A DNA stretch of 64,000 nt, from NCBI RefSeq assembly GCF_038049935.1, contig NZ_CP145886.1, forward strand, positions 1,558,501 through 1,622,500, in the 5' to 3' direction. The notes beneath the pieces were generated by a model. That model was not told where the DNA came from, did no database searches, and was given only the letters and a program-made list of their open reading frames with translations. Positions within the stretch are counted from its first letter, which is position 1. Each line of letters starts with the position of its first letter. This DNA is from Rossellomorea sp. y25. Its GTDB lineage: Bacteria > Bacillota > Bacilli > Bacillales > Bacillaceae_B. A program made the translations under genes and the position numbers. Below, in pieces: positions 1 through 64,000 of the stretch.

Positions 1-1
1 G

Positions 2-1213
2 CAGCATCTATTATCCGATGTCGAGCAATTTATCCTGTGTGAATCAGGGGATGAACGGGCAAAGGACATTGATTTAGAGAAAATCTCGCTTGCATACCCT
101 AAAATGAAATCGTTTACAAGTGTTCTTGGGAAGGGCGATCCTGCGTTTAAGGGGGAGGAAGTGGATGAAAATGAAGTAGCCATCATCCTTTACACCTCGG
201 GAACGACGGGGAAACCGAAAGGCGCAATGCTGACACACAAAAATATTTATTCCAATGCAACCGATGTCGGCAGCTATTTACGAATGAATGAAGACGACAC
301 CGTCATTACAGCTCTGCCTATGTTTCACGTCTTCTGTCTGACAGTGGTCCTGAATGCGCCATTGATGACAGGGGCGACCCTTTTAATCGTTCCACGCTTC
401 AGTCCAAAAGCCATTTTTGAACTGTCGAAGGCCTATCAGCCAACCGTATTTGCCGGCGTACCAACCATGTACAACTTCCTGTTCCAGTATCCTGAAGGAA
501 ATCCGGAAGATCTATCATCTCTCCGTCTCTGCATTTCAGGCGGAGCTTCCCTGCCGGTGGCCTTACTAAAAAACTTTGAAAAGAAATTCAACGTCATGAT
601 TTCTGAAGGCTATGGCCTATCCGAAGCGTCTCCTGTGACATGTTTCAACCCGCTGGATCGACCGAGAAAACCAGGATCCATCGGAACTTCAATCATGAAC
701 CTGGAGAATAAAGTCGTCGATGAACTGGGTGAAGAAGTACCAGTCGGACAAGTGGGCGAACTGATCGTCAAAGGCCCGAATGTCATGAAGGGCTATTACA
801 AAATGGAAGAAGAAACAGCGGCAACGATCCGAGATGGCTGGTTATACACAGGTGACCTTGCCCGGATGGATGAAGAAGGCTACTTCTATATTGTGGACCG
901 AAAGAAAGAACTGATCATCGTCGGGGGGTACAATGTCTACCCACGCGAGGTCGAAGAAGTGCTATACAATCATCCTGGAATCGTGGAAGCAGCGGTCATC
1001 GGTGTCCCACATCCGGAACTGGGTGAAGTCGTCAGCAGCTATGTTGTGAAAAGTGAACCATCCTTAACGGAACAGGACGTACTTAAGTATTGTAAAGAGC
1101 ATCTTGCCAAGTACAAGCTGCCAGCATCGATCGAGTTCATTGATGAGCTGCCGAAGAATACAACAGGGAAAATTTTAAGAAGAGCGCTGAAAGAACAAGT
1201 GCTTCAATCATAA
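2..1213 (+). CDS. lcfB: Long-chain fatty acid--CoA ligase, 5' end cut by the window
   Basis: Activates fatty acids to acyl-CoA through an acyl-AMP intermediate. The reading frame is open from base 2, so the true start lies upstream and only the C-terminal ~403 residues are seen. The AMP-binding P-loop [11 protein letters not shown] is present, then the GYGLSEASP motif, [22 protein letters not shown] (hinge and ATP-contacting Asp) and the C-terminal lysine region [11 protein letters not shown] hairpin follows the stop. An enoyl-CoA hydratase lies 520 bp downstream, fitting fatty acid degradation. The symbol rests on synteny: B. subtilis lcfB (yhfL) sits close to yhfN, and a YhfN-like protease occurs about 11 kb downstream here. 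Family assignment is firm; the exact orthologue is inferred. Confidence 0.9.
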
Positions 1214-1218
1214 AAAAA

Positions 1219-1252
1219 GAAGATGTTCAGTGGATCACTGAGCATCTTTTTT
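1219..1252. terminator. Bidirectional terminator between convergent genes
   Basis: Stem AAGATGTTCAGT / ACTGAGCATCTT with a short GGATC loop and a T run on the + side (A run before it serves the other strand). It lies between the ligase stop and the converging hypothetical gene. Confidence 0.8.
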
Positions 1253-1255
1253 ACG

Positions 1256-1585
1256 TTATTTCATCGCCTTACTAGCCTGTAAGAGCTTCGATTCACCTTT
1301 TTCCCACGTTTCAACCTGTTCGATCGCCTGCTCGGGTGTGAATCCCTGCCCGACCAGTACACCTGACAGGATGAACTCCTGGAAGAGGTGGGTAAGGTTG
1401 ATGCCTTCTTCCACTTCAGACAGGGCTCGGGTTACAAGTGGTTGAATATACTCAACCCATTGATCGGGAAGGCTTTGGGTTTCACGGTAGTAGTGTAGCC
1501 AGGCAATATCGTTTGCATATTGGTTTGAATAGGGATTCACCTGTTGATGCTGAAGGTAAGGGTTTTGATTTGAAGGATTATACAA
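1256..1585 (-). CDS. Hypothetical protein
   Basis: No family recognised. The protein is small, acidic, rich in Gln/Glu and has no membrane segment; it begins YNPSNQNPY and continues with an Asn/Gln/Tyr-rich N-terminus. The frame is open to a GTG at 1633, but a good AAAGGAG site lies 11 nt before the in-frame TTG at 1585, so I choose the 109-residue form. It converges on the acyl-CoA ligase and shares its terminator. The position next to an lcfB-like gene is where B. subtilis carries yhfM, but I cannot confirm homology from sequence. It is probably real, because codon use is normal and the RBS is good. Confidence 0.55.
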   Translation of the reverse strand: MYNPSNQNPYLQHQQVNPYSNQYANDIAWLHYYRETQSLPDQWVEYIQPLVTRALSEVEEGINLTHLFQEFILSGVLVGQGFTPEQAIEQVETWEKGESKLLQASKAMK

Positions 1586-1736
1586 AAGAAATACAGCTCC
1601 TTTATGGGTATATGTCACATTTAGTCTATTCACCCAACCAAGATATGTTCAACCTCGTTAAAAAATGAAAGGGTTTTCTCGGTTTGTGTCGAATCATACA
1701 TAGGGAGGAATCAGTTAAAAAAAGGGGAGAACAAAC

Positions 1737-2513
1737 ATGGAATCAATCTTACTAGAACAAAAGGGCAATGTCGCCACTGTAACCATCAACCGATCTGAGG
1801 CAATGAACGCCTTTAATTACGATACGCTGAACGAACTCCAGCAGGTAGTCGAAGCACTCCGCATCAACCCGGACGTCAGAGTCGTCATCTTCACAGGAAG
1901 TGGAGAAAAAGCCTTCTCGGTTGGAGCCGATTTAAAAGAGCGCAAGACTCTGACTGAACAGCAAGTCATCCGCAACGTCTACAAAATAGGCGAAGTCTTT
2001 CAATCCGTCGCTACCCTCCCACAACCGACCATCGCCGCTATGAATGGCTACGCATTCGGCGGAGGAATGGAACTTGCCCTCGCCTGTGACTTCAGAATCG
2101 CAGTAGCAGGCACGACAATGGGACTGACCGAAACGAGCCTGGCCATCATCCCGGGAGCAGGGGGAACCCAGCGTCTGCCACGATTAGTAGGGGAATCAAA
2201 AGCGCTGGAACTAATTCTGACGGCTAAACGATTAACGTCAGAAGAAGCATTGGACATCGGACTGGTCACAAGAGTAGTAGAAAAAGAGAACTTCTTGGGT
2301 GAAGTCCATGCATTCGTGGAACCCATGCTGGCTAATGGCCCGATTGCCCTGCAGCAAGCTAAGTTTGCCGTAAAGAATGGTATGAACGTAGACCTGCAGA
2401 CCGGATTACAGATTGAGAGAAAAGCATATGAGATTACCATTCCTACGGAAGACCGGGTGGAGGCTTTGTTGGCGTTTAGTCAGAAGCGGAAGCCGGAGTT
2501 TAAGGGGAAGTGA
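1737..2513 (+). CDS. Enoyl-CoA hydratase/isomerase family protein
   Basis: Crotonase-fold enzyme, 258 residues, that probably hydrates trans-2-enoyl-CoA in beta-oxidation. The oxyanion-hole segments FSVGADLKER and AFGGGMELALACD are present, and the two acid residues expected in hydratases can be placed in TETSLAIIPGAGGTQRL and in GESKALELIL. The ATG follows AAAGGGGAG with good spacing. It is apparently monocistronic: a hairpin follows the stop and another precedes the next gene. The upstream acyl-CoA ligase supports a fatty acid role. Substrate chain length cannot be told from the sequence. Confidence 0.88.
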   Translation: MESILLEQKGNVATVTINRSEAMNAFNYDTLNELQQVVEALRINPDVRVVIFTGSGEKAFSVGADLKERKTLTEQQVIRNVYKIGEVFQSVATLPQPTIAAMNGYAFGGGMELALACDFRIAVAGTTMGLTETSLAIIPGAGGTQRLPRLVGESKALELILTAKRLTSEEALDIGLVTRVVEKENFLGEVHAFVEPMLANGPIALQQAKFAVKNGMNVDLQTGLQIERKAYEITIPTEDRVEALLAFSQKRKPEFKGK

Positions 2514-2526
2514 TACAGGGTGGCTG

Positions 2527-2555
2527 AAAAGAACTCTTTTTTGGGGGTTCTTTTT
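2527..2555 (+). terminator. Rho-independent terminator after enoyl-CoA hydratase
   Basis: AAAAGAAC...GTTCTTTTT hairpin 13 nt after the stop codon. Confidence 0.7.
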
Positions 2556-2651
2556 GTTTTCGGTGCTTGAAGGGTAAAACCAGAAAGCAAAACATAGTAC
2601 GCAACTTGAAAAAACGGTATTACAAACAAATGAAAATCTTCATTTAATCAA

Positions 2652-2679
2652 GAGGTTCCAACTTTGGAGCCTCTTTTTC
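2652..2679 (+). terminator. Second hairpin with T run in the 2.5-2.75 kb gap
   Basis: GAGGTTCC-AACTTT-GGAGCCTC followed by TTTTT. It lies about 75 bp before the kinase gene and insulates it from upstream transcription. Confidence 0.6.
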
Positions 2680-2751
2680 ACATGGCCCTTTTTAAACACC
2701 AAAAATCATGTAAAATAAAGAATCATACTAAAAAACACTGGAGTGACTCCT

Positions 2752-4353
2752 GTGAAAAAGAAACAGCTTAAACTAAGTACCATCATCATTCTCTTCGTAT
2801 GCATCGTTGTCCTGGTATCACTTGTAATAACCGACTTGCTTATTTCCAGGACGATTAATGACAACATTGAGTCTAATATTGAAGAAAAGGCGAAAATCGT
2901 TTCCCGGACGGTCGCTCATTCCACGATTGTGAAGAGCGGTTTAGAGGGGGAAGGGAATGCAGATCGGATTCAGGAGTACACCCTTGATATCCAGAAATCA
3001 GCAGAGGTTCTGTTTGTAGTGGTCATGGATATGGAAGGGATACGTAAGTCTCACCCTGATCCTGATCGTATCGGCAAGCATTTTGTCGGCGGGGATGAGA
3101 AAGATGTACTCCAAGGGAAGGAAACATTGTCTATTTCAGAAGGGACTTTGGGCAAATCCGTCAGGGCATTTTCTCCTGTCTTTAATAATGAAAATCAACA
3201 GATAGGGGCTGTCGCAGTAGGGATTTCCCTGGGTAGCGTGGAGGAAGCATTGGACCAGAGTCATTGGAATATTTTAGTGGGATCTATGATCGGGATTATT
3301 GTTGGAGTCATTGGGGCCATTATTATAGCCAGGTACATAAAGAATATGTTGTTTGGGTTGGAGCCGATTACGATTGCGAAAATATTGGAAGAGCGAAATA
3401 CGATGCTCCAGTCGGTTCATGAGGGGGTGGTGGCTGTCAATAAAGATACGACCATCTCATTAGTGAATAAGTCTGCCCTGAAAATATTTAATAAAGCGGG
3501 ACTAAGCTCGGATCCGATTGGAATGCCCATCAAAGAATACATGCCACACACCCGGTTGGAAAGAGTCATCGCTACGGGGAAACCTGAGCTTGACGAGGAG
3601 CAAACGATCAATGGGGTATCTATCCTGGTAAACCGTGTTCCGTTAATCGTCAATGATGAAGTAGTCGGGGCGATATCCACCTTCCGTGATAAAACGGAAG
3701 TGAATCAATTGGCTGAGCAGTTAACGGGTGTCAAATCGTATGCGGAAACGCTCCGGGCCCAGTCGCATGAATTTATGAATAAGATGCATGTGATTCTGGG
3801 ATTGGTGAAGATGAAGGATTACAATCATTTAAATCGCTACGTGAAAGAACTTGTTTCCCTACGGGTCGATGAAGTGAGCACGGTGACGTCGAAAGTGAAA
3901 GATCCTGCTTTGGCTGGTTTTATCATGGGGAAACTGAGCTATGCGAGGGAAAAGAACGTTGCATTGACCATTGAATGCCACGACTTTATCCCGGAACCCA
4001 AAGATCCTACTGTAACACATGAACTGATTACCGTGATTGGAAACCTATTGGATAATAGTGTTGAAGCAACGACAAATAGTGATGAAAAGGAAGTGCTGAT
4101 GGAGCTATTCTATGAGGACGAGCAATTTGAAATGGTCGTGACGGATACAGGAGAAGGAATGGCGGATGAAATAGCAGAGGATATCTTCATCAAAGGATAC
4201 TCTTCTAAAGGGGAAGGAAGAGGATACGGTCTCTTCTTAGTGAAAGAAAGTCTCCGTAAATTGAATGGAACCCTGCACGTCGAATCAAAGGTAGGCTCGG
4301 GAACGACGATGATTGTTCAAGCTTCATATAAGGAGGGGAAGAAGATTGATTAA
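2752..4353 (+). CDS. Sensor histidine kinase of the CitA/DcuS/MaeK family (probable malate sensor)
   Basis: Membrane kinase, about 533 residues. N-terminal TM helix (residues ~8-28), an extracytoplasmic single-Cache/PAS sensor, a second TM helix (~170-195), a cytoplasmic PAS domain (QSVHEGVVAVNKD onward), then the phospho-acceptor box SHEFMNKMHVILGL typical of the CitA/DcuS group, N-box VIGNLLDNSVEAT and G-boxes DTGEGM and GRGYGLFLV. The GTG at 2752 is preferred over the GTG at 2743, because GGAG at 2740-2743 is 8 nt from the former and overlaps the latter. The response regulator overlaps its stop. With a malic enzyme and a 2-hydroxycarboxylate symporter directly downstream, L-malate is the likely ligand, by analogy with MaeK/MaeR of B. 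subtilis; the ligand is inferred. Confidence 0.9.
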   Translation: MKKKQLKLSTIIILFVCIVVLVSLVITDLLISRTINDNIESNIEEKAKIVSRTVAHSTIVKSGLEGEGNADRIQEYTLDIQKSAEVLFVVVMDMEGIRKSHPDPDRIGKHFVGGDEKDVLQGKETLSISEGTLGKSVRAFSPVFNNENQQIGAVAVGISLGSVEEALDQSHWNILVGSMIGIIVGVIGAIIIARYIKNMLFGLEPITIAKILEERNTMLQSVHEGVVAVNKDTTISLVNKSALKIFNKAGLSSDPIGMPIKEYMPHTRLERVIATGKPELDEEQTINGVSILVNRVPLIVNDEVVGAISTFRDKTEVNQLAEQLTGVKSYAETLRAQSHEFMNKMHVILGLVKMKDYNHLNRYVKELVSLRVDEVSTVTSKVKDPALAGFIMGKLSYAREKNVALTIECHDFIPEPKDPTVTHELITVIGNLLDNSVEATTNSDEKEVLMELFYEDEQFEMVVTDTGEGMADEIAEDIFIKGYSSKGEGRGYGLFLVKESLRKLNGTLHVESKVGSGTTMIVQASYKEGKKID

Positions 4354-5053
4354 TGTATTGATCGTGGAAGATGATCCGATGGTGGCACGGTTTAATCAAA
4401 AGTATCTGGAAGAGATCAAAGGGTTTCATTTAATAGGAATCTCTAATTCGATTGAAGATGCCTCGGCGAAAGTAAGTGAGTATAAGATTGATCTGGTTTT
4501 ATTGGATGTTTATATGCCTGGGAAACAAACCGGGATGGATTTGTTAGAGCAAATACGGAAGGAACAGCGGGAGACAGATGTCATCCTCATCACAGCCGCA
4601 TCAGAAGTCGATAATATCCAGAGCGCACTTCGCATGGGGGTAGTGGATTATTTGATCAAGCCTTTTGAATTTGAACGGTTTAAAAAAGCATTGACGACTT
4701 ATCGGGAGAGTAATCGGATGCTTCAAAAGCAATCTACCATCGATCAAAGTGAACTCGATTTACTTTTACTTAGGGATGTGCAAGCCGGGGAGAAGGCACC
4801 CCTCCCTAAAGGATTGACGAGCAGTACATTATCGTCTATCTACGACGAGATTGTGAGTTTCGAGGAAGAGTCGTTTTCAACAGATGATATTGCAGACGTG
4901 ACGTCCATTTCACGGGTGTCGATCAGAAAGTACCTCAGGTTTTTAAAAAGTATCGGCGTGGTGGATGAGACCCTGATCTATGGTGTCGGAAGGCCGGTCT
5001 ATCAATATACAAGGAACAAACTGAATAGCTCACGCATTCAAAGCTATTTGTAA
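4346..5053 (+). CDS. Response regulator of the CitB/DcuR/MaeR family
   Basis: Receiver domain with the acid pocket VEDD, phospho-acceptor Asp54 in LVLLDVYMP and conserved Lys in YLIKPFEF, then a C-terminal helix-turn-helix (DIADVTSISRVSIRKYLRFL), about 235 residues. Start taken as the TTG at 4346, 9 nt after AAGGAGG; it overlaps the kinase stop by 8 bp, so the pair is translationally coupled. It most likely activates the malic enzyme and symporter genes that follow, as MaeR does. A strong terminator follows, so the structural genes are a separate transcription unit. Confidence 0.92.
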   Translation: MINVLIVEDDPMVARFNQKYLEEIKGFHLIGISNSIEDASAKVSEYKIDLVLLDVYMPGKQTGMDLLEQIRKEQRETDVILITAASEVDNIQSALRMGVVDYLIKPFEFERFKKALTTYRESNRMLQKQSTIDQSELDLLLLRDVQAGEKAPLPKGLTSSTLSSIYDEIVSFEEESFSTDDIADVTSISRVSIRKYLRFLKSIGVVDETLIYGVGRPVYQYTRNKLNSSRIQSYL

Positions 5054-5077
5054 GCAGCCTATCCGGCTGCTTTTTTT
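5053..5077 (+). terminator. Rho-independent terminator after the response regulator
   Basis: GCAGCC-TATCC-GGCTGC followed by seven T, starting at the stop codon. Confidence 0.9.
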
Positions 5078-5118
5078 AATTTTAAAAGTCAAACAATAGT
5101 TTCATAATCTATGAAAAG

Positions 5119-5162
5119 GTAAAGCGTTTTCATATGATGGGTATACATTGTAAGCGATTACG
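5119..5162 (+). promoter_or_regulatory. cre-like carbon catabolite site(s) upstream of malic enzyme
   Basis: TGTAAGCGATTACG (5149-5162) matches 13 of 14 positions of the CcpA consensus TGWAANCGNTNWCA. A weaker half-site AAAGCGTTTTCA lies just upstream. The first site ends 14 bp before the malic enzyme start, where CcpA would block transcription. Suggested by pattern only. Confidence 0.5.
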
Positions 5163-5176
5163 TTAGGAGCGATTGG

Positions 5177-6367
5177 ATGACTCGAAAGAATTTAAAGGAA
5201 GAAGCATTATCCATACATGAATCTCATGCAGGGAAAATTGAAGTGGTGAGTAAGATTGATATTTCATCTGAAGAAGATCTTAGTCTTGTCTATACACCGG
5301 GTGTCGCCGATGTATGTAAGACGATAGCCGAGGATCCCAGGCACGCCAATACGCTGACATCGAAAGGAAACATGGTGGCCATCATCACAGACGGTACAGC
5401 TGTATTGGGTCTTGGTGATATCGGTCCAGAAGCCGCGATCCCGGTCATGGAAGGGAAAAGCATGTTGTTTAAGAAGTTCGCCGGAATAGATGCCTTCCCC
5501 CTTAGTTTGGATACGAAGGATGTAGATGAAATCGTCACGATTATTAAAGCCTTGTCTCCTTCTTTTGGAGGGATCAATCTGGAGGATATTTCAGCGCCGC
5601 GCTGCTTTGAAATTGAAAACCGGTTAAAAAAAGAGTTGGATATTCCCGTTTTCCATGATGATCAGCATGGTACGGCCATAGTCGTCCTAGGCGCGTTAGT
5701 CAATGCGCTGAAGGTCGTAAACAAATCATATAAGAAAGTGAAAATTGTCATCAATGGGGCGGGGGCAGCTGGAATCGCGATTGCCGAACTCCTTTTATTC
5801 GCAGGTTATGAAAATATTACTCTCGTAAGTTTAGAAGGTGTACTGTGCAAGGGGGAGAAATGGATGAATGCTACCCAGGCGAAAATTTCTACACGCACGA
5901 ACCTGCTGGGGGTGCGGGGTGAATTATCGGATGCGATAAAAGGAGCCGATGTATTTATCGGTGTATCCGGGCCTGGAGCCCTCAAGAAAGAGTATATTAA
6001 AACGATGAATGAGCAGCCGATTGTGTTTGCCATGGCCAATCCGATTCCTGAAATTTATCCGGAGGAAGCATTGGAAGCAGGCGCAGCGGTAGTAGGGACG
6101 GGAAGATCGGATTATCCGAACCAGGTCAATAATCTTCTCGCTTTCCCTGGGATATTCAGAGGAGCGCTGGATGCGAAAGCAAAGGATATCACAATGGAAA
6201 TGAAAGTGGCCGCTTCCTATGCCATAGCCGATGTGATCAGCTCTTCTGAATTGAACCCTCAATATATTATTCCGAACGCGCTTGATTCCCGTGTGGCAGA
6301 AAAAGTCGGGGAGTCCGTGCGAAAGATTGCATGTAAGGAAAGCAAAGCAAACAGTTCAGTTTCGTAA
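5177..6367 (+). CDS. NAD(P)-dependent malic enzyme (small bacterial type)
   Basis: Oxidative decarboxylation of L-malate to pyruvate. 396 residues, the short form like B. subtilis YtsJ rather than the ~560-residue MaeA type. Visible motifs: YTPGVADVCKTIAEDP (substrate-binding N-domain), the metal/catalytic stretch FHDDQHGTAIVVLGAL, and a Rossmann GAGAAGIAIAELL. The ATG is preceded by TTAGGAG. The symporter gene starts 29 bp downstream, so import and conversion of malate are co-transcribed, under the two-component system encoded just upstream. NAD versus NADP preference cannot be decided from sequence. Confidence 0.93.
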   Translation: MTRKNLKEEALSIHESHAGKIEVVSKIDISSEEDLSLVYTPGVADVCKTIAEDPRHANTLTSKGNMVAIITDGTAVLGLGDIGPEAAIPVMEGKSMLFKKFAGIDAFPLSLDTKDVDEIVTIIKALSPSFGGINLEDISAPRCFEIENRLKKELDIPVFHDDQHGTAIVVLGALVNALKVVNKSYKKVKIVINGAGAAGIAIAELLLFAGYENITLVSLEGVLCKGEKWMNATQAKISTRTNLLGVRGELSDAIKGADVFIGVSGPGALKKEYIKTMNEQPIVFAMANPIPEIYPEEALEAGAAVVGTGRSDYPNQVNNLLAFPGIFRGALDAKAKDITMEMKVAASYAIADVISSSELNPQYIIPNALDSRVAEKVGESVRKIACKESKANSSVS

Positions 6368-6396
6368 TTTTTATAATGACAAAGGGGATGATCAAG

Positions 6397-7719
6397 ATGG
6401 GACAAGCAGCATCAACACTTTCATATAAGAAGGAGAAAACAAAAGAGAATGTGACGCTTACGAAAGATCGATCGCTTCAGATTTTCAATATGCCGATCCT
6501 TTGGTTCCTGATCTTTACGGGAATCACGCTAGCCAGCTTGTATACGGGAAACCTTCCAGGGGGAATGATCGGTAGTCTTCTCGTCATGATGGTTCTTGGG
6601 GAATTATTCGGATGGTTAGGAGACCGTACGCCGATTGTGAAAACATTCCTTGGCGGAGGTGCCATCATTGCGATCTTTGGATCTGCTTTTATGGTTTACG
6701 CAGGTTTACTTCCGGAAGCCACCGTCACGTCCATGACTGACTTTATGAAATCAGGCGGTTTTTTGAATTTCTATATTGCTGCATTAATTACGGGAAGTAT
6801 TTTAGGAATGAATTCAAAGGTTTTAGTTAAAGTGGGTCTGCGCTATTTCCTACCGATTTTCGGAGCGGTAGCCGGAGCCGTGATAGTAGCAGGAATCTTT
6901 GGATCTCTTGTCGGATTTACCCTTCAAGAAGCCATCCTCGTCATTACGATGCCGATCATGGGTGGCGGAATGGGAGCTGGAGCTGTTCCCATGAGTCAAA
7001 TCTATTCTGAAATGATGGGGAATGATCCAAGCTATTATATCTCCATGCTCGTGCCAGCACTGGCATTAGGGAATGTATTTGCAATTATTTTAGCATCGGT
7101 TCTTGATATTATCGGAAAAAAAGTACCTTCCCTAAGTGGAAACGGTCAGCTTATGAAAGGTTTTACTTATGAGAAGACAAAGCAGAAGTATAATATTGAA
7201 AAGATGGGAGTGGGCTTACTCGCTGCCCTGACATTCTTCACGGTGGGGACATTGCTGGGATCCTTTCTTCCCCTTCATCCATATGCCATCATGATCATTC
7301 TTGTGGCTGCAGCGAAGATTTCTAACATGATCCCTCAAAATGTCGTAGAGGGAGCCAGTCAGTGGTATCAATTTGTAGCCAGCAACTGGACGTTCGCTTT
7401 ATTATTTGGGATCGGTGTCGCGTACACGGACTTAGATACCGTTCTTGCTGCGTTGACGCTGCAATATATCTTGACTGTATTCGGAGTCGTTTTAGGAGCG
7501 ATCCTCGGTGCGGCGATCCTTGGCAAAGTCGTTGGCTTTTACCCGATTGAAGCAGCGATCACCGCAGGGCTATGCATGGCGAATATGGGAGGAACGGGAG
7601 ATGTTGCTGTGTTGTCAGCATCGAAACGAATGGAGCTTATGCCTTTCGCTCAAATCTCTTCCCGATTAGGCGGCGCATTGATCCTGCTGTTAGCCGGATT
7701 AATTATCCCGCTGTTGTAA
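6397..7719 (+). CDS. 2-hydroxycarboxylate (malate/citrate) symporter, MaeN/CimH family
   Basis: Polytopic 2HCT-family secondary transporter, about 440 residues. Two glycine-rich re-entrant signatures are visible, MGGGMGAGAVPMSQIY in the first half and CMANMGGTGDVAVLSA in the second, as expected for the inverted-repeat fold with an IYSE-like motif. Three in-frame ATGs occur (6376, 6388, 6397); AAAGGGG ending at 6387 fits the ATG at 6397. It is the second gene of the malic enzyme operon and closest in context to Na+/malate symporter MaeN. Coupling ion and exact substrate are inferred. Confidence 0.9.
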   Translation: MGQAASTLSYKKEKTKENVTLTKDRSLQIFNMPILWFLIFTGITLASLYTGNLPGGMIGSLLVMMVLGELFGWLGDRTPIVKTFLGGGAIIAIFGSAFMVYAGLLPEATVTSMTDFMKSGGFLNFYIAALITGSILGMNSKVLVKVGLRYFLPIFGAVAGAVIVAGIFGSLVGFTLQEAILVITMPIMGGGMGAGAVPMSQIYSEMMGNDPSYYISMLVPALALGNVFAIILASVLDIIGKKVPSLSGNGQLMKGFTYEKTKQKYNIEKMGVGLLAALTFFTVGTLLGSFLPLHPYAIMIILVAAAKISNMIPQNVVEGASQWYQFVASNWTFALLFGIGVAYTDLDTVLAALTLQYILTVFGVVLGAILGAAILGKVVGFYPIEAAITAGLCMANMGGTGDVAVLSASKRMELMPFAQISSRLGGALILLLAGLIIPLL

Positions 7720-7731
7720 ATATGGTACACT

Positions 7732-7762
7732 TAGGCTTGACTCTAGTAGTCAAGCCTATCTT
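7732..7762 (+). terminator. Hairpin after symporter
   Basis: TAGGCTTGACT-CTAGT-AGTCAAGCCTA, an 11-bp perfect stem followed by a weak TCTTTC tract. It ends 27 bp before the next gene, so termination may be partial. Confidence 0.65.
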
Positions 7763-7789
7763 TCATATTAATAGATTGTGGTGACGTAA

Positions 7790-8695
7790 ATGGACGTAAT
7801 ATTGATTGTACTGCCTGCATTACTGGTCTTTGCTGTTGGATATATCGGCCAAAAGAAACTTGGTTTCGAGATCAATTCGATTTCGAAGATGGCCATTTAC
7901 TTAATGTATCCATTTCTGGCATTCAAGACATTTTACGAGAATGAACTGAATATGGATTATCTTTATATTTTTCTTTTTTGTATCGCGCTTTGTGTGATCC
8001 TGATTGTTTCTATTAAAATAGTGGCGAGGTTTAAAAACTATTCTAAACCGAAAGTATCGGCCATGATTTTATCCGGGGTATTCATGAACAGCGGCAACTA
8101 TGGAGTACCGATCATCCTATTCGCTTTCGGTGAGCTCGGTTTTCGCTATGCGGTCATAATGATGGTGATCCAGTCATTTCTGATGAATACAATCGGCCTC
8201 TATTATGCTGTCAGTGGCAGTGATAAAAAGAGGGAAACGAGCGAAATCTGGATGAAGATCGTCAAGATGCCGATTCTGCATGGTGCTTTTCTTGGGTTGG
8301 GTTTTCAATTGTTTCATCTTGATGTGCCGGTGTTTATGAGTCAGACCATTGATCTGATTTCCCAGGCAACGATTCCTACGATTATGGTGGTGTTAGGAAT
8401 GCAATTAGCGACATTGGGAGGGAAGAAGGTGGAAAGAGGCGCCCTTTCCTTTATTGTGATCATGCGAATGGTAGCTTCACCCATCATAGCTCTGGTCGTC
8501 GTTTCTTTCCTGCCTATTTCTACTATGCTGGGATCGATCCTCATTATTTTGGCAAGCATGCCGACTGCTGCGAATACGACGATGTTTTCATTGCAGTTCA
8601 ACACAGAGCCTGATTTAGTGTCGACAAGTACCCTTGTCACTACACTTTTGAGCATTGTGACGATTCCGATTATGTTGGCTCTTGTATCCTTATAG
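7790..8695 (+). CDS. AEC (auxin efflux carrier) family transporter
   Basis: 301 residues with about ten predicted TM helices in two halves separated by a short polar loop (SGSDKKRETSEIW). The conserved GNYGVPIILFAFG and ASMPTAANTTMFSLQ segments are typical of AEC/BASS-like carriers. Bacterial members include malate permeases (MleP), and its place after a malate symporter and malic enzyme makes a dicarboxylate or hydroxy-acid substrate plausible. The start has only a weak GGTG site before the ATG. Substrate and direction are not shown by sequence. Confidence 0.85.
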   Translation: MDVILIVLPALLVFAVGYIGQKKLGFEINSISKMAIYLMYPFLAFKTFYENELNMDYLYIFLFCIALCVILIVSIKIVARFKNYSKPKVSAMILSGVFMNSGNYGVPIILFAFGELGFRYAVIMMVIQSFLMNTIGLYYAVSGSDKKRETSEIWMKIVKMPILHGAFLGLGFQLFHLDVPVFMSQTIDLISQATIPTIMVVLGMQLATLGGKKVERGALSFIVIMRMVASPIIALVVVSFLPISTMLGSILIILASMPTAANTTMFSLQFNTEPDLVSTSTLVTTLLSIVTIPIMLALVSL

Positions 8696-8700
8696 AAGCG

Positions 8701-8733
8701 AAGCTGCTTGAGATGTATCAAGCAGCTTTTTTA
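8701..8733 (+). terminator. Rho-independent terminator
   Basis: AAGCTGCTTGA-GATGTA-TCAAGCAGCTT followed by T5, 5 nt after the AEC gene; an 11-bp perfect stem. Confidence 0.9.
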
Positions 8734-8764
8734 AATAGAAGAAAGGAAGTAGAAGTCTATCTTT

Positions 8765-8793
8765 TTGACAACTGTTCTCGAATCTATTACTAT
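8765..8793 (+). promoter_or_regulatory. Sigma-A type promoter for the YeeE/YedE gene
   Basis: TTGACA (8765-8770), 17-nt spacer, TACTAT (8788-8793), about 45 bp before the start codon. Confidence 0.6.
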
Positions 8794-8840
8794 TGTAAAA
8801 TAAATTCCAACAAATTCAATCAGATTAAGGAGGATTATTC

Positions 8841-10091
8841 ATGGCTGGCTATGTTCAACCGATTAATGAACAAAAGGGCCCGGAGAAAGCGAGTACCGAA
8901 TTGAACCCGCCACAGACCTTTTTAGTGGCTGGCGGTTTAATCGTTACAGCGATACTTGGGCTATACTTACTCTTTACACAAGACATTGCCCAAACCGTGT
9001 TATTGGTTCTAGGGCTGCTGTTAGGATATACATTATTTCATGCAAGATTCGGATTCACCTCTGCCTTCCGCAGAGTGATGTCTGTAGGGAACGGGCAGGC
9101 ACTGCGGGCACATATGGTGATGCTTGCCGTTGCCGTAACGCTGTTTGCTCCGATCCTTGCGACAGGGTTTACATTCTTTGGCGGAGAAGCGGCAGGTTAT
9201 GTATCACCCGTTGGTGTAAGTTTACTGGTAGGTGCCTTCCTGTTTGGGATTGGGATGCAGCTTGGAGGAGGCTGTGCTTCAGGTACCCTTTACGCAATCG
9301 GCGGCGGCCGCTCCGTTATGTTCATCACATTGCTATTCTTTATTGTCGGTGCCACAGTCGGAGCCTATCATCTTCCATTTTGGACAGAGGAATTGCCGTC
9401 CTTCAAACCTATTTCATTAGCAACTTCTACCGGATTAGGTTATTTCGGGGCGTGGGTCGTTTCGATTTTATTCTTTGGATTCATTGCGTGGATTACACTG
9501 CGGGTGGAGAAGAAGAAAAAACCGCCCCGCATGGCGACACTTCCAACATCAAAGGGATGGAAACGGATTTTACGTGGATCTTGGCCCCTTTTGGCAGCAG
9601 CGATTGTATTGGCTGTGTTAAATGCTCTTACTCTCATGACACGGGGGAATCCTTGGGGGATCACTTCTGCCTTTGCTCTATGGGGATCAAAGGTTGCCGG
9701 AATGTTCGGGGTCGACGTAGCAGGCTGGGGCTATTGGACAGGAGCCAATGCTGAAGCTCTTCAAGCATCGATCTTTGCTGATTCCACAACGGTATTAAAC
9801 TTCGGTGTCATCCTTGGAGCATTTCTTGCATCTGCTGCAGGAGGCCTGTTCCGTTTTAATAAAATCACCGGGAAAAATGCCATGGCGTCCGTCATTGGTG
9901 GACTGCTGATGGGATACGGTGCACGTTTGGCATTCGGATGTAACATTGGTGCTTATTTCGGAGGGATTGCTTCCTTCAGTCTTCACGGTTATATTTGGGG
10001 GATCCTTGCCCTTGGCGGTACGTTCCTGGCACTATATCTTCGTCCGCTATTCGGATTGTCGGTGCCGAAACCGAAGGATACATTTTGCTAG
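8841..10091 (+). CDS. YeeE/YedE family sulfur-compound transporter
   Basis: 416 residues, about ten TM helices in two YeeE/YedE repeats. Each repeat carries the signature glycine/cysteine motif: GIGMQLGGGCASGTLYAIGG in the first half and RLAFGCNIGAYFGGIAS in the second. The conserved cysteines are those implicated in thiosulfate uptake by the TsuA group. RBS AAGGAGG precedes the ATG. Many members travel with a TusA sulfurtransferase; none is adjacent here, and the gene has its own promoter and terminator. Substrate (thiosulfate or another sulfur species) is inferred from family. Confidence 0.87.
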   Translation: MAGYVQPINEQKGPEKASTELNPPQTFLVAGGLIVTAILGLYLLFTQDIAQTVLLVLGLLLGYTLFHARFGFTSAFRRVMSVGNGQALRAHMVMLAVAVTLFAPILATGFTFFGGEAAGYVSPVGVSLLVGAFLFGIGMQLGGGCASGTLYAIGGGRSVMFITLLFFIVGATVGAYHLPFWTEELPSFKPISLATSTGLGYFGAWVVSILFFGFIAWITLRVEKKKKPPRMATLPTSKGWKRILRGSWPLLAAAIVLAVLNALTLMTRGNPWGITSAFALWGSKVAGMFGVDVAGWGYWTGANAEALQASIFADSTTVLNFGVILGAFLASAAGGLFRFNKITGKNAMASVIGGLLMGYGARLAFGCNIGAYFGGIASFSLHGYIWGILALGGTFLALYLRPLFGLSVPKPKDTFC

Positions 10092-10102
10092 CTGGATAGT
10101 TT

Positions 10103-10142
10103 GAAAAAGTCCTGCATGTAGTTTCACATGCAGGACTTTTTT
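10103..10142. terminator. Bidirectional terminator
   Basis: AAAAAGTCCTGCATGT / ACATGCAGGACTTTTTT, a 16-bp perfect stem between two convergent genes, with A and T runs on both sides. Confidence 0.95.
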
Positions 10143-10146
10143 GGGA

Positions 10147-10704
10147 TTATTCACCGCCATAATAAATAACCATCTGGCACACAGCTGTTTCTCCTGAATC
10201 ATTTACATATTCATGCCCTGAGTCAGCGGCAAAACGAATCGAACTTCCTTCTGTCAGCTCATAGGTTTCTTCGCCAATTTTAAGGGCAATCTTCCCCGAC
10301 AGCACCGTGATATATTCCTCTACCCCCTTCGTATGGCCTTCATTCCGATACAAGCAGCCCGGTTTCATTTCAACCCGGTAGCTTTCCCATTTTTTCAGGG
10401 GATCGAAGGGGAAGATGGGATACACGATGTAATTGCCGTTATCTTCAAGAACAGGTTGAACGTCTTGATAATGAATGATGGATATTTGATTGCTTGGCTT
10501 TTCAATCAGTGAAGAGAAGGATACCTTCAAGCCATTGGCGATCTTCCATAGAATCGCGACGGTCGGATTCGAATCACCTCGTTCAATTTGACCGATCATC
10601 GCCTTGCTTACACCGGTGCGCTCTGCCATCTGCTCAAGGCTGAAGCCGCGCTCCCTGCGGATCTTCCGTATATTATCACCAATTTGAATCGGGAAATTTT
10701 CCAT
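10147..10704 (-). CDS. XRE-family regulator with C-terminal cupin domain
   Basis: 185 residues. N-terminal HTH (IGDNIRKIRRERGFSLEQMAERTGVSKAMIGQIERG), then a cupin barrel (GCLYRNEGHTKGVEEYITVLSGKI ... GEETYELTEGSS) that probably senses a small ligand. The frame extends to 10761, but AAGAGGAG sits 7 nt before the ATG at 10704, which I choose. It is divergent from azlC with about 100 bp between starts, so it very likely controls azlCD and itself. The family includes regulators of amino-acid and polyamine metabolism; the effector is unknown. Confidence 0.88.
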   Translation of the reverse strand: MENFPIQIGDNIRKIRRERGFSLEQMAERTGVSKAMIGQIERGDSNPTVAILWKIANGLKVSFSSLIEKPSNQISIIHYQDVQPVLEDNGNYIVYPIFPFDPLKKWESYRVEMKPGCLYRNEGHTKGVEEYITVLSGKIALKIGEETYELTEGSSIRFAADSGHEYVNDSGETAVCQMVIYYGGE

Positions 10705-10720
10705 GCTAAAACTCCTCTTG

Positions 10721-10744
10721 TATACTATAGCGTCTATATGTATA
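10721..10744. promoter_or_regulatory. Inverted repeat, candidate operator of the XRE-cupin regulator
   Basis: TATACTATAG-CGT-CTATATGTATA forms a nearly perfect inverted repeat in the divergent promoter region, 17 bp upstream of the regulator start. An operator role is inferred. Confidence 0.4.
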
Positions 10745-10806
10745 ATATAATAAATTATCAAAAAATTAAAATAGTAAATTACTTCTATTATAAAGGATGT
10801 GAGAGG

Positions 10807-11529
10807 ATGGAGGCACTGCTTTCTACGAAAAAAGTGAGTGATTTTCGTCTGGGCCTGCAGGGAGGACTCAGCATTGCCATCGGATATATGCCTGTTGCGT
10901 TAACCTTTGGGTTGTTGGCACGGACAACCGGCCTCACGGTCACGGAAACGGTACTGATGAGCATGCTCGTGTTTGCAGGGGCTGCTCAATACATATCACT
11001 GAGTCTGATAGCGGTTGGTACTGGTATCATTGAAATTATTCTTACAACGTTCATCGTAAACATCCGTCACTTCCTGATGTCGGCTTCTTTAAGTGAAAAG
11101 CTCGAGGAAGACCGTTTGTTTAAAAAGCTTTTTTATGCGTTTGGGATTACGGATGAAACCTTCACGGTCATCAGCGTCAAAGATGGCAAAGTAAGAACGG
11201 GTTTTGCCGTCGGGGTGATGCTCATTTCATACGGGAGCTGGGTCGTGAACTCTGGTGTAGGCTACTTCATTGGGGAAATCCTTCCCGAGTTTCTACAAGC
11301 GAGTATGACGATCGCTCTTTATGCCATGTTTGTGGGACTCCTCGTTCCTTCCATGAAAAAAAGTGTCAAGGTCACGTTTTTAGCTGTAGTGGCCGGTGCG
11401 TTGAATAGCATCCTGCTTTTCACGACGAACCTTTCAAACGGATGGTCGATTGTACTTGCTACCCTCGTATCAGCCGTGATTGTGGAATTGGTTGTCATAA
11501 TGAAGGGAGGAGAGAGAGCGAATGAATAG
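10807..11529 (+). CDS. azlC: AzlC family branched-chain amino acid permease, large subunit
   Basis: Integral membrane subunit of the AzlCD exporter, 240 residues. The family hallmark GYMPVALTFGLLA and the first-helix region LVFAGAAQYISLSL followed by FIVNIRHFLMSASL are present. The ATG at 10807 follows GAGAGG; an upstream in-frame extension (from 10588) overlaps the divergent regulator and lacks an RBS, so it is rejected. It overlaps azlD by 8 bp. In B. subtilis azlCD exports branched-chain amino acid analogues such as azaleucine. The adjacent XRE-cupin regulator probably controls it. Confidence 0.92.
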   Translation: MEALLSTKKVSDFRLGLQGGLSIAIGYMPVALTFGLLARTTGLTVTETVLMSMLVFAGAAQYISLSLIAVGTGIIEIILTTFIVNIRHFLMSASLSEKLEEDRLFKKLFYAFGITDETFTVISVKDGKVRTGFAVGVMLISYGSWVVNSGVGYFIGEILPEFLQASMTIALYAMFVGLLVPSMKKSVKVTFLAVVAGALNSILLFTTNLSNGWSIVLATLVSAVIVELVVIMKGGERANE

Positions 11530-11833
11530 CGCGATTGTGTTGATGATCATCGGTATGGCGATTGTCACGTATATTCCCAGAATGCTTCCTTTCCTCGTAT
11601 TTAAAGGGAAAGAGCTGCCTCCATTTCTTCAAGGGGTATTAAAGAATGTTCCCTTCGCCGTATTAGGCGCTTTAATTTTTCCGAGCATCCTTTTGATTCA
11701 AGAGGGGAATCTTATGTTTGGAGCCGTCGGGACGGCAGCCGCATTTGTCATCGCCTTTCTTGGTGCCAACGTCATCGTTGTGGTGATTGGGGCGATTTCA
11801 GTACTGTCTTTGTATTCGGTGTTCTTGATGTAA
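11522..11833 (+). CDS. azlD: AzlD family branched-chain amino acid transport protein, small subunit
   Basis: 103 residues with about four TM helices; the AzlD signature TYIPRMLPFLVF lies near the N-terminus. Its start overlaps the end of azlC by 8 bp, as usual for this two-subunit exporter, and GGAGGAGAG lies just upstream within azlC. A terminator directly follows. Confidence 0.92.
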   Translation: MNSAIVLMIIGMAIVTYIPRMLPFLVFKGKELPPFLQGVLKNVPFAVLGALIFPSILLIQEGNLMFGAVGTAAAFVIAFLGANVIVVVIGAISVLSLYSVFLM

Positions 11834-11859
11834 GCCGCGATTCGGGTCGCGGCTTTTTT
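11834..11859 (+). terminator. Rho-independent terminator after azlD
   Basis: GCCGCGA-TTCGGG-TCGCGGC then T6, immediately after the stop codon. Confidence 0.95.
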
Positions 11860-11960
11860 AATTGGAGGGGGATTTCGCGATTTCTGCCGTAATGTGTTTA
11901 GGTTCTAAATCTTTGGACAGGGTATTACATATAGTAATGAAGACATTGAAGGGAGGAAAT

Positions 11961-13235
11961 ATGTTGGCTAAAAAATGGGCACTTCGTTCAATCCTGGCTT
12001 ATTTGCTATTAGGCTTGTTTCTATATGTGTATTTATTTTTCTTGGCGGATTCTACTTTGCCTGACATGTACAACGGAAGCAGTGCTGATCCAGCCACCTT
12101 TATGAATGATAAAGAAATTATGCTGAGTGAGGATTTTTCTAAAATCAAGAATCTCCTGTTTTTCTTATCCACTCCTTATGAATGGTTGTTTTATTTCCTG
12201 ATCCTGATCCTCGGGGTCTCGCGTGTGTTTGAGAAGTGGGCGAGGGGCACAGTGAAAAATGGTTTCCTGCAAACGGCCATTTATTTATTCTGGTTATCGA
12301 TTGCTTCTTTTGTAGCGATTTTTCCTCTTCAGTATATTTCCTATAAAATTTCGAAGAGCTACAATATTTCCACCCAAACCTTTGCCATGTGGATGAAGGA
12401 TGAGGTCACGGATTTCTGGGTGAATTACCTGCTTATGTTCATCATTGTTTCTGTGTTATATGGTTTGATGAAACGATTCAAACAGCGCTGGTGGCTGGCA
12501 GCCTGGGCATTGTCTGTGCCATTTACGGTTTTCATGATGTTCGTGCAGCCTGTATTGATCGATCCGTTATACAATGACTTCTATCCACTGAAAGATAAAG
12601 CGTTAGAAGAGCAAATCCTGACTCTTGCAGACAAGGCGAAAATCCCTGCAGACCACGTGTTTGAAGTCGATATGTCGGAGAAGACGAACTCCCTGAACGC
12701 CTATGTTACCGGTGTAGGATCCAATTCCCGGATTGTCCTCTGGGATACGACACTTGAAAAATTAACAGACGAGGAAATTCTGTTTGTAATGGCTCATGAA
12801 ATGGCTCACTATGTGGAGAAGCATATCTATATAGGCATTGCGATATACCTGATCCTATCCTTTTTTGGATTATTCCTGACGGCCAAGCTGATGAGAGGGA
12901 TCGTCGCCAATCATAAAGAGGACATGAAAGTATCGAACGTGTCGAACTTGAGCTCATTACCTCTGTTCTTGATGATTACGTCCATGCTGCTGTTCACTGT
13001 CAGTCCCCTTAGTAACTGGATCTCCCGCTACCAGGAAACGAGGGCTGACCGATATGCAATAGAAATGACGAGCGACAAAGAAGCCGCCATTTCATCTTTC
13101 CAAAAGTTATCCAAGGTGGGATTATCTCAGGTCAATCCGCCTTTACTTGTGAAGATTTTCCGTTACGGCCATCCGACGATGCTTGAACGACTGACGATGC
13201 TTGAAGAGTATGAAACAGAGAAAGATACAGAGTAA
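11961..13235 (+). CDS. M48 family membrane metalloprotease (Ste24/YhfN-like)
   Basis: 424 residues with several TM helices, close to the length of B. subtilis YhfN. Zinc site HEMAH in FVMAHEMAHYVEKH and the third ligand Glu in ETRADRYAIEM are intact. The N-terminal half has the CAAX-protease-1 type helices seen in Ste24. GGGAGG lies 5 nt before the ATG at 11961; the longer frame back to 11862 runs through the azlD terminator region and is rejected. The physiological substrate is unknown; membrane protein quality control is likely. Confidence 0.9.
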   Translation: MLAKKWALRSILAYLLLGLFLYVYLFFLADSTLPDMYNGSSADPATFMNDKEIMLSEDFSKIKNLLFFLSTPYEWLFYFLILILGVSRVFEKWARGTVKNGFLQTAIYLFWLSIASFVAIFPLQYISYKISKSYNISTQTFAMWMKDEVTDFWVNYLLMFIIVSVLYGLMKRFKQRWWLAAWALSVPFTVFMMFVQPVLIDPLYNDFYPLKDKALEEQILTLADKAKIPADHVFEVDMSEKTNSLNAYVTGVGSNSRIVLWDTTLEKLTDEEILFVMAHEMAHYVEKHIYIGIAIYLILSFFGLFLTAKLMRGIVANHKEDMKVSNVSNLSSLPLFLMITSMLLFTVSPLSNWISRYQETRADRYAIEMTSDKEAAISSFQKLSKVGLSQVNPPLLVKIFRYGHPTMLERLTMLEEYETEKDTE

Positions 13236-13297
13236 AGGGGTAATACTGAGGATAGGTTCTCCCTCTATAAATTGAAAGAGTGTGCATGACATGAAGG

Positions 13298-13328
13298 ACG
13301 ACTTGTGGTAGGAAGCGAGTCGTTTTTT
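13298..13328 (+). terminator. Terminator after M48 protease
   Basis: ACGACT...AGTCGT hairpin with T7. The stem is only 6 bp with a 14-nt loop, so strength is moderate. Confidence 0.6.
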
Positions 13329-13497
13329 TATTGTGTCTATTTCTAAATCCTATTCCTGAAATTCCAAATTTCAGTGCACAATCCTCGTAAATATGGTAAA
13401 ATAAGGAATTGTATAGTTGGGTTTTTCAGTTTATTAAAACTGGCAGGGGGCGGGGAAAATCAAGTATCAAAAAGCTTGGATATTATTTATTCGTTTT

Positions 13498-13770
13498 ATG
13501 TTTACCGTTTTAGCGTTAATCGGTTTACCTTTTTTGAGTTATCTTGAAACTGGCCGCCCGATGATGGAGTGGTCTTTGATCATTGGGATATTAGTTACCC
13601 TGATCATCATCTACGTAAACGGAGATGGATATTTTTACAAAAAGGGGCAGCATTTGATCAAAGAAGAAAAGAAGAGGTTTTATCATTCCATTTCTTTCTG
13701 GACGGCTTTTGTTTATACCGCCGTAGCATTATACTTTACGATTAAAACTTATGGGAATTTACTACATTAG
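13498..13770 (+). CDS. Small membrane protein, hypothetical
   Basis: 90 residues from the first ATG, with three likely TM helices (FTVLALIGLPFL, WSLIIGILVTLIIIYVN, FWTAFVYTAVALYF) and a basic loop (YFYKKGQHLIKEEKKRF). No family recognised. The ATG at 13498 has no RBS. The frame is open upstream and the only good Shine-Dalgarno (AGGGGG at 13445-13450) points to an ATC codon at 13459, giving a 103-residue form that starts with a normal basic N-terminus (KYQKAW). The boundary is therefore uncertain. Confidence 0.6.
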   Translation: MFTVLALIGLPFLSYLETGRPMMEWSLIIGILVTLIIIYVNGDGYFYKKGQHLIKEEKKRFYHSISFWTAFVYTAVALYFTIKTYGNLLH

Positions 13771-13917
13771 ATCTTCCTTGAATGGAATTTCAATATGATG
13801 AGGAAGAAGCCGCCAGTCCGTCTTTTACAAATAGAATAGGTGAAATGTATCAAGTGAAACGGTCCGTCACTTTGAGGAGACCCGACCATACGTTTATTTT
13901 TAATAAAGGAATAATGA

Positions 13918-13952
13918 AAAAAGCCTGGTTCTTAAAAAGACTAGGCTTTTTC
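13918..13952. terminator. Hairpin at the 3' end of the DUF421 gene
   Basis: AAAAAGCCT...AGGCTTTTT stem, with A and T runs on both sides. It can terminate the + strand small membrane gene and, on the other strand, overlaps the last codons of the DUF421 gene (stop at 13941). Confidence 0.6.
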
Positions 13953-14609
13953 TCTTTTACTGATAATCAGGTTCTTCGCTTTCTCTGTCATATAAGCGAA
14001 AATTACATCTTTGTAATGAAGTCCGGAGTTCGTTAGTTGAGCTTCCAGCCATTCTTGCGATTTCCCAAGGAGCACCAGGTTCCGCGTTTGGATTTTACCA
14101 TCCACAATCACTGAAATCGGCAATCCCTCGTCATCGATTTTAAGGCCGAGATGCTGGACGGTAACAGGGGTGTTTTCCACCTTTGGAATGATGCTTACTT
14201 CACCTATCGGCTCGAGCATGGCGTAGTCCACGTCTGAAATCTTCGGGTAACCTTGTGAGCGTAGAATGGACGTCAACTGAATCAGCGATATCTTAGATTT
14301 CTCAAGGTTGTCCTCTAGAATTTCACCATTTTTAATCAGCAAGGTAGGTTCTCCAAGAAAGAAACGGTTTCCCCATTGACTTAAGGTCATGAATGAAAAC
14401 AGAACATGCAGTCCTACTAAAATGACGAGAGATGCAATCGTCGGCCAGAATTCTGTAGAGATTAAGGGCTCAGAGGCAATGGTCCCGACAATGATAATCG
14501 CCACAAGATCATAAGGGGTCATTTGTACAATTGTGGATTTTCCCATCAGTCGCATAGCGGCAATGGTAATTAAGTAGAGGACAAGTACTTTTATTAGCAG
14601 GATCATCAT
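13941..14609 (-). CDS. DUF421 (YetF-like) membrane protein
   Basis: 222 residues. Three N-terminal TM helices including the signature RLMGKSTIVQMTPYDLVAIIIVGTIAS, then a cytosolic domain with the repeated LIKNGEILEDNLEKSKIS and GLPISVIVDGKIQTRNL segments typical of the family. GGAG lies just before a double ATG. In B. subtilis several paralogues exist (YetF, YrbG, YkjA and others), one reported in spores; molecular function is not established. No operon partner is visible. Confidence 0.88.
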   Translation of the reverse strand: MMILLIKVLVLYLITIAAMRLMGKSTIVQMTPYDLVAIIIVGTIASEPLISTEFWPTIASLVILVGLHVLFSFMTLSQWGNRFFLGEPTLLIKNGEILEDNLEKSKISLIQLTSILRSQGYPKISDVDYAMLEPIGEVSIIPKVENTPVTVQHLGLKIDDEGLPISVIVDGKIQTRNLVLLGKSQEWLEAQLTNSGLHYKDVIFAYMTEKAKNLIISKREKA

Positions 14610-14708
14610 ATTCGCTCCAAAGTGTATAGGTTAGCTTTAGGATGTACTATTTAAATTGAAGTAATTCATGAAATGGAGGGGGTCCAATGGCCCGTCCATT
14701 AAAAAAGG

Positions 14709-14738
14709 AATAGCTGACTCTGTGGAGAGTCAGCTATT
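14709..14738. terminator. Terminator of the IDEAL-domain gene
   Basis: AATAGCTGACTCT-GTGG-AGAGTCAGCTATT, a 13-bp perfect stem just after the stop on the minus strand. T-rich flanks on both sides. Confidence 0.85.
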
Positions 14739-14743
14739 ATTTA

Positions 14744-14980
14744 TCATCCGTAGCTTAGGTTCAGTTCGTTTAATTCTTTTGTTAATTTCATGAACAAAGG
14801 TTTATTTTTCTTATCCAGGGCGGCGTCAATGTCTGTCAGGAGTTTTGTCTTACGGGTCGTCAGAATGCTTTCATGCAACACCATGTCAATATAGATCTCC
14901 ATTACACTTCTCTCAGCGGCTTTCTTCCGGGTCATCGCAGAAGCTTTCATCATTTCGGTATAGGACTTTTTGTTTTCCAT
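14744..14980 (-). CDS. IDEAL domain protein (YhzC-like)
   Basis: 78 residues. The C-terminal half LLTDIDAALDKKNKPLFMKLTKEL matches the IDEAL domain (I-D-x-A-L pattern) of small Bacillus proteins. The N-terminus is basic and soluble. AGGGGTGA precedes the ATG. It is divergent from comK; B. subtilis also carries a small gene of this kind (yhzC, as I recall) beside comK, which supports conserved synteny. Function unknown, although IDEAL domains occur near competence and regulatory proteins. Confidence 0.8.
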   Translation of the reverse strand: MENKKSYTEMMKASAMTRKKAAERSVMEIYIDMVLHESILTTRKTKLLTDIDAALDKKNKPLFMKLTKELNELNLSYG

Positions 14981-15177
14981 ATACGGTCACCCCTGAATTC
15001 TTTTTATTAGTATATGGGGTAAGTAGTAAAAATTCAACTAAAAAATTAAATATTCTGATAATTTTTTACTCATAAACGGGTGGCGTGCAGTAAATTTCAG
15101 AATTTTTAAAAATATAGGAGACAACCCTCGGAATTTGTGGTATTATTTTGGTGAAAAATGTAAATGGAGGCGATGAA

Positions 15178-15747
15178 ATGAGAGAAAAATCTCGAATTAT
15201 AGAAGAATATGAAGTGAATCCCCATACGATGATCCTGCAGCCTATTGAGTACGGTGCCAGGACATTTACCAAGATCATAGAGGTAGATGACGTGCTAGTC
15301 TCCCCATTTAAACCGTTTGATATTTTGAAGAAGAGCTGTGAATTCTTTGGTTCCTCCTATGAAGGAAGAAAAGAAGGCACCAAGAGACTTACGGGTATTA
15401 TCTACAAAGCTCCCATCATGGTGAATCCTCAGATGTCCATTTATCTTTTTCCAACATCATCTCCTGTCAAGCAAGAATGTGCCTGGGTTTCCCACTCCCA
15501 TGTTCGTGGGTATGAACGATCGACAAATGGATCGACGAAGGTATATCTTCAAAACAATGAGTCCTGCACGGTTCCGATTTCATATAGTTCCTTTGAAAAT
15601 CAAATGCTTCGCACCTCTGATTTGCGTATTGCATATACACAGCGGGTGGCAGAAATGGAAAGTAAATATAATACGAAGGTTCACACTGAAGCGAGTAACA
15701 TAAAAACGTTTTATCTCAATCCAACTATCAAAAAAGCTGATGCGTGA
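15178..15747 (+). CDS. comK: Competence transcription factor ComK
   Basis: Master activator of late competence (DNA uptake) genes in Bacillus. 189 residues versus 192 in B. subtilis, and recognisable along its length: SYEGRKEGTK (core), APIMVNPQMSIYLFPT, ECAWVSHSHV and PISYSSFENQMLRT align with the B. subtilis protein. The ATG at 15178 follows AATGGAGG; the longer frame to 15148 is rejected. The C-terminal tail that B. subtilis ComK uses for MecA binding is not obviously conserved here (ends FYLNPTIKKADA). No clear pair of AAAA-N5-TTTT boxes lies upstream, so autoregulation is not evident from sequence. Confidence 0.93.
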   Translation: MREKSRIIEEYEVNPHTMILQPIEYGARTFTKIIEVDDVLVSPFKPFDILKKSCEFFGSSYEGRKEGTKRLTGIIYKAPIMVNPQMSIYLFPTSSPVKQECAWVSHSHVRGYERSTNGSTKVYLQNNESCTVPISYSSFENQMLRTSDLRIAYTQRVAEMESKYNTKVHTEASNIKTFYLNPTIKKADA

Positions 15748-15753
15748 GATCAA

Positions 15754-16143
15754 TCACGCTTCTTTTGTTGTGTCTGTTTTCGTTTCCAGGAAACGGCGAT
15801 ACAAATAATGTCTCATTAGATCCTCCACCCGGTTGCGAAGGCGCGGATTAAAGTAGTTATGGTGTTCTTCATACCCCTTATAAAGAAACATATACATCGT
15901 AAAAGCATCGTCTGATTGAATTCGCTCAACCTTCATCTTATTGGTCCTCATGTACTTTTTTACATGAGCGAGTTCTCCTTGGATGACCTTCATCGTCTCC
16001 TCGACCAATTCCAGATACGGTCGTTTTAATTTAAAAGGACTGCTATCCACGATTTGCAGATCACGATTCAATATGGTCAGCACCATCGGTAAATAAATCG
16101 CCTGTTCTAATATATTCCTGTCATTCTCCGGGATCCTTGTCAT
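15754..16143 (-). CDS. YhjD-like sporulation-associated protein
   Basis: 129 residues, soluble, helical and basic, beginning TRIPENDRNILEQAIYLPMVL and containing MFLYKGYEEHHNYFNPRLRNRVEDLM. I recognise this as the YhjD family, which is adjacent to comK and yhjE in B. subtilis. The RBS AAAAGGAG lies 9 nt before the ATG. Its converging neighbour comK ends 6 bp away. B. subtilis YhjD is linked to sporulation, but its function is not known. Confidence 0.8.
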   Translation of the reverse strand: MTRIPENDRNILEQAIYLPMVLTILNRDLQIVDSSPFKLKRPYLELVEETMKVIQGELAHVKKYMRTNKMKVERIQSDDAFTMYMFLYKGYEEHHNYFNPRLRNRVEDLMRHYLYRRFLETKTDTTKEA

Positions 16144-16349
16144 ATGAAAAGACTCCTTTTCATTTTTGATATAGAACGAATGTTCGTATTTTCATTTTAC
16201 GTGGAATTCGATTTACTTTCAATAGGGAAAGTTGTAGAATTTGAATTTGTTTCTATTATGAAGGGCAGTTCGAGTTTTTATCCATAAAGGGAAAAGTATT
16301 TCTGACGTCGAAATCATATGGGGAACAGAAGAAAGGATGGTATCAGAAC

Positions 16350-18317
16350 ATGAATAAAGGAATTGAAATCCAGGACCTCTACGAAATAAAGGCCGTATCC
16401 GATCCAAGATTGTCTCCAAGCGGAGAAGAAGCCGTATTTGTCCAAACCATCATGTGTGAAGAAAAAAATGAATATTTCTCAACCTTACATAGCATTCGTC
16501 TGCAAGACCAAACCACTCGCCAATGGACTTTCGGAGAACAAAAGATTTCATCTCCGAGATGGTCACCTGATGGGGGGACGATTGCCTTTGTCTCAAATCG
16601 TTCCGGCGTGAATCAGCTTTATGTCATTCATCGTGATGGAGGGGAAGCAGAGCAGCTGACGGATTATCAAAAAGGCGTTTCGAATCCTGTATGGTCTCCT
16701 TGTGGTGAAAAGGTCGCTTTCTCGATGCGATTGGAAAAAGGGGAGACGTTTGAAAAGAAGGATGGCGAAGAAGAGAAATTAAAGCCATTTGTTGCGACAA
16801 GCATGAAATATAAAAGTGATGACCGAGGTTTCGATGACAACTGCCACTCGCAGATAGTAATGGTGGGGGTGGTGTCGAAGGAAATGAGAAGAATCACGGA
16901 TGATGTCCATGATTACACTCTTCACTCCTGGTCCCCCGATGGTAAGCACATTGCGTTTTCAGTGGACAGAACAGAAGACAAAGATTTCTCCTTCCAGTCT
17001 GATTTATTTATTTATCATCTTGAAACGAACGAATATAAGAAGATTAATGGAGAATCGGGGTACTACGGAGAAGCAAGCTGGTCTCCCGATGGAAAGCGTC
17101 TCTCCTATTTAGGACATGGACGTGAATATGAGAATGCGACACACAATAAGGTGTGGTTGCATCACCTTGAAACCGGTCACTCCGTTTGCCTGACAGAAAG
17201 CATGGATGTACCTGTAGGAGATTATCTCAATACTGACAGTATCCAAGGCTCATCTCAAGCAGGAATCCTGTGGTCAAAGGACAATGAAAGTTTCTATTTC
17301 CTGGCGTCTGATTCAGGAAACACGGTCCTTTACTACGCTCACATTGAAGGAGCCATCTACCCTGCATTGCTGCAGGAGCAGCAGCATATATATGGATTCG
17401 ACTTCGATTCTGATCGCCAAGTAATGCTCGTTGCCATGAGTAAACCGACAGAACCTGGTGAATTGTATACTCTTCATGTTCCTACCGGAGACCTGAAGAA
17501 AGTGACCAACCTGAACGGGGGCCTGGCGGATCGTGAAATATCCTCTCCTCAAGCCTTTATGTACAATGGTGCGAAAGGCTGGCAGGTACAAGGCTGGATC
17601 ATGAAGCCAGTCGACTATGAGGAAGGAAAGAAATATCCACTAATCGTCGAAATCCACGGAGGCCCCCACACCATGTATGGGAACACGTTCTTTCACGAAT
17701 TCCAAGTACTGGCAAGCAAAGGATATGCTGTTTTATATGTGAATCCAAGAGGAAGCCATGGCTACGGGCAAGAGTTCGTGGATGCCGTAAGAGGCGATTA
17801 CGGCGGCGGGGATTACGAAGATATCATGGCAGCAGTCGAGTATGCCCTTGAGGAATTTTCGTTTATTGATGAAACCCGCTTAGGTGTGACCGGTGGAAGC
17901 TACGGAGGGTTCATGACCAACTGGATCATCGGTCATAGCGACAAGTTTAAAGCGGCGGCCACCCAGCGCTCCATCAGCAATTGGATCAGTTTTTACGGAG
18001 TGAGCGATATCGGCTACTACTTCTCGGAGTGGCAAATCCAAAGCGACCTCGGCGACATCGAAACCCTTTGGAAGCATTCACCCCTTGCTTATGTGAAGAA
18101 TATGAACACCCCCCTATTAATACTTCACAGCGAAAAGGACTACCGTTGTCCAATCGAGCAGGCGGAACAGTTATTCATCGCATTAAAGCGAGAGAAAAAA
18201 GATGTAAGATTCGTGCGTTTCCCGGAATCCAATCACAATTTGTCACGGAATGGAAAACCTTCCTTGAGGGAAGCAAGATTACAAGAGATTGTGGGTTGGT
18301 TTGGGGAGCATTTATAG
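16350..18317 (+). CDS. S9 family serine peptidase (acylaminoacyl-peptidase / YuxL-like)
   Basis: 655 residues. N-terminal seven-bladed beta-propeller with repeated WSPDG/WSPCG signatures (residues ~70-320), then an alpha/beta-hydrolase domain. The catalytic Ser is in GGSYGGFMTNW, Asp in SEKDYRCP and His in ESNHNLSRNG. No signal peptide, so a cytoplasmic oligopeptidase is expected. AAAGGATGG lies upstream of the ATG. It is inserted between yhjD- and yhjE-like genes, which are neighbours in B. subtilis, so this gene is an addition in this lineage or was lost there. Confidence 0.93.
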   Translation: MNKGIEIQDLYEIKAVSDPRLSPSGEEAVFVQTIMCEEKNEYFSTLHSIRLQDQTTRQWTFGEQKISSPRWSPDGGTIAFVSNRSGVNQLYVIHRDGGEAEQLTDYQKGVSNPVWSPCGEKVAFSMRLEKGETFEKKDGEEEKLKPFVATSMKYKSDDRGFDDNCHSQIVMVGVVSKEMRRITDDVHDYTLHSWSPDGKHIAFSVDRTEDKDFSFQSDLFIYHLETNEYKKINGESGYYGEASWSPDGKRLSYLGHGREYENATHNKVWLHHLETGHSVCLTESMDVPVGDYLNTDSIQGSSQAGILWSKDNESFYFLASDSGNTVLYYAHIEGAIYPALLQEQQHIYGFDFDSDRQVMLVAMSKPTEPGELYTLHVPTGDLKKVTNLNGGLADREISSPQAFMYNGAKGWQVQGWIMKPVDYEEGKKYPLIVEIHGGPHTMYGNTFFHEFQVLASKGYAVLYVNPRGSHGYGQEFVDAVRGDYGGGDYEDIMAAVEYALEEFSFIDETRLGVTGGSYGGFMTNWIIGHSDKFKAAATQRSISNWISFYGVSDIGYYFSEWQIQSDLGDIETLWKHSPLAYVKNMNTPLLILHSEKDYRCPIEQAEQLFIALKREKKDVRFVRFPESNHNLSRNGKPSLREARLQEIVGWFGEHL

Positions 18318-18328
18318 AGGAGAGAGCT

Positions 18329-18359
18329 GTCATTCCTGGATGGGGATGGCTGTTTTTTT
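18329..18359 (+). terminator. Terminator after the S9 peptidase
   Basis: GTCATTCC-TGGATG-GGGATGGC (8-bp stem with wobble pairs) followed by TGTTTTTTT. Confidence 0.65.
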
Positions 18360-18421
18360 AGGGGAAATGGGGAATGAAGAATAAAAAAATGAAATTTGAC
18401 GAGTGTGGAGCACTATTGTGA

Positions 18422-18463
18422 AAGTCGATAATAAATGGGGCGAAGTCGATAATATCAACCGGA
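18422..18463 (+). repeat. Two 21-bp spaced copies of AAGTCGATAATA
   Basis: AAGTCGATAATA occurs at 18422 and again at 18443, exactly 21 bp apart. The period matches the arrays at 23.6, 36.15 and 53.2 kb, but the core differs. No further clear copies flank it. Confidence 0.55.
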
Positions 18464-18840
18464 CGGAGTTGAGGAATCCTTGACTGGATTGTTTGGAGAA
18501 GGAATTTATCTACCGTTCCCCGATTTTAACATCCTCAAAAACACTTTTATCTGCTAAAGATTCAATATATCTGGTAATGTACAAAATCCGACAAATTTTG
18601 CGAACGAAAGACGAACCAACGAACGAATCCTAATCCAAAACCTATTCCAGAACGCACCCCAAAAAATAACCCACCCCAAAACGTTTACATCCCCCCTCAT
18701 TAGGCAAAGTTATATTAATAAAACGACCCGAGAGATAACAATATGGAAATCCTGATTTGGTGTGATATGATGAAAATATAAGTAACGATATAACGAAATG
18801 AGTTTATTTGTTCATGGTCGTTTAAGGGGAAACATATAAT
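18464..18840. other. Intergenic region without a gene
   Basis: About 380 bp between the 21-bp repeat pair and the YhjE-like gene. No open frame with an RBS and no tRNA. It contains a small tract of CGAACGA/GACGAAC copies (18600-18630) and a C-rich stretch (18650-18700). A promoter for the downstream gene must lie near 18720-18820, but I see no confident -35/-10 pair. Confidence 0.5.
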
Positions 18841-19482
18841 ATGGATATAAAGTCGATAAAAGAATGGTTTACACTTGAAAATATGATGGACCTGATTCAG
18901 CAGTATCGTTCGTTTGGACCCATTCCAGGGATCCTGCTGCCGCTGCTGGAAGCATTTCTTCCGTTCCTGCCACTGGTTGTGTTTGTGACGGCGAATGCCA
19001 ATGCATTCGGGTTATGGTGGGGGTTTCTGTTTTCGTGGATCGGGGCTACTCTTGGAGCTCTTATTGTATTCTTGTTGGTAAGAAGGTATGGGGAGACCCG
19101 ATTTTTTCGTTTCCTGAGAAAGAACCGCCAAGTGAAACGATTGACGAAATGGGTAGACAAGCATGGGTTTGGCCCGTTGTTCATTCTCTTATGCTTTCCT
19201 TTTACGCCGTCTGCCGTGGTGAATGTAGTGGCGGGTTTGTCGTCGATCAGCATCGCTCAATATATGCTCGCGGTGGTAACAGGGAAAATGGTGATGATTT
19301 TTACCATAAGTTTTATCGGATATGATATCATATCATTAGTAAGACAGCCAATACGTACTGTGATCGTTGCAGCCATTATCTTTGTGCTATGGTTTGTAGG
19401 GAAACGAATTGAGATACATCTGAATAAGAAAATGGAAATAGACCAACGAATTGAACGGAAAAAGCAGGAGGAATCAAATTGA
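18841..19482 (+). CDS. TVP38/TMEM64 (DedA-like) membrane protein, YhjE-like
   Basis: 213 residues. The segment GPIPGILLPLLEAFLPFLPL is the VTT/DedA-type entry motif, and FILLCFPFTPSAVVNVVAGLS is the conserved F-P-F-x-P region. Five or so TM helices and a basic C-terminal tail. AAGGGGA precedes the ATG. The next gene, signal peptidase I, starts inside its stop codon, exactly the yhjE-sipV arrangement of B. subtilis. The family is associated with lipid scrambling or flippase activity; the role in this organism is unknown. Confidence 0.88.
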   Translation: MDIKSIKEWFTLENMMDLIQQYRSFGPIPGILLPLLEAFLPFLPLVVFVTANANAFGLWWGFLFSWIGATLGALIVFLLVRRYGETRFFRFLRKNRQVKRLTKWVDKHGFGPLFILLCFPFTPSAVVNVVAGLSSISIAQYMLAVVTGKMVMIFTISFIGYDIISLVRQPIRTVIVAAIIFVLWFVGKRIEIHLNKKMEIDQRIERKKQEESN

Positions 19483-20039
19483 GAGAAGAGGTAAAAAGAG
19501 AAGGACTCGAATGGATTAAAGCCTTAGGGATTGGACTGATCATCTTTATCATCATTCGAACCTTTCTCTTCTCCAACTATGTAGTCGAAGGTGAATCGAT
19601 GATGCCGACACTACAGGATGGAAATAAGCTTGTTGTGAACAAAATCGGTTATCATATTGGAGACTTGGATCGCTTTGATGTTGTCGTCTTTCATGCAAAT
19701 GAAAATGAGGATTATGTGAAACGCATCATCGGACTGCCCGGTGATAAGGTCGTTTATAAGGACGATAAGCTATATATTAACGGAGAGTACTATCCTGAAC
19801 CTTATTTAGAGAAATTCAAGCAAGAGTATATCGGAAATAAGCTGACGGGTGACTTTACTCTGGAAGAAATCACAGATGAGCAAACGGTTCCCAAAGGAAA
19901 AGTATTTGTTCTTGGAGATAACCGCCGGGGAAGCATGGATAGTCGCTACTTCGGGTTCATAGACCGTGAACAGATCGTCGGGAAGGTGGATCTTCGTTAC
20001 TGGCCTATCAACGAATGGGATGTACAATTTAGAAACTAA
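19479..20039 (+). CDS. sipV: Type I signal peptidase (SipV-like)
   Basis: 186 residues: N-terminal membrane anchor (WIKALGIGLIIFIIIRTFLF) and an extracytoplasmic catalytic domain with Ser in VEGESMMPTLQDG and Lys in EDYVKRIIGLPGD, plus box E GDNRRGSMDSRYFG. It removes signal peptides from exported proteins. It starts with TTG overlapping the upstream stop by 3 bp, with GCAGGAGG 6 nt before. Synteny with the yhjE-like gene supports the sipV name; paralogues elsewhere in the genome are expected. Confidence 0.93.
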   Translation: MREEVKREGLEWIKALGIGLIIFIIIRTFLFSNYVVEGESMMPTLQDGNKLVVNKIGYHIGDLDRFDVVVFHANENEDYVKRIIGLPGDKVVYKDDKLYINGEYYPEPYLEKFKQEYIGNKLTGDFTLEEITDEQTVPKGKVFVLGDNRRGSMDSRYFGFIDREQIVGKVDLRYWPINEWDVQFRN

Positions 20040-20046
20040 CGATCCT

Positions 20047-20083
20047 GAATGCTGTTCAATACTTGAGCAGTATTCTTTTTTTT
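20047..20083 (+). terminator. Rho-independent terminator after signal peptidase
   Basis: GAATGCTGTTCAA-TAC-TTGAGCAGTATTC (13-bp stem with wobbles) followed by T8. Confidence 0.85.
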
Positions 20084-20110
20084 GTAAAAGATTCTCCACT
20101 TAAGTACTAG

Positions 20111-20140
20111 TTGTCCTCCATCGCCCAATATAAATATGAT
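20111..20140 (+). promoter_or_regulatory. Candidate promoter of the STAND-SARP regulator
   Basis: TTGTCC (20111-20116), 18-nt spacer, TATGAT (20135-20140). It lies 40 bp upstream of the chosen GTG. It lacks the TGTAACY repeats found at the two promoters in the island. Confidence 0.4.
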
Positions 20141-20179
20141 AGAATAGTAAGAAAATTCGTTCGTTTTGAGGGTGGTTGT

Positions 20180-23100
20180 GTGACAACAGAAATTCCAATC
20201 ATTGAAACCAAATTTGTGCCGCCTGTTGTCAAGGATTCATATATTAGGCGGCCAAGCTTAATGAAAAAAATGAGAACGGTTACAGATTATAAATTGGTGA
20301 TCGTTCATTCGGGGGCAGGCTACGGAAAGAGTACTGCGATCAGTCAGTTTCTTCAAGATGTAAAGCCGAACCATTGCTGGTACTCGATTACGCAAACCGA
20401 TGACGGACTGGTTCCGTTTGTCACAAATATTGTGTATAGCATCCAGAAGCAAATCCCTCATTTTGGAGAAGAGTTGAGGGAAACCATTCTGTCCATGGGG
20501 CAATATATGAAGGATGATGATATCTACAGATTAAGTGCATTGTTTATTAACGAATGCATGAAAATCCCCCACACATTCACCATTATCGTCGACGACTATC
20601 ATTTAGTGGACCATTCCTTCCTTATAAATCAATGGATGGAGAAGGTCATTGAGCACTTACCGGGTCACATTCATTTCTTTCTATCTACACGAACCAAGCC
20701 TTCATGGGCCACATTTATCCAGCTGAAAATATCCCGACAATTATTAGAGATAACAGAAAATGATTTGTGCCTCACGAAAGAAGAGGTGGAAGTACTTCTA
20801 ACGGACTTTCATGAAACGGTCATTCCCGAATCCCAGCTTGATGCGATTTGTGAATTAACCGAAGGCTGGGTCATTGCTGTCAGTATGATTCATTCGCAGC
20901 TTCAAGAGAATCCTGATATTCTCATGGTGGAAAAGCAGCATTCCTCCCTTGAAGAGCTCTTTCATTATTTGGCACATGAGGTGTTTTCTAAGCAAACACC
21001 GATCGTGCAGCAGTTCTTGAAGCAAATCTCGATTCTCGATGAAATAAATGGACGTACATGCGAAGCCATCTTTGAACTGCCGGGATCCGGGCAAATGTTA
21101 AACCAGCTGTCAGAGAAAAATGCCCTTATTCAAGAAATGAAAGGATCACATCATTATCGACTTCACGCCCTTTTCCAAACTTTTTTAGAACGGAAATTTA
21201 AAGAAGAAAGCATAGGGCTCTATAAGGAATTACAGCTGAAATGTGCTCGATTCTATGAACAGAACGGGAAGTGGGAAAAAGCGATTCATCATTATATGAA
21301 AATGGAAAACATTGAGGCGGTGTCCGCTATTCTTGTTCGTGAAGCGGATGCGATGATGAAAAGTGGACAGCTCGAAACACTTGGTGACTACTTGGGGGAG
21401 GTTCCAGACTCCTTAAAGGATCAATATTATCCTCTTTGGTTTTATCAAGGTGAGTTCTTTCGTTATCGGTCATTCTACGAAAAAGCAGAAAAAGCCTATA
21501 CCCATGGAATTCAACTGGCAGAGGAAAAGAGTGACGCGCTCATGCTGAGCAAAGCATATGAAGGAATCGGCAGAATCTATTTAGACACGATTCAGCCGGG
21601 AAAAGCACAGCGGTTTTTACTCAAAGCCATTGAATGTTTAGAGGTTGAAGATCAAGAATACCTTTTCGAAAAAAATCATTTATATGTTCTGATAGCAGAG
21701 AATTTGGTGAACTCTGGAAAGGCAATTCAGGCGAAAATCTGGTATGACAAAGGAAAGAAGAGCGGTTTCATGAAGGAAGAAGGCAACCTTGAGGCAAGGA
21801 TGCTTCTCCGAACAGGGAAGCTTCAAGAAGCAAAACAGGTTCTTCTCTACAAAGAAGGAGAAGACCGGCTTCCACAATCCCATCGGGAAAAAGAATTGCT
21901 TCTGTCGCTTATTCAATCGTTCATGGGGAATGGCAGCGAAGCCAAATCATTAGCTCAGCAGGGGATCAGTCAGGGAATCAAAGGGAAGTCTCCTTTTGTG
22001 GAAGCATGCGGTTGGATTCGCATGGGTCATGCCGTTCAGCTCATCAGTGATTACGACACAGAGCTTGCAAAAAGCTGCTATGAAACATCGTTAGAATTAA
22101 TGAGTCAGATCAATGTTTCAAGGGGAAAAGCAGAACCATATATGGGACTGTCGATTCTTTATGCCAGATCAGGAGATTTCCAGAGTGCAAAGGAATTAGC
22201 CGAAGAGGCTTTGCATGAAACGGAAAAGGTAGAAGATATGTGGCTATATTCACTCATACTTCTGAGCGTCGGGATAACGGACTTTTACAAAGAAGAATTT
22301 GAAGAGGCAAGGAAAAGCTTTGAACGGGCGAGCAGTCATTTTCAATCGTGCGGAGACCGTTACGGCAAAATGGTGACAGATTTGTGGAAAAGCGCAATTG
22401 CCTACAAAACAGGTGATCACGATAGATTCGTTGAAAATATGACCTCCTGCTTAAATGAAGTCCAAATGGGAGAATATGAGTTTATCTTTTTCAAGCCGAC
22501 TACATTCGGGCCGAAAGACCTGCAAAGCCTGATTCCATTATTAGTCAAAGCTTACCAGGAGAGCATTCATGCCTCATTTTGTCATCAGCTTTTAACCAAA
22601 TCAGGATATGATTCGATCACCTCCCATCCGGGGTACACAATCAAAGTTCAAACCCTCGGACGCTTTGAAATCCGGTTAGGCGATCATAAAGTCATAGAGA
22701 AGCAGTGGCAGAGGGAGAAGGCGAAAGAATTATTTCAATACTTCCTGATTCAACGGAACCAATTAAAACGGAAAGAAGAAATCATTGAAGAACTGTGGCC
22801 AGAGGGGACAGGTTCGGACCGTGACTTCAAGGTGGCACTCAACGCCCTGAACAATGTATTAGAACCCAATCGTCAAGCAAGGGGAAAAGCTTTCTTTATC
22901 GGTCGCCATCAGGAAGGGTATGGATTGAATCCAATGGCCAACATCGAATACGATGCAGATCAATTCACCAGCTGGATCACAGAGGGATTAAAAGAAAACG
23001 ATGTGGAGAAATCCATTCAATTCCTCGAACGGGGATTCCACTATTATAAAGGGATGTTCTTGCCGGACCGGAAAGGGGCGTGGTGGACCGAGAAGGAAAG

Positions 23101-23410
23101 GGAGCGACTTCATCTCCTATACTTGAGAGGACTGGAGAAACGGGCTCAGATCGCAGTGAGAATGGAACGGGTCGATGAAGCCATCGATTACTGCCTGACG
23201 ATTATCGAACATGATCCCCTTTGGGAGGAAGCCTACCGCATCCTCATGTACGGCTATTATCAAAAGAATAACCGTCCCCAAGCCGTTAAGTGGTTTCAGC
23301 GCTGCAAAGACATCCTCGAATCCGAACTGGGCGTCGATCCCATGACAGCGACACAGCAAATGTATGAAATGGTCATTGGTGCGAAGGTAAGAGGAAGGCT
23401 ATTTGAATAA
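20180..23410 (+). CDS. STAND-type ATPase regulator with TPR repeats and C-terminal SARP/BTAD DNA-binding module
   Basis: 1076 residues from the GTG at 20180, which follows GAGGGTGG; the upstream frame to 20111 has no RBS. Domain order: MalT-like STAND NTPase (Walker A SGAGYGKST at ~45-53, Walker B TIIVDDYH), a winged-helix/HETHS-type region, a long TPR array (~380-760), an OmpR-type winged helix (from TLGRFEIRLGD, ~820-905) and a bacterial transcriptional activation domain (BTAD, ~915-1060, ending SELGVDPMTATQQMY). STAND proteins switch on ATP and inducer binding, so it is probably an inducible activator. It lies directly upstream of a Liv-type importer and lipid-like catabolic genes on the same strand and probably controls them; see the repeats at 23837 and 33932. 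The inducer is unknown. Confidence 0.9.
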   Translation: MTTEIPIIETKFVPPVVKDSYIRRPSLMKKMRTVTDYKLVIVHSGAGYGKSTAISQFLQDVKPNHCWYSITQTDDGLVPFVTNIVYSIQKQIPHFGEELRETILSMGQYMKDDDIYRLSALFINECMKIPHTFTIIVDDYHLVDHSFLINQWMEKVIEHLPGHIHFFLSTRTKPSWATFIQLKISRQLLEITENDLCLTKEEVEVLLTDFHETVIPESQLDAICELTEGWVIAVSMIHSQLQENPDILMVEKQHSSLEELFHYLAHEVFSKQTPIVQQFLKQISILDEINGRTCEAIFELPGSGQMLNQLSEKNALIQEMKGSHHYRLHALFQTFLERKFKEESIGLYKELQLKCARFYEQNGKWEKAIHHYMKMENIEAVSAILVREADAMMKSGQLETLGDYLGEVPDSLKDQYYPLWFYQGEFFRYRSFYEKAEKAYTHGIQLAEEKSDALMLSKAYEGIGRIYLDTIQPGKAQRFLLKAIECLEVEDQEYLFEKNHLYVLIAENLVNSGKAIQAKIWYDKGKKSGFMKEEGNLEARMLLRTGKLQEAKQVLLYKEGEDRLPQSHREKELLLSLIQSFMGNGSEAKSLAQQGISQGIKGKSPFVEACGWIRMGHAVQLISDYDTELAKSCYETSLELMSQINVSRGKAEPYMGLSILYARSGDFQSAKELAEEALHETEKVEDMWLYSLILLSVGITDFYKEEFEEARKSFERASSHFQSCGDRYGKMVTDLWKSAIAYKTGDHDRFVENMTSCLNEVQMGEYEFIFFKPTTFGPKDLQSLIPLLVKAYQESIHASFCHQLLTKSGYDSITSHPGYTIKVQTLGRFEIRLGDHKVIEKQWQREKAKELFQYFLIQRNQLKRKEEIIEELWPEGTGSDRDFKVALNALNNVLEPNRQARGKAFFIGRHQEGYGLNPMANIEYDADQFTSWITEGLKENDVEKSIQFLERGFHYYKGMFLPDRKGAWWTEKERERLHLLYLRGLEKRAQIAVRMERVDEAIDYCLTIIEHDPLWEEAYRILMYGYYQKNNRPQAVKWFQRCKDILESELGVDPMTATQQMYEMVIGAKVRGRLFE

Positions 23411-23416
23411 GGAAAG

Positions 23417-23450
23417 GGTCAGATCCACTTTGGGGATCTGATCCTTTTTT
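23417..23450 (+). terminator. Rho-independent terminator after the regulator
   Basis: GGTCAGATCC-ACTTTGG-GGATCTGATCC followed by T6; a 10-bp stem. Confidence 0.9.
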
Positions 23451-23582
23451 ATTTTGAGATGGATTTACATTGCGAGATTCGGTCGAAGAAAGCCAGGAAC
23501 TCAATTGCTTTTATGAGAACTTGGGTCATGATCATATTTACCGTAGGAACATTGGTTATTATCGCAGGATATTCGATTAGAG

Positions 23583-23788
23583 TTTTGAATAATCCAGTCG
23601 TTTTATCGAATAATCCAGCGAAATATCAAGGAAACCGGCCGTTTTATCGAATAATCCGGGGGAAATAGCATGAAAGCCGGCAGTAATATCGAATAATCCA
23701 GCGGAAATAGCATGGAATCCAGCCGTTTTTCCACTTAATCCGGCCGAAAGCATCAAAAAACCGGCCGATTAACATAATTATCCAATTG
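23583..23788 (-). repeat. Degenerate tandem array, 21-bp unit, family CGGCYGGATT
   Basis: About ten units in strict 21-bp register. On the minus strand each unit begins CGGCYGGATT (or a near match) followed by 11 AT-rich bases. Unit starts on the + strand are at 23601 (20-nt unit), 23621, 23642, 23663, 23684, 23705, 23726, 23747 and 23768, with a shorter first copy at 23583. Alternate units are most alike (for example TTTTATCGAATAATCC versus AAATAGCATGAAA), suggesting a 42-bp higher-order duplication. The rest of the 23411-23918 gap holds a terminator, no supported gene, and the promoter at 23837. Confidence 0.85.
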
Positions 23789-23836
23789 CAATCCTTATTT
23801 GCACGCAACCCATTCAAAAACATCGCCCCACTCCCA

Positions 23837-23869
23837 TGTAACTCATTTGTAACTCACCTCACCTAAGAT
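23837..23869 (+). promoter_or_regulatory. Activator-type promoter with 11-bp spaced TGTAACT repeats (solute-binding protein operon)
   Basis: TGTAACT at 23837-23843 and 23848-23854 (11 bp apart), then 9 nt, then -10 TAAGAT at 23864-23869. There is no -35 hexamer, since the repeats occupy that place. The same arrangement occurs at 33932. Heptamer direct repeats at 11-bp spacing just upstream of -10 are typical of SARP binding sites. Confidence 0.65.
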
Positions 23870-23918
23870 GAATTCAAAGCTATTATCGCTTTAGTTCATA
23901 TTCCGAGGGGGAGAAAAT

Positions 23919-25142
23919 GTGAAACGATCGTTTAGATGGACGACTTTAATGATGTTGATGTCATGCATGCTTATTGCTGCGAGTGCCTGCAGCTCAGAAA
24001 GCAGTGGCGGGTCGGGGGATACAGATGAGAAAGAACAGGAAACGGTGAAGATCGGGGTGCTTGCTTCCCTTACAGGGGCACTGGAGTCATATGGGAAGCA
24101 AACGCAGCGCGGATTTGAATTAGGCCTCGAGTATGCCACGGATGGAACGATGGAAGTGGCGGGGAAGAAAATAGAAGTTGTGTTTGAAGATACAGAAACG
24201 AAGCCAGAGGTTGCTGTTCAAAAAGCGACGAAGCTTTTAGAAGAAGATGGAGTGGATTTCCTGGTTGGATCATCAAGCTCAGGTGACACACTGGCCGTGC
24301 TGCCACTTGCAGAAGAATACGAAAAGATCATGATTGTCGAGCCGGCGGTTGCCGATAGTATTACAGGTTCAGAGTTTAATCCTTATATCTTCCGTACAGC
24401 CCGTAACTCTTCACAGGATGCTGTTGCAGGGGCTGCTGCGATTGCGAAGGATGGAGTGAAGATCGCTACACTGGCACCGGATTATTCATTTGGCCGCGAC
24501 GGGGTGGCAGCCTTTAAAGAAGCGGCTGAAGGTCTTGGAGCTGAAATTGTACTTGAAGAATATGCAGATCCGGCCGCTACAGATTTTACATCGAATATCC
24601 AAAAGGTCATTGATAGTAAACCGGATTATCTATTTGTCATCTGGGCAGGTGCGAACTCTCCATGGAATCAAATCGGGGATATGAAGCTCCAGGAAAAAGG
24701 GATCAAAATTTCTACAGGGGCACCAGATATTGCTGCTCTATCAGCTATGGAACCACTTGTGGGGATGGAAGGGTTCAGTGTCTATTACCATGAACTGCCG
24801 GACAATGACATTAACGACTGGTTAGTGGAAGAACACAAGAAGAAATATGACGGGGACGTTCCGGATCTCTTTACCCCAGGTGGGATGAGCTCGGCGATTT
24901 CCATTGTGGAGGCGATCAAGAAAACAGAAGGGGATTTAGATCCTGATACCCTCATTGAAACGATGGAGGGAATGAGCTTCGAAACACCGAAGGGAACGAT
25001 GACCTTCCGGGAAGAAGATCATCAGGCATTACAAACGCTATATGCCATCAAGCTCGAGAAGAAAGAGGGAGTTCCATATCCTGTTCCGGTATTGATCAGA
25101 GAGCTTTCGCCGGAAGAAACGGCTCCTCCGATCCGTAACTAA
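23919..25142 (+). CDS. Liv-type ABC transporter substrate-binding lipoprotein
   Basis: 407 residues. Lipoprotein signal peptide with lipobox ending AASAC (Cys at ~24), then a type I periplasmic-binding fold (VKIGVLASLTGALESYGKQTQRGFELGLEYA ...) of the Leu/Ile/Val-binding family. GTG start 7 nt after GAGGGGG. It is the first gene of an operon with two ATPases, two permeases and four metabolic enzymes. Binding proteins of this family also take aromatic acids, amides, urea and other small organic compounds, so a branched-chain amino acid substrate should not be assumed; the neighbouring acyl-CoA-type enzymes point to a carboxylic acid or ester. Confidence 0.9.
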   Translation: MKRSFRWTTLMMLMSCMLIAASACSSESSGGSGDTDEKEQETVKIGVLASLTGALESYGKQTQRGFELGLEYATDGTMEVAGKKIEVVFEDTETKPEVAVQKATKLLEEDGVDFLVGSSSSGDTLAVLPLAEEYEKIMIVEPAVADSITGSEFNPYIFRTARNSSQDAVAGAAAIAKDGVKIATLAPDYSFGRDGVAAFKEAAEGLGAEIVLEEYADPAATDFTSNIQKVIDSKPDYLFVIWAGANSPWNQIGDMKLQEKGIKISTGAPDIAALSAMEPLVGMEGFSVYYHELPDNDINDWLVEEHKKKYDGDVPDLFTPGGMSSAISIVEAIKKTEGDLDPDTLIETMEGMSFETPKGTMTFREEDHQALQTLYAIKLEKKEGVPYPVPVLIRELSPEETAPPIRN

Positions 25143-25162
25143 AATCGAACTTAAAGGAATGA

Positions 25163-25217
25163 AAAGGGGGGTGACTGACTGGGTGTTTTGGCACTTTGTT
25201 ATCAGTCAGCCCCTTTC
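25163..25217 (+). other. Intercistronic hairpin between binding protein and LivG genes
   Basis: GGGG..TGACTGA (25165-25178) pairs with TCAGTCAGCCCC (25202-25213), with a 23-nt loop. No strong T run follows. Such a hairpin after a binding-protein gene commonly protects its mRNA or lowers expression of downstream transporter genes. Confidence 0.6.
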
Positions 25218-25243
25218 ATGAAATCTAAGCGGGGTGAAGAAGC

Positions 25244-26008
25244 TTGAGTATTTTAGAAACAAAGAATCTAACGATTAAGTTCGGAGGTCATATTGCCGTC
25301 GATGATGTAACGTTCTCGGTACCTGAAAGGAAATTCAAGTCGATCATCGGACCGAATGGTGCCGGGAAAACGACGCTGTTTAATCTTCTGAGCGGTCAGT
25401 TAAAGCCAACTGGCGGAGATGTGTTTTTGAAAGGACAAAAGATTACGAGACTCTCTCCTACAAAAAGGGCCAGGCTTGGAATCGGTCGCTCCTTTCAAAT
25501 GACGAATGTGTTCCCGAATCTGACGGTTTTAGAGAATGTGAGATTGGCCGTGCAGTCAAAGCTTGGAATCCGCTATGTGATGCACAGGAATATCAAAGCG
25601 TTCAGTGATGTCATGAGTGAAGCCTATGACTTATTGAAGCTCGTCATGCTCTCGAATAAAGCGGACTCTCTTGCCGTAAACCTTGCACACGGAGAAAAAA
25701 GAAAGCTAGAGATCGCCATGCTCCTTGCACTGGATACGGAAATTTTGCTATTGGATGAACCTACTGCAGGAATGTCCCTGGAAGAAGTACCGGCGATCCT
25801 GGAAGTGATCCGTACCATCAAATCTCAAGGGGATAAAACCATTGTCCTCATTGAACACAAAATGGATATGATCATGGATCTGTCTGACAGCATCATGGTG
25901 TTATTCAATGGTCGAATGCTTGCTGATGATCATCCAAAGGAAATCATGAAGAATGAACAAGTGCAATCGGCTTATTTAGGGGGACTTTACGATGAGCACA
26001 CTGCTTAA
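25244..26008 (+). CDS. Liv-type ABC transporter ATP-binding protein (LivG-like)
   Basis: 254 residues. Walker A GPNGAGKTT (~36-44), signature LAHGEKRKLEIAM, Walker B LLLDEPTAG and the H-loop in VLIEHKMDM. The LivG-type long insertion with RLGIGRSFQMTNVFPNLTVLENVRLA is present. The TTG start has GGGGTGA about 6 nt upstream. It overlaps the next ATPase gene by 17 bp. It energises import together with LivF-, LivH- and LivM-like products. Confidence 0.93.
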   Translation: MSILETKNLTIKFGGHIAVDDVTFSVPERKFKSIIGPNGAGKTTLFNLLSGQLKPTGGDVFLKGQKITRLSPTKRARLGIGRSFQMTNVFPNLTVLENVRLAVQSKLGIRYVMHRNIKAFSDVMSEAYDLLKLVMLSNKADSLAVNLAHGEKRKLEIAMLLALDTEILLLDEPTAGMSLEEVPAILEVIRTIKSQGDKTIVLIEHKMDMIMDLSDSIMVLFNGRMLADDHPKEIMKNEQVQSAYLGGLYDEHTA

Positions 26009-26699
26009 AGTAGAAAACATCGAAACATATATCGGTCAGTATCACATTTTGCAAGGAGTTTCCTTTGAGGTGAAAAAAGGCGAAGTAACCGTACTGCTAG
26101 GAAGAAACGGGGCTGGGAAAACGACCAGTCTCCGGAGCATCATGGGACTGACCCCGCCCTCGTCAGGAAAAGTCATCTATAAAGAGGAGGAGATTCACAC
26201 GCTTCCCACCTTTAAAGTAGCCAATAAAGGAATCGGATATGTCCCGGAGGATCAGGGGATATTTGGAGACCTGACAGTGGAAGAGAATATGAAGGTAGCC
26301 ATGAAAACGCAAGATCAAGAGACCGGGGATCGAATGAATTGGATCATTGATCTGTTTCCCGATTTGAAAAAATTCTGGAAAAAGGCCGGCGGGAATTTAA
26401 GCGGAGGGCAGAAGCAGATGCTTTCCATTGCAAGGGCGTACTTAAATAATAATGACCTTATCTTAATCGATGAACCGAGTAAGGGGCTCGCTCCGATTGT
26501 CGTCGAGAAAGTGATGCATTCCATTGAAGAAATGAAAGAAAGAACGACGATCCTTCTTGTTGAGCAAAACTTTATGATGGCCAGTCAAATCGGGGATCGT
26601 TTCTATATTATCGACGATGGAACCACCGTTCACGATGGGCAAATGCAATCGTTGGTCAAAGATGAAGAATTGAAGAAGAAATACTTAGGAATTGCGTGA
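25992..26699 (+). CDS. Liv-type ABC transporter ATP-binding protein (LivF-like)
   Basis: 235 residues. Walker A GRNGAGKTT (~37-45), canonical signature NLSGGQKQML, Walker B LILIDEPSKGL, H-loop LLVEQNFMM. Second ATPase of the heterodimeric Liv-type importer. The ATG lies inside the livG-like gene (17-bp overlap), and the permease gene follows 12 bp after its stop. Confidence 0.93.
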   Translation: MSTLLKVENIETYIGQYHILQGVSFEVKKGEVTVLLGRNGAGKTTSLRSIMGLTPPSSGKVIYKEEEIHTLPTFKVANKGIGYVPEDQGIFGDLTVEENMKVAMKTQDQETGDRMNWIIDLFPDLKKFWKKAGGNLSGGQKQMLSIARAYLNNNDLILIDEPSKGLAPIVVEKVMHSIEEMKERTTILLVEQNFMMASQIGDRFYIIDDGTTVHDGQMQSLVKDEELKKKYLGIA

Positions 26700-26711
26700 G
26701 GAGGGAAGAGG

Positions 26712-27572
26712 ATGGACCTCATCATTAACTTGGCACTTAATGGATTGGCCACAGGGATGCTGATCTTTCTGCTGGCAGCAGGTTTGACGCTCATATTTGG
26801 ATTAATGGATGTATTGAACTTTGCTCACGGAGGCTTATTTGCATGGGGAGCATACAGCGGCGTCTGGGTTTATACCGTAACAGACAGCTTTATGGTAGGC
26901 ATTATCGGAGCGATTGCAACCGGATTGGTGCTGGGACTCGTGACAGAAAAATTCATTATACAGCCGGTTTACGGAAATCATGTTCAACAGATTCTCATTA
27001 CGTTAGGGTTCATGCTCGTTCTTTCAGAGATGTTGAAAGTCGTGTGGGGACCGAACCAGCTATCCGCGAAAGCGCCTGACTATTTAGCGGGGAGCTGGGA
27101 AATCGGGGATATCATTGTCATTAAATATCGTGTCTTCATTATCCTTGTTGGATTATTGATTTTCACGATTATCCAGCTGATTTTGAATAAAACAAGAATC
27201 GGCTTGATCGTCCGGGCAGGGGTCATGAATAAAGAAATGGTGGAAGCCTTTGGTATCAATATTAAGAAAATGTTTATGTACGTCTTTATGGTTGGTTCTT
27301 CCCTGGCTGCCCTCGGAGGAATTCTTCTTGCCCCGTACTCAGGTGTCATTTATGCAGAGATGGGCATGGAATTTGCGATCCTCGCTTTCATCGTTGTGGT
27401 GATCGGGGGAATGGGAAGTTTTCCGGGTTCGTTGTTTGCGGCTATCTTAGTCGGTCTGTCAGGCTCGTTCATGACGTATTATGTGCCCGAATTATCCCTG
27501 GCAGTCAATATGATATTAATGGCGCTTGTACTGATTTTCAGGCCACAGGGACTATTTACAGTAAAGGGGTGA
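26712..27572 (+). CDS. Liv-type ABC transporter permease (LivH-like)
   Basis: 286 residues, about eight TM helices. The family pattern GLTLIFGLMDVLNFAHGGLFAWGAY near the N-terminus and AVVIGGMGSFPGSLFAAILVG-type segment (here FIVVVIGGMGSFPGSLFAA) near the C-terminus are clear. GAGGAGGGAAGAGG precedes the ATG. It pairs with the LivM-like protein encoded 4 bp downstream. Confidence 0.93.
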   Translation: MDLIINLALNGLATGMLIFLLAAGLTLIFGLMDVLNFAHGGLFAWGAYSGVWVYTVTDSFMVGIIGAIATGLVLGLVTEKFIIQPVYGNHVQQILITLGFMLVLSEMLKVVWGPNQLSAKAPDYLAGSWEIGDIIVIKYRVFIILVGLLIFTIIQLILNKTRIGLIVRAGVMNKEMVEAFGINIKKMFMYVFMVGSSLAALGGILLAPYSGVIYAEMGMEFAILAFIVVVIGGMGSFPGSLFAAILVGLSGSFMTYYVPELSLAVNMILMALVLIFRPQGLFTVKG

Positions 27573-27576
27573 CAGA

Positions 27577-28572
27577 ATGAAGATTCTCAAGCAGCGATCG
27601 AACGCATTTTTAGGAATAGCATTAGGGATCCTGATCATCTATCCGTTTTTCAATGATTCAAGAAGCATGATGATCCTCCTGACCCAGGTCTTCATCTTCG
27701 GCGTATTTGCCATGAGCTACGATCTCCTTCTCGGATATACAGGGATCGTTTCCTTTGGGCATGCCATGTTCTTTGGTATCGGAGCCTATTCTACAGGCAT
27801 TTTTCTCGACCGAATGGAGCCTACCATGTTTTGGCTCATGGTCTCCATCCTGGTCGCTTCCGTCATAGCAGGATTGGTCAGCTATATCGTCGGACTCTTG
27901 ACGTTACGACTTAAAAGTCATTTCTATGCGATGTTGACCCTTGCCTTTGCAGGATTATTCCTCGTCGGGGCTGAAAAATGGAGAAGCTTGACGTTTGGGA
28001 ATGATGGGTTTACGTTTCGAACACCGGATTTAATGAAAGATCGTCTGGTATTTTACTTCATATGCCTAGGTGTCATGGCCGTCATCTTTCTTTTATTAAG
28101 AAGATTTACCCATTCTCCTGCCGGGTCCGTACTTCAGGCCATTCGTGAAAACGAGCAGAGGGCAGAATCACTTGGGTTCCAGGTCCTTCATTACAAAATT
28201 TTAGCCAGTGTGATTGCCGGAGTGATTGCGAGTTTCGCAGGTTCATTGTACGGCTTGTCTCTACGGTTCGTGAACACGAGTGTATTCACGATGGATGTCA
28301 CCCTTGATGCGTTATTGATGACCATCATTGGCGGAGTGGGCACCCTGGTGGGACCGATCGTCGGAGCAGGACTGATTGAATTTGCCCATCACTGGTTGAC
28401 CGAGCTCGCCAAAACCTATCCGATCTTTGAACGCTGGATCATTTTCTTCGGAATTCTTTATATCCTGGCGGTTATGTTCTTCCCGGCGGGTATTGTGGGG
28501 TCATTCAAGAAAATCAAGAAAAGAAAACGAGGGAAACGAGAGCACAGGGAAGAGAAAAACATCGCAAGCTAA
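27577..28572 (+). CDS. Liv-type ABC transporter permease (LivM-like)
   Basis: 331 residues. LivM hallmark YDLLLGYTGIVSFGHAMFFGIGAY, conserved EAA-like region QAIRENEQRAESLGF, and TIIGGVGTLVGPIVGAGLIEF. It ends in a very basic tail (KKIKKRKRGKREHREEK). It completes a five-component importer. The KAS III-like gene follows 15 bp downstream, so transport and metabolism share a transcript. Confidence 0.93.
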   Translation: MKILKQRSNAFLGIALGILIIYPFFNDSRSMMILLTQVFIFGVFAMSYDLLLGYTGIVSFGHAMFFGIGAYSTGIFLDRMEPTMFWLMVSILVASVIAGLVSYIVGLLTLRLKSHFYAMLTLAFAGLFLVGAEKWRSLTFGNDGFTFRTPDLMKDRLVFYFICLGVMAVIFLLLRRFTHSPAGSVLQAIRENEQRAESLGFQVLHYKILASVIAGVIASFAGSLYGLSLRFVNTSVFTMDVTLDALLMTIIGGVGTLVGPIVGAGLIEFAHHWLTELAKTYPIFERWIIFFGILYILAVMFFPAGIVGSFKKIKKRKRGKREHREEKNIAS

Positions 28573-28587
28573 AAGGGAGGATCTTTC

Positions 28588-29592
28588 ATGACGATCGGCA
28601 TTCTTAGCACAGGATTATATTTACCCTCAACTACTATGACAAGCGGGGAAATTGCTGAAAAAGCAGGACTTCCATTAGAGGTTGTAGAAAACAAAATGGG
28701 AATCAAAAAGAAAACGGTTCCAGGACCGGAAGATCATACATGTGCCATGGGCATTCAAGCGGCAAGGCGGGCCATCGAAAAAGCAGGTATCGATCCCAAG
28801 GATATTGATGTAGTCATCTACATTGGTGAAGAACATAAAGAATATCCCCTTTGGACAGCGGGAATCAAGCTCCAGGAAGAAATCGGTGCTTATCGGGCCT
28901 GGGCTTTTGACGTGGCGTTACGGTGCGGTACCACGATCATGGCGATGAAGCTTGCCAAAAGCTTACTGGAAACGGATCCCTCCGTTAAAACCGTGCTCCT
29001 TGCAGGAGGGTACCGCAACAACGATTTTATCGATTACCGAAACAGCAGGACCCGCTTTATGTTCAACCTGGCAGCAGGCGGCGGAGCGATGATCCTTCAA
29101 AAAGGTCTTAAGAAAAATGCCGTATTGGAAACGTCCATCATCACCGATGGCTCGTTTTCAGAAGATGTCATTGTCCCGGTGGGTGGAACGAAGGAGCCTC
29201 TGACAGGAGAGTCTATCGGACGATATAAGCTGGATGTCACCGATCCGGAAGGAATGAAGAAAAGGCTCGAGCAGAAATCCATGGATCACTTCTTAAAGGT
29301 TGTACGTGAATCGGTATATAAAAGCGGATACTCAGAAAAGGACATTTCATACGTAGCCATGCTTCATATGAAAAAGTCCGCCCATCGCTATGTATTAAAG
29401 GAATTGGGACTCACTGAAAAGCAGTCTATCTATCTGGAAGAATACGGACATATCGGCCAATTCGATCAAATTTTGTCACTGGAACTGGCAGAAGAAAGAG
29501 GCAAGCTGAATGAGGGCGATGTTGTCGTGCTGGTCAGTGCGGGGATTGGGTACGCCTGGGGAGCGACGACCATGATTTGGGGGAATTCATAA
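28588..29592 (+). CDS. 3-oxoacyl-ACP synthase III-like (KAS III/thiolase-fold) enzyme
   Basis: 334 residues, thiolase fold. Candidate catalytic Cys113 in DVALRCGTTIMAM and His260 in AMLHMKKSAH. The Asn of the FabH Cys-His-Asn triad, expected in a Y-G-N context, is replaced by His288 (EEYGHIGQFDQ). FabH's HQAN motif is also absent. This argues against housekeeping fatty acid initiation and for a specialised acyl-CoA condensation, acyl transfer or C-C cleavage. AGGGAGG precedes the ATG. It is in an operon with a Liv-type importer, a hydrolase, an SDR and a thiolase. Product unknown. Confidence 0.82.
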   Translation: MTIGILSTGLYLPSTTMTSGEIAEKAGLPLEVVENKMGIKKKTVPGPEDHTCAMGIQAARRAIEKAGIDPKDIDVVIYIGEEHKEYPLWTAGIKLQEEIGAYRAWAFDVALRCGTTIMAMKLAKSLLETDPSVKTVLLAGGYRNNDFIDYRNSRTRFMFNLAAGGGAMILQKGLKKNAVLETSIITDGSFSEDVIVPVGGTKEPLTGESIGRYKLDVTDPEGMKKRLEQKSMDHFLKVVRESVYKSGYSEKDISYVAMLHMKKSAHRYVLKELGLTEKQSIYLEEYGHIGQFDQILSLELAEERGKLNEGDVVVLVSAGIGYAWGATTMIWGNS

Positions 29593-29608
29593 AAAGGGGG
29601 ATAACGAA

Positions 29609-30520
29609 ATGGCAGCGGTTCAACTAAAGAAAGTATTGCTTGGGAATGGAGAAACGTTAGCTTATCGGGAAAGAAACGGGGGACATATTCCACTGGTGCT
29701 TATCCACGGGAATATGACCTCATCCAAACATTGGGATGTTGTTTTGGATAAAATGGATGAAAGTTATAAAATTTACGCCGTTGATATGAGAGGATTTGGT
29801 GAATCAAGCTATCATCGGGAAATTACGAGTATAAAAGATTTGTCCGACGATATTAAGGATTGGGTTGACGAATTGGGCCTCCGTGACTTTTCAATGGTAG
29901 GATGGTCGACTGGTGGTGCAGTCGCCATGCAATTTGCCATCGATTATCCAGACTATTGCAAGAACCTTATTTTACTAGCTTCAGCTTCCACAAGAGGTTA
30001 CCCATTCTTCGGCACTAAATCAGACGGCACACCTGATATGGGAAATCGCCTTCGTAGGATAGAAGAAATAATGATGGACAGCGGCAAAACCGTCCCGGTC
30101 CAAGCAGCATACGACGGGAACAACCGGGAATTTCTCCGCACCCTGTGGAATTCACTGATCTATTCGCACAACCAGCCCGATGATGAACGCTACGAAGCGT
30201 ACATTGATGATATGAGAACACAGCGGAACTTGGCTCATATTTATCAAGCCTTAAACACGTTTAATGTTAGCAGTGCTTACAATGGTCTCGTTGATGGAAC
30301 GAACCAGGCGAGCTCCATCTCGATTCCGGTACTTGTATTAAGAGGAGACCGTGATTATGTGATCACAAAAGAAATGGCAGAGGAAACCATCGAAGATATA
30401 GGAGAAAACGCTACATTTGTTGAATTAAAGAATAGTGGGCATTCACCGCTCATCGATGATGTAGATCAATTGCTTCGCGCAATGACATCATTTTTGCAGA
30501 TGAAGGAGGAACCGGCATGA
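29609..30520 (+). CDS. Alpha/beta hydrolase (PhaZ-like or ester/thioester hydrolase)
   Basis: 303 residues. Oxyanion motif LIHGNMTSSKHW, nucleophile Ser100 in GWSTGG, acid residue in GDRDYV (~247-249) and His278 in NSGHSPLID. No signal peptide, so it acts inside the cell on imported or CoA-bound substrate. The size and the GWSxGG box resemble intracellular poly(3-hydroxybutyrate) depolymerases described in Bacillus, and the next two genes are PhaB- and PhaA-like, but generic esterase or C-C hydrolase activity is equally possible. The SDR start overlaps its stop by 4 bp. Confidence 0.82.
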   Translation: MAAVQLKKVLLGNGETLAYRERNGGHIPLVLIHGNMTSSKHWDVVLDKMDESYKIYAVDMRGFGESSYHREITSIKDLSDDIKDWVDELGLRDFSMVGWSTGGAVAMQFAIDYPDYCKNLILLASASTRGYPFFGTKSDGTPDMGNRLRRIEEIMMDSGKTVPVQAAYDGNNREFLRTLWNSLIYSHNQPDDERYEAYIDDMRTQRNLAHIYQALNTFNVSSAYNGLVDGTNQASSISIPVLVLRGDRDYVITKEMAEETIEDIGENATFVELKNSGHSPLIDDVDQLLRAMTSFLQMKEEPA

Positions 30521-31260
30521 GACTGGAAGGTAAAGTCGCCCTGATTACGGGTGCTGCGAACGGAATAGGATATGCCGCAGCGAAAATTTTTGTGGAAGAA
30601 GGATGCCACGTTGCACTTGTCGACTTCAATCAGGAGGTCGGCGAAGAAAAAGCACGACAGCTGAATGAACTGGGAACGGGGAAAGCATGCTTTTTTCAAG
30701 GGGATGTAGCAGATCGATCTTCCGTTGATTCTTTTGTAAAAGAGGTAAGAGAACGATTTGGTAAAATCGATATTTTAATAAACAATGCTGGAATTACAAG
30801 AGATGGTATGATTCATAAGTTATCACCGGAAGACTTTCAAAAGGTGCTGGATGTGAATTTGACAGGTGTGTTCAATTGTACCCAAGCGGTTCTCCCCCAT
30901 TTGATCGATAATGGAAAAGGGAAAATCATCAACACGTCTTCTGTAAGTGGGGTTTACGGAAATGTCGGACAAACCAACTATGCGGCAACAAAAGCTGCCG
31001 TGGTCGGAATGACGAAAACATGGGCGAAGGAATTGGGGCGTAAAGGTATCAACGTGAACGCAGTCGCGCCCGGATTCACCGAAACGAGTATGGTGGCAGC
31101 CGTTCCGGAAAAAGTCATCGATCAAATGAAGGCGATGATACCGCTTGGCAGACTAGGGAAACCGGATGATATCGCAAAAGCTTACTTGTATTTGGCATCT
31201 GATGATAGTGACTATGTAAATGGAACAGTCCTGCATGTAGATGGCGGCATCATGATGTAA
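30517..31260 (+). CDS. SDR family 3-oxoacyl/acetoacetyl-CoA reductase-type dehydrogenase
   Basis: 247 residues, classical short-chain dehydrogenase. Cofactor motif TGAANGIG, NNAG, and catalytic Ser142-Tyr155-Lys159. The Asp36 after the second strand (VALVDFNQ) suggests NAD rather than NADP. Similar in length and motifs to FabG/PhaB. ATGA overlap with the hydrolase gene shows translational coupling. Its likely job is oxidation of a 3-hydroxyacyl-CoA or a related alcohol to the ketone that the next enzyme cleaves. Confidence 0.88.
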   Translation: MRLEGKVALITGAANGIGYAAAKIFVEEGCHVALVDFNQEVGEEKARQLNELGTGKACFFQGDVADRSSVDSFVKEVRERFGKIDILINNAGITRDGMIHKLSPEDFQKVLDVNLTGVFNCTQAVLPHLIDNGKGKIINTSSVSGVYGNVGQTNYAATKAAVVGMTKTWAKELGRKGINVNAVAPGFTETSMVAAVPEKVIDQMKAMIPLGRLGKPDDIAKAYLYLASDDSDYVNGTVLHVDGGIMM

Positions 31261-31284
31261 CTGATAGGAAAGGGAAGTGACAAA

Positions 31285-32463
31285 ATGAGAAATGTAGTGA
31301 TTACATCGGCCCTGCGTACGCCGGTTGGTGCATTTGGTGGAGCATTTAAAGATCTGCTACCGACGGATCTGATTGTACCTGTTATGAAAGAAGCGGCGAG
31401 AGAAAGCGGGCTCTCGGCAAGTGATATTGATGAAGTGATCCTCGGGCATTGTATTCAGAGGACCGACCAGCCTAACACGGCAAGAACGGCAGCGCTACTT
31501 GCCGGGTTTGACGACACGACGACAGGCTTTACGATTCAACGACAATGTGCCAGCGGGATGCAGGCAATCATTTCAGCAGCCATGCAAATTCAAACAGGCT
31601 TATCTGATATTGTCCTGGCAGGTGGAGTAGAAGCGATGAGCTCCAGTCCATATATTCTAAAGCAGCACCGCTTCGGTCAAAGGCTGCAACACGGTGAAAT
31701 TCGGGATTCCGTTTGGGAGGTGCTTGAAGATCCGATCCACGGCATCATGATGGGAGAAACAGCCGAGAACCTAGCAGAAATTCACTCGATCTCCCGGGAA
31801 GAGCAGGACGAATATGCGGTGTTAAGCCATGAGCGTGCAGCCGCCGCGATGGAGAATGGATATTTCGATTCACAGATCCTTCCACTTACAGTAAAGGAAC
31901 GTAAGAGTGAAAAGGTGATTGATAAAGATGAAAGTCCCCGAGCCGGGCTGAAAGTAGAAAAGCTGCAGAAATTAAAGCCTGCATTCCGTGAAGGCGGCAC
32001 GGTGACTGCCGGGAATTCTTCAAGTCTCAATGATGGAGGGGCGGCACTGATCCTCATGAGTGAAGAAGAAGCCGAGCGAAGAGGACTTCAGCCCCTAGGA
32101 AGAATCGTTGGCTACTCAGTAGCAGGCGTGGATCCGAAAGTGATGGGGATCGGTCCTGTACCAGCCATTCAAAAAGGACTACATACAGCGAAAAATTGGT
32201 CTCTGGATGAGATCGATCTATTCGAGATTAACGAAGCATTCGCAGCACAGTATTTAGCTGTCGAAAAAGAGCTTGGTCTCGACCGGGAAAAGGTAAATGT
32301 GAACGGAAGTGGAATCAGTATCGGTCATCCAGTTGGCTGCACAGGTGCACGACTCGTTGTGTCTTTACTGCATGAATTGAAGCGTCGTGAATTGAAAAAG
32401 GGAATTGCTTCATTATGTGTCGGCGGCGGAATGGGCGCTTCGGTGTTGGTTGAAGGGATGTAA
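31285..32463 (+). CDS. Acetyl-CoA acetyltransferase (thiolase)
   Basis: 392 residues. Nucleophile Cys88 in QRQCASGMQAI, His348 in GHPVGCTGARLV and Cys378 in LCVGGGMGAS, the complete thiolase set. It cleaves 3-ketoacyl-CoA to acetyl-CoA plus a shortened acyl-CoA, or condenses two acetyl-CoA. It is the last gene of the operon that starts with the binding protein; a wobble-rich terminator follows. Thus the operon ends in acetyl-CoA, consistent with carbon-source catabolism. Confidence 0.92.
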   Translation: MRNVVITSALRTPVGAFGGAFKDLLPTDLIVPVMKEAARESGLSASDIDEVILGHCIQRTDQPNTARTAALLAGFDDTTTGFTIQRQCASGMQAIISAAMQIQTGLSDIVLAGGVEAMSSSPYILKQHRFGQRLQHGEIRDSVWEVLEDPIHGIMMGETAENLAEIHSISREEQDEYAVLSHERAAAAMENGYFDSQILPLTVKERKSEKVIDKDESPRAGLKVEKLQKLKPAFREGGTVTAGNSSSLNDGGAALILMSEEEAERRGLQPLGRIVGYSVAGVDPKVMGIGPVPAIQKGLHTAKNWSLDEIDLFEINEAFAAQYLAVEKELGLDREKVNVNGSGISIGHPVGCTGARLVVSLLHELKRRELKKGIASLCVGGGMGASVLVEGM

Positions 32464-32472
32464 GAAGAGGAA

Positions 32473-32508
32473 GTGCTGGCTCTGGATGGGGCTAGTGCTT
32501 TTTTTGTG
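32473..32508 (+). terminator. Terminator at the end of the catabolic operon
   Basis: GTGCTGGCTC-TGGATG-GGGCTAGTGC, a 10-bp stem with several G-T pairs, followed by T7. Confidence 0.65.
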
Positions 32509-32632
32509 GGATTTTTAGTGTGGGAAGGAGACCCTCACCAATTACGGAAAGAACGTCTCCCCCCGTTAAGACCAATCACAACCCTATGATAATAGACTCA
32601 TTTTCACGCATTTACACAAAATTTACCCTATT

Positions 32633-32663
32633 TTGACAATATGTAATGTACGCTAAATATATA
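32633..32663 (+). promoter_or_regulatory. Candidate promoter of the nuclease gene
   Basis: TTGACA at 32633 with an AT-rich TATATA region at 32658-32663. The spacer is longer than ideal (19 nt), so the -10 position is uncertain. Confidence 0.35.
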
Positions 32664-32689
32664 GTCATTTTTAGAGGAGGCGAAGCAAT

Positions 32690-33871
32690 TTGAAGGTTGT
32701 AAACAAAAAGATCATCAGCATTTTTTCTGTTTTAATTATTTTTATGATTGCGTGTGGTCAAGTATCTCCGAGTCAAATGAGTGCAGCGGGAAACGGGACG
32801 TGGAGTTCGCCATTTACTGTTGATCAGGCATTGTCCAATCAAGATGGTTCCACTCAGTCGGTGGAAGGATATGTGGTCGGGCAGCCGACCTCTACGTCAT
32901 CCGTTGTCACGAGCAATTTTCCAAATGATTATGCTTTAGCTTTGGCAGATTCCCCTTCAGAATCCAACACGGATGATATGGTATATGTTCAAATTCCATC
33001 TTCCTACCGCTCAAACTATGGACTGCAAAGTAACCCAGGCCTGATCGGCGAAAAAATCAAAGTGACTGGAAGTTTAACGGCATATTTCTCTCATCCGGGA
33101 GTGAAGTCTACGTCAGCATTTGAATCAGTGGAAGATGGAGGCACTGATCCGACTGATCCTCCAACTGAACCAACCGACCCGCCAGCCTATGAAGAATACT
33201 ATAATACCGCTGAAGGAAAGACGGGGTCTTCTTTAAAAACAGCACTACATAACATCATTGATGATCATCAAACTCTTTCTTACAGTGATGTATGGGGAGC
33301 ATTGCGTAACACAGATGAAGATCCGAACAATCCCAATAATGTGATACTCCTGTACTCAGGACGCTCCCAATCGAAAACGACAAACGGCGGTGGAGTCGAC
33401 GACTGGAACCGTGAGCACGTGTGGGCGAAATCCCACGGTGACTTCGGAACAGCGCAAGGACCGGGGACGGACCTTCATCACTTAAGACCAACAGATGTAA
33501 CGGTCAATTCCACAAGAAGTAATCTTGATTTTGACAATGGTGGAACTCAGCATAGCGAAGCGCCAGGCAACTATTATGATGGCGATTCCTGGGAGCCTCG
33601 TGATGAAGTGAAAGGTGACGTCGCCCGTATGATCTTCTACATGGCCGTCCGCTATGAAGGGGACAGTGGAGAACTCGATTTAGAAATCAATAACAACGTC
33701 AACAATGGAAGTGCCCCGTACCACGGGAAAATGTCAGTTCTCCTTCAATGGAATGAACAAGACCCTGTCGATGCGAGGGAAATCAGACGCAACAATATTA
33801 TTTTTGAACAATATCAAGGAAATCGAAATCCATTCATTGACCACCCCGAGTGGGCGGAAATGATCTGGTAA
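32690..33871 (+). CDS. Exported endonuclease I family nuclease with N-terminal OB-like domain
   Basis: 393 residues. Signal sequence with a possible lipobox (FMIACG, Cys at ~22), then an OB-fold-like domain of the DUF6359 kind (WSSPFTVDQALSNQDG ... KIKVTGSLTAYF, ~32-145), a Pro/Thr/Asp linker (DPTDPPTEPTDPPAY) and an EndA/NucM-type endonuclease I domain with the beta-beta-alpha-metal motif WNREHVWAKSHG and DLHHLRPTD. TTG start after GAGGAGG. Related to secreted Bacillus nucleases (YurI/BsnI). It degrades extracellular DNA. It sits between the catabolic operon and the acyl-CoA synthetase but has its own promoter and terminator. Confidence 0.9.
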   Translation: MKVVNKKIISIFSVLIIFMIACGQVSPSQMSAAGNGTWSSPFTVDQALSNQDGSTQSVEGYVVGQPTSTSSVVTSNFPNDYALALADSPSESNTDDMVYVQIPSSYRSNYGLQSNPGLIGEKIKVTGSLTAYFSHPGVKSTSAFESVEDGGTDPTDPPTEPTDPPAYEEYYNTAEGKTGSSLKTALHNIIDDHQTLSYSDVWGALRNTDEDPNNPNNVILLYSGRSQSKTTNGGGVDDWNREHVWAKSHGDFGTAQGPGTDLHHLRPTDVTVNSTRSNLDFDNGGTQHSEAPGNYYDGDSWEPRDEVKGDVARMIFYMAVRYEGDSGELDLEINNNVNNGSAPYHGKMSVLLQWNEQDPVDAREIRRNNIIFEQYQGNRNPFIDHPEWAEMIW

Positions 33872-33879
33872 GCAGCACG

Positions 33880-33907
33880 GGGCCTGGACTCTTCCAGGCC
33901 CTTTTTT
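33880..33907 (+). terminator. Rho-independent terminator after nuclease
   Basis: GGGCCTGGA-CTCT-TCCAGGCCC followed by T6. Confidence 0.95.
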
Positions 33908-33931
33908 AATGTGGAAGCTAGGTTCCTTTTC

Positions 33932-33964
33932 TGTAACTCATTTGTAACCCCCGACATCTATCAT
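33932..33964 (+). promoter_or_regulatory. Activator-type promoter with 11-bp spaced TGTAACY repeats (acyl-CoA synthetase)
   Basis: TGTAACT (33932-33938) and TGTAACC (33943-33949), 11 bp apart with the same CATT between, then 9 nt, then -10 TATCAT (33959-33964). No -35 hexamer. Geometry is identical to the promoter at 23837-23869. Confidence 0.65.
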
Positions 33965-33994
33965 GAAAGCAACCATCCAAAGGAGGAGATGAAT

Positions 33995-35482
33995 ATGGAA
34001 AGTGTAACAGATTGGTTGCAGAAGCGATCAATGATCTCTCCTGATCACGTTGCTTTAATCAATGCTCCTACCAATGAAACGATTGATTACCGCACCTTAG
34101 ATGAACGGGCGTCTAAGTGGGCTCAATATATGCATGATACAGGAATATCGAAAGGGGACCGTGTGGTATTCATATCCACTAATCATACAGTCTGCTTCGA
34201 GCTCTTATTTGCCTGTGGAAAAATAGGGGCTGTATTTGTACCTCTTAATTGGCGATTATCCGCTGCTGAGATTGGGTCGATCATAGCCAATTGTACACCC
34301 GGCCTGATTTTATATAAAAAAGACTTTCAATCTCTTGTTTCAGACCTTGAAAACGTAGCAGAACAACACTGTATGGATAAAATCGCAACCTTTGTTTACT
34401 CCCAAAAACAGGGTATACCTCAATCTGCTACTCTGTCAGCCTCGGATCCTTGGGTGATGATTTATACAGGTGGAACGACGGGATGTCCCAAGGGAGTGGT
34501 TCTTTCTCATCGATCGGTAACTGCTAATGCCCTGAACACAGTGGTGAGCTGGAACTTGACAGAGGGAGACTGCACGCTGACGTATTTACCTACCTTTCAC
34601 ACGGGAGGGTTAAATGCTCTGTCAATCCCTCTTTTGATGGTGGGAGGGAAGGTCGTGATTGCTGAAAGGTTTGACCCCGACCAAGTGATACATGTCCTGA
34701 ACGAATACGGATGCAGCATTGTTCTACTTGTCCCGACAATGTATCACTTGCTTATGGAAAATGAGGATTTTAAACATACTCCATTTCCAAAAATGAAGGT
34801 GTTTCTTTCAGGAGGAGCCCCTTGCCCCGGAAAGGTATATGAGTTCTTTAAGGAAAAGAAGATACCGTTTAAAGAAGGATATGGTTTAACCGAAGCGGGA
34901 CCTAATAATTTTTATATTGATCCTTCCCGGATGAAAAAGGGTTCTGTGGGTAAAGCGATGATGTTGAATCGGGTAAAGGTGATTGATGAAGCCGGAAATC
35001 CTGTCGGTCAGGGAGAGGTGGGGGAGCTGCTGTTAGGAGGAGACCATTTATTTAAGGAGTACTGGAAGAATCCTAAGCAGACGAAAGAGGTTCTCAAAGA
35101 CGGGTGGTTACATACAGGTGACCTGGCGAAATATGATGTGGATGAAGATTATTATATTGTTGGTCGAAAAAAAGACATGATCATTTCCGGGGGGGAAAAT
35201 ATTTATCCTCAAGAGATCGAGCATTGGTTATGTGAGCATCCAGCCATACTTGAGTGTGCGGTCATTGGACTCCCTCATGAAAAGTGGGGAGAGGTGGTCA
35301 CGGCCTATATCAGGATTCGAAAAGGCGAGTCCATGACAGCAGAGGATGTGAGAACGTATTGCTTGCAGAAGTTTGGGAAGTTTAAGATTCCTAAGAACTA
35401 TCATTTCATCGAAGAACTTCCTAAAACCGATGTGGGAAAAGTAAACAAAAAGGCACTCACGAAACTTTTTCAAGGGCAATAA
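33995..35482 (+). CDS. AMP-dependent acyl-CoA synthetase
   Basis: 495 residues. P-loop YTGGTTGCPKGVVLSH (Gly replaces the usual Ser in YTSGTTG), GYGLTEAGP, HTGDLAKYD, the hinge region GRKKDMIISGGENIYPQEIE and C-terminal Lys in KTDVGKVNKKAL. The ATG at 33995 is chosen because AGGAGG lies 8 nt before it; the ATG at 33989 is too close. It shares the TGTAACY promoter with the Liv-type operon, so it probably activates the imported or hydrolysed acid to its CoA thioester. Chain length is unknown. Confidence 0.92.
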   Translation: MESVTDWLQKRSMISPDHVALINAPTNETIDYRTLDERASKWAQYMHDTGISKGDRVVFISTNHTVCFELLFACGKIGAVFVPLNWRLSAAEIGSIIANCTPGLILYKKDFQSLVSDLENVAEQHCMDKIATFVYSQKQGIPQSATLSASDPWVMIYTGGTTGCPKGVVLSHRSVTANALNTVVSWNLTEGDCTLTYLPTFHTGGLNALSIPLLMVGGKVVIAERFDPDQVIHVLNEYGCSIVLLVPTMYHLLMENEDFKHTPFPKMKVFLSGGAPCPGKVYEFFKEKKIPFKEGYGLTEAGPNNFYIDPSRMKKGSVGKAMMLNRVKVIDEAGNPVGQGEVGELLLGGDHLFKEYWKNPKQTKEVLKDGWLHTGDLAKYDVDEDYYIVGRKKDMIISGGENIYPQEIEHWLCEHPAILECAVIGLPHEKWGEVVTAYIRIRKGESMTAEDVRTYCLQKFGKFKIPKNYHFIEELPKTDVGKVNKKALTKLFQGQ

Positions 35483-35532
35483 AGGAATCGGAGAGGTACG
35501 CCCCGAAATACATACGTCGAGGTGAAAAAGAC

Positions 35533-36069
35533 ATGAAACGGTTATTGACGGGTACAAGAATTTATCTTTCCGGATTTCAGGAAGAAGATGTTACGGCCAT
35601 AAGGGAATGGAATCAAAATGAAGAAGTTCAGAGATTACTGGATGCTCTCCCCCATAAGCCTAAAACAGACGAAGAGATTAAAAAATGGATGGGGGATCCG
35701 GGAGACACCGCCTTTCGTTTTGCGGTCCGGCTGAAGGATGACGGAAGGATCATCGGATTTGTTGAGTTGGACGGAATTCTCTGGACCCATCGTGTGGGCT
35801 GGATTTCAATATCCATCGGTGACGAGCAGTCATGGGGGAATGGATTCGGCAGGGAAGCCATGCAGTGTCTCTTGGCGTATGCCTTTCATGAGTTGAATTT
35901 ACACCGTCTTCAGTTAACGGTATTTTCGTATAATGAGAGAGCGATCCGTTTATATGAATCACTTGGATTCACAAAAGAAGGAAGTTTCCGTCAGTTCCTG
36001 CAAAGAGACGGGAATCGTTATGACATGATCCTGTATGGGTTATTAGTAGATGAGTGGAAAGAAGGATGA
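35533..36069 (+). CDS. GNAT family N-acetyltransferase (RimJ/RimL-like)
   Basis: 178 residues. The acetyl-CoA binding segment QSWGNGFGREAMQCLLAYAFHELNLHR and the C-terminal NERAIRLYESLGFTKEG motif are typical of RimJ/RimL-type GNATs that acetylate N-termini or small amines. GAGGTG precedes the ATG. It is about 50 bp after the acyl-CoA synthetase with no terminator between, so read-through is likely. Substrate unknown. Confidence 0.9.
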   Translation: MKRLLTGTRIYLSGFQEEDVTAIREWNQNEEVQRLLDALPHKPKTDEEIKKWMGDPGDTAFRFAVRLKDDGRIIGFVELDGILWTHRVGWISISIGDEQSWGNGFGREAMQCLLAYAFHELNLHRLQLTVFSYNERAIRLYESLGFTKEGSFRQFLQRDGNRYDMILYGLLVDEWKEG

Positions 36070-36088
36070 TGGTGTCCTTCTTTTTTTG
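36058..36088 (+). terminator. Terminator overlapping the end of the GNAT gene
   Basis: AAAGAAGGA-TGATGGTG-TCCTTCTTT followed by further T. The stop codon lies inside the loop region. Confidence 0.8.
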
Positions 36089-36146
36089 GTGTGTGGGTGG
36101 GGTGGTGGGATCGAGCGCTCAGTCAACTTCCTTTATTTGTTAAATA

Positions 36147-36289
36147 ACGCAATAACCATACGGAATGACGCAATTAATCAAAAAAAGACGCAATCGCCTT
36201 CCGAAAAGACGCAATTAATCAAAAAAAGACGCAATTAATCAAAAAAAGACGCAATACCCTTCCCAAAAGACGCAATTAACTACCCGATG
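36147..36289 (+). repeat. Tandem array, 20-21 bp unit, ACGCAAT core
   Basis: Seven ACGCAAT cores at 36147, 36168, 36188, 36209, 36229, 36249 and 36270, each followed by AT-rich filler; three consecutive units read ACGCAATTAATCAAAAAAAG. It lies between the GNAT terminator and the FosB-like gene. This array and the promoter region of the next gene fill the 36070-36382 gap. Confidence 0.85.
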
Positions 36290-36382
36290 GATAGGTCGGT
36301 AGGTATAAATTCTCTACAAAGTTCCTCGATTTATCCTGCTGACATAATAAACGGACATATCCAAACGAAAGGAGGACAATAT

Positions 36383-36769
36383 GTGAACATAACCGGCTTT
36401 AATCATCTGACAATCAACGTTAGTAGTTTAGAAGAATCGCTGACTTATTATATGGAAATCCTGCAGGCAGTGCTTGTACATAAAGGGAGAATGGATGCTT
36501 ATCTGGAATGGGGTCCGATTTGGATCTGTCTCCAGGAAAAAGACAGCCTCGGAACGTCCAGGGGATATGGGGTCGATCACATCGCCTTTTCCATCAATGA
36601 AGAAGAGTTTTTTAAGGCTGTTCAACGATTGAAGGAGAAGGAAGTGTGTATTGTAAGGGGACCTTTAAGAAGAGGGAAAGGGTGGAGTGTCAATTTCCTT
36701 GCCACGGACAATATCCAATTCGAGCTCCACACCTCAAATCTTCAGGAGAGAATGGAGGACTGGTACTAA
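36383..36769 (+). CDS. FosB-like VOC (glyoxalase-fold) protein, possible fosfomycin thiol transferase
   Basis: 128 residues. Metal ligands expected for FosA/FosB/FosX proteins are placed at His8 (FNHLTINV), His66 (VDHIAFS) and Glu114 (QFELHTS), the same spacing as FosB of Bacillus and Staphylococcus. The GTG at 36383 follows AAAGGAGGA. FosB adds bacillithiol to fosfomycin; resistance cannot be claimed from sequence, since other VOC proteins share these ligands. Its stop overlaps that of a converging MFS gene by 4 bp. Confidence 0.75.
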   Translation: MNITGFNHLTINVSSLEESLTYYMEILQAVLVHKGRMDAYLEWGPIWICLQEKDSLGTSRGYGVDHIAFSINEEEFFKAVQRLKEKEVCIVRGPLRRGKGWSVNFLATDNIQFELHTSNLQERMEDWY

Positions 36770-37926
36770 TCCCCCGTCCCCCGTCTCCTCCGCTCAACAT
36801 ACAACAACACTCCCATCCAGGCATGAAACAAAAAGCATCCCAGTAACAGAAACAACGATTGAACGTAAGTAAGCTGCATGATCACTAAAGGAGCTAAGCT
36901 GGTTCCTCCTAATAAAATAAAGGAGTAAAGACTAAGAGCCTGGCTTCGGTCATCACCACTCATATCTCCAATTAGGGTAATCACCGTTGGAATCAACAAT
37001 GAAATGCCGGAAACAAAGAGGACAGAAGATACAACGATGATAAACGGTTCGCTCATATACACATAAATGAAAGCGATGGATAAACTCGTAATGGAAATGG
37101 CTACACCCATAAAAAGAGTTTTATAGACCCCAATGGCTTCAAGAAGGCGACCGGTAAAGAGCGATAAGCCGACACCGATCATTCCGACTGCCCTGATGAG
37201 GAAGAGTACATCGGGACTTCCAAACAAGTATCTGGTCAAGCTGTCATAATAAGCAACAAAAGAGGCAAGAAGGGTGAACACGATACCGTAGCAGTAAAGG
37301 AGTTCCTTTCTCAAAAGGAGCTTATAAATCGTGACGATTTGGTGTGTGACGGAAACGGATCGAGTGGACGTTGTAGGTAGCGTTTGTTTTCCTATGAAAA
37401 ATAAGGAGGCGTACACCACTGCGAAAAAGAAGAACACAGTCGTCCAGTTGCTGTAGCGGGTGATTCCTTCACTTAGCAATTGCCCGAGGATGCCTGCGAA
37501 AAGAAATCCGGAATTGATAAATGCTAGAAGCAGGGTTCGTTTTTTTTTAGAAAACAAATCATACGTATAAGCAAAGGCGACGGGGGCAAAACTCCCCAAA
37601 CAAAACCCTTGAAATCCCCGTATGAAAAATAAACTCCAGAAGTCACCTGCAATCCCCACCAAGCCTGTTGAAATTGCAGAGGCAAGCATTCCCCAAACGA
37701 GAATCTCTTTCTTTCCAAAACGATCTGCGCCATTCGCAAAGGTAAGAAGTCCACAGGCGTAAAAAAAGATAAATGAGCTTCCTGCAATAACGACTTCACT
37801 TTGTGCGATGGACAGGGAGGAAGCGATATTCCTGTAGATTGGAATGAACGTGTAAATATTACAGGCTACCATAATCGCCATCACAACAAGAACAGAGGCG
37901 ATTCTGTTAAAATATTGATTCATCAT
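36766..37926 (-). CDS. MFS transporter
   Basis: 386 residues, 12 predicted TM helices. The motif-A-like loop FANGADRFGKKEILVWGML lies between helices 2 and 3 and a second one near TGRLLEAIGVYKT. Resembles drug/sugar-type exporters of the YnfM/AraJ kind. GGTGATGGG precedes a double ATG. It converges on the FosB-like gene with a 4-bp overlap, so the pair may be an accessory detoxification patch. Substrate unknown. Confidence 0.85.
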   Translation of the reverse strand: MMNQYFNRIASVLVVMAIMVACNIYTFIPIYRNIASSLSIAQSEVVIAGSSFIFFYACGLLTFANGADRFGKKEILVWGMLASAISTGLVGIAGDFWSLFFIRGFQGFCLGSFAPVAFAYTYDLFSKKKRTLLLAFINSGFLFAGILGQLLSEGITRYSNWTTVFFFFAVVYASLFFIGKQTLPTTSTRSVSVTHQIVTIYKLLLRKELLYCYGIVFTLLASFVAYYDSLTRYLFGSPDVLFLIRAVGMIGVGLSLFTGRLLEAIGVYKTLFMGVAISITSLSIAFIYVYMSEPFIIVVSSVLFVSGISLLIPTVITLIGDMSGDDRSQALSLYSFILLGGTSLAPLVIMQLTYVQSLFLLLGCFLFHAWMGVLLYVERRRRGTGD

Positions 37927-38087
37927 CCCATCACCTACCTCTTTTTACTGTATGCGGATGTTCCAAATTTTTTCAATAAAGATTGAGACGGGAAAGATTT
38001 GTTCCTGTGTACTATAATGAACCTATACAAAAATTCAACCTGCCTCATGGTTACAATAGATATTAGAATAAGAAAGGGAGTGAGAGG

Positions 38088-41000
38088 ATGGCTGCACGTT
38101 TTATTCTCGGGCGCTCTGGTACGGGGAAAACACATCGCATATTAAATGAGATGAAGCAGAGCTTATTGGAAGAGCCGAATGGGGATCCCATCATCTATAT
38201 CGTACCTGATCAGATGTCATTTATATCGGAATACGATCTTGTCAATACACCCGGTTTAAATGGGATGATTCGTGGACAAGTGTTCAGTTTCACCAGGCTC
38301 GCGTGGAAGATTCTGCAGGAAACGGGCGGAATGAGCCGCTATCACCTATCCGATGTTGGCTTAAATATGATGATTCGAAAGATTATAGATGAAAACAAAG
38401 ATCGACTCCTTATTTTCTCGAAGGCCGCGGATAAGCCGGGTTTCATTCATCATGTAGAAACTATGTTGACGGAATTTAAGCGCTATTGTATTTCGCCACA
38501 GGATCTCCGGCATCTTGATGGGGAAGATGAGCGGGAGTCAAAGGTGCTGAAGGATAAGCTTCATGATCTTGAACTGATTTATGAAACTTTTGAAGAGAAG
38601 CTCCTGGGCAAATACATTGATTCAGAAGATTACTTTCAATTGTTGGCTGATAATGTGAAAAACTCTGAACTTCTCAGTAAGGCAGAGATCTACATAGACG
38701 GCTTTCATAGTTTTACACCGCAGGAATATCTCATTATCGATCAGCTCATCCAGCACAGCAAGAAGGTGACGGTTGCCCTCACCACCGATCCGGAACAGCA
38801 ATTGGGTGCTATGAACCAATTAAGCTTGTATCGGATGACGAACGAAACCTACCACACTCTTAAGGATATTTGCTATGGAGCAGGGAAATCCGTAGAGGAA
38901 GATGTGTTAGTGAAGCCGATTCGTTATCATAACGACACGATGCTGCATCTGGAACGTCATTTTGAGGACCGGCCAACTGTTCCATGCGAAGAAGCAAAAG
39001 GATCCATTGAGTTTCTGGAAGCCTCTAATCGCCGGGCAGAGGTCGAAGGGATAGCAAGGGAAATAAGGAAGCTTGCCCGGGAAAAGGGATATCGCTACAA
39101 GGATATCGCGGTGCTGGTTCGAAACAGTCAGGATTACCGTGATAAGGTCGAAACCATTTTTCAAGACTATAGTATTCCATTTTTCCTTGACCAGAAGCGG
39201 ACGATGTTGAATCACCCTTTAATTGAGTTGATTCGTTCGACTATGGAAATCATGAACACGAATTGGAGATACGAGCCTGTCTTCCGGGCGGTGAAAACAG
39301 ACCTCTTGTTTCCTTATCAGAAAAATCCAACCGATCTGCGTGAAAAGATGGACCGATTGGAGAACTATGTGCTGGCATATGGGATCAAAGGGGACCGCTG
39401 GACGAAGAAAGATCGCTGGAAATACCGTCGCTTCCGTGGTCTTGAGCATGTAGATGCACCACAAACCGACCGTGAAAAGGAACTTGAGCATGAAATTAAT
39501 GAGCTTCGTTTATTTATTTCTGCGCCGATCATACGTCTCGGAAAACGATTGAAAAAGCAATCCACGGGACGGGAATTCTGTGAAACTCTCTATCTGTATC
39601 TGGAAGAGTTGGATATTCCGGCTAAGCTTGAACGTATGCGTATTGAAGCAGAAGAAAAAGGCGACTTGATTGCGGCAAGGGAGCACGATCAAGCGTGGTC
39701 AGCCGTGATGGACCTGCTTGATCAATATGTAGAAATGCTCGGCGATGAGGAAACAACGATGAAGAAATTCTCTTCCATTTTGGATGCAGGAATCGAAACG
39801 ATGCAGTTCTCGTTAGTTCCCCCTGCCATCGATCAGGTCATTATTGCAGATCTTGAGAAATCAAGACTCGGAGACATTAAAGCAGCCTTCATCATCGGAG
39901 TGAATGATGGTGTGCTGCCGGCGAAAATGAATGAAGACGGAGTCCTGTCTGATGAAGACCGTGAATCGTTGATCAATAGGGGCTTCAAGATAGCTCCCAG
40001 TAACAGGACAAAGCTGCTGGACGAGGAGTTTGTGGCATATAAAGCCTTTACGACTCCGAGTGAACGATTATTCGTCAGCTATCCGATTGCCAATGAAGAA
40101 GGAAAAGCGTTATTAGCATCCTCGTTCATCAAAAGGCTGAATGAAATGTTTCCGGATGCAAATACGAAGCTTCTGTTTAATGAACCATCGGAGCTTTCTG
40201 AGGAAGAGCAGCTTCATTATGTGTGTCATCCCAATGTGACGATTTCTCATTTAACATCGCAATTACAGATGAAGAAACGGGAATATCCGATCTATGATTT
40301 CTGGTGGGATGTGTATAATTTCTATGCAACGTCAAACGATTGGAAATGGCACTCACAGCATATTTTATCCAGTCTCTTCTACCAGAATCGGGCGAATCAG
40401 CTTTCAGAGGATACGAGCAGGGATCTGTATGGTGACCATATTTTAGCGAGTGTATCCCGAATGGAGCTTTTCCATAGCTGTCCGTTTTCCCATTTCGCCA
40501 GTCACGGATTGAAGCTTAGAGAACGGGATTTCTTTAAACTGGAGGCTCCTGATATCGGGGAGATGTTCCACTCCGCTCTTAAATGGATATCAGAAGAAGT
40601 CGAACGTCATGGTCTGACCTGGGCATCTTTATCAAAAGCACAGTGTCTCAAGCTAGCTAAAGAAGCGGTCTTGATGCTGGCACCGAAGCTTCAGCACCAG
40701 ATTCTATTAAGCTCAAACCGCCATTATTATATCGCTCAGAAGCTTGAGCAAATCATAAGCCGTGCGAGCCTCATTCTTAGTGAGCATGCGAAGGCGAGTG
40801 GATTTGTTCCTGTCGGGGTGGAGCTTGGATTTGGTCCCCATGCGACCCTCCCTCCGTTCCAGTTCCAACTGAGGAATGGAACGAAAATGGAGCTTCAGGG
40901 AAGAATCGACCGGGTAGACAAAGCAGAGGATACAAGTGGAGTTTACCTTAGAATTGTTGATTACAAATCGAGTGCGAGAGATTTGGATATGACGGAAGTG

Positions 41001-41573
41001 TACTATGGATTAGCGCTTCAGATGCTGACGTATTTAGACATTGTGTTAACGAACTCTAAACAATTTGTAGGGAAGGAAGCAAAGCCTGCAGGTGTGCTCT
41101 ATTTCCACGTTCATAACCCTATGATCAATAGTAAGAAAATCTTGACGATGGATCAGATTGAAAAGGAAATCTTTAAGAGTTTTAAGATGAAGGGACTCGT
41201 TCTGGGAGACTCTGACATCGTTCGGTTAATGGATCAAACGCTAGATACGGGGAACTCAGATATCATCTCTGCCGGGATCAAGAAGGATGGATCATTATCC
41301 TCCCGTTCGAAGGCTGCTTCACAGGAAGACTTTCACTATATGCGCAAGCATCTGAGAAAGCTCTACGAAGCGTCGGGGAACCGGATCATTTCAGGCGAGA
41401 CCAATATTACACCTTACAAGCTTAAGGATCGGACACCTTGTCAATTCTGTTCGTTCCGTTCCGTTTGTCAATTCGATCAGTCCCTGGAGGAAAATGAGTA
41501 CAGAGTGCTGCCAACGGCAAAACCAGAAGATCTATTAAAGAAAGTAAGAGAGGAGGTAGAGTCCAATGAGTAA
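38088..41573 (+). CDS. addB: ATP-dependent helicase/nuclease subunit B (AddB)
   Basis: 1161 residues, close to the B. subtilis protein (1166). N-terminal helicase-like Walker A GRSGTGKTH, and a C-terminal RecB-type nuclease (RIDRVDKAEDTSGVYLRIVDYKSSA) bracketed by the four-cysteine iron-sulfur site: HSCPFSHF about residue 800 and TPCQFCSFRSVCQFD near 1125. Partner of AddA in double-strand break resection and Chi recognition. GGGAG lies 7 nt before the ATG. Overlaps addA by 8 bp. Confidence 0.97.
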   Translation: MAARFILGRSGTGKTHRILNEMKQSLLEEPNGDPIIYIVPDQMSFISEYDLVNTPGLNGMIRGQVFSFTRLAWKILQETGGMSRYHLSDVGLNMMIRKIIDENKDRLLIFSKAADKPGFIHHVETMLTEFKRYCISPQDLRHLDGEDERESKVLKDKLHDLELIYETFEEKLLGKYIDSEDYFQLLADNVKNSELLSKAEIYIDGFHSFTPQEYLIIDQLIQHSKKVTVALTTDPEQQLGAMNQLSLYRMTNETYHTLKDICYGAGKSVEEDVLVKPIRYHNDTMLHLERHFEDRPTVPCEEAKGSIEFLEASNRRAEVEGIAREIRKLAREKGYRYKDIAVLVRNSQDYRDKVETIFQDYSIPFFLDQKRTMLNHPLIELIRSTMEIMNTNWRYEPVFRAVKTDLLFPYQKNPTDLREKMDRLENYVLAYGIKGDRWTKKDRWKYRRFRGLEHVDAPQTDREKELEHEINELRLFISAPIIRLGKRLKKQSTGREFCETLYLYLEELDIPAKLERMRIEAEEKGDLIAAREHDQAWSAVMDLLDQYVEMLGDEETTMKKFSSILDAGIETMQFSLVPPAIDQVIIADLEKSRLGDIKAAFIIGVNDGVLPAKMNEDGVLSDEDRESLINRGFKIAPSNRTKLLDEEFVAYKAFTTPSERLFVSYPIANEEGKALLASSFIKRLNEMFPDANTKLLFNEPSELSEEEQLHYVCHPNVTISHLTSQLQMKKREYPIYDFWWDVYNFYATSNDWKWHSQHILSSLFYQNRANQLSEDTSRDLYGDHILASVSRMELFHSCPFSHFASHGLKLRERDFFKLEAPDIGEMFHSALKWISEEVERHGLTWASLSKAQCLKLAKEAVLMLAPKLQHQILLSSNRHYYIAQKLEQIISRASLILSEHAKASGFVPVGVELGFGPHATLPPFQFQLRNGTKMELQGRIDRVDKAEDTSGVYLRIVDYKSSARDLDMTEVYYGLALQMLTYLDIVLTNSKQFVGKEAKPAGVLYFHVHNPMINSKKILTMDQIEKEIFKSFKMKGLVLGDSDIVRLMDQTLDTGNSDIISAGIKKDGSLSSRSKAASQEDFHYMRKHLRKLYEASGNRIISGETNITPYKLKDRTPCQFCSFRSVCQFDQSLEENEYRVLPTAKPEDLLKKVREEVESNE

Positions 41574-44500
41574 TGGTACGATTCCAGCGAAGCCTGATCA
41601 TGTTACATGGACAGACGATCAGTGGAAAGCAATTTGGGCGAAAGGCCAGGACATTCTCGTAGCAGCTGCTGCAGGATCAGGGAAAACCGCGGTTCTTGTA
41701 GAGAGGATCATTCAGAAAATCCTTTCTGAAGAAGACAGAATGGATGTGGATGAACTATTGGTTGTAACCTTTACCAATGCATCGGCCGCTGAGATGAGAC
41801 ATCGGATCGGGCAGGCATTGGAAAAAGCGATTGATCACGATCCCCATTCCCATCATTTAAGAAAGCAGCTGAGCTTACTGAACCGGGCTTCCATTTCGAC
41901 TCTTCACTCTTTTTGCCTTGAAGTGATTCGTAAATATTATTATCTTATCGATATAGACCCGGGTTTTCGGATTGCCGATGAAACAGAAGGCGATCTGCTC
42001 CGGGATGAAGTGCTTGATGAGCTGTTTGAGGAGGAATACGGCAAAGAACATAATCATGATTTCTTTACACTGGTAGATACATTTACCAATGATAGAAGTG
42101 ACGGGGCCCTACAGGATATGATCCGTAAGCTGTATGACTTTTCACGCTCACATCCGAACCCGGACGAATGGCTGAGAGGGCTGGAAGAGATGTATGACAT
42201 CCAAGAAGGTGTAGAAATCGATCAGCTTTCCTTCATTCAGCCGCTTCTGACAGATATTCGCTTACAGCTTCATGGGGCGAAAAACTTGTTTCAGCGTGCA
42301 ATGGATCTGACACGGGTTCCTGGAGGGCCGGGCCCGAGAGCGGAAAACTTTCTAAGCGATATAGAGATTGTCGAGAGCCTCGAGGAAAGCTTGCACATTT
42401 CTTGGAATACTATATATGAAACCATTCAAACCTTACCCTTCACCAAGCTAAAAGCTTGCCGGGGGGACGATTATAACAAGGATATCGTTGATGAAGCGAA
42501 AAAACTTCGCGATCAAGGAAAGAAGACGTTGGAGAAGCTCCAGGAGGATTTCTTTTCGAGAAGGCCGGAGTCATTCATCGAAGACATGAAAAAGATGAAG
42601 GAAGTGATTCACACATTGGCAGAAGTGGTCGTGGAATTCGGCAAACGTTTCCGGCAAGTGAAAGAAGAGAAGGGACTTGTTGACTTTGCCGATTTAGAGC
42701 ATTTTTGTCTCGATATTTTACGTGACCCTGCATCAGATGCTTTACTTCCTTCAGAGGCTGCAAAGCAATATAAAAAGAAATTCAAAGAAGTACTCGTCGA
42801 TGAATATCAGGATACGAATATGGTACAGGAATCAATTCTTCTTCTAATCACTGAAGAACGGGAAGAAGTAGGGAACCGTTTCATGGTAGGAGATGTAAAG
42901 CAGTCCATTTATCGCTTCCGATTGGCTGAACCGAATTTGTTTTTAGGAAAGTATACCCGCTTTCTTCCAGTAAGCGGGGAAGCGGGATTAAAGATCGATC
43001 TATCTCAAAACTTCAGAAGCAGGAAGGAAGTATTAGAGGGAACAAATTTTTTATTTAAGCAAATAATGGGATCCTCGGTTGGTGAGATGGAATACAACCG
43101 GGAAGCAGAGCTTGTGAAAGGTGCTCCTTATCCTGAAGAGAAAGAGTATCCGATCGAAGTAGCGATCATTGATCAGGAATCAGAGGAAGCTTCATCGGCT
43201 GGTAATGAAGTGGAACTCTCCATTTTTGACGAGGGTGATATTGAGAAATCCGTACTTGAAGCCCGCTATATGGCAAATAAAGTGAAGAGCATGATTGAAG
43301 GGCGTACACCGATCTATGATGCCAAAACGAAAACCGAGCGTCCGATTCAGTACAAGGATATTGTGATTTTGCTTCGTTCCATGCCTTGGGCGGCAGAAAT
43401 CATGGAAGAATTCAAACGGCAGGGAATTCCGATTTATGCAAATCTGTCTACTGGCTATTTTGAAGCAACCGAGATCGCGATTATGCTTTCACTCCTGAAA
43501 GTGATTGACAATCCTTATCAGGATATCCCCCTGGCATCGGTTCTTCGTTCCCCGATTGTTGGACTGGATGAGCAGGGGCTTGCAAGCATTCGAATCCATT
43601 CTAGAGCGGGAACGTATTACGAAGCCTTGAAGAAATTTGCAAGTGAAAAACCAAGTAACTCTCGTGAAGAAGAAACATTTGAAAAGGTCAAAGTGTTTCT
43701 GTATCATCTGCAAAACTGGCGGACAAAGGCTAGACAAGGTTCGGTTACGGAGCTGATCTGGCAATTGTACCGGGACACCCGATTCTATGATTATGTCGGA
43801 GGAATGGCCGGCGGGAAACAGCGTCAGGCAAATCTTCGGGCACTATACGACCGTGCCCGCCAATACGAATCAACGTCCTTCAGAGGGTTATTCCGCTTCC
43901 TGCGATTCATTGATCGGATGAGGGAAAGAGGAGATGACCTCGGGGTTGCGAGAGCTCTCAGTGAACAGGAAGATGTGGTCCGCTTAATGACCATTCACTC
44001 CAGTAAAGGGCTTGAGTTCCCGGTTGTCTTTGTCGCTGGCACGTCGAAGCAATTCAATCTTATGGACTTGAACGCTTCCTATTTATTAGATAAAGATCTA
44101 GGTTTGGCTACAAAGTATACAGACCCGGGGAAGCGAATCAGTTATCCATCCCTTCCCCAGCTGGCATTTAAGCGGAAGAAGCGCATGGAGGCCATCTCAG
44201 AGGAAATGCGGGTGCTCTATGTTGCGTTAACCCGTGCAAAAGAGAAACTATTCTTAGTGGGAACCGTGAAAAGCTTAGAGAAATCACTTAAGAAATGGAG
44301 GGGGGCTTTAGGACAGACAGAATGGTTGTTATCTGACTTTGACCGGGCCGGGGCCAGCTCTTATCTTGATTGGATAGGTCCGTCCCTCATGCGGCACCCC
44401 CATTGTGGAGACCTTGGAGGAGAGGCGGTTTTAGAAGGAAGTGGGATCAATGAAGAAATTCTAAAGCATCCTTCTTGTTGGAATATCACGACGATTCATA

Positions 44501-45333
44501 AGTCTGAGATGGATGCAGAAGCCGATGAGTCATTGGATGAAGATGACAATTGGAAAGAGCAGGTGAAGAATGGCGGGGAAGTGGAAATTGAGTCCAAACA
44601 TAAAGAAGAGGTATTGCACCGTTTGTCGTGGAAGTATCCACATCTGAGCGCTACTAACCTTCGCTCGAAGCAGTCGGTTTCTGAGCTGAAGCGAATGGTG
44701 GAAATAAGGGATGAAGCATCGAGTATCGATATTCTTCGGCGCCATCAAAAGCCTGTGTACAACCGGCCAAAATTTATGCAGTCTAAAGAGCTGTCTCCTG
44801 CTGAAAGAGGAACAGCCATGCACACCGTCATGCAGCATATCTCTATAGCAGATGGTGTACCCACAGAACAAGATGTTGCAGAGTTATTGTTAAATCTGGT
44901 ACACAAAGAAATTCTGACGGAAGAACAGAAAAGGGCAATCTCATTAGAAAACATCGTTGGATTTTTCCAAAGCGACCTCGGTCAGCGTATGGCCCGTGCA
45001 ACGAATATACAACGGGAAATTCCTTTCAGCATGAGCGTCCCTCTAAGTGAGATTTCGGAAACAGGGGAAGGTGCCCCGGAAGAAACGATTCTTGTTCAAG
45101 GGGTCATCGATTGTGTATTCCGGGATGAGTTTGGAATCGTACTGCTGGATTACAAAACCGACGGCATTCATGACCGATATAAAGATGGGTTTGCCGAGGC
45201 GAAGCCCGTTCTTGAAGAACGATACAGGGTGCAAATTGAATTATATACCCGTGCATTAGAATCCATTTGGAAAGAAACAGTTTCTGAAAAGTATCTTTAC
45301 TTCTTCGATGGAGGGCATGTGTTGGAGCTATAA
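41566..45333 (+). CDS. addA: ATP-dependent helicase/nuclease subunit A (AddA)
   Basis: 1255 residues. UvrD-type helicase with Walker A AAAGSGKTAVL (~34-44), Walker B VDEYQDTN, motif III-like GDVKQSIYRFRLAEP, motif VI VALTRAKEKL, and a C-terminal RecB nuclease with GVIDCVFRDEFGIVLLDYKTD. Acts with AddB in recombinational repair. AGAGGAGG precedes the ATG. Unlike B. subtilis, no sbcD-sbcC genes follow; the next gene is yisB-like. Confidence 0.97.
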   Translation: MSNGTIPAKPDHVTWTDDQWKAIWAKGQDILVAAAAGSGKTAVLVERIIQKILSEEDRMDVDELLVVTFTNASAAEMRHRIGQALEKAIDHDPHSHHLRKQLSLLNRASISTLHSFCLEVIRKYYYLIDIDPGFRIADETEGDLLRDEVLDELFEEEYGKEHNHDFFTLVDTFTNDRSDGALQDMIRKLYDFSRSHPNPDEWLRGLEEMYDIQEGVEIDQLSFIQPLLTDIRLQLHGAKNLFQRAMDLTRVPGGPGPRAENFLSDIEIVESLEESLHISWNTIYETIQTLPFTKLKACRGDDYNKDIVDEAKKLRDQGKKTLEKLQEDFFSRRPESFIEDMKKMKEVIHTLAEVVVEFGKRFRQVKEEKGLVDFADLEHFCLDILRDPASDALLPSEAAKQYKKKFKEVLVDEYQDTNMVQESILLLITEEREEVGNRFMVGDVKQSIYRFRLAEPNLFLGKYTRFLPVSGEAGLKIDLSQNFRSRKEVLEGTNFLFKQIMGSSVGEMEYNREAELVKGAPYPEEKEYPIEVAIIDQESEEASSAGNEVELSIFDEGDIEKSVLEARYMANKVKSMIEGRTPIYDAKTKTERPIQYKDIVILLRSMPWAAEIMEEFKRQGIPIYANLSTGYFEATEIAIMLSLLKVIDNPYQDIPLASVLRSPIVGLDEQGLASIRIHSRAGTYYEALKKFASEKPSNSREEETFEKVKVFLYHLQNWRTKARQGSVTELIWQLYRDTRFYDYVGGMAGGKQRQANLRALYDRARQYESTSFRGLFRFLRFIDRMRERGDDLGVARALSEQEDVVRLMTIHSSKGLEFPVVFVAGTSKQFNLMDLNASYLLDKDLGLATKYTDPGKRISYPSLPQLAFKRKKRMEAISEEMRVLYVALTRAKEKLFLVGTVKSLEKSLKKWRGALGQTEWLLSDFDRAGASSYLDWIGPSLMRHPHCGDLGGEAVLEGSGINEEILKHPSCWNITTIHKSEMDAEADESLDEDDNWKEQVKNGGEVEIESKHKEEVLHRLSWKYPHLSATNLRSKQSVSELKRMVEIRDEASSIDILRRHQKPVYNRPKFMQSKELSPAERGTAMHTVMQHISIADGVPTEQDVAELLLNLVHKEILTEEQKRAISLENIVGFFQSDLGQRMARATNIQREIPFSMSVPLSEISETGEGAPEETILVQGVIDCVFRDEFGIVLLDYKTDGIHDRYKDGFAEAKPVLEERYRVQIELYTRALESIWKETVSEKYLYFFDGGHVLEL

Positions 45334-45336
45334 TAG

Positions 45337-45374
45337 AAAACCACTTTGAAGCCTGGTCTTCAAAGTGGTTTTTT
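45337..45374 (+). terminator. Rho-independent terminator after addA
   Basis: AAAACCACTTTGAAG-CCTGGT-CTTCAAAGTGGTTTT, a 15-bp perfect stem followed by T. Confidence 0.95.
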
Positions 45375-45429
45375 AAGGTGTGAAAATTAGGGAATACCTA
45401 TACTAATTATATTTAGGGGGGTGGGTTAG

Positions 45430-45732
45430 ATGAGTAAAAAGTCGATTGGTACATGTGAATTATGTTCGCGGCAGAATGTGGAAACCACGATTCATCACCT
45501 GACACCCAAAGAGGTTGGGGGAACTTTCCTTCCCACGGCACAGCTTTGTATACCGTGTCATAAGCAAGTTCATTCCCTCTATACAAATGATGAATTGGGC
45601 ATAAGGTTGAACACCATCGAAGACTTGCGACGGGATGAAAAGATTCATAAGTTCATTAAGTGGATACGAAAGCAGCCCTCCTCAAAATTGGTGAAAACAA
45701 AGAAAAGCAATGAGCGGCGGAAAAAGGGATAA
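45430..45732 (+). CDS. HNH nuclease-domain protein (YisB/HlpB-like)
   Basis: 100 residues. A small HNH module: CELCSRQ zinc pair, TTIHHLTPKEVGG (catalytic His region), and CIPCHKQVHSLY, with a basic C-terminal tail (KKSNERRKKG). ATG after GGGGGGTGG. In B. subtilis the corresponding gene lies between the addAB-sbcDC cluster and gerPF, the same place as here. A role in DNA repair is suggested by context; activity is not shown. Confidence 0.85.
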   Translation: MSKKSIGTCELCSRQNVETTIHHLTPKEVGGTFLPTAQLCIPCHKQVHSLYTNDELGIRLNTIEDLRRDEKIHKFIKWIRKQPSSKLVKTKKSNERRKKG

Positions 45733-45744
45733 GGGTATAAAAGA

Positions 45745-45770
45745 CAAAAAGCCACAATGTGGGCTTTTTG
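45745..45770. terminator. Bidirectional terminator between yisB-like gene and gerP operon
   Basis: AAAAAGCC...GGGCTTTTT hairpin with A and T runs, serving both converging units. Confidence 0.8.
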
Positions 45771-45775
45771 TTATT

Positions 45776-45994
45776 CTAATTATTTCCGGTAATGGGTTGA
45801 TCGACGACATTACAATCAAATGTGGTACTTACACTGAATACATTATAGCTTAACTGAAATGGACCAGTATTGAAGCCGCCGGCACCTCCGAATGTCTTAG
45901 AAGCAGACTTAGGTGAAATAATCGCCGTATCCCCAAACTGGACATTTCCTCCACCAACGTTAAGAATAGCGACAGGACCTACTAAAGCGGGCAT
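45776..45994 (-). CDS. gerPF: Spore germination protein GerPF
   Basis: 72 residues from the ATG at 45994 (AGAGG 9 nt upstream; the ATG at 46003 abuts the RBS). Contains the GerPA/GerPF family core FGDTAIISPKSASKTFGGAGGFNTGPF and a C-terminal ...NVVDQPITGN. GerP proteins lie in the inner spore coat and let germinants pass to receptors. Last gene of the gerPA-PF operon. Confidence 0.92.
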   Translation of the reverse strand: MPALVGPVAILNVGGGNVQFGDTAIISPKSASKTFGGAGGFNTGPFQLSYNVFSVSTTFDCNVVDQPITGNN

Positions 45995-46061
45995 AATCAA
46001 CATCCTCTTTTTATTTGTCTATAATGTTAGCCTATGTGAACTTCTGGGGAAGGTTCTTCAT

Positions 46062-46469
46062 CTAGTTTGGACTTTCAATCGTCTCAAACGTGAGTGGTTC
46101 GGTATCTTTTTCTTTTTCCAGCTGACGGATATTTTTTACCCTGGCTTCCATATATACGTTGGATGTATTTCCGACGTGGATGATGGATGAGAACGACGTT
46201 GCCCGTATATACATGTTATTTACTTTGATGGGACAAAGATTTAGCCTGTTTACCCTGATATCCGGGTTAATGCGAGGGAGGTCGATTGGCCCGGTAAATA
46301 CGGATGAATCAAAACTTCCTTCACTGGTTAAGAAAAACTCTCTTTCACGCTGCACCGCAAATGCCTTCGACACGGCATAAATGTTTTGAGAATCCCCTAA
46401 TTGATAAAGCGAGCTAAAGGCTAGTGTGATTCCTTCCAAATGATTAACAATCGAGTAACGCTTAAGCAT
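46062..46469 (-). CDS. gerPE: Spore germination protein GerPE
   Basis: 135 residues. GerPE-type sequence with LGDSQNIYAVSKAFAVQRE, INPDIRVNRLNLCPIKVNNMYI and SSIIHVGNTSNVYMEARVKNIRQL. Its ATG overlaps the gerPD stop by one base (TAATG), so translation is coupled. Coat permeability function as for the other GerP proteins. Confidence 0.92.
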   Translation of the reverse strand: MLKRYSIVNHLEGITLAFSSLYQLGDSQNIYAVSKAFAVQREREFFLTSEGSFDSSVFTGPIDLPRINPDIRVNRLNLCPIKVNNMYIRATSFSSIIHVGNTSNVYMEARVKNIRQLEKEKDTEPLTFETIESPN

Positions 46470-46645
46470 TACTTAGGTGTAAGAGGAACGAATGGACCGA
46501 TGATCAGTGATTCAGGTGGCGTATCGAATGCTGAGGCGAGCTGAATGACATCAGCATCACCTACGAGAACGAGAGAGGAACTCGTAACCCCGGCAATTTC
46601 AATATTCCCAACCGATAGTTCACGATTGATTACTTGGAGGTTCAT
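46469..46645 (-). CDS. gerPD: Spore germination protein GerPD
   Basis: 58 residues, starting MNLQVINRELSVGNIEIAGV and ending SLIIGPFVPLTPK, matching the short GerPD family in length and pattern (an N-terminal VxNR..xVGxI.I.G strand pair, then SSSLVLVGDADVIQLAS). The start lies 26 bp inside the gerPC 3' end. It completes the six-gene gerP set. Confidence 0.9.
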   Translation of the reverse strand: MNLQVINRELSVGNIEIAGVTSSSLVLVGDADVIQLASAFDTPPESLIIGPFVPLTPK

Positions 46646-47249
46646 TGTTCTTCATTCCTTCCATATTATTTGGGATTTGTGACATGAAGGAGAAGAGGGC
46701 CGTTTCGATATCCTTTTTGATTTTGCTGATGATTTTCCGTTCCCATTCTCCTTCTTGTTGTTTTGATTCAATATAGGGGATGTTCTGTAAATAGAAATCG
46801 ATTCTTTGTGGCATCTGGTTCAATAAATCCTGCTGAATCATCTCGTAATAAGATGGATCCAGAGACCGCTGAAATTGCATTTCATTATCCTGAATAAGAC
46901 TTGGTAATTCTGAATCGATATACGCTTTAATTTCAGCAGTAATTCTTTCTTTATAGGGCTTGATGTCCTTGATTGATTTGACATCCACATTTTGCTCGAC
47001 GGCGAGATCCTCTATGGTTTCTTTTAGGTTATTTGGATTTAATCCAATATTCAAGGTGCCATCAAGAGATTCCACTTTGAGCTGATCAAATTTGTATTCG
47101 ATTCTTTCAACATTGATTTTCGGTGCATCCTTTAGAGTTATTACCTCTTGTGACAGCTCATTCACTTTTTTTTCCAACGCGACAATTTTCGTGTTCAACA
47201 TCTCGATATACTGATAAAGTTGTTGTGGGGTCATATAGTAATTGTTCAT
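46620..47249 (-). CDS. gerPC: Spore germination protein GerPC
   Basis: 209 residues, the largest GerP protein. N-terminal MTPQQLYQYIEMLNTKI followed by a coiled coil (ALEKKVNELSQEVITLKD), then the conserved IEYKFDQLKVESLDGTLNIGLNP segment. AGAGGTGG lies 5 nt before the ATG. Overlaps gerPD by 26 bp. Confidence 0.92.
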   Translation of the reverse strand: MNNYYMTPQQLYQYIEMLNTKIVALEKKVNELSQEVITLKDAPKINVERIEYKFDQLKVESLDGTLNIGLNPNNLKETIEDLAVEQNVDVKSIKDIKPYKERITAEIKAYIDSELPSLIQDNEMQFQRSLDPSYYEMIQQDLLNQMPQRIDFYLQNIPYIESKQQEGEWERKIISKIKKDIETALFSFMSQIPNNMEGMKNNEPPSNQS

Positions 47250-47281
47250 TCTGCCACCTCTTTCTTTTGTCGCGATTTAGG

Positions 47282-47509
47282 TTACCTTGGCGTTTGCAGG
47301 GGGACGAGGGGGGTTATAGAGGGAGGCGGTTTTCCATTGCCGTTTTTCTCCGCTTCCGGAGCAGGCTCCGTGAAGCCCCCTGTATTATAAAGGAAGTCAT
47401 TTGTTGTGATTTGACCGCATGTTCCGATTTGAAAGATGGAAGAATTGGACATCCCCCCGATTTTAATGAATTGAATCTGTATGGATTGTTGAACATAATA
47501 ATTCGTCAT
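47282..47509 (-). CDS. gerPB: Spore germination protein GerPB
   Basis: 75 residues, beginning TNYYVQQSIQIQFIKIGG and carrying SSIFQIGTCGQI, the GerPB hallmark, with a Pro-rich C-terminal tail. The RBS is weak (GAGTGTGATG). It follows gerPA by 12 bp. Confidence 0.9.
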   Translation of the reverse strand: MTNYYVQQSIQIQFIKIGGMSNSSIFQIGTCGQITTNDFLYNTGGFTEPAPEAEKNGNGKPPPSITPLVPLQTPR

Positions 47510-47521
47510 TCGGCATCACAC

Positions 47522-47743
47522 TCATAGGTTAAAGTTTATTCCTTGGTCCATTCCATCATCGTCCACGGTATAGGTCAAGGAGCTTTCATTGTAAACAGAA
47601 ATCCCCTTTCCTGTTATGAACGAACCTGCCCCTGCGAAAGTCTTGGCTGTGGAAATCGGACTAATGTTAAATACATCTCCAATATGGAAGACGGCACTTG
47701 AACCGATGCTTACGACTTGAGCAATTCCTACGATTGCGGGCAT
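47522..47743 (-). CDS. gerPA: Spore germination protein GerPA
   Basis: 73 residues, starting MPAIVGIAQVVSIGSSAVFHIGD and containing FNISPISTAKTFAGAGSFITG; paralogous to GerPF at the other end of the operon. AAGGTGTGAG precedes the ATG. First gene of the operon, with a sigma-K-type promoter 37 bp upstream. Confidence 0.92.
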   Translation of the reverse strand: MPAIVGIAQVVSIGSSAVFHIGDVFNISPISTAKTFAGAGSFITGKGISVYNESSLTYTVDDDGMDQGINFNL

Positions 47744-47779
47744 ATCGACTCACACCTTTAAGACAAAGTTAATTATTGT

Positions 47780-47806
47780 TATTCTATGTGAGAAGAACGA
47801 ATAGGT
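47780..47806 (-). promoter_or_regulatory. Sigma-K promoter of the gerP operon
   Basis: Reading the minus strand: AC at 47806-47805, 16 nt, then CATAGAATA at 47788-47780. This matches AC-N16-CATANNNTA exactly. The gerP operon of B. subtilis is sigma-K dependent, so late mother-cell expression is expected. Confidence 0.8.
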
Positions 47807-47873
47807 GATAATCGCCTAATTTCACATTTAGAGTTAAAATGGAACTAAGATTATTTTTTCGGAGGAACAATTA

Positions 47874-49061
47874 ATGGACTCTTTATCGCCAACTGAACAT
47901 TCAGAACGTATTGTAAGTCTTGATGTGATCAGAGGATTTTCATTGCTTGGGATCTTTATCATCAATATGATTTCCTTTCATTCACCATTTCTTTATCTTG
48001 ACCCCTATTCCTGGTGGAAAACACCTGAAGATGTCGCCTTGTATCCATGGATAGATGTATTGGTCCAAGCAAGCTTCTATCCTCTATTCGCCATGATGTT
48101 TGGTTATGGTTTAGGGATTCAGCAGCAAAGGGCAACTGCCAAAGGAACGTCTTTCTATCTATTTGGAATCAGAAGGCTTCTTATCTTATTAGTGATCGGC
48201 TGTATCCATGCTTTCCTGATTTGGTCTGGGGATATCTTAATCAACTATGCCGTATTCGGGCTGCTGCTGCTCGTTTTTATGAGGCTGTCTGGAAAGGGAT
48301 TATTATGGTTAGGAGGATTATTATTTCTGGTGCCTCAATTATTTTTCAGTATTCTGCTCGTTTTAATGACATTTGCAGATCCGACTGGCGTAACGCAGTT
48401 CACTGATATCCAGTCATTGCAGGATTCTGTTGCCGCTTATGCATCAGGAAGCTTCGGCAGTATAATGGAACAGCGTTTTCAGGACTGGTATGCTGTGAAT
48501 TCACCTGGTAATCTCATATTTTTATTACTTTCTATATTGCCAATGATGATGATTGGTGCAGGGGCTAGTAAACTGCAACTACTGGAAAAGGTAAGAGCTT
48601 ATAAGAAGACATGGATTATAATAGGAATCTGTACTTTGGCGATGGGGATTTTCATTAAAACAATGCCATTATTCATCCAGTCCAATTTTGCATATGCATA
48701 CATTCAAGACTTTTTGGGAGGTCCGTTCTTATCAGTATCTTATGCAATAATCCTCTCATTATTATTGTTGAATGAAAAAATCATGAAGTGGAGCAAGCCT
48801 TTAGCCTCAGTAGGGAAAATGTCCTTGACGAACTACCTTATGCAATCGATCCTCGGCACCCTGATATTCTATTCGTATGGATTTGGACTATACGGAGAAG
48901 TGACGTTAACGACGGGGACTATGCTGGCAGTTGGGATTTATGTCATTCAAGTCATCCTATCAGAGATTTGGTTATCCAAGTTTAAATACGGTCCTGTTGA
49001 GAAGCTGTGGCGTGTATTTAGCTATGGAAGAAGCACTGTGGTGAAAAAAGGAGAGTTATAG
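47874..49061 (+). CDS. DUF418 family membrane protein (YeiB/YxaH-like)
   Basis: 395 residues, about ten TM helices. N-terminal RIVSLDVIRGFSLLGIFIINM is the family signature (heparan-alpha-glucosaminide acetyltransferase-like N-domain), and the C-terminal DUF418 part contains VGKMSLTNYLMQSILGTLIFY. CGGAGGA precedes the ATG. Divergent from gerPA. B. subtilis has yisI and yisJ at this place instead. Molecular function not known. Confidence 0.88.
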   Translation: MDSLSPTEHSERIVSLDVIRGFSLLGIFIINMISFHSPFLYLDPYSWWKTPEDVALYPWIDVLVQASFYPLFAMMFGYGLGIQQQRATAKGTSFYLFGIRRLLILLVIGCIHAFLIWSGDILINYAVFGLLLLVFMRLSGKGLLWLGGLLFLVPQLFFSILLVLMTFADPTGVTQFTDIQSLQDSVAAYASGSFGSIMEQRFQDWYAVNSPGNLIFLLLSILPMMMIGAGASKLQLLEKVRAYKKTWIIIGICTLAMGIFIKTMPLFIQSNFAYAYIQDFLGGPFLSVSYAIILSLLLLNEKIMKWSKPLASVGKMSLTNYLMQSILGTLIFYSYGFGLYGEVTLTTGTMLAVGIYVIQVILSEIWLSKFKYGPVEKLWRVFSYGRSTVVKKGEL

Positions 49062-49093
49062 TTTATCAATTAAATGAAGGGGATGAGTAAGGA

Positions 49094-49963
49094 ATGAAAT
49101 TTGTTAGCTTTCAGGTTGGGGATAGACAGACGTATGGTGTGGAACGAAATGCCGGAATTATAGAGTTAGCAGGTTTGCACGGCTTGCCTCAGGATTTACT
49201 TGGCGGGATAGAAGAGGGGAAGGGTTTTCTTCAAAAGGTAAAAAGAGTTCTTCAGGAAGATTCGGCAGAACCCCGCTATTATTCGCATGCTGAGATAAAG
49301 TGGCTTTCACCGCTTCCGAAAGTGCAGAGGAATATTATGTGTGTAGGGAAAAATTATCGTGATCATGCCATCGAAATGGGCAGCGAACAGGATATCCCGA
49401 AAGACATCATGATCTTCACTAAAGCCACCAATACCGTAATCGGTCATGGTGAAACGGTGCTGCATCATGGTGAAGTGACGGAGCAGCTTGATTATGAAGG
49501 AGAGCTTGCTGTTGTGATTGGCAAGAGAGGGAAAGGGATTTCCCCGGTAGACGCCTTGGGTTACGTATTTGGATATACGATACTCAATGATATAACCGCC
49601 AGGGATCTGCAGAAAAAGCATGGCCAATTTTTTATCGGTAAGAGCCTTGATACAACATGTCCGATCGGTCCTTATCTTGTCACGAAGGATGAAATCGCCG
49701 ACCCGCAGAATCTGGAAATCAAGACGAGGGTAAATGATGAAATCCGTCAGTCTTCAAACACAAGTGAAATGATATTCAACATCCCCACCATCATTTCTAC
49801 ATTATCAAAGGGGATGACCCTTGAGCCTGGTGATATCATTGCTACCGGGACCCCTGCTGGAGTTGGAAAAGGCTTCAAGCCTCCGCTTTTCCTGAAGAAA
49901 GGTGACAGAGTGGAAATCGAAATTGAATCTCTCGGAATTTTGACAAATCAGTTACAGGCCTAG
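49094..49963 (+). CDS. yisK: Fumarylacetoacetate hydrolase family protein YisK
   Basis: 289 residues. FAH-fold catalytic domain with CVGKNYRDHAIEMG, the metal-binding EGELAVVIGK (second acid pair) and Asp in YTILNDITARDLQKKHGQF, and the ending PGDIIATGTPAGVGKG. The N-terminal ~80 residues form the YisK-type extension. B. subtilis YisK has oxaloacetate decarboxylase activity and associates with Mbl. Position between the gerP region and yisL is the same as in B. subtilis. Confidence 0.9.
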   Translation: MKFVSFQVGDRQTYGVERNAGIIELAGLHGLPQDLLGGIEEGKGFLQKVKRVLQEDSAEPRYYSHAEIKWLSPLPKVQRNIMCVGKNYRDHAIEMGSEQDIPKDIMIFTKATNTVIGHGETVLHHGEVTEQLDYEGELAVVIGKRGKGISPVDALGYVFGYTILNDITARDLQKKHGQFFIGKSLDTTCPIGPYLVTKDEIADPQNLEIKTRVNDEIRQSSNTSEMIFNIPTIISTLSKGMTLEPGDIIATGTPAGVGKGFKPPLFLKKGDRVEIEIESLGILTNQLQA

Positions 49964-50035
49964 TTAAAATTTCTGTTGGAGTTAAGACTATGGTAATATT
50001 ATGAACGTAAACTATCTACATGTAGGAGGTTCATT

Positions 50036-50407
50036 ATGTTTGATAATACACATGCCCATATTACAACTTGGGTGATTGCGATTATTCTTTTCTTTGTAGC
50101 GGTTGGCTTACATAATGCAGGGAAGAAAAAAGGCATGAAAGTTGTACATATGATTTTACGGTTATTCTACCTGCTCATTATTTTAACGGGTGCCCTATTA
50201 TTCTGGAAGCATCAGGGAATTAATCCTGCCCTATATGGCATTAAAGGATTGGTTGGTATTTGGGTCATCGGGATGTTCGAGATGGTCTTGGTTCGCATGA
50301 ATAAAGGCAAGAGTACGAAGATGTTCTGGATTCAATTGATCATCGCTTTAATCATTGTTCTTTATTTGGGATTACGATTGCCTTTGGGCTTGAATTTCCT
50401 TGGATAA
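50036..50407 (+). CDS. yisL: YisL family membrane protein (DUF1516)
   Basis: 123 residues, four TM helices, with the YisL-like start HAHITTWVIAIILFFVAVGLH and GIKGLVGIWVIGMFEMVL. TAGGAGG lies 7 nt before the ATG. Same neighbourhood as in B. subtilis (yisK-yisL). Function unknown. Confidence 0.9.
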   Translation: MFDNTHAHITTWVIAIILFFVAVGLHNAGKKKGMKVVHMILRLFYLLIILTGALLFWKHQGINPALYGIKGLVGIWVIGMFEMVLVRMNKGKSTKMFWIQLIIALIIVLYLGLRLPLGLNFLG

Positions 50408-50420
50408 AGAAGGAATAGAA

Positions 50421-50465
50421 AAAAAAGCAAATGTCTGTCGGATACCGGCAGGCATTTGCTTTTTT
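50421..50465. terminator. Terminator between yisL and yisN
   Basis: AAAAAAGCAAATGTCTGTCGG / CCGGCAGGCATTTGCTTTTTT, a long stem with a 3-nt loop; bidirectional. Confidence 0.95.
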
Positions 50466-50486
50466 CTATTTGGGTTTATGAATGGA

Positions 50487-51050
50487 TTAAATATTAAAAC
50501 TCTCAATCACAATTCGTCTCCCCGTACTTAATGTGAATTCAAAGCGGTCCCGCTTCTTTTTGTAATAGGTGAAGTGATGCTGGACAGCACATACTTCTAC
50601 ACCGTTATCGAAGGTGATGAAGTTAACCCCTTCTTTAATCTTTTGATTTCCAAGGAAAACCAGGTGGTTATGGCAAAAGATACTATCATAAATAGAATAA
50701 CCCAGATTGTTTAAGGCTGTTGTAAACTGATGAAAAGCATCATCAGAAATCTCTTCCAATAAATTCTCCAACGAATACAATATATTCTTCTTTATTTGAA
50801 TTCGATCGCCATTCTCGATTCTTAATCGCTCATACGGTGTCACGATAATTCCGTCTTCCAACAGAACACCTGTAAGCCAGTCCCCATCTCTATATACTTT
50901 TAATTCATGATTGAGGTAAAATTCGAGCTCGGACTCTTCCTCGGCATCGATTTCGAAAAAGTACCACGTATCCTCTTCGAAAAGAGCAGTGCCCTCGGAG
51001 AAGGACCTTTTTTGGGATTTTAAAATGTTTGATCGAAATATGTTGCTCAA
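50487..51050 (-). CDS. yisN: YisN family protein (DUF2777)
   Basis: 187 residues, soluble and acidic, with LEEDTWYFFEIDAEEESELEFY and GRRIVIESFNI near its ends. TTG start 9 nt after AAGGAGG. Convergent with yisL and divergent from asnB, as yisN is with asnO in B. subtilis. Shorter than the B. subtilis protein (~220). Assignment rests mainly on synteny. Function unknown. Confidence 0.75.
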   Translation of the reverse strand: MSNIFRSNILKSQKRSFSEGTALFEEDTWYFFEIDAEEESELEFYLNHELKVYRDGDWLTGVLLEDGIIVTPYERLRIENGDRIQIKKNILYSLENLLEEISDDAFHQFTTALNNLGYSIYDSIFCHNHLVFLGNQKIKEGVNFITFDNGVEVCAVQHHFTYYKKKRDRFEFTLSTGRRIVIESFNI

Positions 51051-51207
51051 GTGAATATCCCTCCTTAACTACATTTCTTGTCATAATTATCATATTTCAT
51101 TCATGTAAAGATTGATTGAGACAATTAACCATTTAAAGCTCAGAGCATAGAATAATTTATGTGTCCGTGAGCCCAGTTTGTTTGATTAGAAAGTGAGGAT
51201 GATCACA

Positions 51208-53055
51208 ATGTGCGGAATTACAGGTTGGATCCATTATAAACGAGATTTGTCGGATCAAAAAGAAGTAGTAGAAAAAATGGCTGAAACCCTTTCTAAAAGA
51301 GGACCTGATGAAACGAATGTATGGATTGATGAACATGTTGCGTTTGGTCATAAACGATTAATTGTAGTAGATCCTGCAGGTGGCAGGCAGCCCATGAGCA
51401 TTCAGCATAACGACCACCTTTTCACCATCTGCTACAATGGTGAACTTTACAACACAGAAGATTTAAGAAAGATACTTATTTCTAAGGGTTATACCTTCAA
51501 AGGCCATTCTGATACGGAGGTCCTGTTAACGTCTTATATTGAGTGGCGAGAGGAATGTGTCCATCATTTAAATGGAATTTTCGCATTTGCGGTTTGGGAC
51601 AGTGAACAGGAGCACGTGTTTATAGGCAGGGACCGAATGGGCGTTAAGCCTTTATTTTATTTTGAAAAGGAAGAAGGAATCCTTTTCGGTTCGGAAATTA
51701 AAGCGTTACTGGCTCATCCGGATGTTTTGCCTCAGGTGGATCATCAAGGATTAGCGGAGGTATTGGGACTCGGACCATCCCGTACGCCTGGAAATGGTGT
51801 ATTCAAAGGGGTGAAGGAACTCCGTCCGGCTCATGCGTTACTATTCTCTAAAAAGGGCTTGAAAATATGGAGATACTGGAATGTGAAGAGTGAAAAGCAT
51901 ACAGATTCTTTTATTGAAACAGTTGCGAAAGTTCGCTTCCTGGTAACCGATGCCATCCAAAGACAGCTTGTTTCCGATGTACCCCTCTGTACTTTCTTAT
52001 CCGGCGGACTTGATTCCAGTGCAATTACAGCGGTAGCAGCGAATTGCTATAAAGAAGAGGGAAAAGGCAGTCTTCATACGTACTCCATCGACTATGAAGA
52101 AAATGATCAATACTTTAAAGCGAACGATTTCCAGCCGAATTCCGATGCGCCGTGGATTGATAAGATGACTTCTGAATTTAAAACAGTGCATCATCGCAGT
52201 ATCATTAGTCAACAACAATTGAAGGACTATCTGACTGAGGCGGTTCATGTAAGAGATTTACCGGGAATGGCTGATGTTGATTCATCCCTATTATGGTTCT
52301 GCCGGGAAATTAAACAGGACTTCACGGTTGGATTATCAGGAGAATGTGCGGATGAAATATTCGGGGGATACCCTTGGTTTCACCGTCCAGAAGATTTCGA
52401 CCGCAGAGGATTTCCATGGATGCGCTCCACAGCTGAGCGTCAAGGCCTTCTGAAGGAAGAATGGAGTAAGAAATTAAATCTGGAAGAGTATGTGCTGGAG
52501 CAATATGATCGGACAGTGGCAGAAACCCCATTATTAGAAGGGGAAAGTGAAGTTGAAACGAAAAGAAGGCAACTATTCTATCTGAATTTACTATGGTTCA
52601 TGACGACATTGTTAGATCGCAAGGATCGCATGAGTATGGGTGCAAGCTTGGAGGTCCGTGTGCCATTTGCTGATCACAGACTCGTAGAATATGTCTGGAA
52701 CATTCCATGGGAGATGAAAATGTACGAAGGAAGAGAAAAGGGGATCCTGCGAAAGGCACTTGAGGGAGTGCTCCCACACGAAGTCCTTTATCGGAAGAAG
52801 AGTCCCTACCCGAAAACACATCACCCTGTGTACACGAAACTGGTAAGTGACTGGTTGAATGAAATACTCGAAGACAAATCAAGTGTTCTCTATGAATTGT
52901 TCGATGAAGAAAAACTGAAAGAAATCGTTGCAACAGGTGGATCTGCCTTCGAGGTACCATGGTATGGCCAACTTATGACCGGTCCCCAACTACTTGCCCA
53001 CTTGGCCCAGATTCATGTTTGGTTTAAGGATTATAATGTTCAAATTGTAGAATAA
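51208..53055 (+). CDS. asnO: Asparagine synthetase (glutamine-hydrolysing), AsnO-type
   Basis: 615 residues (B. subtilis AsnO 614). N-terminal glutaminase: Cys2 (MCGITGW), RGPDE, and GHKRLIVVD; C-terminal synthetase: PP-loop FLSGGLDSSAI and SGECADEIFGGYPW. Makes asparagine from aspartate with glutamine as N donor. The ATG at 51208 (directly before TGC) is required for the N-terminal Cys nucleophile; GAGGATG lies upstream. In B. subtilis asnO is sporulation-associated, and it precedes yisP as here. Confidence 0.95.
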   Translation: MCGITGWIHYKRDLSDQKEVVEKMAETLSKRGPDETNVWIDEHVAFGHKRLIVVDPAGGRQPMSIQHNDHLFTICYNGELYNTEDLRKILISKGYTFKGHSDTEVLLTSYIEWREECVHHLNGIFAFAVWDSEQEHVFIGRDRMGVKPLFYFEKEEGILFGSEIKALLAHPDVLPQVDHQGLAEVLGLGPSRTPGNGVFKGVKELRPAHALLFSKKGLKIWRYWNVKSEKHTDSFIETVAKVRFLVTDAIQRQLVSDVPLCTFLSGGLDSSAITAVAANCYKEEGKGSLHTYSIDYEENDQYFKANDFQPNSDAPWIDKMTSEFKTVHHRSIISQQQLKDYLTEAVHVRDLPGMADVDSSLLWFCREIKQDFTVGLSGECADEIFGGYPWFHRPEDFDRRGFPWMRSTAERQGLLKEEWSKKLNLEEYVLEQYDRTVAETPLLEGESEVETKRRQLFYLNLLWFMTTLLDRKDRMSMGASLEVRVPFADHRLVEYVWNIPWEMKMYEGREKGILRKALEGVLPHEVLYRKKSPYPKTHHPVYTKLVSDWLNEILEDKSSVLYELFDEEKLKEIVATGGSAFEVPWYGQLMTGPQLLAHLAQIHVWFKDYNVQIVE

Positions 53056-53065
53056 TAGCTATTTG

Positions 53066-53105
53066 AAAAGGTGAGCTTCTTTTATAAAGGGGCTTACCTT
53101 TTTTG
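53066..53105 (+). terminator. Terminator after asnO
   Basis: AAAAGGTGAGCTTC...GGGGCTTACCTTTTTT hairpin with T6. Confidence 0.8.
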
Positions 53106-53176
53106 TGTGAGTTAGAACGATAAGAGAATTTGGATAGGGGGTTCCTATGCGGTATCTTTTGGAAAAATAAGTGAAA

Positions 53177-53302
53177 CGGCTGGATTTTTATTGATTTCGG
53201 CTGGATTACATTTGGTAATGGCCGGATTTTTGGTCGTAACGGCCGCATTTTTCATGAAAGTGGCTGGATTTTCCATTAAAACGGCCGGAATTTCTCGAGA
53301 AA
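53177..53302 (+). repeat. Tandem array, 21-bp unit, family CGGCYGGATT
   Basis: Six units starting at 53177, 53198, 53219, 53240, 53261 and 53282, every one exactly 21 bp after the last: CGGCTGGATT, CGGCTGGATT, TGGCCGGATT, CGGCCGCATT, TGGCTGGATT, CGGCCGGAAT, each followed by 11 variable AT-rich bases. This is the same unit as the array at 23583-23788, in the opposite orientation. No gene is supported elsewhere in the 53056-53659 gap. Confidence 0.9.
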
Positions 53303-53373
53303 CTCCAGGTTAAAAAACCAATAAGAATTAAGAGACAGGTACAAACATAGATTTTAAGTAATAATGATTTAAA

Positions 53374-53416
53374 AAGGAGGCATAGTAAAAGGAGGGTACC
53401 TTTTATATGTCTCCTT
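53374..53416. repeat. Long hairpin in the asnO-crt intergenic region
   Basis: AAGGAGGCATAGTAAAAGG (53374-53392) pairs almost fully with CCTTTTATATGTCTCCTT (53399-53416) around AGGGTA. No T run follows, so it is not a standard terminator. It may be a remnant of a mobile palindrome or an RNA element. Confidence 0.5.
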
Positions 53417-53571
53417 GTTGTATTTCCAATCAATTCATCGTAGTGATCTATCCATGGTAAAACAGCGAAGGTAAACGGATCTCAATACTCAAGATTTGCG
53501 AAAATTTTATAAGAGACAAGCCCAGTCATTTTTTGTGAATCAAATTTTTCTGGAAAATGAGTGCTTAAACT

Positions 53572-53633
53572 TTGTTTCTAGTAAAAAAGAATTGTATACT
53601 ATATTTGTATAAGTATTGTATAATAAATGTACA
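53572..53633 (+). promoter_or_regulatory. Carotenoid operon promoter with TGTAYA direct repeats
   Basis: -35 TTGTTT (53572-53577), 17 nt, -10 TATACT (53595-53600). Overlapping and following it are TTGTATA at 53592, 53605 and 53616 and ATGTACA at 53627; the last three are exactly 11 bp apart. A second possible -10, TATAAT, lies at 53619-53624. Tandem 11-bp TGTA-type repeats over a promoter resemble CarH/LitR operators. Confidence 0.6.
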
Positions 53634-53659
53634 AATAAAAAATATCGGAGGCAGTAACG

Positions 53660-55183
53660 ATGGCCAAAAAAATGATCGTCATAGGTGCTGGTCCAGGAGG
53701 TCTAGCGGCAGCGATGCTTTTAGCCGGCAAGGGGTACGACGTAGAAGTATATGAAAAGCAAACATTCATTGGGGGACGAAACGGGTCTGTCACCATGGAT
53801 GGGTATACGTTCGATATTGGTCCAACGTTCTTGAGCATGCCGGAAATTGCTGAAGAATTATTCGAGGCAGCAGGGAGAAATCTTCACGACTATGTGGATT
53901 TACAAGAGCTCTCAATGATGTATGAACTGCTTTTTAAAGATAAAAGAGTGCAAATGTTTAAAGACCCGGAGAGACTATCCCGGGAAATTGAACGTCATTA
54001 TCCGGGGAATGCAGAAGGGTATACGCGTTTTATGAATGATACACGTAAGAAAATGGAGCGTTTAAAGCCGATTCTCCAAAGTCCCATGGATCGATATTAT
54101 CAATATATCAGCTGGAAGGTTTTGAGGGCACTTCCCCAATTGTCATTAGGGAAATCACTTTATAGTGTGTTAAGCGATTATTTCACTGATCATGAATTGC
54201 GGTTAGCCTTTACCTTTCAATCGAAATATTTAGGGATGTCACCGTGGGAGTGTCCGGGAGCATTCTCGATTTTGTCCTTCATGGAGCATGAATATGGCAT
54301 TTTTCACCCGATCGGCGGGGTAAATCAGCTGTCGAAAGCCATGGCCAAAGTAGTAACGGAGCATGGAGGTTCCATCCATTTGGGCCGGGGGGTCAAGAAA
54401 TTGTGGATTGAAGATCGTAATGTGGTGAAGGGAATCATTACAGAGGATGGAGTGAAGGTTTCCGCAGATGAAGTCATCATCAATGGAGATTTTGCTCATG
54501 TGATGAGTAACCTTGTAGAAGACGGAGTTCTCAAGAAGTACAGTAAAGAAAAACTGAAGAAGAAGAAGTATTCCTGCTCCACCTTCATGATTTATCTTGG
54601 AATCGATAAACAGTATGATCTTCCTCATCACAGCATCCTTTTCGCAGAGGACTATAAGAGAAATGTGGAGGAAATAACGGAGACGTTTACACTTCCTGAA
54701 GATCCCTCCATTTATATTCAAAATGCTTCTGTGACAGATAAGACGCTTGCTCCTCCAGGACATTCCACTTTATATATCCTTGCTCCCGTTCCCAATAATG
54801 TAAGCGGAATTGATTGGACAGAGAATGAACGAACGTTCCGGGATCTTGTTCTGGATGCAGTTGAAAGCAAAACAGGTTTAAAGAACATTCGGGAACATAT
54901 CCAAGTTGAAAAAATCATCTCGCCTCATCACTGGGAAACGGACTTCAATATATACGAAGGTGCGACCTTCAATCTCGGTCACCAATTAACTCAGATGATG
55001 GCACTCAGACCTCACAACAAATTTGAAGAGCTTGAAAACTGCTGGCTGGTCGGCGGAGGAACTCATCCTGGAAGCGGGTTGCCTACGATATTAGAATCAG
55101 CCCGTATTACAACGAATATGCTGATGAACGAAGATCCCTCCTTCTCATTTACCAAAGATCAAACAATGGGGGAAGCATTATGA
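53660..55183 (+). CDS. crtN: CrtN-type carotenoid desaturase (diapophytoene desaturase-like)
   Basis: 507 residues. N-terminal FAD dinucleotide-binding motif GAGPGGLAAAMLLAGKGYDVEVYEK followed by GGRNGSVTMDGYTFDIGPT, and the C-terminal carotenoid-desaturase signature GGGTHPGSGLPTILESAR. Introduces double bonds into (apo)phytoene. ATCGGAGG precedes the ATG. First of three overlapping genes; the next desaturase starts at its stop (ATGA). Together with a CrtM-like synthase, a C30 pathway from farnesyl-PP is likely, as in pigmented Bacillus, but C40 cannot be excluded from sequence. Confidence 0.9.
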   Translation: MAKKMIVIGAGPGGLAAAMLLAGKGYDVEVYEKQTFIGGRNGSVTMDGYTFDIGPTFLSMPEIAEELFEAAGRNLHDYVDLQELSMMYELLFKDKRVQMFKDPERLSREIERHYPGNAEGYTRFMNDTRKKMERLKPILQSPMDRYYQYISWKVLRALPQLSLGKSLYSVLSDYFTDHELRLAFTFQSKYLGMSPWECPGAFSILSFMEHEYGIFHPIGGVNQLSKAMAKVVTEHGGSIHLGRGVKKLWIEDRNVVKGIITEDGVKVSADEVIINGDFAHVMSNLVEDGVLKKYSKEKLKKKKYSCSTFMIYLGIDKQYDLPHHSILFAEDYKRNVEEITETFTLPEDPSIYIQNASVTDKTLAPPGHSTLYILAPVPNNVSGIDWTENERTFRDLVLDAVESKTGLKNIREHIQVEKIISPHHWETDFNIYEGATFNLGHQLTQMMALRPHNKFEELENCWLVGGGTHPGSGLPTILESARITTNMLMNEDPSFSFTKDQTMGEAL

Positions 55184-56682
55184 AAACGGCGATTGTTGGA
55201 TCAGGCATCGGCGGATTGATATCGGGACTGTTACTGTCGAAAGAGGGCCATGAGGTTACGGTGTATGAAAAAGAGTCAATCATCGGTGGGCGTCTTGCCT
55301 TTGTTCAAGAAGGTGATTACAAAATTGATAAAGGACCGACCATCGTGCTTCTGCCCGAAATGCTGCTTTCCATTCTTTCAGAAGCAGGTATAAATACAGA
55401 CGCAATTGAATTCGTCCGATGTGATCCTTTGTATAACGTTCATTTTGCAGACGGTCAAACATATACAAAATATGCTGATGTAGATAAGCAATATGAAGAA
55501 ATAAAACAGCAGTTTCCTGGAGATGAAGACGGATTCCTGCGATTTATGAATGACATGGATGAACGGTTTACAATCGGTAAGCCTCAATTTCTTGAATCCT
55601 CTTTTTTAAAGACAAAAGACTATCTGAATCGGGAAACGATTGGCTCACTGCTTAAGTTAAAAGCATACAGGAACGTGATGGGGAATTTAAAGCATTATTT
55701 TGATCATGAAAAACTCCAAACCGCATACGGGCTTCAAACCTTATACATCGGCGGGAACCCCTATACGACTCCTGCAATTTATAGTTTGGTATCCTTTAGT
55801 GAGCATAAACATGGTATCTATTATATAAATGGTGGTTATGCATCTCTATTGGAGCATGTACTAGAGGCTTGTGAACGGAATGGTGTCTCCATCAAGACCT
55901 CCTCATCTGTCACAGAAATCGAGACTACAGGTGATAAAGCGACTCACATCGTGCTTGGAAACCGTAGAGAAGAAATAGATGCAGTGATCATCAATGGAGA
56001 TTTTCCTACGGCATCAAAATTATTAAAGAAAAAGGCCCCTAAACCTTACAAGCCCTCATCCGGTTGCGTCTTGTTGTATATGGGAATAGAGGGGGGTTTT
56101 AAAGAAAAGGAAATGCATCAATTTTATTTAAATGAACATTTCTCTAATAATATGGAGGATATTTTCAAGAATAAGAGAATTCCTAAAGAACCTTCATTTT
56201 ACGTATTTAATCCGTCTAAGGTTGATTCATCCCTTGCGCCTAAAGGGAACAGTGTCCTATACGTCCTAATCCCTGTTCCGGTTTCCGAGAAATTGGACTG
56301 GAAGAAGGCTTCAGAATTTCTTTCCAATTCTGTATTGGATACAATGGAAAAAAGGGGCTTTAAAGAGTTAAGAAAACGAATTAAGTGGATGAAAGTAAGG
56401 ACACCTGAAGAGGCAAAACAAGAGGGGTTATATTCTGGAGGAAGCTTCGGTATTGCACCCAGTTTAATGCAATCAGGTCCGTTCAGACCTCAGGTACAAC
56501 CGTTTGCAGAAAAGAATATCTTTGCTGTAGGAGCGTCCATCCATCCGGGTGGTGGTGTACCGATTGTCATGCAGGGGGCAAAGCTTGTTGCTGAATCCTT
56601 TAAAGAACTTTATAAATCCGAGTCGGAAAGGAAGGATGTGACCTTACATGAACAAGATCTTGGAAGCATACGATCATTGTGA
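55180..56682 (+). CDS. Second CrtN/CrtP-like carotenoid desaturase or oxidase
   Basis: 500 residues, paralogue of the preceding enzyme: GSGIGGLISGLLLSKEGHEVTVYEK, GGRLAFVQEGDYKIDKGPT and C-terminal VGASIHPGGGVPIVMQGAKL. Bacillus pigment clusters often carry several CrtN paralogues, some oxidising terminal methyl groups, so this may act after desaturation. ATGA overlap with the first desaturase gene and a 35-bp overlap with the synthase gene. Whether it is a desaturase or oxidase cannot be told here. Confidence 0.87.
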   Translation: MKTAIVGSGIGGLISGLLLSKEGHEVTVYEKESIIGGRLAFVQEGDYKIDKGPTIVLLPEMLLSILSEAGINTDAIEFVRCDPLYNVHFADGQTYTKYADVDKQYEEIKQQFPGDEDGFLRFMNDMDERFTIGKPQFLESSFLKTKDYLNRETIGSLLKLKAYRNVMGNLKHYFDHEKLQTAYGLQTLYIGGNPYTTPAIYSLVSFSEHKHGIYYINGGYASLLEHVLEACERNGVSIKTSSSVTEIETTGDKATHIVLGNRREEIDAVIINGDFPTASKLLKKKAPKPYKPSSGCVLLYMGIEGGFKEKEMHQFYLNEHFSNNMEDIFKNKRIPKEPSFYVFNPSKVDSSLAPKGNSVLYVLIPVPVSEKLDWKKASEFLSNSVLDTMEKRGFKELRKRIKWMKVRTPEEAKQEGLYSGGSFGIAPSLMQSGPFRPQVQPFAEKNIFAVGASIHPGGGVPIVMQGAKLVAESFKELYKSESERKDVTLHEQDLGSIRSL

Positions 56683-57484
56683 GAATATCATTAAACTTCA
56701 CTCAAAGACCTTTTACAGAGCATTTTCCCTTTTACCGAAAGACCAAAAGAAAGCCGTATGGGCTGTCTATGCATTTTGTCGAAAAGTAGATGATATCGTA
56801 GACGAGGGGATCTGGCCATCCGATGAATTGCTCCGGTTCGAAAAAGAATTCGAATCATTTCTTAGGGGTTATTATAACGAAGAAGAGCCTATGTGGGTAG
56901 CATTGAACGATGTATTTAAACATTTCAACATGGACATCGGAGCCTTTCGGGATATGATGAAAGGACAGCGGATGGATTTGAACGGGAGAATTTACGTGAC
57001 GATGGATGATGTACTGGACTATTCTTATCACGTTGCAAGCACTGTAGGGTTAATGCTCCTTCCTATTCTTGCTCCCGGGAAAGAACATCAATTAAGAGAA
57101 GATGGGATTTACTTAGGGTATGCCATGCAGCTTACCAATATTTTAAGAGATATTGGTGAGGATTTGGAAAGAGGAAGATTATATATCCCGCAGGATTTAT
57201 TTGTTAAATATGAATATACTGTAACAGAATTAATGGATTATCAAAATAATGATGCTTTCCGGTCCGTATGGGAAGAAATGGCCAGGGTTGCAGAAGACTA
57301 TTATGATAGAGCATTCCGTACAATGAATCTTTATCCTGTGTATTCAAGAACACCAGTGAAGGGTGCCGCATTATTGTATAGGGCCATCCTGAATGAAGTA
57401 AGAAAGAATCACTATAATGTTTTTTCCAAGAAGCATTTCGTGTCGAAGGATGTAAAAGAAAAAATCATTTCAACGATTTCGTAA
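56648..57484 (+). CDS. CrtM/YisP-like squalene/phytoene synthase family protein
   Basis: 278 residues. Both aspartate-rich motifs for prenyl-diphosphate binding are intact: CRKVDDIVDEG (~50) and NILRDIGEDLERGR (~170). YAFCRKVDD and the LYIPQDLF segment are family hallmarks. Probably condenses two farnesyl-PP into dehydrosqualene. In B. subtilis the yisP gene at this same position (after asnO) encodes an enzyme of this family with farnesyl-diphosphate phosphatase activity and no desaturases beside it. The ATG lies inside the upstream gene (35-bp overlap) after GGAAGGATG. Confidence 0.9.
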   Translation: MNKILEAYDHCENIIKLHSKTFYRAFSLLPKDQKKAVWAVYAFCRKVDDIVDEGIWPSDELLRFEKEFESFLRGYYNEEEPMWVALNDVFKHFNMDIGAFRDMMKGQRMDLNGRIYVTMDDVLDYSYHVASTVGLMLLPILAPGKEHQLREDGIYLGYAMQLTNILRDIGEDLERGRLYIPQDLFVKYEYTVTELMDYQNNDAFRSVWEEMARVAEDYYDRAFRTMNLYPVYSRTPVKGAALLYRAILNEVRKNHYNVFSKKHFVSKDVKEKIISTIS

Positions 57485-57536
57485 ATAATCCCGTATGGAA
57501 GCTTAGGTTGTAAACTTCCATACGGGATTATTTTTG
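57484..57536. terminator. Terminator of the carotenoid operon
   Basis: AATAATCCCGTATGGAAG / CTTCCATACGGGATTATT, an 18-bp perfect stem, then T4. Strong and bidirectional. Confidence 0.95.
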
Positions 57537-57581
57537 GTATAGACAAAAAAAGAGAGCCGCTTTCTGCAGCTCCCGATTTGA

Positions 57582-58970
57582 TTAGATTGTGTTTCGTTGA
57601 TTCATGGTTTCACTCACTTTACCTGTTCCGATGGAATTTAATCTTTCGACAAGATCAGATCCAAAAGGAGAAGAGGAAGAAATGTTTGATTCTAATACAG
57701 TATCTTTTAATTCATAGGCGTTCGATCCATGCTCTGTAAAATCCAGTCCTGAAAGTTCTTCTTCACGTGAAACGCGGATACTTGATACTCTCGTGACGAT
57801 GAACAGGAAACCTCCGACCGTTACGGACGTCCAGGCAATAACTGCCAACACGCCTAGGACTTGTGTGGCTACTAAAGAGACGCCACCGCCATATAATAAA
57901 CCGTTTGAAACATCAAACAATCCAACTGCTACCGTACCCCAGATCCCACAAATTCCATGGACTGCAATGGCTCCAACAGGATCATCGACTTTAAGTTTCG
58001 TATCGATGAACGTTACGGCTTCAACCAGGATCACTCCTGCAATAAGCCCTATAAAGAGAGAGCCGACGAGTGATACATTGGCACAGCCGGCAGTGATTCC
58101 GACAAGTCCTCCCAGTGCTCCGTTTAATGTCAGAGAAGGATCGATTCGTTTAAATCTTACTAGTGTATAGAAAGCGGATGAAAGAATGGCAGCAGATGCT
58201 GAGAATAAAGTTGTTGTAATGACGTGAGGTACAAGCGTCGGATCAGCGGCTAGGCTGCTGCCTCCATTAAATCCAAACCAGCCGAACCAAAGGATGAATA
58301 CCCCAAGGGCACCGATCGGGATATTATGACCAGGAATAACATTCACTTTCCCTTTATTGTATTTGCCGATACGTGCTCCAAGGAAAAGCACCGTAATAAA
58401 GGCTCCGACAGCACCTGTTAAATGAACGACAGTAGATCCGGCAAAATCAACGAATCCAAGCTCTGAAAGCCATCCGCCACCCCAAATCCAATGTCCGACA
58501 ATCGGATAAATGATTCCGGTCATGGCAATGGTCAATAGAATATAACTCTTAAGCTTCATTCGTTCAGCTACAGCCCCTGAAATGATCGTTGCACATGTAG
58601 CGGCAAATACAGATTGGAATAGGAAGAAACCGATATCTTCACGTCCTGAAAGGAAAAAGCTGTCAGCACCAATGATTCCACCGGATGTTCCCCCAAACAT
58701 AAACCCAAACCCTACAATGAAAAACAGAACAGAAGCAATGGCTACAGTTAAGAAGTTTTTCATCAGGATATTAAGGGAGTTCTTGGCTCGGGTAAATCCA
58801 GTCTCGACCATGGCGAATCCAGCGTGCATGAAGAACACAAGGACTGCAGCAATCATGACCCACAAGGAGTCAACGGATGCTTGAACAGATTCTGCGGTAG
58901 GGGCCGCAGCAAAAGCAGTAGTGCTCACAAACAGTGACAGAAACAACAGAGCAGAAATTTTTTTAATCAA
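57582..58970 (-). CDS. amt: Ammonium transporter (Amt/NrgA)
   Basis: 462 residues. Signal-peptide-like N-terminus (ending TTAFAAAPTAES), then 11 TM helices with Amt signatures GFAMVETGFTRAKNSLNILMKN and FGWFGFNGGSSLA, and conserved pore His residues in VVHLTGAVGAF and AIAVHGICGIWG. TTG start 6 nt after GGAGGG. Downstream of and co-transcribed with glnK on the minus strand, an arrangement that lets PII block the channel when nitrogen is plentiful. C-terminal cytosolic tail is long (~60 residues). Confidence 0.95.
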   Translation of the reverse strand: MIKKISALLFLSLFVSTTAFAAAPTAESVQASVDSLWVMIAAVLVFFMHAGFAMVETGFTRAKNSLNILMKNFLTVAIASVLFFIVGFGFMFGGTSGGIIGADSFFLSGREDIGFFLFQSVFAATCATIISGAVAERMKLKSYILLTIAMTGIIYPIVGHWIWGGGWLSELGFVDFAGSTVVHLTGAVGAFITVLFLGARIGKYNKGKVNVIPGHNIPIGALGVFILWFGWFGFNGGSSLAADPTLVPHVITTTLFSASAAILSSAFYTLVRFKRIDPSLTLNGALGGLVGITAGCANVSLVGSLFIGLIAGVILVEAVTFIDTKLKVDDPVGAIAVHGICGIWGTVAVGLFDVSNGLLYGGGVSLVATQVLGVLAVIAWTSVTVGGFLFIVTRVSSIRVSREEELSGLDFTEHGSNAYELKDTVLESNISSSSPFGSDLVERLNSIGTGKVSETMNQRNTI

Positions 58971-59032
58971 TGGTATCCCTCCAAATTTGGTTTGGTAAAG
59001 CGGCTTGGTGATTGAGTTAGGAATGAAATAAT

Positions 59033-59374
59033 CTATAAAACAGCTTTTTTTCCTCGTTCACCTGTACGGATGCGAATGACATCCTCAACCGGATAGATGA
59101 AAATCTTTCCGTCTCCTACGGTGTCAGTACTGCAATGTTCAACGATGAGATCAATGATGTCTTCAACCTGACCATCGTCGACGATCATTTCCACCTTTAC
59201 ACGGGGGACTAACTGCAGTTCAAATTTATTACCTCTGAAAATCCCTTGCTTCCCTTTTTGTTTTCCACAGCCAGCTGCTTCCGATACGGTTAGTCCGCTG
59301 AAGCCACGAAGGCATAACGCTTCTCGCAGGGACAAGAATGCTTCTGCACGTATAATCGCTTCTACTTTTTTCAT
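59033..59374 (-). CDS. glnK: Nitrogen regulatory PII protein (GlnK)
   Basis: 113 residues from the ATG at 59374, 7 nt after AAAGGAGG; the ATG at 59404 has no RBS. PII fold with KVEAIIRAEAFLSLREAL, T-loop region GKQKGKQGIFRGNKFELQLVPRVK, and C-terminal signatures TVGDGKIFIYPVEDVIRIRTGERG. The T-loop tyrosine used for uridylylation in enteric PII (in GAEY) corresponds to Phe here (GNKF), so control is by ligand binding rather than by uridylylation. First gene of the glnK-amt operon; a TnrA box lies upstream. Confidence 0.93.
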   Translation of the reverse strand: MKKVEAIIRAEAFLSLREALCLRGFSGLTVSEAAGCGKQKGKQGIFRGNKFELQLVPRVKVEMIVDDGQVEDIIDLIVEHCSTDTVGDGKIFIYPVEDVIRIRTGERGKKAVL

Positions 59375-59431
59375 TGTTTTTTCCTCCTTTAGTTTTATGT
59401 TCATTCATTCTTGGATAAATCGATTCTATGA

Positions 59432-59448
59432 TGTTAGGTTTTATGACA
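59432..59448. promoter_or_regulatory. TnrA box upstream of glnK-amt
   Basis: TGTTAGGTTTTATGACA matches the palindromic TGTNA-N7-TNACA consensus exactly, 58 bp upstream of the glnK start. TnrA activates nrgAB (amt-glnK) in B. subtilis during nitrogen limitation. Confidence 0.8.
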
Positions 59449-59620
59449 TGAATAAGTTATATTATTTATCATATTCAGAAAATAACAAAAGTTCAAGTGT
59501 TAATTTATAATGTAAGCGTTTTTATGTAAAAAAACTTAACATGAATTGATGGATGCGTTTTCATTTGGAGTGAAAAGGAGGGAGGGGGGACAAAACTAAA
59601 AAACCAAATAAATAAATAAA
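59449..59620. other. AT-rich leader region with a cre-like site
   Basis: Non-coding stretch upstream of the TnrA box. TGTAAGCGTTTTTA (59511-59524) matches 13 of 14 cre positions, but it is about 140 bp from the glnK start, so its role is unclear. A purine-rich GGAGGGAGGGGGGAC tract lies at 59578-59591. No gene seen. Confidence 0.4.
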
Positions 59621-59662
59621 AAACCCGAACAAATCTGCCTAAAGCAGATTTGTTCGGGTTTT
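59621..59662 (-). terminator. Terminator of the MATE gene
   Basis: AAACCCGAACAAATCTGC-CTAAA-GCAGATTTGTTCGGGTTT, an 18-bp perfect stem. On the minus strand it is followed by a T-rich tract (complement of AATAAATAAAAA). It lies about 110 bp after the MATE stop. Confidence 0.9.
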
Positions 59663-59769
59663 ACTTAGACTAAAACACTTTTGTCCCATCCTTTTTATTA
59701 AAAGAGGGAGGGTAGCAGCGGTCATATGGACTTGCTCCAAGGTTCACAACCACTTGAAGGTCCGTCCCT

Positions 59770-61125
59770 CTAAACTGTGCTATTATCACTTTGGACAAAT
59801 CGTTTATGGATCCATACTTTGGATCGCCAGCGTTTGAGCATGATGATGCCCCGGAGCCATTCATCGGCAATGAAGGAGATCCAGATGCCGATAAGTCCGA
59901 GCCCAAACCAGATTCCGAGTATATAGGAGAGTGTAACGCTTACTCCCCACATGGATAAGATCCCCATATAGACCGGGAAGCGTACGTCACCTGTTGCTCT
60001 TAGTGCGTTAATGACAACTAAATTGAAGCTTCTGCCTGGTTCGAGAATGATGGTCAGGTAGATCAATGTTTTACCAAGAGAAATGATTTCTTCGTTGTTT
60101 GTAAATATTCGCAGCAGCGGTTCCGCTGCGATAGAGAAAATTCCGGCCATAATAAGAGAGATGAAAATAGCAATCTTTAAACTTTTCAAACACCGTTCAT
60201 AGGCACTGTCAAATTGTTTTGCTCCGATCATATGACCAATGATAATTTGAGTTCCCTGACTGATTGCTACGCTGAATAAAAAGATAAACATCATCAGGTT
60301 TTGTGCATACACCTTGGTGGTCAATGCGTTCGTCCCGATACTTGCAATGAAATACGTAATGACCATTTGTGAGCCGTTATAAGATAAATGTTCTCCTGCA
60401 GAGGGAATCCCGATGCGCAATAAATTTTTCACATGAGAAATGGGTAAACGAAAAAGACTCTTGATTGGAAGAGCATTGGGGATTCGTTTGGTGATCACGA
60501 TGATGCTCACTATGAATCCGATGAGTCTCGAAGCAATCGTGGAAATTGCTACCCCTTCCACTCCTAAAACAGGAACACCAAATGGACCAAAGATAAATAA
60601 ATAGTTCCCGATCACATTGATGATATTCATTCCGATCGTGATGTACATGGCGTCTTTCGTGTAGCCATAGCTCCGCATGATGGAACCGGCTGTCATGATC
60701 AAGGCCTGGATAAAGGCGAATCCTCCAACGATTTTCAAATAAGAAGATGCTTCATCCATCAGTGATCGGGGAAGATCCATTGAAAGCAAAATCGGTACAC
60801 TGAAAAACACAAGGGCGAGACTAAGGAAGAGACCGAATCCTAAGTTAACGGCAATGGAAATGATGGATACTTCTCCAGCCAATCGGTCTTCCCGGGCTCC
60901 CAGATGCTGAGCAACAAGAATGGCAGTACCTGTAGCGACAAATCCAAACATGACAATAATGAGAGAAAGGATTTGATTGGAAACCCCGACGGCTGCAACA
61001 GAATCATCTGAGTACTGACTTAGCATTAACGTATCGGCATTTCCCATCAGCATATGAAGAAAGATTTCAATGAAAATCGGCCAAGTCAAGGCAAAGAGGG
61101 TCATGTTTTTTTGATTCTTACTCAT
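59770..61125 (-). CDS. MATE family efflux transporter (YisQ-like)
   Basis: 451 residues from the ATG at 61125, which follows AAAGGAGA. Twelve predicted TM helices in two MatE domains; N-terminal LTWPIFIEIFLHMLMGNADTLMLSQYSDDSVAAVG and second-half VAISQGTQIIIGHMIGA are typical. Na+- or H+-coupled export of cationic compounds. B. subtilis yisQ (MATE) follows yisP; here the glnK-amt pair has been placed between. Substrate unknown. Confidence 0.88.
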   Translation of the reverse strand: MSKNQKNMTLFALTWPIFIEIFLHMLMGNADTLMLSQYSDDSVAAVGVSNQILSLIIVMFGFVATGTAILVAQHLGAREDRLAGEVSIISIAVNLGFGLFLSLALVFFSVPILLSMDLPRSLMDEASSYLKIVGGFAFIQALIMTAGSIMRSYGYTKDAMYITIGMNIINVIGNYLFIFGPFGVPVLGVEGVAISTIASRLIGFIVSIIVITKRIPNALPIKSLFRLPISHVKNLLRIGIPSAGEHLSYNGSQMVITYFIASIGTNALTTKVYAQNLMMFIFLFSVAISQGTQIIIGHMIGAKQFDSAYERCLKSLKIAIFISLIMAGIFSIAAEPLLRIFTNNEEIISLGKTLIYLTIILEPGRSFNLVVINALRATGDVRFPVYMGILSMWGVSVTLSYILGIWFGLGLIGIWISFIADEWLRGIIMLKRWRSKVWIHKRFVQSDNSTV

Positions 61126-61237
61126 AGATTTCTCCTTTAGCTGGCCAGGGATATGCACCTGGGCATTCTTTACAATTTAAATAGATAAGGGGACTAACCG
61201 TTAAGGTGTAGTCCCACTTTTCACGAACTAAGTTTTT

Positions 61238-63016
<1,779 letters not shown>

Positions 63017-63128
63017 TCATTCCATTTAAAGAGTATTCTAAACCAACAATGTTGTCAATAATAGGTCTATAATCTAGTAAAGCGTTTTCTTTCCTCTCGG
63101 GCTAACATAAAAAATTTTCAAAAAAGTA

Positions 63129-63156
63129 TTGTCAAAGTAGATTTAGTTTGTATAAT
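63129..63156 (+). promoter_or_regulatory. Promoter of the maltodextrin-binding protein gene
   Basis: TTGTCA (63129-63134), 16 nt, TATAAT (63151-63156). The start codon is 135 bp downstream, leaving a leader with two operator-like sites. Confidence 0.7.
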
Positions 63157-63169
63157 AAGAAGTAGGTTG

Positions 63170-63204
63170 TGCAATCGTTTTCACAAAGAATGTAAGCGAT
63201 ATCT
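63170..63204. promoter_or_regulatory. Two cre/LacI-type operator-like sites
   Basis: TGCAATCGTTTTCA (63170-63183) and TGTAAGCGATATCT (63191-63204) each match 13 of 14 positions of TGWAANCGNTNWCA. A weaker third site TGCAAGCGTTTGTT lies at 63227-63240. Located just downstream of the -10, they could bind CcpA and/or a LacI-family maltose regulator. Confidence 0.6.
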
Positions 63205-63290
63205 TTAGAGATTAAGTCATAGTATGTGCAAGCGTTTGTTCAGTCTAATGGAAAGCTCAATATTTTTTACCATACTTAGGAGGGGTCGAG

Positions 63291-64000
63291 ATGAAGAAAG
63301 CGTTATCATTATTGATGGTAATCATGCTTGTACTAGGGGCGTTGGCTGCTTGTGGTCCTAATCGTGAAGAAGGGTCAGGAAACAACGACAGCGGAGAGAA
63401 AAAAGCTGACGATGCAAACAAACCTGAAAAACTGGTTGTCTGGGAAGATCAAGAGAAAACTGGATGGCTGGATGAAGTAGGTGCTAAGTTCGAAGAAGAA
63501 ACTGGCATCAAAGTTGAAGTGAAAGAAGTCGAAATGGCTACTAAGATGAAAGAACAATTACGTTTAGACGGTCCTGCTGGAACTGGTCCAGACGTTTTAA
63601 CATTACCACATGACCAAATCGGTGAGCTTGCTCTTGCCGGTCATATCGCTGCTTTAGAAGTTGAAGGAGACGTTGAAGAGCGTTTCACTGAGTCTTCCAT
63701 GACAGCGGAGAGCTATGATGGAAAACTTTATGGTCTTCCAAAGTCTTCTGAAACTCCAGTATTCGTTTATAACAAAGAATTAATGGAAGAAGCTCCAAAA
63801 ACAATGGATGAAGTATACACGTTCTCTAAAGACTTCACTAAAGAAGGAAACTACGGTTTCTTAGCTCTTTGGGATAACTTCTATTTCGCTCATGCACCGA
63901 TCGGTGGATTCGGCGGATATGTATTTGCTGAAAAGGATGGAGCATTAGATGCGAAAGATCTTGGTTTAAACAATGAAGGTGCTGTAGAAGGTACTGAATA
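63291..64000 (+). CDS. Maltose/maltodextrin ABC transporter substrate-binding lipoprotein, 3' end cut by the window
   Basis: The first ~236 residues are present and the frame is open at the window end. Lipoprotein signal peptide ending ALAAC (Cys ~21), an acidic/polar linker, then a MalE/MdxE-type fold: KLVVWEDQEKTGWLDEVGAKFEEETGIKVEV, GPDVLTLPHDQIGELALAGHIAAL and YGLPKSSETPVFVYNKELM. AGGAGGGG lies 6 nt before the ATG. Divergent from the GH13 enzyme, so it is very likely part of an mdxEFG-like importer whose permease genes lie beyond the window. Confidence 0.9.
   Translation, partial: MKKALSLLMVIMLVLGALAACGPNREEGSGNNDSGEKKADDANKPEKLVVWEDQEKTGWLDEVGAKFEEETGIKVEVKEVEMATKMKEQLRLDGPAGTGPDVLTLPHDQIGELALAGHIAALEVEGDVEERFTESSMTAESYDGKLYGLPKSSETPVFVYNKELMEEAPKTMDEVYTFSKDFTKEGNYGFLALWDNFYFAHAPIGGFGGYVFAEKDGALDAKDLGLNNEGAVEGTE

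Follow-up and report, generated by a model that had tools for sequence, protein, structure and literature searches.

SARP activators are presented in the accessible literature as antibiotic regulators of actinomycetes. They bind heptamer direct repeats with 11-bp spacing, about 8 bp before the -10 element (PMC10936776). In AfsR and other Streptomyces SARPs the module is N-terminal, the repeat stands 8 nt from the -10, and the regulons serve antibiotic synthesis. SARP-LAL regulators such as PimR serve antibiotic clusters. PimR unites a SARP module and large ATP-binding parts within a single protein; heptamers of its site (consensus CGGCAAG) have 4-nt spacers, and at least two monomers bind (PMC5930380). 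MalT, the STAND activator of the maltose regulon, carries a LuxR-type HTH. The DNA-binding domain of WalR (YycF), the universal cell-wall response regulator, is OmpR-type. The WalR box, TGTWAH-N5-TGTWAH, includes TGTAAC-N5-TGTAAC (PMC9210968).

The window analysed here is 64,000 nt of Rossellomorea sp. y25 (contig NZ_CP145886.1), and coordinates are positions in it; all features below lie on its + strand. A gene at 20180..23410, with a GTG start codon, encodes a 1076-residue regulator whose domain matches run STAND (MalT-like NTPase), TPR, winged helix and BTAD. The BTAD match is strong (PF03704, 82.5 bits against a cut-off of 22.1). An OmpR-type winged helix precedes it, for which the Pfam wHTH model gives 18.0 bits, below its cut-off of 26.2. 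The two make up residues 819-1070, bearing out the sequence-only reading that the protein ends in such a module. This is the reverse of the domain order in SARP-LAL proteins, and the N-terminal SARP module of AfsR and SARP-LAL proteins is missing here. The remainder has the STAND NTPase and TPR sensor of the MalT family, although the NCBIfam MalT model scores only 205.5 bits against its cut-off of 537. Unlike MalT, the regulator shows no Pfam match to a LuxR-type HTH at its C-terminus, where the BTAD module takes its place.

Two exact matches to TGTAACY-N4-TGTAACY, identical at 17 of 18 positions, are the only ones in the window. TGTAACT-CATT-TGTAACT (TGTAACTCATTTGTAACT, 23837..23854) precedes a Liv-type operon, and TGTAACT-CATT-TGTAACC (TGTAACTCATTTGTAACC, 33932..33949) precedes an acyl-CoA synthetase gene. 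A 9-nt gap separates the second heptamer from a -10 in both cases (TAAGAT, 23864..23869; TATCAT, 33959..33964), exactly where the sequence-only reading had placed these elements. Its claim that a -35 is lacking also holds, since the best TTGACA match at a spacing of 15-19 has 1-3 of 6 bases in 37 orthologous operon promoters. The repeat sequence and the 9-nt gap differ from AfsR-type promoters, and both site and promoter type differ from those of MalT. A leader stem-loop (AAAGC-N7-GCTTT, 23870..23897) abuts the Liv-operon -10 and is conserved in many relatives, not all; Rfam models gave no match in 19500-36500. Across the 4.63-Mb genome TGTAAC-N5-TGTAAC occurs four times and its reversed control not at all, and three of the four copies have a TA...T hexamer exactly N9 downstream. 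The third such promoter lies outside the window, about 560 kb away, ahead of a secreted PHB depolymerase gene.

The first operon starts with the substrate-binding lipoprotein (PBP) of a Liv-type ABC importer (23919..25142, Peripla_BP_6). LivG-, LivF-, LivH- and LivM-like ATPases and permeases follow (25244..28572), then a KAS III-like enzyme of the thiolase superfamily (28588..29592, PRK06840). Next come an intracellular short-chain-length PHA depolymerase (29609..30520; NF050089, 446.6 bits against a cut-off of 300) and a FabG/acetoacetyl-CoA-reductase-like SDR, a proposed 3-hydroxyacyl(-CoA) dehydrogenase (30517..31260). An acetyl-CoA acyltransferase (BktB-like thiolase, 31285..32463) is last, its position varying among relatives. 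The AMP-binding acyl-CoA synthetase behind the second site (33995..35482) is a proposed 3-hydroxyacid activator. We know of no role for a Liv-type transporter in importing polyester oligomers. The secreted enzyme scores 326.2 bits with NF050058 (cut-off 150), and two distinct PHA depolymerase families, each over its curated cut-off, belong to the putative regulon. PHA as the substrate is read from family names. PHB storage by this genome itself was rejected as a role because a PhaC-type match is absent, though a synthase may have been missed, as the search model TIGR01836 is class III and matches in other congeneric genomes also fall below its cut-off.

If the regulator reads the repeats, the two should be found together. 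We compared 397 genomes of the order (Bacillales), comprising 98 carriers of the regulator and 299 others; the 98 are 107 regulator matches minus eight with a MalT-like N-terminus only and one fragment. A regulator gene broken into two parts or interrupted by a stop still made its genome a carrier, and the reading left out G232. The site with its -10 occurs somewhere in the genome of 90 of 98 carriers and 17 of 299 non-carriers, and its reversed control in 1 of 397 genomes. Within the 21 genera that hold both kinds, the counts are 56 of 62 against 2 of 73, with shared ancestry left partly uncorrected by the Fisher and CMH tests. Ten carrier loci were read at length, and in every one no more than about 1.4 kb separates the regulator gene from the PBP gene. 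Promoters were read in the carriers nearest the query with loci given, excluding G008 (whose contig starts with other sequence, leaving only the downstream repeat visible), G017 (promoter off the contig) and three non-carriers (the pattern in 0 of 3). All 37 such gene-anchored promoters have the repeat, the 11-bp period and the N9-TANNNT spacing, in keeping with SARP sites. Heptamer position 7 is T or C, T1, A2 and T6 of the -10 are invariant, and the flanks vary. The synthetase site is present at 13 of 13 orthologous genes within the genus. By genome comparison, the paired DNA word and the sensor are co-inherited.

Orthologous loci lacking the repeats, and repeats kept where the regulator is missing, would both speak against the regulon. 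Seven of the eight carriers without an exact pattern were read, and all have repeats with 0-1 mismatch before the same operon; four of these keep a perfect repeat ahead of a variant -10 (CATAAT or TATAAA). Thirteen of the 17 non-carriers were inspected, leaving out G196, G221, G309 and G367, whose site equals or nearly equals that of G268. Only G035 has a regulon gene beside its site, a perfect one at the depolymerase. Around the sites of the other 12, homologues of the 15 query proteins are missing to a distance of 1.5 kb in 11 genomes, while G397 has only weak ABC-ATPase matches; the idea that these sites are hidden regulon members was dropped on these grounds. A link to a response regulator in G302 and G398 was likewise discarded, as the sites sit within that gene, antisense. 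The sequence-only reading had also excluded the nuclease gene and the regulator's own promoter as targets. Consistent with this, 0 of 30 site loci precede the nuclease gene, and in the nine genomes with the EndoI nuclease beside a site the site falls past its 3' end. Autoregulation through the repeat was set aside too, since just one of the 38 regulator upstreams that could be read carries an exact site, and that one faces a divergent operon. The same reading's term island fits only in part: the block is patchy, occurring in 18 of the 36 genomes in the genus, and is largely gone from G022 and G029.

Some genomes fit less neatly. A survey of depolymerase sites covered a single locus in each of 30 genomes, out of 39 that gave a depolymerase match; carriers G087 and G232 are among the nine genomes without a depolymerase locus in it. 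Five depolymerase sites have one mismatch, three of them (G177, G122 and G084) 185-218 nt from the matched start, and G404 has a depolymerase without a site. Among the sites listed for 70 of the 87 carriers with both PBP and pattern (G008, with listed sites and no readable full repeat, is excluded), the only one in G394 sits at the synthetase. Nine PBPs were found without the regulator; they may be paralogues, because G295 also carries a second, 70% copy.

The resemblance to the WalR box raises the possibility that WalR, through its OmpR-type domain, reads the repeats and controls these genes. It shares their hexamers and 11-bp period, and the fourth genomic copy (TGTAACATGAATGTAACA) is a plausible WalR box, lying upstream of an M23-type peptidase gene adjoining walRK with no TA...T at N9. 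WalRK is, however, described for all Firmicutes (PMC9210968), whereas the site follows the STAND-SARP gene within genera. T or C at position 7 and the fixed N9-TANNNT spacing in 37 of 37 promoters, and targets that are PHA/acyl-CoA genes rather than cell-wall genes, also point away from WalR. We rejected it as the reason for conservation and consider WalR control very improbable, though WalR may cross-bind. A third, unlinked regulator, co-inherited with the operon, might instead bind the sites and leave the STAND-SARP protein another job. G035, with a site and no regulator match, would suit this, but the STAND-SARP gene's constant closeness to the PBP gene and its SARP module, relatives of which bind such repeats, make it very improbable. 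So does G022, where only small regulator pieces remain, the spacer of the relic site is shorter by one base and the target gene is lost. That the two window sites are a recent duplication or an unselected remnant deserves hardly any credence. The loose motif by itself is not significant within one window (three matches with up to two mismatches against a shuffle mean of 0.83, and 8 of 100 shuffles give three). Yet three unrelated genes bear the site, and chance is contradicted by the invariant heptamers and TA...T between varying flanks, the rarity of the reversed control and the carrier counts.

A more serious doubt concerns the substrate. The regulator could bind the sites while its regulon serves another short-chain hydroxyacid or its ester, or else an acid that is branched or aromatic; the PHA depolymerases would then be late or promiscuous additions. 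The Liv-type importer, thiolase and synthetase families are broad in substrate. No secreted-depolymerase match at E <= 1e-60 was found in 79 of 98 carriers. G087 and G107 have the regulator, site and Liv genes; the KASIII, SDR and synthetase genes are absent within 16.5-17.5 kb, and their intracellular depolymerase matches reach only 22-27%. One site in G292 is followed by genes for a secreted protein weakly similar to lipase (E 2e-4) and for an alpha/beta hydrolase. Against this stand the two depolymerase families and the intracellular enzyme, which is found at 8 of the 10 loci that were read at length and heads the line in G404. In addition, the PDB sequence nearest the secreted enzyme carries the name PHB depolymerase family esterase. 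We judge another substrate unlikely, though a possibility to be taken seriously.

The reading we favour, and consider probable, is a regulon for utilisation of PHA (PHB and 3-hydroxyacid oligomers) under its own STAND-TPR-SARP activator. The layout of the sites, their conservation, the gene content and the joint inheritance of site and regulator support the earlier proposal that regulator and repeats form a regulon. They also extend it to secreted PHB depolymerases, whose presence among the targets would indicate polyester use. The MalT-like STAND/TPR part would sense a polyester-breakdown intermediate and ATP, then self-associate. The C-terminal winged-helix/BTAD modules would sit side by side on TGTAACY-N4-TGTAACY, as fold, co-occurrence and synteny suggest, covering the -35 position, 9 nt from the TANNNT -10. 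By analogy with AfsR, they would bring RNA polymerase to these -35-less promoters. The targets would be the PBP-LivGFHM-KASIII-intracellular PHA depolymerase-SDR-thiolase operon and the acyl-CoA synthetase, joined by the secreted PHB depolymerase in the minority of carriers that possess one. A wider version has about an even chance of being right: a Bacillales-wide polyester switch in which the STAND-SARP protein senses 3-hydroxyacyl oligomers, or a CoA ester, and coordinates a Liv-type oligomer importer, intracellular cleavage and, where present, secreted depolymerases. Confidence in both is held down by G087 and G107, without PHA genes by the importer, and by the majority of carriers (79 of 98) without this secreted depolymerase.

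A literature search on SARP/BTAD regulators and Bacillus PHB use (partly accessible sources including PMC13101487 and PMC13372988, with subscription papers scarcely covered) returned no description of the regulon. New here would be SARP-type activation in Bacillales, permuted domains and a catabolic regulon. SARP promoter logic is seen in 90 of the 98 carriers of the regulator sampled from a Bacillus-type order, tied to biodegradable-polyester genes. The reading predicts an importer for polyester oligomers and proposes, in a form open to testing, what switches on the extracellular PHB depolymerase in members having one. The compact -35-less promoter could act as a PHB- or 3HB-responsive element. 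It appears that in many Bacillus relatives one large sensor, acting through a nearly identical paired DNA word before each gene set, switches on genes with which the cell takes up and degrades PHB or its building blocks. If true, the wide switch would account for the control of extracellular PHB breakdown in these Bacillales, and a SARP regulon would serve catabolism outside the actinomycetes.

Both direct repeats proposed by the sequence-only reading are present exactly as claimed, at window positions 23837-23854, 9 nt ahead of TAAGAT, and 33932-33949, 9 nt ahead of TATCAT. A loose form of the motif (at most two mismatches) matches the window three times against 0.83 expected, which is weak evidence when the window is taken alone. 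We compared 37 promoters from genomes having the STAND-SARP regulator (carriers; regulator at window 20180-23410, +), picked by gene instead of motif. All 37 hold TGTAAC twice at period 11, heptamer position 7 being T or C in the upstream copy and always T in the downstream one, and the N9 and T-A-x-x-x-T that follow are invariant. When 6-mer direct repeats are counted unguided, the maximum falls at period 11 (37/37 promoters), against at most 9 at any other period and at most 8 in shuffles (n=20). No -35 was found in the promoters examined, which bears out its claimed absence. PMC10936776 gives the SARP rule as repeats 11 bp apart with 8 bp between the 3' repeat and the -10, and describes an upstream repeat that covers the -35 and a SARP dimer that is a docking point for sigma region 4. 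The promoters here agree with that rule (period 11, N9 versus 8 bp). A stem-loop, AAAGC-N7-GCTTT (window 23870-23897, +), begins a few bases past the operon -10 and would make up the transcript's 5' end; it is retained with varying loops in many relatives and missing from others.

Downstream of the first site is an operon (window 23919-32463, +) that encodes an ABC importer of Liv type, an enzyme resembling KAS III, an intracellular PHA depolymerase scoring 446.6 bits (cut-off 300), a FabG-like SDR and a thiolase. An acyl-CoA synthetase gene (33995-35482, +) follows the second. TGTAAC-N5-TGTAAC occurs four times in the whole genome, including these two sites. The third occurrence, TGTAACTTATTTGTAACT-N9-TACACT, lies 40 nt ahead of the start codon for a 591-residue, secreted-type short-chain-length PHA (PHB) depolymerase (326.2 bits; curated cut-off 150), whose N-terminus reads as signal-peptide-like. 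Together, the genes behind the three sites read as a complete PHB route. PHB would be cut outside the cell, and its oligomers would be imported, cut inside the cell, and passed through activation, oxidation and thiolysis, in this presumed order and on proposed substrates. The PHA synthase model TIGR01836, which covers class III enzymes, has no match in this genome; within that class, this fits use of foreign polymer. The KAS III-like gene (28588-29592) is located within the catabolic operon.

Among 36 genomes of the genus, 18 have a full-length regulator match (13 at 62-100% identity, 5 at 44%). The pattern TGTAACN5TGTAACN10TANNNT is found in 17/18 carriers and 1/18 other genomes, and its reversed control in 0/36. 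The sole carrier lacking it, G017, has an assembly 84% complete with the operon promoter off the contig; a one-mismatch site is present at its depolymerase. By promoter, the site is present at the operon in 16/16 readable carriers (G008 and G017 were not readable), at the synthetase in 13/13, and at the secreted depolymerase in 6/6, one of these, G035, being without the regulator. G011-G013, three regulator-less genomes, have the substrate-binding lipoprotein (PBP) at 70-71% identity and no site. G022 (L171 6619-10888) has small regulator pieces only, has lost the operon front while keeping its rear, and holds a relic site with a spacer of 8 versus the usual 9, the synthetase behind it gone. 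Small regulator pieces also remain in G029 (L172 6541-8425), where the block is lost except for the nuclease and GNAT neighbours.

Across the order, 98/397 genomes match the regulator along most of its length. The exact pattern occurs in 90/98 carriers versus 17/299 others (Fisher p 2.5e-61). Because relatives are not independent, we stratified by genus: in the 21 genera with both kinds, the pattern occurs in 56/62 carriers versus 2/73 non-carriers (CMH p about 2e-18). Seven of the eight pattern-less carriers were read, and all seven have repeats with 0-1 mismatch ahead of the PBP, perfect in four, where the -10 is CATAAT or TATAAA. Among genomes with a PBP gene, the exact pattern is found in 87/95 with the regulator versus 0/9 without.

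Ten carrier loci were each read across 16-18 kb. All 10 have PBP and Liv genes; an intracellular depolymerase (above 50% identity) is present in 8/10, the KAS III-like enzyme and the synthetase in 7/10 each, and an SDR above 60% in 6/10; a thiolase lies behind the SDR in one locus and ahead of the regulator in two more. G087 (L162) and G107 (L164) have the regulator and a perfect site (-10 CATAAT) ahead of the Liv importer alone, with no PHA or acyl-CoA genes within the 16.5-17.5 kb read. Conversely, a minimal version in G404 (L226) comprises regulator, site, intracellular PHA depolymerase and SDR, with no PBP match anywhere in the genome. In G292 (L155 4485, -), an exact site precedes genes for a 418-aa protein that looks secreted and weakly resembles lipase A, and for an alpha/beta hydrolase that matches the intracellular depolymerase at 41%; this is a possible further regulon member. 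Between regulator and operon the window has 4-5 imperfect repeats (23579-23783; 26-42 nt long, 41-42-nt spacing). The repeat finder returned none in the corresponding gap of a relative, L007, which is widened to roughly 2 kb by a 513-aa ORF (13282-14823, -) absent from the window and, by reading, a putative HD-domain membrane protein.

Overlap with WalR counts against the proposed link: the WalR consensus in PMC9210968 (TGTWAH-N5-TGTWAH) covers overlapping sequences. The fourth genomic occurrence, TGTAACATGAATGTAACA (L006 5826-5842, -), upstream of an M23-type peptidase gene adjoining walRK and without a -10 at the N9 distance, looks like a candidate WalR box. The site that G035 keeps at its depolymerase also counts against the link and may reflect regulator loss, gene transfer or another binder. 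Secreted depolymerases occur in 19/98 carriers and 20/299 others, and among the promoters read the site (at most one mismatch) precedes 16/17 versus 1/13. The same contrast holds for carrier and non-carrier enzymes similarly diverged from the query (52-58% identity); the site therefore follows the regulator, not the enzyme. Separately, TGTAACAAAAATGTAACAATTACGTAATATT[CA]T is kept in five regulator-less genomes of genus g44 (G268, G196, G221, G309, G367), with no regulon-gene match alongside in the one locus checked (L228, G268).

From these comparisons of sequence, the link from regulator to site to target, with predicted binding and activation, is very likely right, and polyester or its oligomers are the likely substrate. 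Also against this reading, the secreted depolymerase is missing from 79/98 carriers and PHA genes from 2/10 loci, so what the carriers have in common may be import of 3-hydroxyacids or of their oligomers and not an attack on the polymer. Our literature search found no paper describing this STAND-SARP/PHA regulon. The regulon is a novel form of SARP-type control.
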